A stretch of DNA of 41,867 nucleotides, from NCBI GenBank assembly GCA_903858595.1, contig CAIOJL010000182.1, positions 1 through 41,867 on the forward strand. The letters are read 5' to 3'. The translations under genes and the position numbers were made by a program. Under the pieces are notes generated by a model. The model searched no databases and was not told the DNA's origin. It saw nothing but the letters and a program-made list of their open reading frames with translations. The stretch comes from an uncultured Spartobacteria bacterium (GTDB lineage: Bacteria; Verrucomicrobiota; Verrucomicrobiia; Chthoniobacterales; UBA6821). Below are positions 1 to 41,867 of this stretch, one piece after another (position 1 is the stretch's first letter; each line of letters opens with the position of its first letter).

Positions 1-1
1 G

Positions 2-274
2 ATCAAGCTACAGCCCGCCCCTGCCGCAGCCGCCCGCAAGCCCGGTGCAGCCCCTTCGGCTACATCTGAGCCGGCTACGACATCTACAACACCTGCCAAG
101 ATTTCGGGTAAAGCCGTAGATGACGTTCCTAAAAATCTGAACCTCAGTAAGTCTACTGATGAGATTGAAGAAGAGACCGCTTCTTCGTCCGGGTTGTCGC
201 TTCCCTTGGTGATTGCAGTTGCTGTTCTTGCCCTTGTGGCATTTGGTATTCAGCTCTGGACCTTCCTGGCTTAG
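2..274 (+). CDS. C-terminal end of a membrane-anchored protein of unknown function (partial)
   Basis: An open frame enters from the left edge and ends at TAG 272-274, giving the last 90 residues. The visible part is a Pro/Ala/Thr-rich, probably disordered linker, then an acidic stretch (STDEIEEETASSSG), then one hydrophobic segment of about 20 residues (LPLVIAVAVLALVAFGIQLW) that ends four residues before the C-terminus. This looks like a tail-anchored or C-terminally anchored membrane protein. The N-terminal domain lies outside the window, so I cannot assign a function. Thioredoxin starts 31 bases downstream and may be co-transcribed. Confidence 0.7.
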   Translation: MKLQPAPAAAARKPGAAPSATSEPATTSTTPAKISGKAVDDVPKNLNLSKSTDEIEEETASSSGLSLPLVIAVAVLALVAFGIQLWTFLA

Positions 275-305
275 ACACTTTTTTACTCACCAACATCTAC
301 TTATC

Positions 306-629
306 ATGGCTTCCGAACACGTCCTTGAACTCAATGATGCAACCTTCGATCAGACCGTTGCTTCCTCGCCCGTCCTACTTGTCGACTTTTGGGCTCCTTG
401 GTGCGGACCCTGTCGTATGATTACCCCAGTCATCGAGGAACTCGGCAAGGAGCTTGCCGGCAAGGTGACCGTGTCCAAGGTCAATGTGGACGAGGCGCCT
501 GGTGTGGCGCAGACCCATCAGATCACCGCTATCCCGACGCTGATGATTTTTCGCAATGGAGTCCTCGCAGAGCGTATGACGGGTCTTTCTTCCAAGGCTG
601 CTCTTCTGGAGAAGCTCCAGGTTGCCTAA
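306..629 (+). CDS. trxA: Thioredoxin
   Basis: This is a 107-residue single-domain thioredoxin, the normal length for the family, acting as a cytoplasmic dithiol reductant. The active site WCGPC is at residues 32-36, preceded by the usual VLLVDFWAP strand, and the cis-proline loop AIPTLMIF follows near residue 74. The ORF track begins at 213, but the first 31 residues there are translated from the end of the upstream gene. The ATG at 306 gives the canonical N-terminus (MASEHVLELND). No strong Shine-Dalgarno sequence precedes it. It lies 31 bp after the upstream gene and 67 bp before the agmatine deiminase start chosen here. Confidence 0.95.
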   Translation: MASEHVLELNDATFDQTVASSPVLLVDFWAPWCGPCRMITPVIEELGKELAGKVTVSKVNVDEAPGVAQTHQITAIPTLMIFRNGVLAERMTGLSSKAALLEKLQVA

Positions 630-696
630 TTGCCCAATTGCCTAAGCCTAATTGGCAGAAGCTCCAGCTTCCCCTTTTATCTCACTATCGGTTCGA

Positions 697-1743
697 GTGA
701 CGGACTCCGCCGCAACGCCTTGTTCCTTGGGTTACTCGATGCCTGCGGAGTGGGAGAGACATGAGGCCACCTGGATTTCCTGGCCGCATGCGGATGGTCA
801 GAGCTTTCCCGAGAGTTATGACCGGGTTGTACCAACGCTTGTCAAGATGGCCTCGGTTCTTGCCGAGGCTGAAATCCTCAGAATCAATATCTCTAACTCC
901 GAACAGGAGAGTGTGCTGAGGCGACTTCTCTCGGCATTCGCTCCCATGGAGCGCATCGAGTTTCACAACAATCCGACCCATGAACCTTGGTGCCGGGACC
1001 ATGGTCCGATCTTTGTGAAACGTGCTCTGGCACCCCAGCTTGCAATCAACGACTTCGGGTATAATGCGTGGGGTAACAAGTATCCTCCCTTTGATGCTGA
1101 TGATATTGTCCCTACCCGGATCGCACGCCATTTTGGTTACCCTCTGTTCGAACCGCCATTCATCCTCGAGGGGGGATCCGTAGAGCCCAATGGAGCGGGT
1201 GCCTTACTCACCACGGAGTCGTGCCTTCTGAACCCCAACCGTAATCCCTCGATGTCCCGGGATCAGATCGAGCAGGGATTGAGGGATTATCTCGGAGTGG
1301 AGCAAATCCTCTGGCTCGGTGACGGTATTGAGGGGGATGATACCGACGGACATGTTGACGACATCACCCGCTTTGTCTCTCGTGACACTGTTATCACCGT
1401 CGTTGAGCCAAATCAGGCTGATCCCAACCACCTCCCCTTGAAGGAAAACCTCGAACGTCTTCGCGGCATGAAGCTGTCCGATGGAACTCCGCTGAAAGTT
1501 ATCGAGATGCCGATGCCCCCCCGAATCGACCGCGAGGGGATCCGCTTGCCGGCTAGTCATGCCAACTTCTACATCGCTAACGAATCCGTGCTGATGCCCT
1601 CATTCGGTGCTGATTCCGATGTGGAGGCAGTGGAGATCCTCGCGGAGCTTTTTCCTACTCGCATGATCCGGCCAATCGATTGCTGTGAGTTGATTTGGGG
1701 ACTGGGGGCGTTCCACTGCCTCACTCAACAGCAGCCCGCATAG
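697..1743 (+). CDS. aguA: Agmatine deiminase (agmatine iminohydrolase)
   Basis: Converts agmatine to N-carbamoylputrescine and ammonia in the arginine-decarboxylase route to putrescine. The porphyromonas-type peptidylarginine deiminase family signatures are present: MPAEWERHEATWISWPH at the N-terminus, EPWCRDHGPIF, ILEGGSVEPNG, DDTDGHVDDITRF, SHANFYI, and the catalytic cysteine in GAFHCLTQQQP near the C-terminus. The start is uncertain. The track uses TTG 652, which sits inside a potential hairpin (631-657). GTG 697 gives an N-terminus that matches the family length (TPCSLGYSMPAEW close to the start). ATG 739 would cut into the conserved segment. The usual partner, N-carbamoylputrescine amidase, is not in this window. 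Confidence 0.9.
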   Translation: MTDSAATPCSLGYSMPAEWERHEATWISWPHADGQSFPESYDRVVPTLVKMASVLAEAEILRINISNSEQESVLRRLLSAFAPMERIEFHNNPTHEPWCRDHGPIFVKRALAPQLAINDFGYNAWGNKYPPFDADDIVPTRIARHFGYPLFEPPFILEGGSVEPNGAGALLTTESCLLNPNRNPSMSRDQIEQGLRDYLGVEQILWLGDGIEGDDTDGHVDDITRFVSRDTVITVVEPNQADPNHLPLKENLERLRGMKLSDGTPLKVIEMPMPPRIDREGIRLPASHANFYIANESVLMPSFGADSDVEAVEILAELFPTRMIRPIDCCELIWGLGAFHCLTQQQPA

Positions 1744-1828
1744 GCCTTAGAAATCCCTTTTTGGCGAAAATGTATCGGATGGATGCTTGCAAAAGCCTGT
1801 TGGGATGTTTGTCCTATCAGACTTACTT

Positions 1829-3802
1829 ATGAATAACGCAATCCTCCAACTAGCCGCCCGCGATGCCCGCGGACTCGCCATCGACGCCGTCACCGCCTGC
1901 AAGTCCGGACATCTCGGCCTTCCCCTCGGTTCGGCTGACATCGGTGCCGTTCTCTTCGGTGAGGCACTCCAGATCGACCCCTCGTCTCCTCGCTGGATCA
2001 ACCGTGACCGGTTCATCCTCTCCGCTGGTCACGGCAGCATGTTCCTCTACGCATGGTTGCACCTTTCCGGGTTCGATCTTCCTCTCGATCAGGTGAAGAA
2101 ATTCCGCCAGCTTCACAGCATCACTCCTGGACACCCTGAGTTCCATGTGACTCCCGGAGTCGAGGCGACCACTGGTCCTCTCGGCCAGGGTGTGGCCAAT
2201 GGCGTGGGCTTCGCGATGTCCCAGAAGATGGCCGCTGCCCGCTTCAACACTCCCCAGCACACCATCTTCAACAACCATGTCGTCGTTCTCTGCGGCGATG
2301 GCTGTCTTCAGGAAGGGGTTTCGGCCGAGGCCTCATCGCTTGCCGGCCACCTGGGACTCGACAATCTCATCGTTTTCTTCGATTCCAACAACGTCACTCT
2401 CGACGCCATGCTGTATGTCAGCCAGAGCGAGGATGTCGGCACCCGCTATGCCGCCTACGGCTGGCATGTCCAGATAATCGACGGCCATAACTTGGACGAG
2501 ATCCTGGCAGCCTTCAACAAGGCCAAGTCCACCAAGGGAAAGCCGCACATGATCATCTGCAAGACGATCATCGGAAAGGGAATCCCCGAGGTCGAAGGCA
2601 CCAACAAGGCCCACGGCGAGGCAGGTGTGAAGTTCTCGGACGAGGCCCGCAAGGGACTCGGTCTTCCTGATGAGAAGTTCTTCATCGCTCCCGAGGTCAG
2701 CGCTTACTTCGCAGATCTCAAGTCGAAGCGTGCCGAGGCGCATGCCGTATGGCAGACAGAGTTCGCAGCCTGGCGCACCGCCAATACCGAACTAGCCGCC
2801 CTTCTGGATGCCGGCATTGAGCAGAAGATTCCTGACATTCTCTCTCTCATTCCTTCCTTCAAGGCCGATGAGATGATCGCCACTCGCAAGGCCGGAAGCA
2901 TCGTTCTCCAGCCGATCGCCAAGGCCATGCCTCTGCTGGTCAGCGGTAGTGCCGATCTCTTCGGTTCCACGCTCAACTATATCGAGGGAGGGGGTGACTT
3001 CACCGATCAGAACCGCGAGGGACGCAATATCCATTTCGGTATCCGCGAGCACGCCATGTGCGCAATCATGAACGGCTATGCATACGATGGCATTTTCCGT
3101 ATCGCAGGGGCTACCTTCCTGGTCTTCAGCGACTACGGTCGTCCATCCATTCGTGTGGCCGCGCTTTCCAAGCTGCCCACAACCTACATCTTTACCCACG
3201 ACTCCGTCGCCGTCGGCGAGGATGGTCCGACTCACGAGCCCGTTGAGACCGTCGCCGCACTCCGCGCGATACTAGGTTTGGATGTCATCCGTCCCGCCGA
3301 TCCTGAGGAGACCGCCGGTGCCTTCGCCGCCGCCATGGAGCACACGGATGGTCCGACGCTTCTAGCGCTCTGCCGTCAAAATCTGCCAAACCTGAGTGAG
3401 ATTCCTGTCGATGTCCGTCGCCAGGGTGTCTTCAAGGGGGGGTACATTGCCCGCAAGGAGACCTCGGCCCTGGAGGTCATCATTCTTGCCTCAGGCAGTG
3501 AACTGAATGTCGCCATGGATGCCGCCAAGACTCTCGGTGCCGGTGCCCGTGTTGTCTCCATGCCGTGCATGGAGCGTTTCGAGCGTCAGGATGCGGCTTA
3601 CCGCGAGGAGGTCCTCCCTACCTCGTGCCGCAAGCGTGTCTCAATCGAGGCCGGCATCTCCGATCCTTGGTTCTGCTATGTCGGTTTGGATGGGAAGACT
3701 GTGGCAATCGACCGTTTCGGTCTCAGCGCCCCCGGTGGCACCGTCCTCAAGGAACTCGGAATGACCGCGGAGAACGTAGTCAAGACTGCCCAGTCTCTCT
3801 AA
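1829..3802 (+). CDS. tkt: Transketolase
   Basis: A 657-residue single-chain transketolase of the pentose phosphate/Calvin pathways, transferring two-carbon ketol units with thiamine diphosphate. The N-terminal ThDP-binding domain shows the substrate loop [19 protein letters not shown] and the metal/ThDP motif GDGCLQEG ending in DSNN. The middle pyrimidine-binding domain has [14 protein letters not shown] and [15 protein letters not shown], and a C-terminal transketolase domain follows. The track starts at TTG 1787. ATG 1829 is better because [21 protein letters not shown] aligns with family N-termini. Both halves are fused in the usual bacterial way. A strong terminator follows 16 bp after the stop, so the gene ends a transcription unit. 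Confidence 0.96.
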
Positions 3803-3818
3803 GGAACTTCTTTCAGAT

Positions 3819-3850
3819 AGCCCCACCGGAGTGATCCGTTGGGGCTTTTT
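3819..3850 (+). terminator. Rho-independent terminator after tkt
   Basis: The 7-bp stem AGCCCCA/TGGGGCT continues through one C/T mismatch into a 4-bp inner stem CGGA/TCCG capped by a GTGA loop, and is followed directly by five T. It lies 16 bp after the tkt stop and before the permease start, which gives it a clear job in separating the two units. Confidence 0.9.
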
Positions 3851-3897
3851 GCTTTTCAACAGGGTGACTTTCTTCGTTTCGTCGGTATAGTTTTTCC

Positions 3898-4830
3898 GTG
3901 ACCCTTTTCACGGCTTGGTTCCACTTTAGTTTTTCGGATTTCCAGTATGCCTTCCTCAGCATCCTTTTGGAGGGGCTTCCCTTCCTCTTGGGAGGGGCGA
4001 TTCTCTCGGGTCTCTTGGAGGAGTTTCTGCCCCAGTCGTTCATGACCCGCCTTCTGCCGAAGAACCCTCGTACAGCCATCATTGTCAGCGGACTGCTCGG
4101 GGTGATCTTTCCGGTCTGTGAATGCGGCATCGTTCCGGTTGTGAGGCGTCTGTTGAAGAAAGGGCTTCCTGTCTCCTGCGGCATCACCTACATGCTTGCC
4201 GCCCCGATCGTGAATCCTCTGGTCATTCTGAGTACTCTTGCCGCATTTCGCGGACAGGGGGCATGGGAGATGACCATCCTTCGTTTTGGCCTGGGGCTTA
4301 CGGTGGCCATCGTGGCGGGATGGATCGTGAGTTACGTTGCCCCCTTCTCGATCTTGCGACCCGGTCTGCTTGCTCCAGAGAATGACCATAAGCACAATCA
4401 CAGCGGATCTGGCGGAATGGTCGACCGCCTGCGGAATGCCGCTTCCGTGGCCACACGTGATTTCCTCGATGTCGCCGTCTACTTCGTGATCGGTGCCGCC
4501 GCCGCCTCGCTCTTCAGTACCGCAGTGAATCAGGAGATCATCCTACCCCTCGCGGCGAATCCCCCGCTGGCCATCGTCTCCCTCATGGGACTGGCCTCCA
4601 TCCTCTCGGTCTGCAGCACGACAGATGCCTTCATCGCGTCGACGCTCACCACTTTCCCGATGGCCGCGAAGCTCGCATTCCTCGTCTTCGGTCCGATGCT
4701 CGATTTCAAGTTGCTCTTCCTTTACGGGGCGGCCTTCTCCAAGCGCTTTATTCTCTCGCTGGCACTCGGTCTTTTCGTGGTGATCGGACTTCTCTGCTGG
4801 AGGCTCTCTGCTCTGAATCTCGCATGGTGA
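3898..4830 (+). CDS. Membrane permease of the DUF318/ArsP_1 family
   Basis: A 310-residue polytopic membrane protein with about eight hydrophobic segments in two related halves. The hallmark is FPVCECGIVPVVRRL at residues 71-85, followed by GLPVSCGITYMLAAPIVNPLV, typical of the PF03773 permease family (YraQ/YcgR/ArsP type). Known members include ArsP, which exports trivalent organoarsenicals; the substrate of most others is unknown. A cytoplasmic loop near residue 160 is His-rich (NDHKHNHSGSG), hinting at metal binding. Start GTG 3898 is the most upstream reasonable choice; no clear ribosome binding site is seen. It is followed 7 bp later by a TIGR03943-family gene, a pairing known from other bacteria, so the two probably form one transporter. 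Confidence 0.85.
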   Translation: MTLFTAWFHFSFSDFQYAFLSILLEGLPFLLGGAILSGLLEEFLPQSFMTRLLPKNPRTAIIVSGLLGVIFPVCECGIVPVVRRLLKKGLPVSCGITYMLAAPIVNPLVILSTLAAFRGQGAWEMTILRFGLGLTVAIVAGWIVSYVAPFSILRPGLLAPENDHKHNHSGSGGMVDRLRNAASVATRDFLDVAVYFVIGAAAASLFSTAVNQEIILPLAANPPLAIVSLMGLASILSVCSTTDAFIASTLTTFPMAAKLAFLVFGPMLDFKLLFLYGAAFSKRFILSLALGLFVVIGLLCWRLSALNLAW

Positions 4831-4837
4831 CCGAATC

Positions 4838-5800
4838 ATGAAGAACTCCTCTTTCCTTCAAGGTCTTCGTGACTCCCTGATGCTCCTCCTCTGGGGAGGG
4901 TTCGTTCTCTGGCTTTCCTTTGCAGGGCAACTTGCCACCTACCTGCATCCTTCCCTCCAGAACTACACCACGGCAGCGGGCGTGGTCTTCCTAGTGCTCG
5001 CTTTCTTTGGATTCCGTTCACTCTTCACGCATCCGTTGCTGCACGAGCATCATGAACACCACGGGCACCACGAACGCTGTGGTAATCATCAGGGTCATGA
5101 TCATGCTGAGCAAGCCAAGGAACATCAGCACCACGGAACGGTTGATGAGATGGGAGCCATGCTCTTCAAGACCATCCTGCTACTTCTCCCGCTAGCCATC
5201 ATTGTTTCTGGCAAGGCGACTGCCTACTCGATCACCACGATTCAGATTAGGGGAGTCGTTGATAATATCAACAAGCTACCCTCGGCAAAAGCTGGAGCAG
5301 CAGCGGCGGCATCGGCTGCCTCTTCCGCGAAATCCACGACATCTTTCACCCCCTTCGCCATAACTGTTGCGACGAATGATGCTACGACCTCTGCACCTCA
5401 ATCATCCCCTTCATCGCATTCTTCTTCACCGGCTGCTTCCTGTGGCCCGATGCCGCTTCAGGTCATCGACATGCTCTATGCTGTCCAGATGCCCTCCTAC
5501 CGTGGGGAGTTCGAGGGCAAGGAGGTGGAACTGATCGGTCAATATATACCATTGACGACAGGCAATCCGAAGGGGGACCGCTTCCAGGCCATCCGGATGT
5601 TTATCACCTGCTGCGCCGCAGATGCCAAGCCGGTCGGAGTCACCGTTCAGTACCCGAAGCCTCTCAAGGTCTCAGAGATGGGTTGGGTGAAAATCACAGG
5701 CAAGCCTACCTTCCCTATGGAGGGTGGTCACCGCATGGCTGTGCTTGAAGCAACTAAGGTCGAGGAATGTCCCGCTCCATCAGAACCCTTTGTCTACTAG
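4838..5800 (+). CDS. TIGR03943/DUF1980-family membrane protein with His-rich metal-binding loop
   Basis: A 320-residue protein. Two transmembrane segments lie at about residues 14-30 and 45-63. A His-rich loop (residues 65-99, 14 His and one Cys) follows, then a third transmembrane segment (108-124), an Ala/Ser/Thr low-complexity linker (149-200), and a conserved C-terminal domain with MFITCCAADAKPVGV (adjacent cysteines 258-259). This is the layout of the YcgQ-type TIGR03943 family, which is encoded next to DUF318 permeases. It lies 7 bp after that permease and is surely in the same operon. The histidines suggest handling of a divalent metal, but the substrate is not known. The Ala/Ser linker looks longer than usual, which is an impression only. 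Confidence 0.82.
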   Translation: MKNSSFLQGLRDSLMLLLWGGFVLWLSFAGQLATYLHPSLQNYTTAAGVVFLVLAFFGFRSLFTHPLLHEHHEHHGHHERCGNHQGHDHAEQAKEHQHHGTVDEMGAMLFKTILLLLPLAIIVSGKATAYSITTIQIRGVVDNINKLPSAKAGAAAAASAASSAKSTTSFTPFAITVATNDATTSAPQSSPSSHSSSPAASCGPMPLQVIDMLYAVQMPSYRGEFEGKEVELIGQYIPLTTGNPKGDRFQAIRMFITCCAADAKPVGVTVQYPKPLKVSEMGWVKITGKPTFPMEGGHRMAVLEATKVEECPAPSEPFVY

Positions 5801-5895
5801 CACTCATCGCCTCTTTCCCGCTTCGTGCTCAGGAAGGAACGCGGGTTGATGCGTGGAAAAGTGCCCGGGCGGAACTAAGATTTCCCGAAAGATAA
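5767..5895 (+). CDS. Possible 42-residue secreted peptide (small ORF, doubtful)
   Basis: An ATG ORF overlaps the last 34 bases of the upstream gene in another frame. It encodes 42 residues: a positively charged start (MSRSIR), a hydrophobic core (TLCLLALIASFPL) and a signal-peptidase-like LRAQE site, then about 20 charged residues. The layout is that of a signal peptide on a very short mature peptide. GAGG is present but only 1-2 bases before the ATG, too close for a normal Shine-Dalgarno site. It could be a real small secreted protein, the decayed start of a longer gene, or chance. It is too short for the ORF track. Confidence 0.25.
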   Translation: MSRSIRTLCLLALIASFPLRAQEGTRVDAWKSARAELRFPER

Positions 5896-5907
5896 TAGAC
5901 TTATTGA

Positions 5908-5913
5908 TATAAT
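5908..5913 (+). promoter_or_regulatory. Candidate -10 element upstream of rpoN
   Basis: A perfect TATAAT lies 59 bp before the rpoN start in an AT-rich gap. No good -35 hexamer sits 16-18 bp upstream, so this is a weak prediction of the rpoN/mrp promoter. Confidence 0.3.
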
Positions 5914-5971
5914 TCTCAAGATGGCCCGAAAGTTGCTTCCCTAATTCCGTGTGTTACTTTTTAATTAGTAA

Positions 5972-7390
5972 ATGCTAGGCATGGAACTCGTCGCGGGGGT
6001 TGCCCAACAGCAAGTGCTTTCCCCGCAAATGCAGCAGAGTCTCCAACTGCTGCAGACTCCTGTAGCAGAGCTCCGTCAGATGATTGCCGCTGAGTTGGCC
6101 AACAATCCCGTACTCGAGGAGGAGGACCTTCGAGGGGGGGCAGCTGATTTCGATGAGGATTTCCTAGAAAATGAGAAGAGGGACGGCAGTGGGACCAATA
6201 ATGAATTTTCACTACAGGATGAGTGGCGCGATTACCTGCCTCAGGCTTCAGCGCGACCTGCCTATTCCACAGAGGATGAGGAGCGCCGGAGGTTTCTTTT
6301 TGAATCGCAAGTCTCAAGGCCGACGCTCAGGAACCTAGTGATTGATCAGGCGGCTGGTTTTCCCTCCGAAGAACTGCCCCTTGTCGAACTCATTGCCGGA
6401 AGCCTGGATGAGGATGGCTATTTAAGAATATCCGTTGCTGATCTGGCTTTAGCAACCGGAGTTTCCGAGGCACCAATGGAAGCTGTATTGAGAAAAGTCC
6501 GTGAATTTGAGCCTCCGGGAGTGGCTGCCGCCGATCTCGCAGATTGTCTTCTCCTGCAGCTCTCAAGAAAAGGTGAGAAAAATGGCCTTGCCGCTAGGAT
6601 GCTCAGCCATCATCTCCCCCAGTTGGCCCGTCATCGCTATGACGAGATCGCTCGTGATCTTCGTGTTCCCCTAGCTGATGTCACGGCCGCCGCGCAACAC
6701 ATCGCAACGCTGGAGCCAAAACCTGGGCGTCCCTTTGCATTAACTGATGAGCAGGGTGTCATTCCTGATCTGATCGTCATTCCCAAGAATGCTGGGGGTG
6801 ACGAAGAGGGGTTCTCGGTTCGTCTTAACGAAGATGAATTTCCCCGTCTTAAGATCAGCAACGATTACAAGGAGTTGCTGGTAGAACGAGGGCAGAACGA
6901 GGAACTGATGCTGTACCTTCGCGAGAAGATCAAGGGCGCACGGTTTTTTCTACGTAGTCTCCAGCAGCGTCAGCAAACCCTGCTTGTAATCGGGAACCAG
7001 ATCGTTTTGCGGCAGGAAGAGTTTTTCCGCAAGGGGGCCTCGGCCCTCAAGCCCCTCATCATGGCTCAGATCGCCGATGCCGTTGGTCTGCATGTCACCA
7101 CGGTCAGTCGTGCTGTCTCTGGAAAATACATGGATACACCCCAGGGACTGCTCGAGATGAGATATTTCTTCACCCCGGGATTTCAGAACTCCGACGGAAC
7201 CGCGGTCAGTAATGAAATGGTAAAAGGGGTAATACGCGAAATGGTGGACAAGGAATCCCCCAGCGCCACGCTGAGCGATCAGGAAATTGTTGAGGAATTG
7301 CAAGAGAGGGGTCTGAAGATCGCCCGCAGAACAATTGCCAAGTACCGGGAGCAACTTGGGATTTTACCGAGCCATTTGAGGAAAAACTGA
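5972..7390 (+). CDS. rpoN: RNA polymerase sigma-54 factor
   Basis: A 472-residue sigma-54. Region I at the N-terminus is Gln/Leu-rich (QQQVLSPQMQQSLQLLQTPVAELRQMI). An acidic region II follows, then the core-binding domain (ANNPVLEEED through DEDGYLR and EPPGVAA), the helix-turn-helix HVTTVSRAVSGKYM, and the diagnostic RpoN box ARRTIAKYRE at about residues 451-460. The length is normal. It directs transcription from -24/-12 promoters with AAA+ enhancer-binding proteins, none of which lies in this window. ATG 5972 is used; a second ATG at 5981 is possible. The gene lies 14 bp upstream of the mrp-like gene, so the two may be co-transcribed, which is not the usual rpoN neighbourhood (lptB, hpf). 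Confidence 0.95.
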   Translation: MLGMELVAGVAQQQVLSPQMQQSLQLLQTPVAELRQMIAAELANNPVLEEEDLRGGAADFDEDFLENEKRDGSGTNNEFSLQDEWRDYLPQASARPAYSTEDEERRRFLFESQVSRPTLRNLVIDQAAGFPSEELPLVELIAGSLDEDGYLRISVADLALATGVSEAPMEAVLRKVREFEPPGVAAADLADCLLLQLSRKGEKNGLAARMLSHHLPQLARHRYDEIARDLRVPLADVTAAAQHIATLEPKPGRPFALTDEQGVIPDLIVIPKNAGGDEEGFSVRLNEDEFPRLKISNDYKELLVERGQNEELMLYLREKIKGARFFLRSLQQRQQTLLVIGNQIVLRQEEFFRKGASALKPLIMAQIADAVGLHVTTVSRAVSGKYMDTPQGLLEMRYFFTPGFQNSDGTAVSNEMVKGVIREMVDKESPSATLSDQEIVEELQERGLKIARRTIAKYREQLGILPSHLRKN

Positions 7391-7404
7391 TAACTCTGGA
7401 AGAT

Positions 7405-8451
7405 ATGACGCAATCCGCCATCTCCGAACAGTCGGTCAGGGAAATCCTTTCCACTATTTCCTATCCAGGCTTTACCCGCGATATCGTTTCCTTCGGTGTG
7501 GTGAGAGGAATCACGATGGGGAATGAGATTACCATCCAGATGGTTCTCTCCACGAATGACACCGGTGTGGCTTCGGAGTTAAGGAACCGCGCGACTCAAG
7601 CGCTCGGCGCTTCGTTTCCAGGGATTCCCGTCAAGGTTCTGCTCGATGTTCAGACGCCGATCCAATCCTCGGGGCAGGGGCCAGTTCCTATTCCAGGAAT
7701 CCGCCATGTGATTGCGGTAGCCAGTGGAAAAGGTGGGGTCGGCAAATCGACGATCTCCGTGAATCTCGCTGCAGCCTTAGCCTTAAAAGGGCTCAAGGTT
7801 GGGCTCTGTGACTGCGATCTCTATGGCCCGAGTATCGCACTCATGTGCGGTGCCCGGGAGCGTCCGTCTGCCGATGAGCAGGGAATGATCATTCCTCCTA
7901 AACATCATGGAATGAAAATCATGTCGATGGGGCTTCTGCTAGAACAGGATTCTCCAGCAATCCTGCGAGGTCCCATGGTGACGCGTTACACGCAGCAATT
8001 CCTAAGGAATGTCGTTTGGGGAGAACTCGATGTGCTCATCCTCGATTTGCCCCCGGGAACGGGTGATATTCAGTTGACCATCGTCCAGACGATCCCCTTG
8101 AGCGGTGCCGTGATCGTCACAACGCCTCAGGAGGTCGCGGTTATTGATGCGCGCAAGGCGGTCTCCATGTTTCAGAAAACAAATGTCCCGATCCTGGGTA
8201 TTCTTGAAAACATGGCCTATTTCGTGGTGCCGGGTGACACGACACGTCACGAGATTTTCGGCAGCGGCGGCGGTATTGGAGAGGCAACCAGGCTAGGGGT
8301 TCCATTTCTCGGTTCGCTTCCCCTGGACCCCGAACTGAGGGTAGCATCTGACAGCGGGGTTCCGTTAATGCTATCGCATCCCGAACTTCCCGTTTCCAGC
8401 TTGATTCAGATAGCTACAGAATCCCTCTTGCCGTTGCTTCAAAGACCGTGA
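7405..8451 (+). CDS. mrp: Mrp/ApbC-family P-loop ATPase (Fe-S cluster carrier type) lacking the CxxC
   Basis: A 348-residue protein with an N-terminal MIP18/DUF59-type domain (about 1-85), a linker, and a ParA/MinD-like ATPase with deviant Walker A SGKGGVGKST (107-116), the DCDLYGPS motif and LILDLPPGTGD. The family usually carries [4Fe-4S] clusters on a dimer-interface CxxC located after ENM-x-x-F. Here residues 269-290 read ENMAYFVVPGDTTRHEIFGSGG, with VPGD at the expected CxxC, so the cluster ligands are absent. The other cysteines (GLCDCDLYG and LMCGA) are in the ATPase core. It may act as an Fe-S or other cofactor factor by a different mode. It ends 16 bp from the convergent glk stop. 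Confidence 0.9.
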   Translation: MTQSAISEQSVREILSTISYPGFTRDIVSFGVVRGITMGNEITIQMVLSTNDTGVASELRNRATQALGASFPGIPVKVLLDVQTPIQSSGQGPVPIPGIRHVIAVASGKGGVGKSTISVNLAAALALKGLKVGLCDCDLYGPSIALMCGARERPSADEQGMIIPPKHHGMKIMSMGLLLEQDSPAILRGPMVTRYTQQFLRNVVWGELDVLILDLPPGTGDIQLTIVQTIPLSGAVIVTTPQEVAVIDARKAVSMFQKTNVPILGILENMAYFVVPGDTTRHEIFGSGGGIGEATRLGVPFLGSLPLDPELRVASDSGVPLMLSHPELPVSSLIQIATESLLPLLQRP

Positions 8452-8467
8452 GAGTCGTCTGAAAAAT

Positions 8468-9472
8468 CTAGCATTCCAGCATCCGTAAAGCGTTCCTTGC
8501 GGCGCCAAGTAGCGCGGTTTCGTCATTCAGAACAACATTAATCGGCATCGTTTCCAGAAGTGGCCTCAGTCGCCCTTTGTTCAGGAAGCTTTCCAGAAAG
8601 ATCGGACGGCGAAGAAGTCGCAAAAGCTTGGGAGGAATGCCGCCTCCTAGGAAGACTCCACCTATGGCCATGGTTTTGAGTGCCAGATTGGAAGCCTCGG
8701 AGCCGAGCGTCCGAACAAAGAGATCCATCGTTAAGGTGCAGAGTGGACAAGATCCGTCCGCAGCATACTTATCGATGACTGCAGCGGCATCCTGCTCCAT
8801 CATCTCGAGGGCGACAGCGGGTTTTTCGACTCGTCGCCCCGTGTTACGGAGAAAACGGTAGATGTTGGCGATGCCCATGCCTGAAACCACCCGCTCGAAG
8901 CTCACACTCGCGTATTCGTGCCGAAGGAAGTTGAGCAGATCGAGCTGAAGTTCGTCAGTTGGGGCAAAGTCCGCATGGCCCCCTTCGCTGGCCCAGGGTG
9001 TATGGCGTGTGCCATCCCAAAAGAGGCCTGCTTCACCCAGTCCCGTTCCGGGCGCGATAACGCATTGGTTCCCGGCATGAGAACCGGAACCCGCCTGAAG
9101 TGGAGCAAGATCGGTTTGATGCAGTGCCACCAGCCCATAGGCTGTCGATTCGAGGTCGTTGAGTACAGCGACACGCGCGATGCCTATGAGTTTTGGAAGG
9201 GCATTGATATCAATCTTCCAGCCCAGATTACTTGCCGTGACGACACCTGCTATATTCGGCCCCGGAACGCCGAAACAGGCAGTTCTGAGTGGGGTTGAGA
9301 GGGTAAGATCCTTTAGGAAAAGGTCGACCATTTCCTCGATAGAGGAATAGTCGGCGCTTCGGAACTTAGCGAAATGCAGGCGGGTCATCTCCGCATCGTC
9401 GCGAAAGACGGCCACACGGAAATTGGTCCCGCCGAGATCTCCGGCTAGAATCAAGGCGGGTGATTCAGGCAT
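8468..9472 (-). CDS. glk: Glucokinase (PF02685 family)
   Basis: A 334-residue ATP-dependent glucokinase making glucose 6-phosphate in the cytoplasm. The phosphate-binding signature LILAGDLGGTNFRVAVF is at the N-terminus, VLNDLESTAYG carries the expected catalytic Asp, APGTGLGEAGLF and ASEGGHADFAP follow, and GGVFLGGGIPPK is the C-terminal glycine-rich motif. These fit the Glk family rather than ROK kinases. The start ATG (reverse complement at 9470-9472) is well supported. It lies 18 bp downstream of serA on the same strand and is probably co-transcribed with it. It converges on mrp with only 16 bp between the stops. Confidence 0.93.
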   Translation of the reverse strand: MPESPALILAGDLGGTNFRVAVFRDDAEMTRLHFAKFRSADYSSIEEMVDLFLKDLTLSTPLRTACFGVPGPNIAGVVTASNLGWKIDINALPKLIGIARVAVLNDLESTAYGLVALHQTDLAPLQAGSGSHAGNQCVIAPGTGLGEAGLFWDGTRHTPWASEGGHADFAPTDELQLDLLNFLRHEYASVSFERVVSGMGIANIYRFLRNTGRRVEKPAVALEMMEQDAAAVIDKYAADGSCPLCTLTMDLFVRTLGSEASNLALKTMAIGGVFLGGGIPPKLLRLLRRPIFLESFLNKGRLRPLLETMPINVVLNDETALLGAARNALRMLEC

Positions 9473-9490
9473 GGCGCCGAGGAATTCTGC

Positions 9491-11086
9491 TTACAGACGG
9501 ATGACCTTGGCGGTCGAGATGTCGGCGTCTGATGTCACCTTGGCAAGCAGAGCCTCGTCTGGTGCAGAGTCGAGATTGAGCAGGGTCAGTGCCTGTCCCC
9601 CGACTTCATTGCGGCTCAGCGACATGCTTGCGATATTGACGTTGTTCTGACCGAGGATTGTGCCAAGATGGCCGACGATACCCGGACGATCACGGTTCTC
9701 GAGAAGGAGGATGATGCCTGAGGGCACTCCCTCGACAAAGCGGCCGTTAATCGTGACGATGCGCGGCTTGGAACCATAAAGCGTTCCGCCGACTGATGCC
9801 GTGACGCCATCCTGGGTGATGGAGGCCTCGATGAGGTCGGTGAATTCCCCCGCTTCGCTCTGGCGTGTTTCAATGACTTCAAGTCCCAGGTTAGCGAGGA
9901 TGGCGGGAGCATTGACGGGATTGACATCGTTGCCATGAGTATAACGAAGGAATCCGGTGATGAGCTCACGGGTGACGGCTGTCAAATCTTGCTCCACGAA
10001 GCGACCGCTGAAGCGTATGGAAAGCTTCTCGGCGCGCTTGGGCGCGATCTGCGCAAGAAAGAGTCCAAGCTTGCCACCCAGTTCAATCCAGGGACCGAGG
10101 ATGGAAATGGTCTTGGCGTCGATGTTGGGCATGTTGACGGAATTGCGGATCTCACCTTGGAGCAGGGTAGCTCGAACAGCCTCGGCAATCTCGATGCCTA
10201 CGAGTTCCTGAGCCTCTGCTGTGGAGGCGCCGAGGTGAGGGGTGAGCACGAGGTTCGGAACATCTCGGTGGGGCCATTCCGCAGGAACGGGCTCGACCTC
10301 GAAGACATCTAGGGCCGCTCCGCCGATCTGGCCGCTCGTGAGTCCCTCGGCGAGGACATCCTCGTCAATCAGTCCGCCGCGGGCGCAATTGATAATGCGG
10401 ACGCCTTTCTTGAGCAGGGGAAGCTGCTTGCGACCGATCATGTGCTTGGTCTCTTCGGTCAGAGGCATGTGGACAGTGATGAAGTCTGCTTGTGGAAGGA
10501 TGTCGTCCACCTTATCGACAACTTCGACCTGCAGTGACTTCGACTTGCTGGCTGAGATGTAAGGATCGTAGGCGAGCACTCTCATGCCGAAGGCAATCGC
10601 GCGGCGGGCCACTTCGGTGCCGATACGGCCCATGCCGAGGATGGCGAGGGTCTTGCCGTGAAGTTCGACACCCTCGAATTTTTTGCGGTCCCACTTGCCG
10701 GCCTTCATGCTGGCATCAGCCTGGGGAATAAAGCGGGCGGTCGCCAGCATGAGTGAGAAGGCGTGCTCAGCCGTGGATATCGTGTTGCCGCCGGGAGCGT
10801 TCATGACAATAACGCCGTGCTTGGTTGCGGCCTCCACGTCCACGTTGTCAATGCCGACACCGGCGCGTCCGACAACCTTGAGATTTTTGGCGGCTGCGAA
10901 AACGGCGGGCGTAACCTTGGTCTGGCTACGGACCACCAATCCTTGGAACTCGGGGATGATCTTAATCAGTTCCTCCTCTTTGAGGCCTGTCTTCACCACA
11001 ACATCGATGACCCCTCCCTCGGCAAGGGCTTCAATTCCACGATGGGAAACCGGATCTGCGACGAAAACTTTTGGGATTTTGCTCAT
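9491..11086 (-). CDS. serA: D-3-phosphoglycerate dehydrogenase (long form with ACT domain)
   Basis: A 531-residue enzyme for the first step of serine synthesis. It has the catalytic domain, the NAD-binding Rossmann motif LGMGRIGTEVARRAIAFG, RIINCARGGLIDEDVL, the catalytic His segment LVLTPHLGAST, then the intervening allosteric-substrate-binding domain and a C-terminal ACT domain (GIILLLENRDRPGIVGHLG). This is the long type found in Mycobacterium and many other bacteria. The track start at 11161 adds 25 residues of unlikely sequence; ATG 11084-11086 gives MSKIPKVFVADP. Its leader is A/C-rich (ACACACCTCTCATC) without a Shine-Dalgarno sequence. It is divergent from the atp operon, sharing a 269-bp control region, and is followed by glk. 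Confidence 0.95.
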   Translation of the reverse strand: MSKIPKVFVADPVSHRGIEALAEGGVIDVVVKTGLKEEELIKIIPEFQGLVVRSQTKVTPAVFAAAKNLKVVGRAGVGIDNVDVEAATKHGVIVMNAPGGNTISTAEHAFSLMLATARFIPQADASMKAGKWDRKKFEGVELHGKTLAILGMGRIGTEVARRAIAFGMRVLAYDPYISASKSKSLQVEVVDKVDDILPQADFITVHMPLTEETKHMIGRKQLPLLKKGVRIINCARGGLIDEDVLAEGLTSGQIGGAALDVFEVEPVPAEWPHRDVPNLVLTPHLGASTAEAQELVGIEIAEAVRATLLQGEIRNSVNMPNIDAKTISILGPWIELGGKLGLFLAQIAPKRAEKLSIRFSGRFVEQDLTAVTRELITGFLRYTHGNDVNPVNAPAILANLGLEVIETRQSEAGEFTDLIEASITQDGVTASVGGTLYGSKPRIVTINGRFVEGVPSGIILLLENRDRPGIVGHLGTILGQNNVNIASMSLSRNEVGGQALTLLNLDSAPDEALLAKVTSDADISTAKVIRL

Positions 11087-11179
11087 GATGAGAGGTGTGT
11101 GTTTTGTTGGTTGTGTGAATATTGCTACCATGGAGCTGCTTGCCCTTGCAGTAATGGACAAAGAACGATGCCACTGAGA

Positions 11180-11208
11180 GACTACGACCGGCTAGTAACT
11201 CCATCAAA
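11180..11208 (-). promoter_or_regulatory. Candidate sigma-70-like promoter for serA
   Basis: On the minus strand, TTGATG (complement of 11203-11208) and TAGTCT (complement of 11180-11185) are separated by 17 bp. This would give a leader of roughly 85-90 bases before serA. The match to consensus is moderate. Confidence 0.35.
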
Positions 11209-11252
11209 TCTGAAAAAAATACAAAACTCCACACGAGGGCGGATGACAAGAG

Positions 11253-11278
11253 GTGTTTGTGAAAAATTTCACAAACAC
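11253..11278. promoter_or_regulatory. CRP/FNR-family operator-like perfect palindrome
   Basis: Two perfect 12-base arms (GTGTTTGTGAAA and its reverse complement) are separated by two A. Inside is TGTGA-N6-TCACA, the exact consensus half-sites of E. coli CRP. The centre (11265.5) lies about 60 bp upstream of the transcription start predicted from the promoter at 11290-11318, the position of a class I CRP site. It lies in the serA/atp divergent region and could act on either. The symmetry is seen directly; binding by a CRP-family protein is inferred. Confidence 0.65.
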
Positions 11279-11289
11279 TCAAAAAGCAC

Positions 11290-11318
11290 TTGCCAGACGG
11301 GGCTTGCTTGATTGTTAT
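11290..11318 (+). promoter_or_regulatory. Candidate sigma-70-like promoter of the atp operon
   Basis: TTGCCA (11290-11295) and TGTTAT (11313-11318) are separated by 17 bp. The expected start near 11325 gives a leader of about 30 bases to the atpB ATG at 11356. The palindrome at 11253-11278 ends 11 bp upstream of the -35 element. Confidence 0.55.
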
Positions 11319-11355
11319 CCAGAACTCATTTTTTGACTTTCCCGAACTTCGATAC

Positions 11356-12184
11356 ATGGTTTTTTCAATCCTCCCGATAGCCAGCGCGGAACTTTCCGCG
11401 GAGACGCCTGAGTTTCTGACTCACTCCTTTCTTGCCTGGTTCACCAATTCGATCCTCGTCACGGCGATCGTGCTCGGGGTGATCATGTGGATCGTCCGCT
11501 CCTGCACCCGCAAGATCGAAGTCATCCCGGGGGCAGGTCAGAATTTCCTCGAGGCGGTCGTCGAGGGTTTTTACGGCGCCGTGGAGGGGATTCTTGGCGA
11601 CAAGATGACAAGGAAGTCTTTTGGTCTTCTCGGAACACTTTTCATTTTTATCCTGATCTCGAACTGGTTCGGCTTGCTGCCAGGCGTTGGTTCGATCGGT
11701 TGGCATGAGGGGGACAAATTCATTCCTCTCCTTCGTCCGGGGACCGCGGACATGAACATGACCATTGCCATGGCTGCAGTGTCGATGGTTCTCTGGTTTT
11801 ACTGGACGATGCAGGTCACGGGACCGGTTGCCTTCATCAAAGAACTCTTCGGCGTGAAAGGTGGCATGTCTGGCCCTATTCTCTTTCTCCTGGTGCCTCT
11901 CTTCCTCTTTGTGGGCGTGCTGGAGGTTGTTTCCATCGTAGTTCGCCCCGTCTCTCTCTCTCCGACTCTATGGAAATATCTTTGCCGGTGAGAACATGCT
12001 CGCGACGATGATCAATATAGGTCAAATCTTTCATTTCCCCCCTTGGCTCTCCTCGGTCCTGAGTTGCATTGTTCCCATTCCCTTCTATTTCCTGGAATTG
12101 CTTATCGGATTCCTCCAGGCAATGGTCTTCACTCTCCTGATTCTTGTGTACCTCCAACTCTCAACAGCGCACGAGGAACACTAA
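11356..12184 (+). pseudogene. atpB: ATP synthase F0 subunit a, interrupted by a frameshift
   Basis: Subunit a forms the proton half-channels beside the c-ring. The first frame (ATG 11356, MVFSILPIASAEL) runs through FLTHSFLAWFTNSILV, LIGTLFIFILISNWFGLLPG-type helices and VVRPVSLS, then derails and stops at 11991. The rest (LYGNIFAGENMLATMINIGQIF to the C-terminus HEEH, stop 12184) is in the next frame. The break is in a (TC)6 tract at 11951-11962. Adding one TC restores RPVSLSLRLYGN and a 276-residue protein of normal length. The lost codon context includes the arginine equivalent to E. coli aR210, essential for proton transport, so the sequence as given cannot encode a working subunit a. Explanations: sequencing or assembly error, slipped-strand variation, or recoding. 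The rest of the operon is intact, which favours the first two. Confidence 0.88.
11951..11962 (+). repeat. TC dinucleotide tract (6 copies) at the atpB frameshift
   Basis: Twelve bases of pure TC repeat lie exactly where the atpB frame changes. Seven copies would restore the conserved RPVSLSLRLYGN; six copies do not. Confidence 0.9.
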
Positions 12185-12272
12185 ACTTATCTTTTAAAGA
12201 CTTTTGGCAGCCGGGACCATGCGAGACGTGGACGACTGCCGGAAACAAAACAACAACAAACCAACACATCAC

Positions 12273-12515
12273 ATGCTCATCAACATTCTTGCCGAAGCCC
12301 TGACTTCGGCCAACACGATCACTGGCAGTTTCACTCTCGGCGTTGCCGGAGCAGGATCCGCCATCGGCATCGGTCTAATCGGAGCTCGCATGGTCGAGGC
12401 GATCGGCCGTAATCCCGCCACTCTTCCTAAGGTGCTCATGATCGGCATTCTGACCATCGCTCTGGCCGAGGCCATCGCAATTTTCGGTCTGATCTTCGCA
12501 TTCCAGGGCAAGTAA
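12273..12515 (+). CDS. atpE: ATP synthase F0 subunit c
   Basis: An 80-residue c-ring subunit with two helices joined by the polar loop GRNP (residues 45-48). Helix 1 has the glycine-rich packing motif GVAGAGSAIGIGLIGARM. Helix 2, MIGILTIALAEAIAIFGLIFAF, has the ion-binding carboxylate Glu66. The Gln in helix 1 and the Glu-Ser/Thr in helix 2 that mark Na+-binding rings are not present, so a proton-driven enzyme is likely. The track start (12204) adds 23 polar residues; ATG 12273 gives the usual short N-terminus. The leader is A/C-rich (CCAACACATCAC) with no Shine-Dalgarno sequence. A hairpin follows immediately after the stop. Confidence 0.95.
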   Translation: MLINILAEALTSANTITGSFTLGVAGAGSAIGIGLIGARMVEAIGRNPATLPKVLMIGILTIALAEAIAIFGLIFAFQGK

Positions 12516-12527
12516 TCCTTCTTGGGC

Positions 12528-12549
12528 GGCGCCCCGTCACCGGGGCGCC
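12528..12549 (+). promoter_or_regulatory. Intercistronic stem-loop between atpE and atpF
   Basis: A perfect 9-bp GC-rich stem (GGCGCCCCG and its complement) is closed by a TCAC loop, 12 bp after the atpE stop. A short T-run (CCTTTTT) follows about 8 bases later, so it could be a partial terminator or an RNA-stabilising or processing element. Because c is needed in many copies per enzyme, a post-atpE hairpin is a plausible way to raise its yield over the downstream subunits; this is inference. Confidence 0.75.
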
Positions 12550-12601
12550 ACTCAACCTTTTTAATAAACCAAAAAACATTATCGGGAGAATCTAACGGAA
12601 G

Positions 12602-13099
12602 ATGGAAATTTTAAAACAATTCGGAGTTGATTGGCCGCACTTCATTGCCCAGTTGGTTCTTTTCCTCATCGTTTACTTTGTCCTGAACCGCTTTGCCTTC
12701 GCTCCCTTGCTGAAGGTTCTGGAAGAACGTCGCAAGCGCATTGAGGAAGGACAGCTCAATGCTGAGAAGATCAAGAAGCAGCTTGCCGAAGCGGAACTCC
12801 GTTATCAGGAGATTCTCCGGAAAGCCAATGATGATGCTCAGGTGATGATTGAGGAGTTACGCAAGAGCAATGAGGCATTTTCCCAACGGGAGATGGAAAA
12901 GGCTGTCAAGGAATCAGCCGCTATTGTGGAACGGGCTCGCCACGAAATTACTTCCGAGCGCAACCGCATGGTCGACGAAGTAAAGCGAGAGATGGTTTCT
13001 CTTGTCGTCAAGACCACGGCCCAGGTCGCAGGCAAGGTTCTCTCACCCGAAGATCAGAAGCGCCTCAGTGAGGAAGCCTCCAAGGAACTCGCTTCCTAG
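12602..13099 (+). CDS. atpF: ATP synthase F0 subunit b
   Basis: A 165-residue peripheral-stalk subunit. One N-terminal membrane helix (about 14-32, FIAQLVLFLIVYFVLNRFAFAPL) leads into a long charged coiled coil (LEERRKRIEEGQLNAEKIKKQLAEAE onward) that reaches the F1 head. The length is typical. A GGGAG sequence sits about 13 bases upstream of the ATG, the nearest thing to a ribosome binding site among the atp genes. There is only one b-type gene here, so the stalk is probably a homodimer. Confidence 0.94.
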   Translation: MEILKQFGVDWPHFIAQLVLFLIVYFVLNRFAFAPLLKVLEERRKRIEEGQLNAEKIKKQLAEAELRYQEILRKANDDAQVMIEELRKSNEAFSQREMEKAVKESAAIVERARHEITSERNRMVDEVKREMVSLVVKTTAQVAGKVLSPEDQKRLSEEASKELAS

Positions 13100-13146
13100 G
13101 GCAATCTTGATCCGCTTTTCAGGAAACTCCCAACGTACCAACCACG

Positions 13147-13536
13147 ATGCAGATCCCCAAGGATGCCAAAATTAAGGCCAGGGAACTCTTCGAGTCCTCA
13201 CTCGATGACTCTGGACGCCCTGACAGTGCCAAGGCACTCTCCATCGCTGACCTCGTTGTGAATGCCGCCCCGCGTCACTCCGTTCAGATCCTCAGGGAGT
13301 TTGCGCGCCTGATCCGACTCGAGACAGCCAAGCATCACGCCGTGATCGAAAGCGCCGCCCTTCTAGACGAAGGAACCCGCGACTCGATTCTCAAGTCCCT
13401 GCAAGAACGGGATGGGGGAGCCGTCACGGTCGAAGTGAAAGTCGATCCAGTACTTATCGGCGGCGCTCGCATCCGTCTCGGAAGTGAAGTCTGGGATGCC
13501 TCGGTGCTGTCCCGTCTCTTAGCCCTGAATTCCTAA
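13147..13536 (+). CDS. atpH: ATP synthase F1 subunit delta (short form)
   Basis: The delta subunit joins the peripheral stalk to the top of F1. The C-terminal part is recognisable: VEVKVDPVLIGGARIRLGSEVWDASVLSRLLAL corresponds to the family's DPsLiGG...gd.v.D.Sv...L..L motif. The protein is only 129 residues, against about 175-185 for typical delta subunits. The shortage is at the N-terminus, where part of the helical bundle that binds the alpha subunit is missing or reduced. I see no frameshift or upstream in-frame start that would restore it, since the gap to atpF is only 47 bp. Position between atpF and atpA fits. Confidence 0.88.
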   Translation: MQIPKDAKIKARELFESSLDDSGRPDSAKALSIADLVVNAAPRHSVQILREFARLIRLETAKHHAVIESAALLDEGTRDSILKSLQERDGGAVTVEVKVDPVLIGGARIRLGSEVWDASVLSRLLALNS

Positions 13537-13598
13537 TTATCACCATTGCCTGTTAACCCTTCCTCTTCCTAAAACTCACCTTTCAACACCCACAAACC

Positions 13599-15134
13599 AT
13601 GAGCAACCTCCTGCAAGAACTTGAAGCAAAGATCAGCGGTCTTTCCAACGCAACCGCTGCCAAATCCAATGTCGGAACCGTCCGCGAGATCGGAGACGGT
13701 GTCGCCCGCATCGAGGGACTCGGCGGCGTCATGCTCAACGAGATGCTCGAGTTCCCTGGTGGGATCTACGGCATCGCGCTGAACCTCGAGGAGACCGAGG
13801 TTGGAGCCATTATTCTCGGAGATTACACGTCGATCTCCGAGGGGGACGAGGTGAAGACCACCGGGCGCCTGCTTGAGGTGCCGGTCGGCAAGGAGCTTCT
13901 CGGTCGCGTTGTTGACTCACTCGGACAGCCGATCGATGGGAAGGGACCTATCCAGTCGAAGACCTTCTACCCCGTCGAGAAGACAGCTCCCGGTATCATC
14001 AAGCGTCAGAGCGTCAGTCAGCCTCTCTGCACCGGCATCATGTCCATCGACGCGATGATTCCTATCGGTCGCGGTCAGCGTGAGCTTATCATCGGTGATC
14101 GAGCCACTGGCAAGACGACAATCGCCATAGACACGATCATCAACCAGGCAAACATCAACCGCTCGGGTGAGGCCTCCGGAGATCCTTCCTTCCGTCCTAT
14201 CTACAGTATCTATGTTGGCGTTGGTCAGAAGAATGCGAACATTGCCCGTGTCGTCGACACGCTCTCCTCCCACAATGCCCTCCAGTACACGATCATCGTC
14301 TCTGCTCCCGCATCGGACAGTGCTTCAAACCAGTACCTTGCCCCCTTTGCCGGCGCGGCGATGGGAGAGTGGTTCATGGATAATGGCATGGATGCCCTGA
14401 TTGTTTTTGACGATCTCTCGAAGCATGCCGTGGCTTATCGTCAGATTTCTCTTCTTCTCAAGCGTCCTTCGGGACGTGAGGCCTATCCCGGTGATGTCTT
14501 CTACCTTCACAGCCGTTTGCTCGAGCGTTCCGCCCGTCTGAGTGAGAAGGCCGGAAACGGATCCCTCACAGCCCTTCCAATCATCGAGACTCAGGCTGGT
14601 GACGTGTCGGCCTACATCCCGACAAACGTCATCTCGATTACGGATGGCCAGATCTACTTGGAGACCGATCTCTTCTATCAGGGTATCCGACCAGCTATTT
14701 CGGTCGGTCTTTCAGTCTCACGCGTCGGTTCCGCAGCGCAGATTAAGGCGATGAAGCAGGTTGCCGGTAAGCTGAAGGGCGATCTTGCCCAGTTCCGCGA
14801 GCTAGCCGCCTTTTCCCAGTTCGGCAGTGATCTGGATGCCCGCACCAAATCTCAACTCGATCGCGGAGGGCGCATCGTGGAACTCTTCAAACAGCACCAA
14901 TATCACCCGCTTGCCGTGGAGCTTCAGGTTGCCATCCTCTGGACCATGCAGAAGGGGTACTTTGATGCGGTCGCGGTCGAGCGGGTCAAGGACTTCCAGG
15001 ATCAGCTTTCCCAGTTCCTAAACTCCCGCAAGGAGGCCCTCCTCTCACTCATCCTCAAGAAAGGTGCCGTTGATGCCGAGATCGAGAAAGAACTGACTGC
15101 GGCATTGGAAGAGTTCAAAGTCATTTTCCGCTAA
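13599..15134 (+). CDS. atpA: ATP synthase F1 subunit alpha
   Basis: A 511-residue non-catalytic nucleotide-binding subunit of the F1 hexamer. It shows the N-terminal beta-barrel ([20 protein letters not shown]), P-loop GDRATGKT at residues 166-173, [62 protein letters not shown], and the arginine-finger region [17 protein letters not shown]. Length and order are standard. The leader (CACCCACAAACC before ATG) has no Shine-Dalgarno sequence. Confidence 0.98.
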
Positions 15135-15163
15135 AATAACCATATAACGCATACTGGTAGCTT

Positions 15164-16048
15164 ATGGCTAATACCCGCGACATCCGCCGACGCATTAAGT
15201 CGGTCAAGAACACTGCCCAGATTACGAAGGCAATGCAGATGGTCGCCGCATCCAAAATGCGCAAGGCTCAGCAGGCTGCCATGGCCGGACATCCCTACTC
15301 CCTGGTTCTCAACAGGGTCCTTGTTTCCCTGCGGGACATGGTGAGCGCGGACTTCCATCCACTGCTGGAGGTTCGGCCTGTGAAGAAGACTCTGGTCCTC
15401 CTTGTCACCTCGGACAAAGGGCTCTGCGGTGCTCTTAATACCAACGTGCTTCGGGAGGCGATGCTGCTTGATCAGGAGAAGACTCTCTTCGTTGCCTCCG
15501 GAAAAAAGGGAGCTTCTTTTCTGGCAAGAACAGGGCGCAACATGATTGCTGATTTCGCACTGCCCGACAATCCAACCTTCCTTCAGACCAAAGCGATTTC
15601 CAAATATTGCTTGGAGAAGTTCCTCTCCGGTGAAGTCGACCGCGTTGAGGTGCTCTACCCGAAGTTCGTTAACACGCTGGTTCAGAAGCCTCTCCTGGTT
15701 ACTCTACTTCCCATCACGGATGATAAAGCCGCAGGAGTTTCCCAATCGGTTAGTGAACAGGTGGCTATAGAGGCAACGGCAACAACCGGAGCCCAGTTCC
15801 TGTTCGAGCCGGGTGCGGATGAAGTCCTCAATTCCGTTCTTCCCTATTACTTCCACTTCGAGGTGTTCCAGATGATCCTCGATGCACGAGCTTCGGAACA
15901 GAGCGCCCGCATGGTTGCGATGAAGAGCGCGACCGACAATGCGAAGAGCCTCGTGAAGGATCTCACTCTTGAGTACAACAAGGCCCGTCAGGCCAGCATC
16001 ACCACCGAACTTCTCGAAATCACAACCGCCCAGATGGCTCTTGCGTAA
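15164..16048 (+). CDS. atpG: ATP synthase F1 subunit gamma
   Basis: A 294-residue central rotor shaft. Conserved N-terminal MANTRDIRRRIKSVKNTAQITKAMQMVAASKMRKAQ and C-terminal ARMVAMKSATDNAKSLVKDLTLEYNKARQASITTELLEI form the antiparallel coiled coil inside the alpha3beta3 head, and TSDKGLCGALN marks the globular domain. The length is normal. It lies 29 bp after atpA and 72 bp before atpD, with no Shine-Dalgarno sequence visible before the ATG. Confidence 0.97.
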   Translation: MANTRDIRRRIKSVKNTAQITKAMQMVAASKMRKAQQAAMAGHPYSLVLNRVLVSLRDMVSADFHPLLEVRPVKKTLVLLVTSDKGLCGALNTNVLREAMLLDQEKTLFVASGKKGASFLARTGRNMIADFALPDNPTFLQTKAISKYCLEKFLSGEVDRVEVLYPKFVNTLVQKPLLVTLLPITDDKAAGVSQSVSEQVAIEATATTGAQFLFEPGADEVLNSVLPYYFHFEVFQMILDARASEQSARMVAMKSATDNAKSLVKDLTLEYNKARQASITTELLEITTAQMALA

Positions 16049-16063
16049 AAGCTAAAAACTTAA

Positions 16064-17599
<1,536 letters not shown>

Positions 17600-18010
17600 A
17601 TGAGCTCACTCCAACTCGAGATCGTCACTCCGGAGGCTCGCGTTTTCACGGGAAGTGCGCAGATGGTGATTGCTCCCGGGGTGGAAGGCGGTCTCGGCGT
17701 CCTGCCAGACCATATGCCTCTCATGACGGAAATTATTCCTGGGGAGGTCATTGTGACCACAGAAGATGGCGAACTCTCCTTCGCTGTGGGCGGTGGCTTC
17801 CTGGAGGTCCTGCCGGATCGTGTCTCCATTCTAACAGACATGGCGATCGTCGAGGCGGAGATCGACGAGAAGGCCGCCGAAGAAGCGGTAGCCCGTGCCG
17901 AACAGGAAATGCGTGACAAGGTTCTCTCCGGTGAGGAACTTGCCACAGTGCAGGCCTCCCTGCTTAGGTCCTTCGCACAACTTCACGTCAAACGTCGTTC
18001 TCATCGGTAA
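17600..18010 (+). CDS. atpC: ATP synthase F1 subunit epsilon
   Basis: A 136-residue subunit with the N-terminal beta-sandwich (LQLEIVTPEARVFTGSAQMVIAPGVEGGLGVLPDHMPLM), FAVGGGFLEVLPDRVSIL, and a C-terminal two-helix domain (AEIDEKAAEEAVARAEQEM onward) that couples the rotor and can inhibit ATP hydrolysis. The ATG abuts the atpD TAA with no gap, implying translational coupling. It is the last gene of the atp set; a small hairpin overlaps its stop codon. Confidence 0.96.
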   Translation: MSSLQLEIVTPEARVFTGSAQMVIAPGVEGGLGVLPDHMPLMTEIIPGEVIVTTEDGELSFAVGGGFLEVLPDRVSILTDMAIVEAEIDEKAAEEAVARAEQEMRDKVLSGEELATVQASLLRSFAQLHVKRRSHR

Positions 18011-18027
18011 GGGATCCTTATCCCTTA
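18008..18027 (+). terminator. Weak hairpin at the end of the atp operon
   Basis: TAAGGGAT and ATCCCTTA form an 8-bp stem around CCTT, overlapping the atpC stop codon. Only a broken T-rich stretch (CCTTATTTCTT) follows, so it may be a weak terminator or an mRNA 3' end element. Confidence 0.4.
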
Positions 18028-18050
18028 TCCTTATTTCTTGTTAAGGGCAG

Positions 18051-18689
18051 ATGCCAGTTGCCCCCTCATCTTGCTGTGAGTTGCTGGCCCAGTGTCTGGA
18101 ATCGGATCGGTTTCTGATCGGCCAGATTCTTCTGCGCTCCGACTACACATTGCGTCACGTCGAGGACGCTGATGGTGAAGACCTTGATTTCTTTAACTCA
18201 GCCACTGATGCCAGGCTTATTGCTCGTTATGATGCCCAAGAAGAGTTCCGCCCCCTGAAAACGGCACCGAACCTGAGGCGTGGCTGGCTCCTCAAGCTTG
18301 GCTCACTCGAGGAGATGGAACGTGCGATCGAATATTTTTATCCTGCAGCTCTTGGGCTCTGGCTTTCTTTCCTCAACGGGTCCCTTCAGCCTACGAGCCT
18401 TCGTCAGACCTTGGACCGCCAGACGGGAATGTACCGGATCACGCAATTATTGAAGCCCGATCAAGCCCAGGAGCTTGTGGCGAAGTGCTGCACCTCCGAC
18501 GGAGGATGCCTACGTACCATTCTGTGGGATCTGGCTCCCAGTGAACCGCTCTCAGGCTTTCCTGCCGAGAAGCTCTCCCTCGACATACTTCCCACTAACC
18601 GAATTCCGCTGATCTGCCGCGAACTCTGTAATCTGGTGGTCGCGGCCGCACGTCCGATTGCCAAGGGTAACCTTCCCAAGAAGGACTGA
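18051..18689 (+). CDS. DR2241-like protein with a putative 4Fe-4S cysteine cluster
   Basis: A 212-residue soluble protein. The N-terminal half (about 20-110) looks like the alpha/beta domain of DR2241-type proteins (FLIGQILLRSDYTLRHVED, GWLLKLGSLEEMERAIEYFYPAALGLWLSF). The C-terminal half has KCCTSDGGCLRTILWDL (Cys146, 147, 153) and IPLICRELCNLVVAAAR (Cys189, 193). That spacing fits the Fer4_23/DR2241 4Fe-4S domain, recalled from family knowledge and not from a search. In other genomes such domains are found fused or near CbiX-like chelatases; here none is present. It lies 40 bp after atpC and 57 bp before an amidohydrolase. Function is unknown. Confidence 0.65.
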   Translation: MPVAPSSCCELLAQCLESDRFLIGQILLRSDYTLRHVEDADGEDLDFFNSATDARLIARYDAQEEFRPLKTAPNLRRGWLLKLGSLEEMERAIEYFYPAALGLWLSFLNGSLQPTSLRQTLDRQTGMYRITQLLKPDQAQELVAKCCTSDGGCLRTILWDLAPSEPLSGFPAEKLSLDILPTNRIPLICRELCNLVVAAARPIAKGNLPKKD

Positions 18690-18746
18690 GGAGAGAGGTT
18701 TAAGGACAAAGAAACCAAGAACGAAAGGATTAGTCTCTAACACGCC

Positions 18747-19988
18747 ATGCCTGCCTCAGAAGCAATAAGGCTCTACAGGGCAACAAGCGTGCTTCCGATA
18801 AGTTCGCCTTATATCTCCGATGGAGGGCTTGCTGTGAGGGGTGATAAGATCCTTGGTGTGGGTACCTGGAAGGAGCTGGTTCAGGAGTATCCCGGCGCCT
18901 CGCAGGAAGATCTCGGGGAGGCAATCCTAATGCCCGGGCTGATCAACGCCCATTGCCATCTCGACTACTCGATGATGCGGAGCGCCCTTTTTGGAGGCGG
19001 CTCGTTTGCCGAGTGGATCCAGCGTCTCAATGCTATGCGTCGCTCGCTGGACCAGAGGGATTACTTGGATGCAATAGCAGCGGGATTGAATGAGCTCCAC
19101 CTGTGGGGATGTACTACGGTCCTGAATATCGAGTCCTTTCCGGAGTTGCTGCCCTTTCTTACCGAATCCCCGATCAGGGTTTGGTGGTTCCTCGAAGTGA
19201 TGGATGTGAGGAGTCGTCTCCAATCAGCAGAGGCCTTGGCAGGGGCAATCTATTTTCTTGAGAAGGCGGGTGAGGGGTTAGGAGTGTTCGGAATCTCCCC
19301 CCACGCCCCCTATACCGTCTCCCGCGAGCTCTACAAACTCTCATCGACCTATGCTCTCAAATATCAGCTTCCACTCTGCACACACCTGGCCGAGTCCGAG
19401 GAAGAAATGAGCATGTTTGCGAAGGGTGAGGGGCTTCTCTACGAATTTTTATGCTCCATTGGGCGTCCGATGGAGGATTGTGAGGGCATAACCCCTATTC
19501 AAGCAGTATTGGGGAGAGAGCTTGTTCCTGAGGGATCGATCCTTGTTCACATGAATCAGCTCGATAGTAACGACCGGGAGTTGCTGAAACGTACGGCAGG
19601 ACACTATCCTGTAGTACATTGCCCCAGAACCCATGCATTTTTCGAACGACCTCCCTTTGATCTGAATTTCTTCCGAGAAAGCGGGATTCCTCTTCTCTTG
19701 GGAACTGACAGTCTTGCTAGTAATCAGGATCTCAACATGTTTGCCGAAATGAGGGCTCTGTCCGAATCTTTTCCTATGCTTGATCCTGGCGAAATTCTTC
19801 GCATGGTGACGACATCCCCCGCTGCCGCGATCGGTCGCGCTGGAATGCTGGGGGAGCTTTCCTCGGGAGCTCTTGCGGATTTCATTGCTATTCCCGATCC
19901 GGCACCGAATGCCGGGTTAAAAGGAGTCACGGAACGGGTGCTCGCCAACCGGACTCCTCCGGCTGTATGGATCTCGGGTCGATCATGA
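18747..19988 (+). CDS. Metal-dependent amidohydrolase/deaminase (TrzA/SsnA-type superfamily)
   Basis: A 413-residue protein of the amidohydrolase superfamily. Metal ligands are visible: NAHCHLDYS (His69, His71), CTHLAESEEEM, a His in the ISPHAPYTVS segment, and GTDSLASNQDLNMFAEM with the catalytic Asp. ILVHMNQLDSNDRE and YPVVHCPRTHAFF fit the chlorohydrolase/nucleoside-deaminase branch (S-adenosylhomocysteine or aminodeoxyfutalosine deaminases, atrazine chlorohydrolase relatives). The exact substrate cannot be read from the sequence; no other menaquinone (mqn) gene lies here to support MqnX. Its TGA overlaps the next gene's ATG (ATGA), so the two are translationally coupled. Confidence 0.82.
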   Translation: MPASEAIRLYRATSVLPISSPYISDGGLAVRGDKILGVGTWKELVQEYPGASQEDLGEAILMPGLINAHCHLDYSMMRSALFGGGSFAEWIQRLNAMRRSLDQRDYLDAIAAGLNELHLWGCTTVLNIESFPELLPFLTESPIRVWWFLEVMDVRSRLQSAEALAGAIYFLEKAGEGLGVFGISPHAPYTVSRELYKLSSTYALKYQLPLCTHLAESEEEMSMFAKGEGLLYEFLCSIGRPMEDCEGITPIQAVLGRELVPEGSILVHMNQLDSNDRELLKRTAGHYPVVHCPRTHAFFERPPFDLNFFRESGIPLLLGTDSLASNQDLNMFAEMRALSESFPMLDPGEILRMVTTSPAAAIGRAGMLGELSSGALADFIAIPDPAPNAGLKGVTERVLANRTPPAVWISGRS

Positions 19989-21934
19989 GTGCACTGCGAT
20001 CGTTTCTTGTTTGGATATCTTCCAGGTCTTGGTTTTCAAGTCTTCTCCTCGGACTTGTGCTTCTTACGGTGGCTGTCACCTATGCTCAGGTCCTGAGCTT
20101 CCATTTCCTGCCGTTCTGGGACGACGACACCAATATCCATCGGAATCCCCTCTATGCGCCGCTTTCGTGGGGAAGCGTGGCTACCTTTTGGAAGGCTCCC
20201 TTCCAGCAACTCTATATCCCCGTGACATATTCCGTTTGGGCGGGTCTTGTCGCCCTCTCACGTATCATGGCCGGGACAAGCATCAGTTTCGGGCCGATCA
20301 ATGCCGCGCTTTTTCACGGAACGAATCTTATTATTCACCTCCTTTCCGTAGGTATGGTTTTTCTCATTGTTCGTAGAATGCTGGGTGCGCGCTGTTCTAC
20401 TGATTCGATTACTTCGCAACGCGTTCTGCTGGCATCCACATCTGGGGCCCTGGCTTTCGGTCTTCACCCGGTCCAGGTCGAGGCGGTCGCCTGGGTCTCG
20501 GGATTGCGAGACCTTCTGGGCGGTGCATTTTCTCTTGCAGCCCTTGCTCTTTTCCTTTCATGGCTCGATCACTCCGGAAGGAATCCCCGACAGCTCTTCC
20601 GATACATTGCCGCCACCCTTCTTCTACTCTTGGCCTTCGGGTCCAAGCCGGGGAGCGTCGTTACGCCAGCTCTGGCCCTTCTTTGCGGCTTCTGGCTTTT
20701 ACGGGTCAGGGGACGTTTGCTCAAGCCCCTTCTCTGGCTGATTCCTTGGTTCATCGTAGCTGTTCTGGAGGTAATGATGACGTCCAAGGCACAGCCGGCT
20801 GCGGAACTTGCTCGTTCACTGGTGCCTCTCTGGGCGAGGCCTCTGGTGGCCGGTGACGCGATCTCCTTTTACATCTGGAAACTTCTCTGGCCTGCGGATC
20901 CCTGGGGACTCTGTGCTGATTATGGGCGTTCCCCAAACTCTCTTTTGTCGGCTGGTATTCTGTACTGGAGTTGGCTGATTCCAATCCTCCTCGCTTGCCT
21001 GCTGGCATTCTTCAAAAAACTCCGTCCTTATATGCTCCCGGCCACGCTTATGGTCATCGGAACGCTTCCGACGCTGGGTCTTATCCCTTTTAACTTCCAG
21101 GTTGTATCAACGGTTAGCGACCGATATCTCTATCTGGGCCTGCTGGGGCCGGCACTGGCCTTTGCCATGCTGATCAGCGATGCGCGTCTTCGGATTGCCA
21201 TTCTTCTGGCGGCTGTTTTTCTTTCCTTTTGGACAGTCTTGACGCTGCTTCAGATACCGCAATGGGAGGCCGGCGAGTTTTTCTTTCCTGCGACGTTGGC
21301 CCGCAATCCCACCAGCTGGAAGTCCCGCCATAACTATGCCTGCACACTAGATGCCCAGGGGAAACTTCCCGAGGCTCTGAAGGAATTCGTGGAGGCGATC
21401 CATCTGCGTCCCTCGAATGCCGAGGCCTACAACGATGTGGCCCTCACCCTCTTGAAGATGGGACGCCGTCAGGAAGCAATCCAGGAGTTCCAGCAGTCCC
21501 TCCAGGTGAGGGCGACAACTGGGGCCTCGCGGAATCTTGCGGCAGCCCTGCTGATGAACGGCGAACCGGCAAAGGCAGCTCAAGTTTACCGACTTGCGAT
21601 GCAGATCGACCCGGGTGACCTGCAGGACCAGCGCTCGCTGGCCTGGTTGCTTGCAACGCACCCCGATGGCACGGTCCGCAACGGCCAGGAAGCTGTGGCC
21701 CTTTCCAAACAGATCGTGGAAGCAACGAACGCGCAGGTTCCACTCTTCCTTCTCACGTATGCCGCGGCCTTAGCCGAATGCGGAACTTTTGATGAAGCCT
21801 CCCGGGTTGCCACAATGGCGGCATCCGCCTATGAGCATTCCGGTGATAACTCGATGGCACAGATGATTCAGACAAGAGTGCTTCCTGCACTAGGTGCTCA
21901 TCAGCCGATCAGGGATAATCCTGCACCGAGGTAA
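19985..21934 (+). CDS. Polytopic GT-C-like membrane protein with C-terminal TPR repeats (TMTC-like)
   Basis: A 649-residue protein. The N-terminal two thirds has about ten or more transmembrane segments, the first at about residues 16-36. An acidic WDDDTNIHRNPL loop follows directly, where GT-C glycosyltransferases carry their catalytic Asp residues. The last third is soluble with about three TPR motifs (NYACTLDAQGKLPEALKEF, AYNDVALTLLKMGRRQEAI, NLAAALLMNGEPAKAAQVY). This matches the TMTC/DUF1736-type architecture of proteins thought to add mannose or other sugars from a lipid carrier. Start ATG 19985 forms an ATGA overlap with the upstream gene, preferred over the track's 19967. Substrate is unknown. 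Confidence 0.75.
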   Translation: MSALRSFLVWISSRSWFSSLLLGLVLLTVAVTYAQVLSFHFLPFWDDDTNIHRNPLYAPLSWGSVATFWKAPFQQLYIPVTYSVWAGLVALSRIMAGTSISFGPINAALFHGTNLIIHLLSVGMVFLIVRRMLGARCSTDSITSQRVLLASTSGALAFGLHPVQVEAVAWVSGLRDLLGGAFSLAALALFLSWLDHSGRNPRQLFRYIAATLLLLLAFGSKPGSVVTPALALLCGFWLLRVRGRLLKPLLWLIPWFIVAVLEVMMTSKAQPAAELARSLVPLWARPLVAGDAISFYIWKLLWPADPWGLCADYGRSPNSLLSAGILYWSWLIPILLACLLAFFKKLRPYMLPATLMVIGTLPTLGLIPFNFQVVSTVSDRYLYLGLLGPALAFAMLISDARLRIAILLAAVFLSFWTVLTLLQIPQWEAGEFFFPATLARNPTSWKSRHNYACTLDAQGKLPEALKEFVEAIHLRPSNAEAYNDVALTLLKMGRRQEAIQEFQQSLQVRATTGASRNLAAALLMNGEPAKAAQVYRLAMQIDPGDLQDQRSLAWLLATHPDGTVRNGQEAVALSKQIVEATNAQVPLFLLTYAAALAECGTFDEASRVATMAASAYEHSGDNSMAQMIQTRVLPALGAHQPIRDNPAPR

Positions 21935-21987
21935 TCGGAACAGGATCTTCTTGATCTCCGAGCCTGCAGGGTTAACTCTCCGCGACC

Positions 21988-22731
21988 ATGACTGCACGCT
22001 CACGCTCCAACAATAGGGCTTCCGACAAACTCAGGGAAGTCACCTTTCAGACCGACATCGCGCCCCAAGCTTCCGGCTCCGTGCTGATTTCCTTCGGGCG
22101 CACTCAGGTTCTGTGCGCCGCCAGCATTGAGGAGGGCGTGCCTCGTTGGATGAAAGATCAGGGTGTCACAGGCGGTTGGCTAACCGCTGAGTACTCGATG
22201 CTTCCTTATTCCACCGCACCTAGAAAGCAGCGCGATAGCTCCCGCGGTAAGATCGACGGAAGGTCCACGGAGATCCAGAGACTCATTGGCAGATCCCTTC
22301 GCGCTGGAATAGACCTTGAGGGCCTGGGTTCCAGAACTCTCTGGGTCGATTGCGATGTCCTTCAAGCCGATGGAGGGACACGTACGGCATCCATCACCGG
22401 TGCTAGCGTCGCCATTGCTCTTGCCTGCAACAAATTGGTCAGGGAGGGAAAACTCGCCAAGAGCCCCGTGTCGCGACAGATCGCTGCCGTGAGTGTTGGC
22501 GTTGTCGGTTCCGAGGTTCTTCTGGATCTGGATTATCCCGAGGATAGGGATGCCGAAGTCGATCTGAATCTCGTGATGACAGGAGATCTGGAGTTTATTG
22601 AGTTGCAGGCCTCGGGTGAGGAGAATGTCTTCGGTGATGCCCAGTTGGCCACCATGCTGGATTATGGACGCCGAGGGATCTCCGAGTTGGTCGTCCGGCA
22701 GGAAGAAATTCTCGCGGCGACGCTTTCCTAA
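21988..22731 (+). CDS. rph: Ribonuclease PH
   Basis: A 247-residue phosphorolytic 3'-5' exoribonuclease that trims tRNA 3' ends. Conserved blocks include SGSVLISFGRTQVLCAASIEEGVPRW, GWLTAEYSMLPYST, GKIDGRSTEIQRLIGRSLRAG, WVDCDVLQADGGTRTASITGA and LLDLDYPEDRDAEVDLNLVMT, all characteristic of Rph rather than PNPase. The length is normal. It starts 53 bp after the TPR protein and precedes rpmB by 74 bp. Confidence 0.96.
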   Translation: MTARSRSNNRASDKLREVTFQTDIAPQASGSVLISFGRTQVLCAASIEEGVPRWMKDQGVTGGWLTAEYSMLPYSTAPRKQRDSSRGKIDGRSTEIQRLIGRSLRAGIDLEGLGSRTLWVDCDVLQADGGTRTASITGASVAIALACNKLVREGKLAKSPVSRQIAAVSVGVVGSEVLLDLDYPEDRDAEVDLNLVMTGDLEFIELQASGEENVFGDAQLATMLDYGRRGISELVVRQEEILAATLS

Positions 22732-22805
22732 AGCGAAAATCGTCTCAAAAATCCTTGACCCCGAGGATGACAACTGACCATATCAACATCTCAACTAATT
22801 TCATT

Positions 22806-23069
22806 ATGTCCAGAAAGTGCTCCATTACCGGTTCGCGTCCCGTGCGCGGCTCTAAAATTCACCGCAGAGGTCTCGCCAAGAAAAAAGGTGGTATCGGTAT
22901 GCATGTCACTGCTGTGACGGCCCGTTATTTCACACCGAACCTTCGCAACAAGCGGATCTGGGTTCCCGAACTCAAGAAATTTGTGTCGGTCAAGGTCACG
23001 GCCCGTGCCCTGAAAACCATTTCGAAGAATGGTGCTCACGCCACTCTTTCGAAAGCTGGGCTCATCTAA
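22806..23069 (+). CDS. rpmB: 50S ribosomal protein L28
   Basis: An 87-residue ribosomal protein of the large subunit. MSRKCSITGSRPVRGSKIHRRG is the family N-terminus and TARYFTPNLRNKRIWVPE and VKVTARALKTISKNG the core. The track start (22755) adds 17 implausible residues; ATG 22806 is correct by alignment with family N-termini. The leader (ATCTCAACTAATTTCATT) lacks a Shine-Dalgarno sequence. A 67-residue small protein follows 46 bp downstream, in the place where rpmG (L33) often sits. Confidence 0.96.
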   Translation: MSRKCSITGSRPVRGSKIHRRGLAKKKGGIGMHVTAVTARYFTPNLRNKRIWVPELKKFVSVKVTARALKTISKNGAHATLSKAGLI

Positions 23070-23115
23070 CCATTCACCATCAAACAACCCCCAACTAACG
23101 AAAGGACCCAATACC

Positions 23116-23319
23116 ATGTCATTCAGCGCAGTCAGCAAGAAAAGCGGCAAAACCTATTTCCTTCATCAACGCCTCCAGGAGCTTCGTGGTGGTCAGAAAG
23201 TGACTCTTTACTACTTCGGTGGTGAAGCTAAGGAAGGTGCTATCGATGCGCTTCCCGCAGGTTATGAAATCTCCGAGAACGAGCGTACCGGTCTTCCTCT
23301 CCTGAAGAAGAAGAAATAA
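23116..23319 (+). CDS. Small conserved-type protein of unknown function beside rpmB
   Basis: A 67-residue protein: SKKSGKTYFLHQRLQELRGG, KVTLYYFGGEAKEGAIDALP, GYEISENERTGLPLLKKKK. It has no cysteine and no membrane segment, looks like a small beta fold with a basic tail, and resembles short uncharacterised proteins I recall from several phyla (forms such as YYLHSKE...YYF...GYEV...TGLPLLKR). It is not L33, whose sequence is different. The ATG at 23116 is preceded by AAAGGA with good spacing, one of the clearer ribosome binding sites in the window. It follows rpmB and ends at a strong terminator, suggesting a ribosome- or RNA-linked role (inference). Confidence 0.8.
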   Translation: MSFSAVSKKSGKTYFLHQRLQELRGGQKVTLYYFGGEAKEGAIDALPAGYEISENERTGLPLLKKKK

Positions 23320-23347
23320 GCGTTTCCAAAATTTCCTCCCCGAAGAT

Positions 23348-23379
23348 ACGGGCGCCGAAGAAATTCGGCGCCCGTTTTT
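23348..23379 (+). terminator. Strong rho-independent terminator after the rpmB unit
   Basis: A perfect 12-bp stem (ACGGGCGCCGAA with its complement), a GAAA tetraloop and a run of five T at the 3' arm. It lies 28 bp after the small-protein stop and closes the rph/rpmB region. Confidence 0.95.
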
Positions 23380-23438
23380 GTTTTTATCGATGGAGGAGGG
23401 GGTTTGACCCCATTCCCGTAAGTGTTTAAAAAGATAAG

Positions 23439-24302
23439 ATGAGCATAGACAACAATTACGCGCATCCCGATGCCCTCGTCACAACGTCATGGATGGCTGA
23501 CCATCTTAAGGATCCCGGCATCCGAATCATCGAGAGCAACGAGGATATCCTCCTTTATGATGTAGGGCATGTTCCGGGATCCGTGCATATAGATTGGCAG
23601 CGCGATCTACAGGATCACACGATCCGTGATTACATCCAGCCCGAGGCCTTTGCGGCTCTCTGCTCGAGGAATGGGATCACTCCGGAAACAACCTGCATTT
23701 TCTACGGAGACAAATCCAACTGGTGGTCCTGCTACGCTCTCTGGGTCTTCCGCCTTTTCGGTCATGAGAAGGTCAAGATCATGGATGGAGGACGCGACAA
23801 GTGGATCGAAGAGGGCAGACCGCTGACCCGGGAGGTTCCCCATTATGAGATGTCGGCCTATCCAGCGCCCTCGAAGCGTCGTGATGCCGAAATCCGCGCC
23901 TTTTATGACGACGCCCTTGCCCAGAGTCGTGGCAATCTTCCCCTGATCGATGTCCGCTCCCCTGGCGAATTCAAGGGACTGGTGACCCACATGCCGGAAT
24001 ATCCCCAGGAGGGGGTGCTGCGAGGCGGTCATATTCCTGGAGCACATGGCATCCCCTGGAAGCAGTCCGTGAATAACGACGCAACCTTCAAGAGTGCCGA
24101 GGATCTCCGCAAGATCTACCAGACCGATCTGGGTCTCAAGCCCGACGACCAGATCATCGCGTATTGCAGGATTGGCGAACGATCCAGTCATACGTGGTTC
24201 GTGCTGAACTATCTCTTGGGATTTGATAAGGTGCGCAACTATGACGGCTCCTGGACGGAGTGGGGGAACCGTGTCGGTGCGCCAATCGAAAAATCCCTCT
24301 AG
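23439..24302 (+). CDS. Thiosulfate sulfurtransferase (two-domain rhodanese)
   Basis: A 287-residue protein with two rhodanese domains. The inactive N-terminal one carries [11 protein letters not shown] and [16 protein letters not shown]. The active C-terminal one carries [26 protein letters not shown] and the catalytic loop CRIGERSS with Cys243, then [28 protein letters not shown]. It moves sulfane sulfur from thiosulfate to thiophilic acceptors. The active loop resembles CysA/SseA-type enzymes, and Cys-Arg at the loop start favours thiosulfate over 3-mercaptopyruvate (family knowledge). The next gene encodes a SufE-like sulfur acceptor 11 bp downstream, which suggests the two pass sulfur. 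Confidence 0.93.
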
Positions 24303-24313
24303 AGATCCTCGCG

Positions 24314-24781
24314 ATGTCCTATCCTGCGAAGCTGTCCGCGATCATTGAGCTTTTCTCGGGTCTTCCCGATGCGGAGAAACGCGAAACCTTGATCGCCTAT
24401 GCCGATCAGGCAAAGTCCCAGGAACCGAGGGATGGAGAGACGTTTGATCTTGAGGATGTGCGCAAGGACGAGGAGTGCACCGACACCGTTGCAATCTATC
24501 TCCGGCTGGACGAGCAGGGAGGGGCCCACTTCAGGATATCTCTCGGTCCCCAGGTCCAGACACTGACACGGGCCATGAGTTCAATCCTCTGCAAGGGCCT
24601 TGAGGGAGTTTCCCCGGCGGACATTCTGGAAATTCCTGCAGATTTTGTTCCTAAGATCGTCGGCGCTGAACTTGTCCGTCTGAGAAGTCAGACCGTTTAT
24701 TATCTGCTTACGCGCATTAAAAGCGTCTCCAAGGTCTGGTTGCAGCGCCAACGCAACGCGACTGAAGACAATAACGAGTAA
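24314..24781 (+). CDS. SufE-like sulfur acceptor protein
   Basis: A 155-residue SufE/CsdE-family protein. LPDAEKRETLIAYADQAK, then DEECTDTVAIYLRLDEQG with the likely persulfide Cys55, then LTRAMSSILCKGLEGVSPADILEIPADF and LRSQTVYYLLTRIK are the family blocks. The form resembles the SufE variants of actinobacteria (PECQTP... type) more than E. coli SufE. The track start 24260 overlaps the rhodanese gene; ATG 24314 gives a sensible N-terminus (MSYPAKLSAIIELF). Family members accept sulfur from a cysteine desulfurase, none of which is in the window. The tandem with a rhodanese suggests thiosulfate-derived sulfur may be passed to it (inference). Confidence 0.85.
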   Translation: MSYPAKLSAIIELFSGLPDAEKRETLIAYADQAKSQEPRDGETFDLEDVRKDEECTDTVAIYLRLDEQGGAHFRISLGPQVQTLTRAMSSILCKGLEGVSPADILEIPADFVPKIVGAELVRLRSQTVYYLLTRIKSVSKVWLQRQRNATEDNNE

Positions 24782-24798
24782 TAGCCTTTTCACTGAAG

Positions 24799-25881
24799 GT
24801 GCCTCGCTGCTTTATTTTCAAGCCTGACGGGATCGGAGACTTCTTTCTGGCCTCGGGAGTAGTGCGTCTCATGGCGCGGGAATTTGGTGAGGAGAATCTG
24901 AGCATTGCAGTCCTCCCTGTCCTGGAGTCGGTTGTGATAGGTCAGTTTCCCAAGGCAGAGATTGTGATTCTGCCGATCCGGAAGCAACGGGTCATTCTGA
25001 ATGTTTTTGTTGCCAATTGCCTTCGCTGTTTCCCCTCGTGGATCAAACTCCTAGGGACACGAGTGGATACTGCGATCTCACTGCGTCATATGCGGGACTA
25101 TCTGCAGAGCTTTCTTTTCTACAGTATGCGGGCTGGGAGGAGGTTCATGGCCTCGAACCTTCTTTTGGGAAATGGTCGCAGGGTCCGGCGTTGGACGGAG
25201 AGCTCAATGACTGCCATTTTTTCAACGGAGATCGCGGATTATCCCGAGGCAAGCCCTGGGATTCCGAGCGAGTTAGAAGCACACCGTCTGCTTGTCTCGG
25301 CAGCTCTTAGCCGAAACGTTGATCCCAGTGAGATCTGGCCCGAATTGAAAGCGGTGAATCCTTCCCCGATCGACTCTCTTTATTCGCCCTACTTCGTCTG
25401 TGCACCCTACTCCAGCGACATCTGGAAAAACTTTCCCGAAGATCGCTGGCTCGAGCTCTTTATACTGCTCGATGCTCAAGGAAGAGTGCCCAGACTTCAG
25501 AACCTCGTGCTGACAGGCTCCCCAGATCAACGCCAATCCTTGGAAGCCTTTGGAGCCATGATCCGAAAGGCCCTTCCAGAGACGAGGATCAAGACCACTG
25601 TCCTGATAGCCGATGATCTGCAGGGATTCATCGATCTCTTGGCCGGTGCTGCCTGTATTTTAACCGTCGATACCGCCGCAGCCCATGGCGCTACAGCGCT
25701 TGATTGCCGAACCTTGATTCTGTTTTCAGGCCTTCATCAGGGTATGTTCGCTCCTTGGACCAGAAGCGATCGTCAGCATTGGGTTCTTCCCAAGAAATCC
25801 TCAAGCAATCTGCAATGGCATGACGCCCATTCGACTACTGAGATCATGATAAGCCTTGAGAAAATTCTTTCGGCTCCATGA
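24799..25881 (+). CDS. Glycosyltransferase family 9 (heptosyltransferase-like)
   Basis: A 360-residue GT-B-fold protein. The N-terminus MPRCFIFKPDGIGDFFLASGVVRLM carries the GT9 KPDGIGD motif. The C-terminal domain has the ADP-heptose-binding region ILTVDTAAAHGATALDCRTLILFSG followed by FAPW. GT9 enzymes add heptose to lipopolysaccharide inner core, but many distant members have unknown acceptors, and this one looks divergent. Start is GTG 24799. It lies 17 bp after the SufE-like gene, with no functional link apparent, and is followed by tRNA-Asn. Confidence 0.8.
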   Translation: MPRCFIFKPDGIGDFFLASGVVRLMAREFGEENLSIAVLPVLESVVIGQFPKAEIVILPIRKQRVILNVFVANCLRCFPSWIKLLGTRVDTAISLRHMRDYLQSFLFYSMRAGRRFMASNLLLGNGRRVRRWTESSMTAIFSTEIADYPEASPGIPSELEAHRLLVSAALSRNVDPSEIWPELKAVNPSPIDSLYSPYFVCAPYSSDIWKNFPEDRWLELFILLDAQGRVPRLQNLVLTGSPDQRQSLEAFGAMIRKALPETRIKTTVLIADDLQGFIDLLAGAACILTVDTAAAHGATALDCRTLILFSGLHQGMFAPWTRSDRQHWVLPKKSSSNLQWHDAHSTTEIMISLEKILSAP

Positions 25882-25963
25882 GTGGCGCCCGTTTTGCTCT
25901 CTTTGGAATGTTTTTTTGATTGCAGCGGGGGATGTGTCGGTGTTTGATTTTTTGTTCCATTGA

Positions 25964-26038
25964 TCCAGCGTAGCTCAGTGGTAGAGCGGTCGGCTGTTAA
26001 CCGATTGGTCGTAGGTTCAAATCCTACCGCTGGAGCCA
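25964..26038 (+). tRNA. tRNA-Asn (anticodon GTT)
   Basis: A full cloverleaf is visible. The acceptor stem TCCAGCG pairs with CGCTGGA, followed by discriminator G and an encoded CCA. The D arm is GCTCAGTGGTAGAGC, the anticodon loop CTGTTAA has GTT at positions 34-36 with a 5-bp stem GTCGG/CCGAT, and the T arm is GTAGG-TTCAAAT-CCTAC. It is 75 nt with the CCA. rpoZ begins 16 bp after it. Confidence 0.97.
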
Positions 26039-26054
26039 TTTTTACACACTTTCC

Positions 26055-26276
26055 ATGAACACCCACTACATCGAAGAGGCCTCCAAGGTCATTACAAATA
26101 AGCAGCAGCTCGTTAACATGGTAAGCAAGCGTCTGCGCGAGCTCTCCGCCGGAAGCCGCCCCATGATCGAGGTGGACCTTCAGATGGGACTTGCAGACAT
26201 CGCCCTGGCTGAAATTGCAGCTGGTAAGCTCTCCACAGAGTTTACTTCGGATACGGAATCTTTGCAGGCAGCCTAA
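26055..26276 (+). CDS. rpoZ: DNA-directed RNA polymerase subunit omega
   Basis: A 73-residue omega subunit that helps assemble RNA polymerase by holding beta-prime. LVNMVSKRLRELSAGSRPMIEVD and IALAEIAAGKLS correspond to the family's core (a helix with VxKRxRQL and the ALxEIAxGK motif). It is short but complete for the family. ATG 26055 lies 16 bp after tRNA-Asn without a clear Shine-Dalgarno sequence. A stem-loop separates it from smpB. Confidence 0.85.
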   Translation: MNTHYIEEASKVITNKQQLVNMVSKRLRELSAGSRPMIEVDLQMGLADIALAEIAAGKLSTEFTSDTESLQAA

Positions 26277-26288
26277 ATAATCAAGCAC

Positions 26289-26313
26289 TGGCATTCGGTG
26301 TTATCGAATGCCA
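26289..26313 (+). promoter_or_regulatory. Stem-loop between rpoZ and smpB
   Basis: TGGCATTCG and CGAATGCCA form a perfect 9-bp stem around a 7-base loop, 12 bp after the rpoZ stop. There is no T-run after it, so it is probably an RNA processing or stability element or an operator rather than a terminator. Confidence 0.55.
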
Positions 26314-26352
26314 CATGCTGGGCTGTGAAAAAGATGTTTGCCCACTTCACGC

Positions 26353-26811
26353 ATGGGTTCTGACATCGTCACCAACCGCAAAGCTCTCAGGGATTACCAG
26401 ATCCTTGAGAAGTTCGAAGCAGGCATCTCTCTTGTCGGAACCGAAGTCAAGTCGCTGCGTGCAGGCAAGGCTGATCTCTTGGGATGCTATGCAAAGGTTG
26501 AGAAGGGTGGGGTGTTCCTTTATGAGGCAACGATCCAAGTCTACGAGAAGGCCAGCCACTCAACCCATGATCCCAAGCGCCCCAGGCAGCTTTTGCTCAA
26601 CAAGGTCGAAATCCTCAGGATGCTGGAGCAGACAGCCCGCAAGGGACTGGCCCTGCCGGTACTGCGCCTCTACTGGAAGAAGGGGCGGGTGAAGGTCGAA
26701 ATCGGTCTGGCTAAGGGAAAGCATGCCGCTGATCAGCGCCAGGATCTCAAAAAGAAAGCCGAGCAGCGGGAGACAGACCGTGAGGTCGCGCACTTCAAGC
26801 GGGGTAAATAG
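26353..26811 (+). CDS. smpB: SsrA-binding protein SmpB
   Basis: A 152-residue tmRNA-binding protein for trans-translation rescue of stalled ribosomes. DIVTNRKALRDYQILEKFEAGISLVGTEVKSLRAGKADL is the OB-fold core, HDPKRPRQLLLNK and LALPVLRLYWKKGRVKVEIGLAKGKH follow, and the basic C-terminal tail DLKKKAEQRETDREVAHFKRG is expected to reach into the decoding centre. ATG 26353 gives the usual N-terminus; the track's TTG 26338 is less likely. No tmRNA (ssrA) gene was recognised in the window. Confidence 0.97.
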   Translation: MGSDIVTNRKALRDYQILEKFEAGISLVGTEVKSLRAGKADLLGCYAKVEKGGVFLYEATIQVYEKASHSTHDPKRPRQLLLNKVEILRMLEQTARKGLALPVLRLYWKKGRVKVEIGLAKGKHAADQRQDLKKKAEQRETDREVAHFKRGK

Positions 26812-26862
26812 TAGCATTTCCTCATTGCACGCCCACTCCGTCGACAGCACCCTTTTTTTCAA

Positions 26863-28395
26863 ATGAAGACAGACCGGAAGAATGATATTCCAACCCTGAA
26901 GGGAGTGCTTCCATCCGCTGAGGAGTTTGCCGCAGAGGCTGCGACTCATTCCGTTGTGCCTGTGTGGATCGAACTGGTTGCCGACAGTGAGACCCCACTT
27001 TCCGTTCTCTCGAAGCTTGGCTCCGAGGAATCATCCTTTCTTTTGGAATCTGCCGAGCAGAGCGATCTGGTCGGGCGTTATTCCTTTGTCGGTTCCGGTT
27101 CTCGTGCAGTGATCTCCTCCCGTGGCGAGACGATCACCCTGACCGATCGCAAGGGGACGCGGTCGTGGAAAGCTCCTGATCCTCTCAAGGAACTCGATAC
27201 CCTGATGTCAGCATACAGGTGTGCAGTTAACCCGCAGCTTCCGGGATTCACCGGCGGAGCGGTCGGCTATCTGGGATACGAGGCCGTACGGAGTTTCGAA
27301 CCCTCCGTTCCTGCTGCTCGGCGGGATGATCTGGGGGTTCCCGAGATGCTTTTCATGATTGCCGACACCGTGGTGGCCTTTGACCACAAAAGAAGGAGGA
27401 TCAAGGTGGTGGCGTGTGCCTTTCCGGGTGAACTCGGGGTTGAAGAATCTCGACGTGAAGCCCTGGAGCGGATCTCCGCACTCCTTGCAAGACTTGCCCT
27501 GCCGCTTGCGATGCATCCCTTTCCCGCCCGTGTGTATGCAGAACGTCTACCCGTTTTGAGTAATGTGACTAGGGAGGCTTTTGAAAACGTAGTCGAGAAT
27601 GCTAAGGAGTTTATACGTGCTGGGGATATCTTTCAGATCGTCCTCTCTCAGCGCTTTGCGATCGCTTACGAAGGAGACCCTCTGCATCTCTACCGGGCAC
27701 TCCGATTCATCAATCCCTCGCCTTACATGTTTTGCCTGCGACTACCCGGCGGATTTTCGCTCGTGGGAAGTTCTCCGGAAGTTCATGTCAAGGTCACGGA
27801 CGGAAACGTCCAGATCCGACCGATTGCCGGGACATGCAAGCGCGGTGCCACGCCGGAATCCGACGAAGCACTCTGCCTCGAGCTACTTGAGGACCCCAAG
27901 GAGCGGGCCGAGCATCTCATGCTTGTCGATCTTGCCCGAAATGATGTCGGACGCATCTCAGAATTTGGCAGCGTGTCGCTAACCGACTTCATGACGGTCG
28001 AGCGTTATAGTCATGTGATGCATATCGTCTCCAATGTGGTCGGTAAGCTCTCTGAAACTCATTCCCCGCTAGATGTGCTGAGGGCTACTTTCCCTGCCGG
28101 TACAGTCAGCGGATCTCCGAAGGTGCGCGCCATGGAGATCATTGCGACGATGGAGCCTACCGCGCGCGGTAGTTATGCAGGGGCAGTGGGATACCTTGGA
28201 TTCAATGGGGAGCTCGATTCCTGCATCGCCCTGAGGACAGTTTTGCTGAAAGAAGGCATTGCCTATGTCCAGGCCGGTGCCGGTATTGTGGCAGACTCTA
28301 CCGCTGCGGCTGAGTTTGAGGAAACCGTCAACAAGGCGATGGGAGTCATCCGCGCTGTCGAACTGGCATCATCGACTCTTTCCAACCCTTCATAG
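26863..28395 (+). CDS. trpE: Anthranilate synthase component I
   Basis: A 510-residue chorismate-utilising enzyme for the first step of tryptophan synthesis. The N-terminal domain has the feedback-site element [17 protein letters not shown] and [13 protein letters not shown]. The catalytic domain has [86 protein letters not shown] and [22 protein letters not shown]. The tryptophan-site residues suggest feedback inhibition, as in the family. Start ATG 26863. trpG follows 2 bp after the stop, so the two subunits are made together. I see no leader peptide or attenuator in the 51-bp gap upstream. Confidence 0.96.
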
Positions 28396-28397
28396 TC

Positions 28398-28961
28398 ATG
28401 ATCCTTGTCATCGATAACTACGACTCCTTCACCTACAATCTTGTCCAATACTTTGGGGAACTCGGCGCGGAGCCCGTGGTTCGCCGCAACGACCAAATCA
28501 CGATTTCCGAAATTGAGGCACTCGGCCCTGACCGGATCTGCATCTCGCCCGGTCCCTGTACGCCGAAGGAAGCCGGCATTAGTTCCGAGGTGATACGGAC
28601 TCTCGCGGGACGATATCCCATTCTCGGAGTGTGCCTAGGCCACCAGTGCATGGGTGATGTCTATGGAGGTGAAGTGGTGAGGGCCGGGCGCCTGATGCAT
28701 GGTAAGACCTCTCCGATTCATCACAACTCGAAGGATTTGTTTGCCGGGCTACCAAATCCCTTCGAGGCAACTCGTTATCACAGCTTGCTCATACGTAGGG
28801 AGAGTTTTCCAGACTGCCTCGAGATCACGGCAGAGACCGCGGAGGGAGAAATCATGGGACTTCGCCACAAGGAGCTACCGCTCTGGGGGGTCCAGGTCCA
28901 TCCGGAGTCGATCCTTACTACTCATGGCAAGGAGCTGTTGGCTAATTTTTTGCGGCTGTAG
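28398..28961 (+). CDS. trpG: Anthranilate synthase component II (glutamine amidotransferase)
   Basis: A 187-residue class I glutamine amidotransferase supplying ammonia to Trp[32 protein letters not shown], the nucleophile in [10 protein letters not shown] (Cys79), RYHSLL, and the His-Glu pair in [10 protein letters not shown] are all present. In some bacteria the same subunit also serves aminodeoxychorismate synthase (PabA). Because it sits 2 bp after trpE, trpG is the natural name. trpD and trpC are not adjacent. Confidence 0.95.
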
Positions 28962-29054
28962 GACTGATCAATGCGCAGGTCGCAATAGGCAAGTCGCTGA
29001 AAAACAAAAAAACCTGCAACTTTCCAGTAGGGATCGCCTTTAATCATCACACGC

Positions 29055-30353
29055 ATGACCCAAGCAACTCATCATTCTGGGGAAGGTGCATCTTCCTCCC
29101 AATCGGCCGATGTCCTCCCTTCTGTTAAGAAAGGCAGAGGCGGTGTCGGACAAGTCATTTTCTGCTTGCTGGTGCTCGTTATTCTAGGGGGAATCATCTG
29201 GCGGTTCACTCATCTTGCCCCCTCTGGTGACAGCCACAGTTCCCACTCTGGAGGGGCTGGATCTTTCCCCATTCCGGTGACGATGAAATCTGTCACGGTC
29301 GAGGATTTCCCTATCTATCTGGATGGCCTGGGTACTGTTCAGGCCTACAATTCAGCACTTGTGAATGCTCGCGTTTCTGGCCTCATCCAAGAGATCCGCT
29401 TCCAAGAGGGTCAGGATGTGAAGAAGGGTGATGTCATTGCCCTGATTGATCCGCGTACTTTTCAGGCCCAGTATGATCAGGCAGTTTCAAAAACAGCTCA
29501 GGATGCCGCGCAGATGGAGAGTGCCAAAGTCCTGCTTGCCAGGGATCAGGATCTGCTGAAAAAGAATGTTCTGGATCATCAGACTTACGATACCCAGAGG
29601 TATTTAGTGGCTCAGCTGCAGGCAACGGTGCAGGCCGACCAGGCCAATGCAGAGATGCAGAAGTCGCAGTTGGACTGGACGCAGGTCACCGCTCCTATTT
29701 CCGGCCGCACGGGAGTGAAGCAGGTTGATGTCGGCAATCAGGTCACCGTGGGAGCCAATAGTGCCAACGGTGCCTCCTCGATTGTCACCATTAACCAGAT
29801 CCAGCCGATTTTTGTCTCCTTCACCCTGCCCCAGCAGGATCTTGACCAGATCAGGCAGCCGCTTCTCGCTCACAAGACTCTCGAAGTGATAGCTCTTGAT
29901 AGGAATAATCAAACCGTTCTCAGCAAAGGAAAACTCAGTGTGGTCGATAACCAGATCGACACGACAACGGCAACGGTGAAGCTTAAGGCGGTTTTCAGCA
30001 ACGAGGATTTCAAACTCTGGCCAGGACAGTTTGTGAATGTGCGGCTACTGGTAACTGATCTCCCTGATGCTGTCGTGGTACCTTCCGAGGCAGTACAACT
30101 CGGGCCGGATGGCTCGTATGTTTATGTGGTGGGTTCCGACAGCAAGGCGGAGATGCGTCCTGTCACGACTGGCCCCGCCGAGTCCGGAATGACGCTTATC
30201 AAATCGGGATTGAAATCGGGCGAAAAGGTGGTGACGGATGGCCAGTACAGGCTTCAGCCTGATTCCATCGTCACAACGGCTCCTCCGAAATCTGGTGCTG
30301 GAGGCCAGCCCCATCCTAAGGAAACATTGATTAAATCCCATGATGGCCGCTGA
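29055..30353 (+). CDS. mdtA: RND efflux periplasmic adaptor (MdtA-like)
   Basis: A 432-residue membrane fusion protein. One N-terminal membrane anchor lies at about residues 32-52 (VGQVIFCLLVLVILGGIIW), followed by the barrel-sandwich lipoyl-like domain (VNARVSGLIQEIRFQEGQDVKKGDVIALID), a short alpha-hairpin, the second lipoyl half (QVTAPISGRTGVKQVDVGNQV), a beta-barrel and a membrane-proximal domain. It bridges the RND pumps downstream to an outer-membrane channel, which is not encoded here. The N-terminus is Ser/His-rich and cytoplasmic. A 212-bp gap with a long inverted repeat separates it from the first pump gene. Confidence 0.9.
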   Translation: MTQATHHSGEGASSSQSADVLPSVKKGRGGVGQVIFCLLVLVILGGIIWRFTHLAPSGDSHSSHSGGAGSFPIPVTMKSVTVEDFPIYLDGLGTVQAYNSALVNARVSGLIQEIRFQEGQDVKKGDVIALIDPRTFQAQYDQAVSKTAQDAAQMESAKVLLARDQDLLKKNVLDHQTYDTQRYLVAQLQATVQADQANAEMQKSQLDWTQVTAPISGRTGVKQVDVGNQVTVGANSANGASSIVTINQIQPIFVSFTLPQQDLDQIRQPLLAHKTLEVIALDRNNQTVLSKGKLSVVDNQIDTTTATVKLKAVFSNEDFKLWPGQFVNVRLLVTDLPDAVVVPSEAVQLGPDGSYVYVVGSDSKAEMRPVTTGPAESGMTLIKSGLKSGEKVVTDGQYRLQPDSIVTTAPPKSGAGGQPHPKETLIKSHDGR

Positions 30354-30453
30354 AGAGTATTTGATTGTTTACCAAGGCGTGCAGCGCAGTGGCAATACCC
30401 TTGAGGTCTTGCCCAAGCAAGCAACGCAGGAAAACGGCCAAATACTCTTCAGC
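30349..30453. repeat. Perfect 15-bp inverted repeat, 75 bp apart, between adaptor and pump genes
   Basis: GCTGAAGAGTATTTG (30349-30363) overlaps the adaptor's stop codon, and its exact reverse complement lies at 30439-30453. The intervening 75 bp can fold further (for example GGCAA...TTGCC). In RNA this would make a long hairpin just after the adaptor gene. It might tune expression of adaptor versus pumps, or be the trace of a small intergenic mobile repeat. Confidence 0.75.
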
Positions 30454-30565
30454 CGAACGGTTCGCTGTGAGTTCCTAACTCTCTGTTGATTCAAGAGGCT
30501 CTCCGAAGGCTCTACATCCCAACGACCGACTGCCGGGAGAGAAGCCTTCAGGAAAATCGAATTTC

Positions 30566-33500
30566 ATGAATATTTCCGAACACTTCATCAAGAGGCCGAT
30601 CGCGACATCGCTTCTCATGGTGGCTCTGGTGCTAGTCGGTATTCTTGGCTACCGCTCGCTGCCAGTAGCGGCGCTGCCGACCGTCGACTTCCCCACTATC
30701 CAGGTCACCTCGCAGTATCCGGGGGCTGATCCCGAGGTGATGGCTTCCCTAGTGACCGCTCCCCTGGAAAAGCAGTTTGGCCAGATCAGTGGACTGGCCT
30801 CGATGAACTCCATCAGCTCGCTAGGCACATCGGTCGTCACGCTCCAGTTTGTCCTAGGCAAGAATATCGACCAGGCCTCGCAGGATGTTCAGGCGGCAAT
30901 CAATGCGGCGGGTGGGGTTCTTCCCCCGAATATGCCCAATCCGCCGGTCTATAATAAGGTCAACCCGGCCGATGCCCCCATCCTAACTCTTTCCATAACC
31001 TCGGACACGCTGCCGATCGTCAAGGTCAATGACTTTGCCGATTCCGTTCTGGCTCAGAAGTTGAGTGAGGTTCAAGGGGTCGGTCTTGTCACGATTCAAG
31101 GGAATCAGAAGCCTGCCGTGAGAGTAAAACTCAACCCCGCTGCACTCGATGCTCAGGGAATCAGCCTTGAGACGCTCCGCAATACGATCAACCAGGCCAA
31201 TGCCAATGCCCCGAAGGGGAGTTTCAACGGTGAGCACCAATCGTTCACGATCGGTGCCAACGATCAGATTCTGAATGCCGAGGATCTCTCCACTCTTATC
31301 CTTGCTTACAACACGAATAACAACGCACCTGTCCGTCTCAAGGATGTGGCCACCATCAGGGATGACGTTGAGAATTCCCTAATCCAGGCCTGGGTCTCCA
31401 CTGCCAAGATCCCCTTCCGCCAGGCCGTCCTGCTCGATATCCAGCGTCAACCCGGGGCAAACATCATCGACACAGTCGATCGTGTGAAGGCGCTTCTGCC
31501 GAAGCTCACAGCGTCGCTACCTCCCGGAATGCACATCACCATTTTTTCGGACAGGACGGAAACGATCAGAGCCTCGGTCAAGGATGTTCAGTTCACTCTG
31601 ATCCTGACGGTCTTTCTTGTCATCCTGGTGCTCTTCTTTTTCCTGAGAAAGATCGCGGCCACGATCATTCCAAGCGTGGCGCTTCCTCTCTCGGTGCTTG
31701 GAACCTTTGCCTTCATGTACCTGGCTGGGTTCAGTCTCGACAATCTTTCCCTCATGGCGCTCACGATCTCGACGGGCTTTGTTGTCGATGACGCCATCGT
31801 GATGATCGAGAACATCGTCCGCTACATCGAAATGGGAGACTCTCCCATGCAGGCCGCACTGAAAGGGGCGCGCCAGATCGGCTTCACTGTTATTTCCCTC
31901 AGTATCTCGTTGATTGCTGTCTTTATTCCCCTTCTCTTCATGTCGGGAATCGTCGGACGCCTCTTCCGTGAATTTGCCATTACCCTGAGCTGCTCCGTTG
32001 TCGTTTCAGCGATTGTCTCGCTGACCCTGACTCCGATGATGTGCTCAAGGATGCTGCGAAGGGAACATGAGCACGAGCAGCACAAGGAGACGGGTATTTC
32101 CGGTTTTCTAGAGAATGCTTTTGAACGCCTTCTTTGGTATTATGACAGGTCTTTGCTCTGGGTTCTCCGTCATCAAAGGAGCGTTCTTCTGGTGGCTATT
32201 CTGACTCTTGTTGCCACGGCCGTGCTGTTCGTCATGATCCCCAAGGGATTGTTGCCCTTACAGGATACGGGCCTAATTATCGGGGTCACTGATGCCTCCC
32301 AGGATATCTCGTTCAAGCAGATGCTCGAACGTCAGAAAGAACTCTCGGAGGTCATTGCCCGCGATCCTGATGTACTTCGAGTCGCGGCTTTCATCGGGAC
32401 CGGCACGGTTAATCCGACGCAGAACTCGGGGCGTTTTTATATCGTCCTGAAACCGCGTGAGCGCCGAGCCCCCATCCGGGAAATCATGACGCGCCTCTCG
32501 CAGGCCGCCCAGGGAATCCAGGGCATCAACCTTTACCTGCAACCGACCCAGGATCTGCAGATCGACACCAGGATCAGCCGCACGCAGTTCCAGTACCTGC
32601 TGGAGGATGTCGATCCGGCCACGCTCAGGCAGTGGGTTCCCAAATTGCTGGAAAAACTTCGTGCCATGCCCGCCCTCGAGGACGTGGCCAGCGATCAGCA
32701 GGATCTTGGGCTACAACTCGACATCAATATCGACAGGGTCGCTGCATCGCGTCTGAATGTTCCCGTCCAAGCCATCGACGACACTCTTTACGATGCCTTC
32801 GGACAGCGGCAGATTTCTGTTATTTACACCCAGCTCAATCAGTACCGCATTGTCATGGAGAATGCGGGGAAGTACAGCAACAAGCCCGAGGCACTGGACA
32901 AAATCTATGTCAGCTCGACCACAGGCAAGCTAGTTCCTCTGAACGCCCTGATGACGGTGAAGACCAAGACAGCCCCCCTTCTAATCACGCACCAAGGGCA
33001 GTTTCCATCCACCACAATCTCGTTCAATTTGAGGAGCGGTCACTCCCTAGGCGAGGCGGTGAAGGCCACTCAGACAGCCGAACACTCCATAGGCATGCCC
33101 GAAAGCATCCAGACCCAGTTTCTCGGAAGTGTTGCCGAGTTCCGCTCATCGCTTGCCACTGAGCCCTTCCTAATCCTTGCCGCACTCATTGTCATCTACA
33201 TTGTCCTGGGTGTTCTCTACGAGAGCTACATCCATCCAATCACGATTCTTTCCACGCTTCCGAGTGCAGGGGTCGGGGCTCTCCTGGCATTGCAGGCATG
33301 TCACATGGAATTCTCCCTTGTCGCACTGATAGGAGTTATCTTGCTGATAGGTATCGTAAAAAAGAACGCGATTATGATGATCGACTTTGCTCTCGATGCC
33401 CGGAAGGAAAAGCATGTGACCGCCAGGGAGGCAATCTATCAGGCCTGTCTTCTCCGATTCCGTCCCATCATGATGACAACGGCCGCCGCTCTTCTGGGGG

Positions 33501-33721
33501 CTGTGCCCCTTGCTCTCCAGTCAGGGACGGGCTCCGAGCTACGGCAGCCCCTCGGGATCGCTATCGTGGGTGGGCTCATGCTTTCCCAGTTCATCACTCT
33601 ATACACAACGCCGGTTATTTATCTCTATCTGGACCGCCTGGAGTCTTGGATCGGTGCGCGTCTCAAGAATGATGATTTGCAGGATTCCTGTGACGTGGGC
33701 ATCGCCTCTTCGGTCCGATGA
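30566..33721 (+). CDS. mdtB: RND multidrug efflux transporter, MdtB-like
   Basis: A 1051-residue inner-membrane proton antiporter with the usual 12 membrane helices and two large periplasmic loops. The N-terminus FIKRPIATSLLMVALVLVGILGYRSLPVAALPTVDFPTIQV and SQYPGADPEVMASLVTAPLEKQFGQISGL match MdtB. TM4 carries the proton-relay Asp pair in GFVVDDAIVMIENIVR, and TM10 carries the Lys in GIVKKNAIMMIDFAL. Its stop overlaps the next RND gene's ATG (ATGA). Together with the adaptor and a distinct second pump, the order matches mdtABC, whose E. coli product is a hetero-trimer for bile salts and novobiocin. Confidence 0.9.
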   Translation: MNISEHFIKRPIATSLLMVALVLVGILGYRSLPVAALPTVDFPTIQVTSQYPGADPEVMASLVTAPLEKQFGQISGLASMNSISSLGTSVVTLQFVLGKNIDQASQDVQAAINAAGGVLPPNMPNPPVYNKVNPADAPILTLSITSDTLPIVKVNDFADSVLAQKLSEVQGVGLVTIQGNQKPAVRVKLNPAALDAQGISLETLRNTINQANANAPKGSFNGEHQSFTIGANDQILNAEDLSTLILAYNTNNNAPVRLKDVATIRDDVENSLIQAWVSTAKIPFRQAVLLDIQRQPGANIIDTVDRVKALLPKLTASLPPGMHITIFSDRTETIRASVKDVQFTLILTVFLVILVLFFFLRKIAATIIPSVALPLSVLGTFAFMYLAGFSLDNLSLMALTISTGFVVDDAIVMIENIVRYIEMGDSPMQAALKGARQIGFTVISLSISLIAVFIPLLFMSGIVGRLFREFAITLSCSVVVSAIVSLTLTPMMCSRMLRREHEHEQHKETGISGFLENAFERLLWYYDRSLLWVLRHQRSVLLVAILTLVATAVLFVMIPKGLLPLQDTGLIIGVTDASQDISFKQMLERQKELSEVIARDPDVLRVAAFIGTGTVNPTQNSGRFYIVLKPRERRAPIREIMTRLSQAAQGIQGINLYLQPTQDLQIDTRISRTQFQYLLEDVDPATLRQWVPKLLEKLRAMPALEDVASDQQDLGLQLDINIDRVAASRLNVPVQAIDDTLYDAFGQRQISVIYTQLNQYRIVMENAGKYSNKPEALDKIYVSSTTGKLVPLNALMTVKTKTAPLLITHQGQFPSTTISFNLRSGHSLGEAVKATQTAEHSIGMPESIQTQFLGSVAEFRSSLATEPFLILAALIVIYIVLGVLYESYIHPITILSTLPSAGVGALLALQACHMEFSLVALIGVILLIGIVKKNAIMMIDFALDARKEKHVTAREAIYQACLLRFRPIMMTTAAALLGAVPLALQSGTGSELRQPLGIAIVGGLMLSQFITLYTTPVIYLYLDRLESWIGARLKNDDLQDSCDVGIASSVR

Positions 33722-36700
33722 GCATCTCGTCCCCCTTCATCATGAGGCCAAGGGGGACCTCGCTCCTCGCCATGGGACTGCTGCTTCTCGGGATCATCGC
33801 CTATTTCAGTCTGCCGATCGCCCCGCTGCCGAACGTCGACTTTCCGACAATCCTAGTCAGCGCCTCCTTGCCGGGAGTCGATCCCCAGACTGCGGCGACA
33901 TCACTGGCAGCCCCGCTGGAAAAACGTCTAGGACAGATTCCCGGTGTGATCGAGATGACTTCATCCAGCACCTTGGGTGGTACTTCCATCACGGTTCAGT
34001 TTGACCTGAGTCGCAGTGTCGATGGGGCAGCGCACGACGTGCAGGCAGCCATCAATGCGGCGGACCATGACCTCCCCCCCAACATGCCTACCCCGGCAAC
34101 CTATCGTAAGGTCAATCCCGCAGGAGCTCCCGTCATGATTCTGGGAATGACGTCGGAGACGATGCCGCTTTCCAAGATCTTCAACCTTGCCGATGGGGTG
34201 ATTTCCCAACGTCTGAGTCAGATTCCCGGAGTCAGCCAGGTGGCTCTGTGGGGGGGGGCGAAGACAGCCGTCAGGGTTGAGGTGAATCCGTCGCAGCTTG
34301 CGAGTCTAGGAATGAGTCTGAACGATGTGCAAAGCTTTCTGGTCAATGCCAATCATTACGCTCCGCTCGGGACGATTGAGGGTAAGGGGAGAGCCTTCAA
34401 TATAAGGGCTAATGACCAACTCATGGATGCGGATGACTACCAGTCGCTTGTCATCGCGCAGACAACGAACGGCATTCCGATACCGATCTCCTCGGTGGCA
34501 CGGATTATCAACGGGACGGAAAACACCCTCCAGGGTGGTTGGATCAATGGAAAGCGGGCGGTGATCCTGCCGGTTTTCAAGGATCCCGACGCCAACGTGA
34601 TCAAGATCGCCGCAGAGATCCAGAGAATCATGCCCCAACTCCGCTCTTGGTTGCCGCCGGGGGTTCACCTCATTATTGCTTCAGACCGCACACAGACGAT
34701 CCGCGCCTCGGTGAATGATGTTCAGTTCACGCTGATGCTCACGAGCGCGCTCGTCATTCTCGTGATGTTTCTCTTCCTGCGTCGTCTGGGCCCGACCTTT
34801 GTGGCCGGCATCACGGTTCCCCTTGCGCTTGCGGGGACATTCGGGCTCATGTGGCTTTGTAATTACAATCTCGATAATCTCTCCCTCATGGCACTGACCG
34901 TTTCGGTCGGTTTTCTCGTGGACGATGCGATTATCGTGATCGAGAATATTGTTCGCTTTCTTGAGAAGGGAGAGGCTCCCTTAAATGCCGCCCTCCTGGG
35001 AGCCCGTCAAATCGGATTCACGGTGATTTCGATGAGCATCTCTTTGATAGCGGTCTTTATTCCCATCCTGCTGATGGGGGGCGTGATAGGACGCCTCTTT
35101 CACGAGTTTGCAGTCACGCTGAGTGCCTCTATTGTGGTATCGGCCCTGATTTCACTGACACTCACACCAACTCTCTGCGCCCGTTTCCTCCAGCGTGAAA
35201 ATCATGCAGGGGAGGGACGTTTAGGCAAATGGCTCGAGTCTCTTTATATGGCCAGTTTTGAGCTCTACAGGGAGGGACTGGACTGGGTTCTCGCCCACAG
35301 GCGTCTCACTCTTTGGTTTACGCTGGCAACGGTCGTAGCGACGATCTTGCTGTACGTCATCATTCCCAAGGGATTCTTCCCACAGCAGGACACCGGAGTT
35401 CTTACCGGTGTCTCGGAGGCAGCTCAGGATATCTCCTTCAGTGCCATGGAAAAAAAACAGAAGGCCTTGGCAAAAATAATTTCTGATGACCCGGGGGTGG
35501 ATTATGTGATCTCAAGTATCGGAAGTGCCGGAGGGGGCCCTATCAACAACGGACGATTCTTCATTTCCCTCAAGCCGATGGATAAGCGTCGGGCAACCGT
35601 CGATGATATCATTAACCGCTTGAGGCCGAAACTGGCAGCCAATCGAGGTGCCCGGGTGTTCCTGAGTCCCATGCAGGATCTTCGCATGGGAGGCCGCGTT
35701 TCGAGAGCCCAATACCAGTATGCATTGCGAGCGGACAACCTCGACCTTCTTACGAAATGGGCTCCCAAGCTTGTGAGCTATCTCAAAGCCTACCCGCAAT
35801 TAGCCGACATCAACAGCGACCAGCAGTTTCAGGGACTGCAGGTCAGGGTGGTGGTTGACAGGAATCTGGCCGGAAGGTTAGGAATTCAACCCACGCAGAT
35901 CGATTCGGTGCTCAATAACGCCTTTGGTCAGAACATGGTTTCCAACATGTATTCAACGATCAATCAATTCCATGTGATCCTTGTTGGTAATCCGGAACTT
36001 TTGGAAGATCCCAGTTATCTGAACAAAATCTTTGTTAAATCTTCGGCGGGCAGAATGATTCCCTTGAGTTCGATTGCCCATTTCGAACAGACGAACATGC
36101 CCCTTTCGTTGAATCACCAAGGGCAGTTTCCCGTCGTCACCTTTTCCTTCAATCTGATGCCCGGGATTTCTCTGGGGCAGGCGGAAGCTCTAATTGAGCA
36201 AGCAGAGAAAGAACTGAATATGCCACCCGCTATCAAGGGCGAATTTGCCGGGAATGCCCTCCTTTTCAAGGAGTCCTTCAGCGCACTTCCCCTGCTTGTT
36301 ATCGCCGCGATCCTAGCCGTCTACATCGTGCTGGGGATTCTCTATGAAAGCCTGATCCATCCCTTCACCATTCTCTCCACGATTCCAACGGCTGGGGTAG
36401 GCGCCTTGTTGGCGCTGATTCTTGCGGGGATGGAACTCAGCATTGTCGGGATGATAGGCATCGTACTTCTGGTGGGCATCGTGAAGAAGAATGCGATTAT
36501 GATGGTTGATTTTGCCATCGAGGCTCAGAGGGAGAGGGGACTTGGCCCGAAAGAAGCCATCTATGAGGCTTGTTTAGTTCGCTTCCGTCCGATCCTGATG
36601 ACAAGTGTTGCAGCCATCTTTGGGTCGCTACCCCTGGCCATCGGCATGGGAGTCGGATCGGAGCTTCGCCAGCCCTTGGGTGTCGCTATCGTGGGTGGCT

Positions 36701-36870
36701 TGATCGTCTCCCAAGTCCTGACCCTCTTCACGACTCCCGTGGTTTATCTGGCCATGGAACACCTTCATGTCAAATTCAGTGGGGTTCGGAAGCGTTCCGC
36801 CCTGTCCTTGAGAGCGGCTTTTGTGAGGCTAACTAAAACCGTCCCTCAGGAAGCATTTCCAAATTCCTGA
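33718..36870 (+). CDS. mdtC: RND multidrug efflux transporter, MdtC-like
   Basis: A 1050-residue RND pump. LPIAPLPNVDFPTILVSASLPGVDPQTAATSLAAPLEKRLGQIPGVIEMTSSSTLGGTSI is very close in pattern to E. coli MdtC. Proton-relay motifs GFLVDDAIIVIENIVR and GIVKKNAIMMVDFAIEA are intact, so the gene looks functional. It is translationally coupled to the upstream pump by an ATGA overlap. The two are homologous but clearly different, as in MdtBC, rather than a recent duplication. Its 3' end overlaps the convergent lipB gene by 38 bp. Confidence 0.9.
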   Translation: MSISSPFIMRPRGTSLLAMGLLLLGIIAYFSLPIAPLPNVDFPTILVSASLPGVDPQTAATSLAAPLEKRLGQIPGVIEMTSSSTLGGTSITVQFDLSRSVDGAAHDVQAAINAADHDLPPNMPTPATYRKVNPAGAPVMILGMTSETMPLSKIFNLADGVISQRLSQIPGVSQVALWGGAKTAVRVEVNPSQLASLGMSLNDVQSFLVNANHYAPLGTIEGKGRAFNIRANDQLMDADDYQSLVIAQTTNGIPIPISSVARIINGTENTLQGGWINGKRAVILPVFKDPDANVIKIAAEIQRIMPQLRSWLPPGVHLIIASDRTQTIRASVNDVQFTLMLTSALVILVMFLFLRRLGPTFVAGITVPLALAGTFGLMWLCNYNLDNLSLMALTVSVGFLVDDAIIVIENIVRFLEKGEAPLNAALLGARQIGFTVISMSISLIAVFIPILLMGGVIGRLFHEFAVTLSASIVVSALISLTLTPTLCARFLQRENHAGEGRLGKWLESLYMASFELYREGLDWVLAHRRLTLWFTLATVVATILLYVIIPKGFFPQQDTGVLTGVSEAAQDISFSAMEKKQKALAKIISDDPGVDYVISSIGSAGGGPINNGRFFISLKPMDKRRATVDDIINRLRPKLAANRGARVFLSPMQDLRMGGRVSRAQYQYALRADNLDLLTKWAPKLVSYLKAYPQLADINSDQQFQGLQVRVVVDRNLAGRLGIQPTQIDSVLNNAFGQNMVSNMYSTINQFHVILVGNPELLEDPSYLNKIFVKSSAGRMIPLSSIAHFEQTNMPLSLNHQGQFPVVTFSFNLMPGISLGQAEALIEQAEKELNMPPAIKGEFAGNALLFKESFSALPLLVIAAILAVYIVLGILYESLIHPFTILSTIPTAGVGALLALILAGMELSIVGMIGIVLLVGIVKKNAIMMVDFAIEAQRERGLGPKEAIYEACLVRFRPILMTSVAAIFGSLPLAIGMGVGSELRQPLGVAIVGGLIVSQVLTLFTTPVVYLAMEHLHVKFSGVRKRSALSLRAAFVRLTKTVPQEAFPNS

Positions 36871-37477
36871 GAAAAATCCGTCCGGCAATCTGGGCGACAG
36901 CGTGCGTCTCCAAATCCTCTCCGCATTCCGCCGAGAGTGAGGTCATTCTGACGCCAGCAATCCCGCAGGGAATGATCTCATCGAATCCCGGAAGATCTTT
37001 TGCTACGTTCAGCGCGAATCCGTGCATCGAGATCCAGCGGCGCACACCGATGCCGATGGAAGCGATTTTACTCTCTTTTACCCAGACGCCGGTCAGGCCT
37101 TCCCTCCGGATACCCTGGACGGAATATTCTGCAAGAATGTCGATGATGACCTCCTCCAGGAACCGAAGATATCGGTGAAGATCGTGTCCCTTTCTGTTTA
37201 GATTCAGGATAGGATAGCCAACCAACTGGCCGGGACCGTGGTAGGTCGCCTGTCCGCCTCGATTTGTGCGATGGATGGGATGGGGGAGACGGTTCTCCTC
37301 ACCTAGGCTCAACTCATTGCGTGAGCGTCCCATCGTATAGACAGGGTCATGCTCCAGAAGAAGGAGGTCATCGTTCGATTCCCCTGCGATTTTTTCTCTT
37401 ACCAAGGATTCCTGAAGCTCCATCCCCTTCTCATAGCCGATTCGTCCGAGCCACCGGGTCTTGAGTTTGAAGCTCAT
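36833..37477 (-). CDS. lipB: Lipoyl(octanoyl) transferase
   Basis: A 214-residue cytoplasmic enzyme that moves octanoyl from acyl carrier protein to lipoyl domains of 2-oxoacid dehydrogenases and GcvH. The signature RGGQATYHGPGQLVGYPIL (residues 73-91), Lys137 in ESKIASIGIGVRRW, and the acyl-enzyme Cys171 in EIIPCGIAGVRMTSL agree with E. coli LipB (Lys135, Cys169). It overlaps ruvC upstream by 4 bp (ATGA). Its 3' end overlaps the convergent RND gene by 38 bp, so there is no room for a separate terminator. LipA is not in the window. Confidence 0.96.
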   Translation of the reverse strand: MSFKLKTRWLGRIGYEKGMELQESLVREKIAGESNDDLLLLEHDPVYTMGRSRNELSLGEENRLPHPIHRTNRGGQATYHGPGQLVGYPILNLNRKGHDLHRYLRFLEEVIIDILAEYSVQGIRREGLTGVWVKESKIASIGIGVRRWISMHGFALNVAKDLPGFDEIIPCGIAGVRMTSLSAECGEDLETHAVAQIAGRIFLRNLEMLPEGRF

Positions 37478-37977
37478 TTTCCGCGAGTGGCTGTCACTTT
37501 AAGCACAGGGGAGGTTATTGTTCGCAGGTGAGTCAGTCCGATGGCGATTGCGTCCGCAGCATCACTGGGAGGTGTTTCCGTAAGGCCAAGAAGCGCCCGG
37601 ATCATGAAGGCCACCTGTTCTTTACGGGCGGCTCCCTTGCCTACCACTGCCTGCTTCACGCGCTTGGGAGGGTATTCATGGACCGAAAGTCCTCGTTGAG
37701 CGGCAGCCAGAACGGCCACTCCACGAGCCGCACCCAGAATGATCGCCGTGGCATAACTCTGGACAAAGATGACCTTCTCGATGGCTAGCGCGGTCGGCGT
37801 GTGGCGCTCAATAACGCTTCCAAGTTTCTCGTAAATTGCGATAAGGCATCCTTCCTGTGAAAGGGAAGAATGATTTTTTATCACTGCGTATTCGCGACAA
37901 CTGGTCTTCCCATTAGCCTCCTCAAGGATGGCAAAACCGGTACCGCGAAGCGATGGATCTATTGCTAAAATGCGCAT
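37474..37977 (-). CDS. ruvC: Crossover junction endodeoxyribonuclease RuvC
   Basis: A 167-residue Holliday-junction resolvase. The acidic catalytic residues are visible: Asp7 in LAIDPSLRGTGFAI, Glu67 in LAIEKVIFVQSY, and Asp139/Asp142 in SDAADAIAIGLTH. ARGVAVLAAAQRGLSVHEYPPKRVKQAVVGKGAARKEQV is the standard middle part. The length is normal. lipB follows with a 4-bp ATGA overlap. The usual partners ruvA and ruvB are not adjacent. Confidence 0.96.
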   Translation of the reverse strand: MRILAIDPSLRGTGFAILEEANGKTSCREYAVIKNHSSLSQEGCLIAIYEKLGSVIERHTPTALAIEKVIFVQSYATAIILGAARGVAVLAAAQRGLSVHEYPPKRVKQAVVGKGAARKEQVAFMIRALLGLTETPPSDAADAIAIGLTHLRTITSPVLKVTATRGK

Positions 37978-38087
37978 TGTTCGGAGTCTTCGATGAGATC
38001 AGCCATAAATATTCTCAATAACAATCAAAAGAAGCCCCCTGCCGGGCGGGAAAGGGTGGAAGTGACTGCTGAGTTAGCCGGGTCAAT

Positions 38088-38270
38088 TCAATGGCCGCCT
38101 TGAGGCATGAAGCCACCCAAGGCACCAGAGCCCTCCCAACTTGCCGGCTTGTTCCATGGGATCGCACTCACCGCCGAACTTTCGGGCGTCGTGATATCAT
38201 TGCTAGTGGATGTGGCGCATCCAGCTAGCAGTAGTATGAAGAGAATAAGGAAAATCCCGAATCGTTTCAT
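38088..38270 (-). CDS. Small lipoprotein of unknown function
   Basis: A 60-residue protein with a lipoprotein signal peptide (MKRFGIFLILFILLLAGC, lipobox cysteine at 18). The mature part is about 42 residues, rich in Ser/Thr/Gly/Pro, with WNKPASWEGSGALGGF as its only distinctive stretch. There is no Asp after the lipidated Cys, so outer-membrane sorting would be expected by the E. coli rule. It overlaps the upstream coiled-coil gene by 4 bp (ATGA) and is thus coupled to it. The shared motif of such short lipoproteins (NKPxSWEG) suggests a conserved envelope component, but I cannot name it. Confidence 0.75.
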   Translation of the reverse strand: MKRFGIFLILFILLLAGCATSTSNDITTPESSAVSAIPWNKPASWEGSGALGGFMPQGGH

Positions 38271-39085
38271 GGATTGGACTTATTGTCGGAGGAATCATCG
38301 CCCGGACCGGAATAGATGACGGTGTCACCCGGTTGAACGCTCAAACCACCACGGACGCTGTTGACAACAATGTCGGCTATCGAAGTAGAGGGTTCCACGG
38401 TGGTGATACGCACCTTGCCGATTAACTGAGATTTACGTTTGATGAGCATCTCGGCATTGTTTACCACTCCATTGCGGTCCCCTAGATTCAGGACCACAAA
38501 ATTCCATGAGGAATTAACAGCCAGAATACGACCTTCAAGGCCAGCGCGCATCAATTTGCTGCGGCGCTGTGCCTCGCGCTCCTTGAGTGCTTTGAGTTGG
38601 CTCTCCTGATCCCTGAGATTAGCCTGCAGTCTCGTGATTAGGATGTCCTTTTCCTCGAGTTGCTTCTTGAGTTCCTCCGTCGGGTCATTTGCAGGTTTTG
38701 TTGCTGAGTTCAACTTTGCCTCGAGATCCGTAATATGGGCATCCTTGGCAGCCATGTCCGTTTTCAGCTGAGTCAAGGAAGTGTCCTTATCGGCCAGTTG
38801 TTTCTGACTATCGGCGAGGGAATCAGTGAGTTTCGCCTTGGCCGAATTTAGTTCCAGGATCTCAGCGGATTTTTTTTCCCCGTCGCTGGAGAGAAGTGCG
38901 ACTTTTTGATTCGACTCCTTCAAGTCGTTAGACGTCTTGCTTAGATTGTTCTTGGTCGAATCAAGTTCGGTTATCGTCTGTTGCTTGATTCCCCGTTCCT
39001 TGAGAAAGTTGCTACGATTCAGGTAACCAAGTCCCGCAGCAGCAAGTGAGAGAACCGCGGCAAGAATAAGGATGATTTTTTGCAT
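38267..39085 (-). CDS. Membrane-anchored coiled-coil protein with C-terminal SH3-like beta domain
   Basis: A 272-residue protein. The N-terminal membrane helix or uncleaved signal (MQKIILILAAVLSLAAAGLGYL) leads into about 150 residues of heptad-like coiled coil rich in Lys/Asp/Ser/Leu. A C-terminal beta domain of about 80 residues follows (GLEGRILAVNSSWNFVVLNLGDRNGVV to VQPGDTVIYSG), reminiscent of MreC/FlgT-like barrel repeats. It is probably periplasmic and possibly links membrane and cell wall. The track's TTG start at 39136 is less likely than ATG 39083-39085. It is coupled to the small lipoprotein by an ATGA overlap. Specific function is unknown. Confidence 0.75.
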   Translation of the reverse strand: MQKIILILAAVLSLAAAGLGYLNRSNFLKERGIKQQTITELDSTKNNLSKTSNDLKESNQKVALLSSDGEKKSAEILELNSAKAKLTDSLADSQKQLADKDTSLTQLKTDMAAKDAHITDLEAKLNSATKPANDPTEELKKQLEEKDILITRLQANLRDQESQLKALKEREAQRRSKLMRAGLEGRILAVNSSWNFVVLNLGDRNGVVNNAEMLIKRKSQLIGKVRITTVEPSTSIADIVVNSVRGGLSVQPGDTVIYSGPGDDSSDNKSNP

Positions 39086-39194
39086 AAAGGGGGACGAAGA
39101 ACTATTTTTTTTAAAGGGTTTGGATCTATTTCTCAAGTAGCAAAAAGATGTTTCCTTGATTGTTTTACCTTCTTTCTCGGAGTAGCTTTGAAAA

Positions 39195-39294
39195 GTCAGG
39201 GGCTATGGATGAAAGACCGGCGAACCCCGCCAGGGCAGGAATGCAGCAACGGCAGCCAGCTCTCTCTTGCCGTAGTTCCCTGACACTTTTTTTC
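39195..39294 (+). ncRNA. ffs: Small signal recognition particle RNA (4.5S-like)
   Basis: The segment CGAACCCCGCCAGGGC-AGGAAT-GCAGCAACGG matches the conserved domain IV of bacterial SRP RNA: GGAA tetraloop, then the GCAGCA asymmetric-loop strand. The ends GTCAGGG (39195-39201) and CCCTGAC (39278-39284) pair, extended by CTA/TAG across a small bulge, making one long hairpin of about 90 nt. A T-run (CTTTTTTTCT) follows as terminator. This is the RNA partner of Ffh in co-translational membrane targeting. It lies between the divergent coiled-coil gene and argH and has no protein-coding explanation. Confidence 0.9.
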
Positions 39295-39357
39295 TCCGTT
39301 CACCCCGAGTGCTGCATTCGGGCTTTCGGTCTCATCAAAAACAGCTAGAAACAGGGG

Positions 39358-40722
39358 ATGCGCCACGGTCGTTTCGAAGAATCCATGTCCAACCTCCTCA
39401 GGAATTACGGTGAATCTGTCTCTTTTGACTGGAGGCTTTATGCCCACGATATCTTGGGAAGCATTGCCCATGCGCGGGCCCTGGTGAAGGCGGGTTATCT
39501 TACCGGAGACGAGTTTGCATCCATTGAAACGGGATTGAAAGCAATCGGGGAAGAGATCTTTGCGGGCAAGTTCAACTTCTCCGTCGGTCTCGAGGATATC
39601 CACATGAACATCGAGAAGGAACTCACGTCCCGTATCGGCGATGTAGGTGCCAAGCTCCACACGGCACGCAGTCGCAACGATCAGGTGGCCACCGATCTGC
39701 GCCTTTACCTCCGGGATGAGATTGCCGCCCTGCAAAAAGGAGTCCGAAGATTGCAAGGTGCTCTAATAGGGCTCGCCTCCGCGAATGAGACCGTGCTGAT
39801 ACCGGGCTATACCCATCTTCAGCGTGCCCAGCCAATTCCTCTGGCCCATCATCTTCTGGCCTATGTCGAGATGCTAGATCGCGATCTCGGCCGTCTGAGT
39901 GATACGGCCATCCGGATGGATGAGCTGCCGCTCGGCTCTGGGGCCTTAGCTGCCTCAACCCTGCTCCTTGATCGCAAGGCGATCGCCAAGGAACTCGGTT
40001 TTTCTCGCGTTACTCAGAATAGTCTCGACGGGGTGAGTGATCGGGACTTCGCGCTGGAGTTGCTCTCTGCCCTCGCGATTCTGGGAATGCACCTTTCGAG
40101 GCTTTCGGAAGATGTTGTCCTCTGGACCACAACGGAGTTTGGATTCGCCAATCTCAGCGACCGCCATTCCACGGGCTCAAGCCTGATGCCTCAAAAGAAA
40201 AATCCGGACATCGCCGAGCTGACGCGCGGCAAGACAGGTCGCCTTTACGGAAACCTTTTCAGTCTTCTGACCGTCCTCAAAGGGCTTCCGATGGCCTACA
40301 ATCGCGACCTTCAGGAAGACAAGGAAGCGGTCTTCGATTCCGTGGACACGGCCAAGATGGCCCTTGCCGTGACGGCCGAGATGATGACTGCTCTGGTGAT
40401 CAACACGGAAGCCACGACGAAGGCTGCCAACGACCCGGCTCTACTTGCCACGGATCTGGCCGACGAACTGGTGCGGAAGAATATCCCCTTCCGCAAGGCT
40501 CACGATCTTGTCGGAAAACTCGCCGCAGAATCAGCCAAGACCGGCATACCCCTCGACAAGCTTCCGAAAGATTTCATCCTGGAGATCTGCCCGGAACTCA
40601 TCGGGGAGTGGGAGTGGTTGTTTGACCCGATTAGGTCACTAAAGGCCCGGTCCGCAACAGGTGGCCCCTCTCCAGAGAATGTTTCCAGACGGCTGGCCCA
40701 CTGGAAAACCATCCTCACTTAG
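39358..40722 (+). CDS. argH: Argininosuccinate lyase
   Basis: A 454-residue enzyme splitting argininosuccinate into arginine and fumarate, the last step of arginine synthesis. EDIHMNIEKELTSRIGDVGAKLHTARSRNDQVATDLRLYLRD, PGYTHLQRAQPIPLAHHLLAYVEML, LPLGSGALAASTLLLDR and the superfamily signature GSSLMPQKKNPD are intact. The N-terminus MRHGRFEESMSNLLRNYGESVSFDWRLYAHDI is the normal family start (usually W-x-GRF), so ATG 39358 is kept. GGGG lies directly before the ATG. tatC follows 31 bp later. Confidence 0.97.
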   Translation: MRHGRFEESMSNLLRNYGESVSFDWRLYAHDILGSIAHARALVKAGYLTGDEFASIETGLKAIGEEIFAGKFNFSVGLEDIHMNIEKELTSRIGDVGAKLHTARSRNDQVATDLRLYLRDEIAALQKGVRRLQGALIGLASANETVLIPGYTHLQRAQPIPLAHHLLAYVEMLDRDLGRLSDTAIRMDELPLGSGALAASTLLLDRKAIAKELGFSRVTQNSLDGVSDRDFALELLSALAILGMHLSRLSEDVVLWTTTEFGFANLSDRHSTGSSLMPQKKNPDIAELTRGKTGRLYGNLFSLLTVLKGLPMAYNRDLQEDKEAVFDSVDTAKMALAVTAEMMTALVINTEATTKAANDPALLATDLADELVRKNIPFRKAHDLVGKLAAESAKTGIPLDKLPKDFILEICPELIGEWEWLFDPIRSLKARSATGGPSPENVSRRLAHWKTILT

Positions 40723-40753
40723 GCCTGACTCGGGTAAACGGGTAAGTGCATTT

Positions 40754-41533
40754 ATGGAACTAAAGAACGTCTTCTCCTTCCGCGAGCAGGATGACGAGGC
40801 GCTTCCGTTCATGGATCATCTCGGCGATTTACGAGTGATGATCATCCGGATTGCCCTGACCCTTGTTGTGGCAATGGTCGGGGCGTTTTTCTTTCGGGGG
40901 ATGCTGGCAACTGTTGTGCAGCGACCCCTGATTGCAGTCGATCCTGTCAGGGCCAACTCCCTTCAGTCTCTTGGCGTGCCCGATTCCATGACCATCTCCT
41001 TGGAGCTCTCCTTCTACGCGGGGCTTATCATCTCCTTCCCGATCCTCCTGATTTTCCTAGCCCAATTCCTCTTTCCCGCTCTCAAGCCTACCGAACGGAA
41101 GATCCTCCTTCCGGTGGCAGCCTTCGGTATGGCCCTCTTTGTGACTGGGATTCTCTTCGCGTATTTCGTTGTCCTTCCCGGCACGCTCGATTTCTTCTTC
41201 AAGGATGCCAAGTCGATGCATTGGACTCCGACTTGGACCGTGCGCGAGTACTATTCCTTCACCACACAGTTCCTCATTGCCTTCGGTGTCGCCTTTGAGA
41301 TGCCGATGGTGGTTCTGGCCCTGGTCAAGTTAGGTCTTCTGAATGCTGAGAAGCTCCGCAAGGCCCGATCGGTCTCGATTATTACGATCTTTACAGTAGC
41401 CGCCTTCATCACACCCTCACCCGATCTCGTGACCTATCTCCTGATGGGGGGACCGATGGTTCTACTTTACGAATTCTGTATTGTGCTCGCCCGCTGGGTC
41501 GAACCCAAGGTGGAGGCAATTTCACAGGGATAA
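40754..41533 (+). CDS. tatC: Sec-independent protein translocase TatC
   Basis: A 259-residue, six-helix inner-membrane receptor for twin-arginine signal peptides. The N-terminal cytoplasmic motif LPFMDHLGDLRVMIIR corresponds to the usual HLxELR, with Asp instead of Glu. FPALKPTERKILLP holds the conserved loop Glu, and TPSPDLVTYLLMGGPMVLLYEFCIVLARWVEPK the C-terminal helices. The track start at 40661 lies inside argH; ATG 40754 is preferred. tatA/B are not adjacent in the window. No terminator is visible before the IS remnant. Confidence 0.96.
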   Translation: MELKNVFSFREQDDEALPFMDHLGDLRVMIIRIALTLVVAMVGAFFFRGMLATVVQRPLIAVDPVRANSLQSLGVPDSMTISLELSFYAGLIISFPILLIFLAQFLFPALKPTERKILLPVAAFGMALFVTGILFAYFVVLPGTLDFFFKDAKSMHWTPTWTVREYYSFTTQFLIAFGVAFEMPMVVLALVKLGLLNAEKLRKARSVSIITIFTVAAFITPSPDLVTYLLMGGPMVLLYEFCIVLARWVEPKVEAISQG

Positions 41534-41555
41534 AGGGGATAAATGCGATGGAGGA

Positions 41556-41867
41556 ATTTTTTTGAAAGCTTAAGCCCCACTTGTGGAGTTGGTGCCAGAG
41601 CGCGGGTTCTTTCAGGGCAATGCCCAACTCCTTAGCAAGACGTTCACAAAGCTCAGCCAAGGTCAGATCAGGTTGTTTGGCGATCCAGTCGCGAATGAGT
41701 CCCTCCACGGGGGCTATGCGGGAAACACGGTTGCCTCCTTGCGCGAGACTTCTGGTTTTGCCGCTCTCTTCAAAAACGCTTCTTCACCAAGTAGACCCAG
41801 GGACGGCTCACCTCAAATCGCTTGGCTATATCAACTGGTCCATCACCACGTTCCAATGCCCGAATCA
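41556..41867 (-). mobile_element. Remnant of an IS630-type transposase (truncated, frameshifted)
   Basis: Read on the minus strand from the right edge, the first frame gives RALERGDGPVDIAKRFEVSR followed by PWVYLVKKRF, an N-terminal helix-turn-helix, then stops. The adjacent frame continues with EESGKTRSLAQGGNRVSRI, APVEGLIRDWIAKQPDLTL and AELCERLAKELGIAL up to WHQLHKWGLSFQKN. These are the linker and second HTH of IS630 family transposases. The frame changes at a run of five T. The catalytic DDE domain is missing; the frame runs into sequence next to tatC. The element is cut by the window's right edge, so its other end is unknown. Confidence 0.8.

Follow-up and report, generated by a model that had tools for sequence, protein, structure and literature searches.

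A private frame break in atpB of a draft Spartobacteria genome, probably a consensus error in a short TC tract

The ATP synthase operon and its first gene

The window, by which we mean the whole stretch of 41,867 nucleotides that was analysed, is contig C182 of a draft metagenome-assembled genome of an uncultured Spartobacteria bacterium. This genome amounts to 2.35 Mb in 242 contigs and is 96% complete, with 1.2% contamination. An operon encoding an F-type ATP synthase occupies positions 11356-18010 of the forward strand, with its genes in the order a, c, b, delta, alpha, gamma, beta and epsilon, and each of the subunits is recognised by Pfam. Downstream of atpB, which encodes subunit a, lie atpE (subunit c, 12273-12515, PF00137), atpF (subunit b, 12602-13099, PF00430), atpH (subunit delta, 13147-13536, PF00213), atpA (subunit alpha, 13599-15134, Pfam match), atpG (subunit gamma, 15164-16048, PF00231), atpD (subunit beta, 16121-17599, Pfam match) and atpC (subunit epsilon, 17600-18010, PF02823 and PF00401), all on the forward strand. 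The first-pass annotation, which was made from the letters of the DNA, had described these other atp genes as whole, and indeed each of them is open in one frame and has a Pfam match. At 129 aa, the delta subunit is short, and its match is confined to the C-terminal half of the OSCP profile (PF00213 positions 85-169); its length is the same in the sister species, so that the shortness looks like a lineage trait and not like a break.

The frame of atpB, which starts with an ATG at 11356, breaks inside positions 11951-11962, a perfect (TC)6 tract. From the ATG, the in-frame part is normal up to ...VRPVSLS within the tract and then runs out of frame; this reading, ...VVSIVVRPVSLSPTLWKYLCR, ends at a TGA at 11989-11991, which gives a 5' piece of 11356-11991. 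The residues beyond the break, SLRLYGNIFAGENMLATM..., sit in the next frame to 12184. This second frame starts in the tract at 11957, reads SLRLYGNIFAGENMLATMINIGQIF...STAHEEH and is intact to a TAA stop at 12184 (3' piece, 11957-12184). Both pieces match the Pfam ATP-synt_A profile (PF00119) above the cut-off, the 5' piece at profile positions 5-148 (93.7 bits) and the 3' piece at positions 148-217 (54.9 bits). Together, they cover the whole domain without a gap but in two frames, which means that one ATP-synt_A domain is split exactly at the tract.

The first codon past the tract, CGA at 11963-11965, is that of the conserved arginine of the RLYGN motif, so the earlier statement that the frame breaks just ahead of an essential arginine was accurate. 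This codon is absent from the 5' piece and can be read in the second frame only; as assembled, the arginine is thus not in one frame with the N-terminal part of atpB. It is the equivalent of aR210 of E. coli, a residue that is indispensable for proton transport in that bacterium. Reinitiation at the ATG at 11996 was considered and rejected: this start codon is in the second frame but lies 3' of the arginine codon, and the arginine would therefore be present in neither piece.

Replacement of the broken subunit by a second subunit a or by a V-type ATPase was ruled out, because neither a second subunit a nor a V-type ATPase subunit I was found in the genome. A real and fixed loss would consequently remove all ATP synthase while leaving the rest of the operon intact. 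Given the lack of a backup subunit and the intact state of the other subunits, we consider a fixed loss of subunit a implausible in a cell that maintains the remaining operon. As a separate observation, additional PF00006 matches are present on contigs C30 and C26, but the genome lacks a second subunit a that could pair with them.

The atpB gene in related genomes

The search for atpB covered 58 genomes of the order, including that of the window, and 55 of these gave a match. Those of the relatives that have names are metagenome-assembled genomes whose titles give Spartobacteria, Chthoniobacterales or Verrucomicrobia. A comparison of this kind had been proposed in the first-pass annotation. 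Its outcome is that each of the other 54 matching genomes (57 others were searched) has atpB in one frame, 14 of 15 congeners among them; a frameshift common to the genus or the family was found in none of the relatives examined. We read the codons surrounding the motif in the loci that were retrieved, and a RPVSLSLRLYGN-type motif, with its arginine in frame, is present in all relatives read except L019, in which the motif deviates from the pattern used and the domain is nevertheless in one frame. Three draft genomes of the order (G006, G017 and G025) gave no match to subunit a; two of the three are ~95% complete, and the missing matches are probably assembly gaps.

The nearest genome is that of the sister species, G004, which has 96% DNA identity to the window over atpB. 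At the site of the break it has TCTCTCTCGCTCCGA, which is two bases more. Its intact atpB encodes 276 residues, exactly the length that had been predicted for the window's gene if one extra TC were supplied. Over the aligned stretch (11254-21934), the two-base difference at the tract is the sole gap relative to G004 that falls inside a gene. In operon and in the conserved RPVSLSLRLYGN motif, subunit a of the window (PF00119) is like that of its Spartobacteria and Chthoniobacterales relatives; it differs from them in having two bases fewer in the TC tract and, as a result, two frames, in this assembly alone.

Compared with G004, the part of atpB ahead of the break shows 18 synonymous and 4 nonsynonymous codon differences in 200 codons, and the part past the break shows 5 synonymous and 0 nonsynonymous differences in 73 codons. 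That all five differences past the break are synonymous indicates that the break is private and very recent. Decay of the gene past the break is ruled out by the same counts, in agreement with the earlier view of the downstream part as intact, and they show purifying selection on the 3' part of atpB, which was normally constrained up to a very recent time at the least.

The undecayed 3' part is also what would be expected if the two bases had genuinely and very recently been lost, either in the strain that was sampled or among part of the population, that is, through an ordinary inactivating mutation that is deleterious or briefly tolerated. Dinucleotide tracts typically mutate by losing one unit, and atpB has a perfect (TC)6 at this site. 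Such a loss, however, would deprive an ATP synthase that is otherwise intact and conserved of its sole subunit a, and the two-base loss is seen in no congener. We therefore regard a genuine recent loss as unlikely.

At the position of the tract, the relatives encode V-S-L-S-L-R with varying synonymous codons, and the tract is interrupted by synonymous changes such as TCG, TCA, TCC or CTG. The pyrimidine repeat thus results from the residues that are encoded and is not maintained as a repeat.

Two further observations concern the comparison of the window with the sister genome. Synteny is interrupted at ~5887-5920 of the window: positions 1-5886 match contig C4 of G004 at 88-94 kb, and the window from 5921 on matches the same contig at 143 kb and beyond. 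This interruption is either a rearrangement or an assembly join. In addition, positions 28948-37212 have no match to this sister contig at E 1e-20 or better, and this is possibly a strain-specific region.

Other frame breaks and repeat tracts in the genome

Frame breaks were surveyed in ~665 kb of this genome against ~1.3 Mb of G004 by translating the open reading frames of each and searching them against the other genome. Split-frame calls numbered 9 among 233 orthologous open reading frames here and 3 among 240 in the sister. Judging from the translations, we discarded seven of the calls here and all three in the sister as out-of-frame 5' extensions or non-coding open reading frames. This left two real breaks in conserved proteins in ~230 orthologues of this genome, atpB and trmL, versus zero in the sister, or about one private frame break per hundred conserved genes in the sampled part of this genome. 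The second broken gene encodes a TrmL-like tRNA methyltransferase (L093, G000:C20:249-697); a deletion of one base splits it, in this genome only, and it is in one frame in 13 of the 13 congeners in which it was found. Two private breaks against none support the view that these are consensus errors; the counts are small, and they fit such errors without proving them.

In the 665 kb, only nine five-unit and two six-unit dinucleotide tracts are present, and an abundance of repeat tracts that would hint at contingency loci was ruled out on this basis. These numbers bear on slipped-strand phase variation, in which expansion and contraction of the tract would switch ATP synthase on and off within the population. 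A perfect dinucleotide repeat does lie inside the reading frame, and a change of one unit would switch the frame. Six units, however, make a short tract, and the pure repeat is neither conserved nor expanded in the relatives, which have synonymous interruptions instead. Moreover, the genome has few six-unit TC or CT tracts, and the sole other TC-phase one sits in an unbroken gene, so that nothing points to a system of genes switched by repeats. Switching on and off would also be hard to reconcile with the role of the sole ATP synthase. Our literature search on phase variation of atpB returned nothing relevant among titles and the openings of abstracts. Taken together, phase variation is very improbable.

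Interpretation of the short tract

Translational correction would restore the full protein if ribosomes slipped by -2 on the repeat, with UCU re-pairing with UCU, or by +1. With UC repeats, slippage by -2 would allow perfect re-pairing and would yield normal residues, and -2 frameshifting has precedents in phage Mu and arteriviruses (PMC5009743). Another precedent is plastid atpB, which encodes a different subunit, beta, and whose frameshifted form is translationally corrected on an oligo-A run (PMC8254509). This plastid gene, atpB I-iota, is likewise a frameshifted ATP synthase gene with the shift in a simple-sequence tract. It differs in that it concerns subunit beta, an oligo-A tract and a one-base insertion, and in that its correction was shown experimentally. 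Furthermore, correction of the plastid gene depends on a homopolymer, and when two bases were deleted there the correction was poor, a reporter in E. coli retaining ~5% activity (PMC8254509), which argues against recoding on the TC tract. The shift site is also not conserved, all relatives examined having the gene in one frame, and the RNA around it (11930-12040) folds no better than shuffled sequences (z = 0.59, by a fold method without pseudoknots). We consequently give translational correction hardly any credence. Least probable of all is that the short tract is real and fixed in the species and that a -2 ribosomal slip on the UC repeat yields subunit a; if this were true, an essential ATP synthase would depend on corrective frameshifting on a dinucleotide repeat.

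Three readings had been offered in the first-pass annotation: that the assembly is one repeat short, that the tract is subject to phase variation, or that the shift is recoded at translation. The first is the one that we favour; phase variation and recoding of atpB are unsupported. It is likely that atpB of the window is an ordinary F-type gene and that its consensus lacks two bases in the pyrimidine tract, either through a sequencing, assembly or strain-mixture consensus error or as an unrepresentative rare variant. The assembler may have picked a rare variant, or a strain mixture may have collapsed to a short consensus. An intact atpB is very probably carried by the population, and we infer that the reads, or most cells, are intact.

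An error is favoured because the break is private to this draft genome, because trmL is broken here alone, and because the relatives have no long pure tract. A break that is private to one assembly, with a second private break elsewhere in it, is the pattern expected of an assembly or consensus indel error. Two points count against an error. Consensus errors of short reads in a six-unit dinucleotide tract are not common, and the one other TC-phase six-unit tract in the genome lies in an unbroken gene, which means that such tracts do not make the assembly fail in every case. To these must be added that two breaks versus zero is a small count.

Frame breaks caused by indel errors serve as a quality measure of metagenome assemblies (PMC13087279). 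The case of atpB is like these in that a conserved gene of a fragmented draft genome is cut short by a private indel; it differs in that the error here is a probable one, deduced from a comparison of assemblies.

We advise against presenting the broken atpB as a finding about biology. A short tract that was real and fixed would make this a remarkable example of an ATP synthase that is recoded or switched by a repeat. The main lesson is one of caution: when a fragmented metagenome-assembled genome shows a lone frame break in an essential gene, both relatives and reads should be consulted before any biology is inferred from it.
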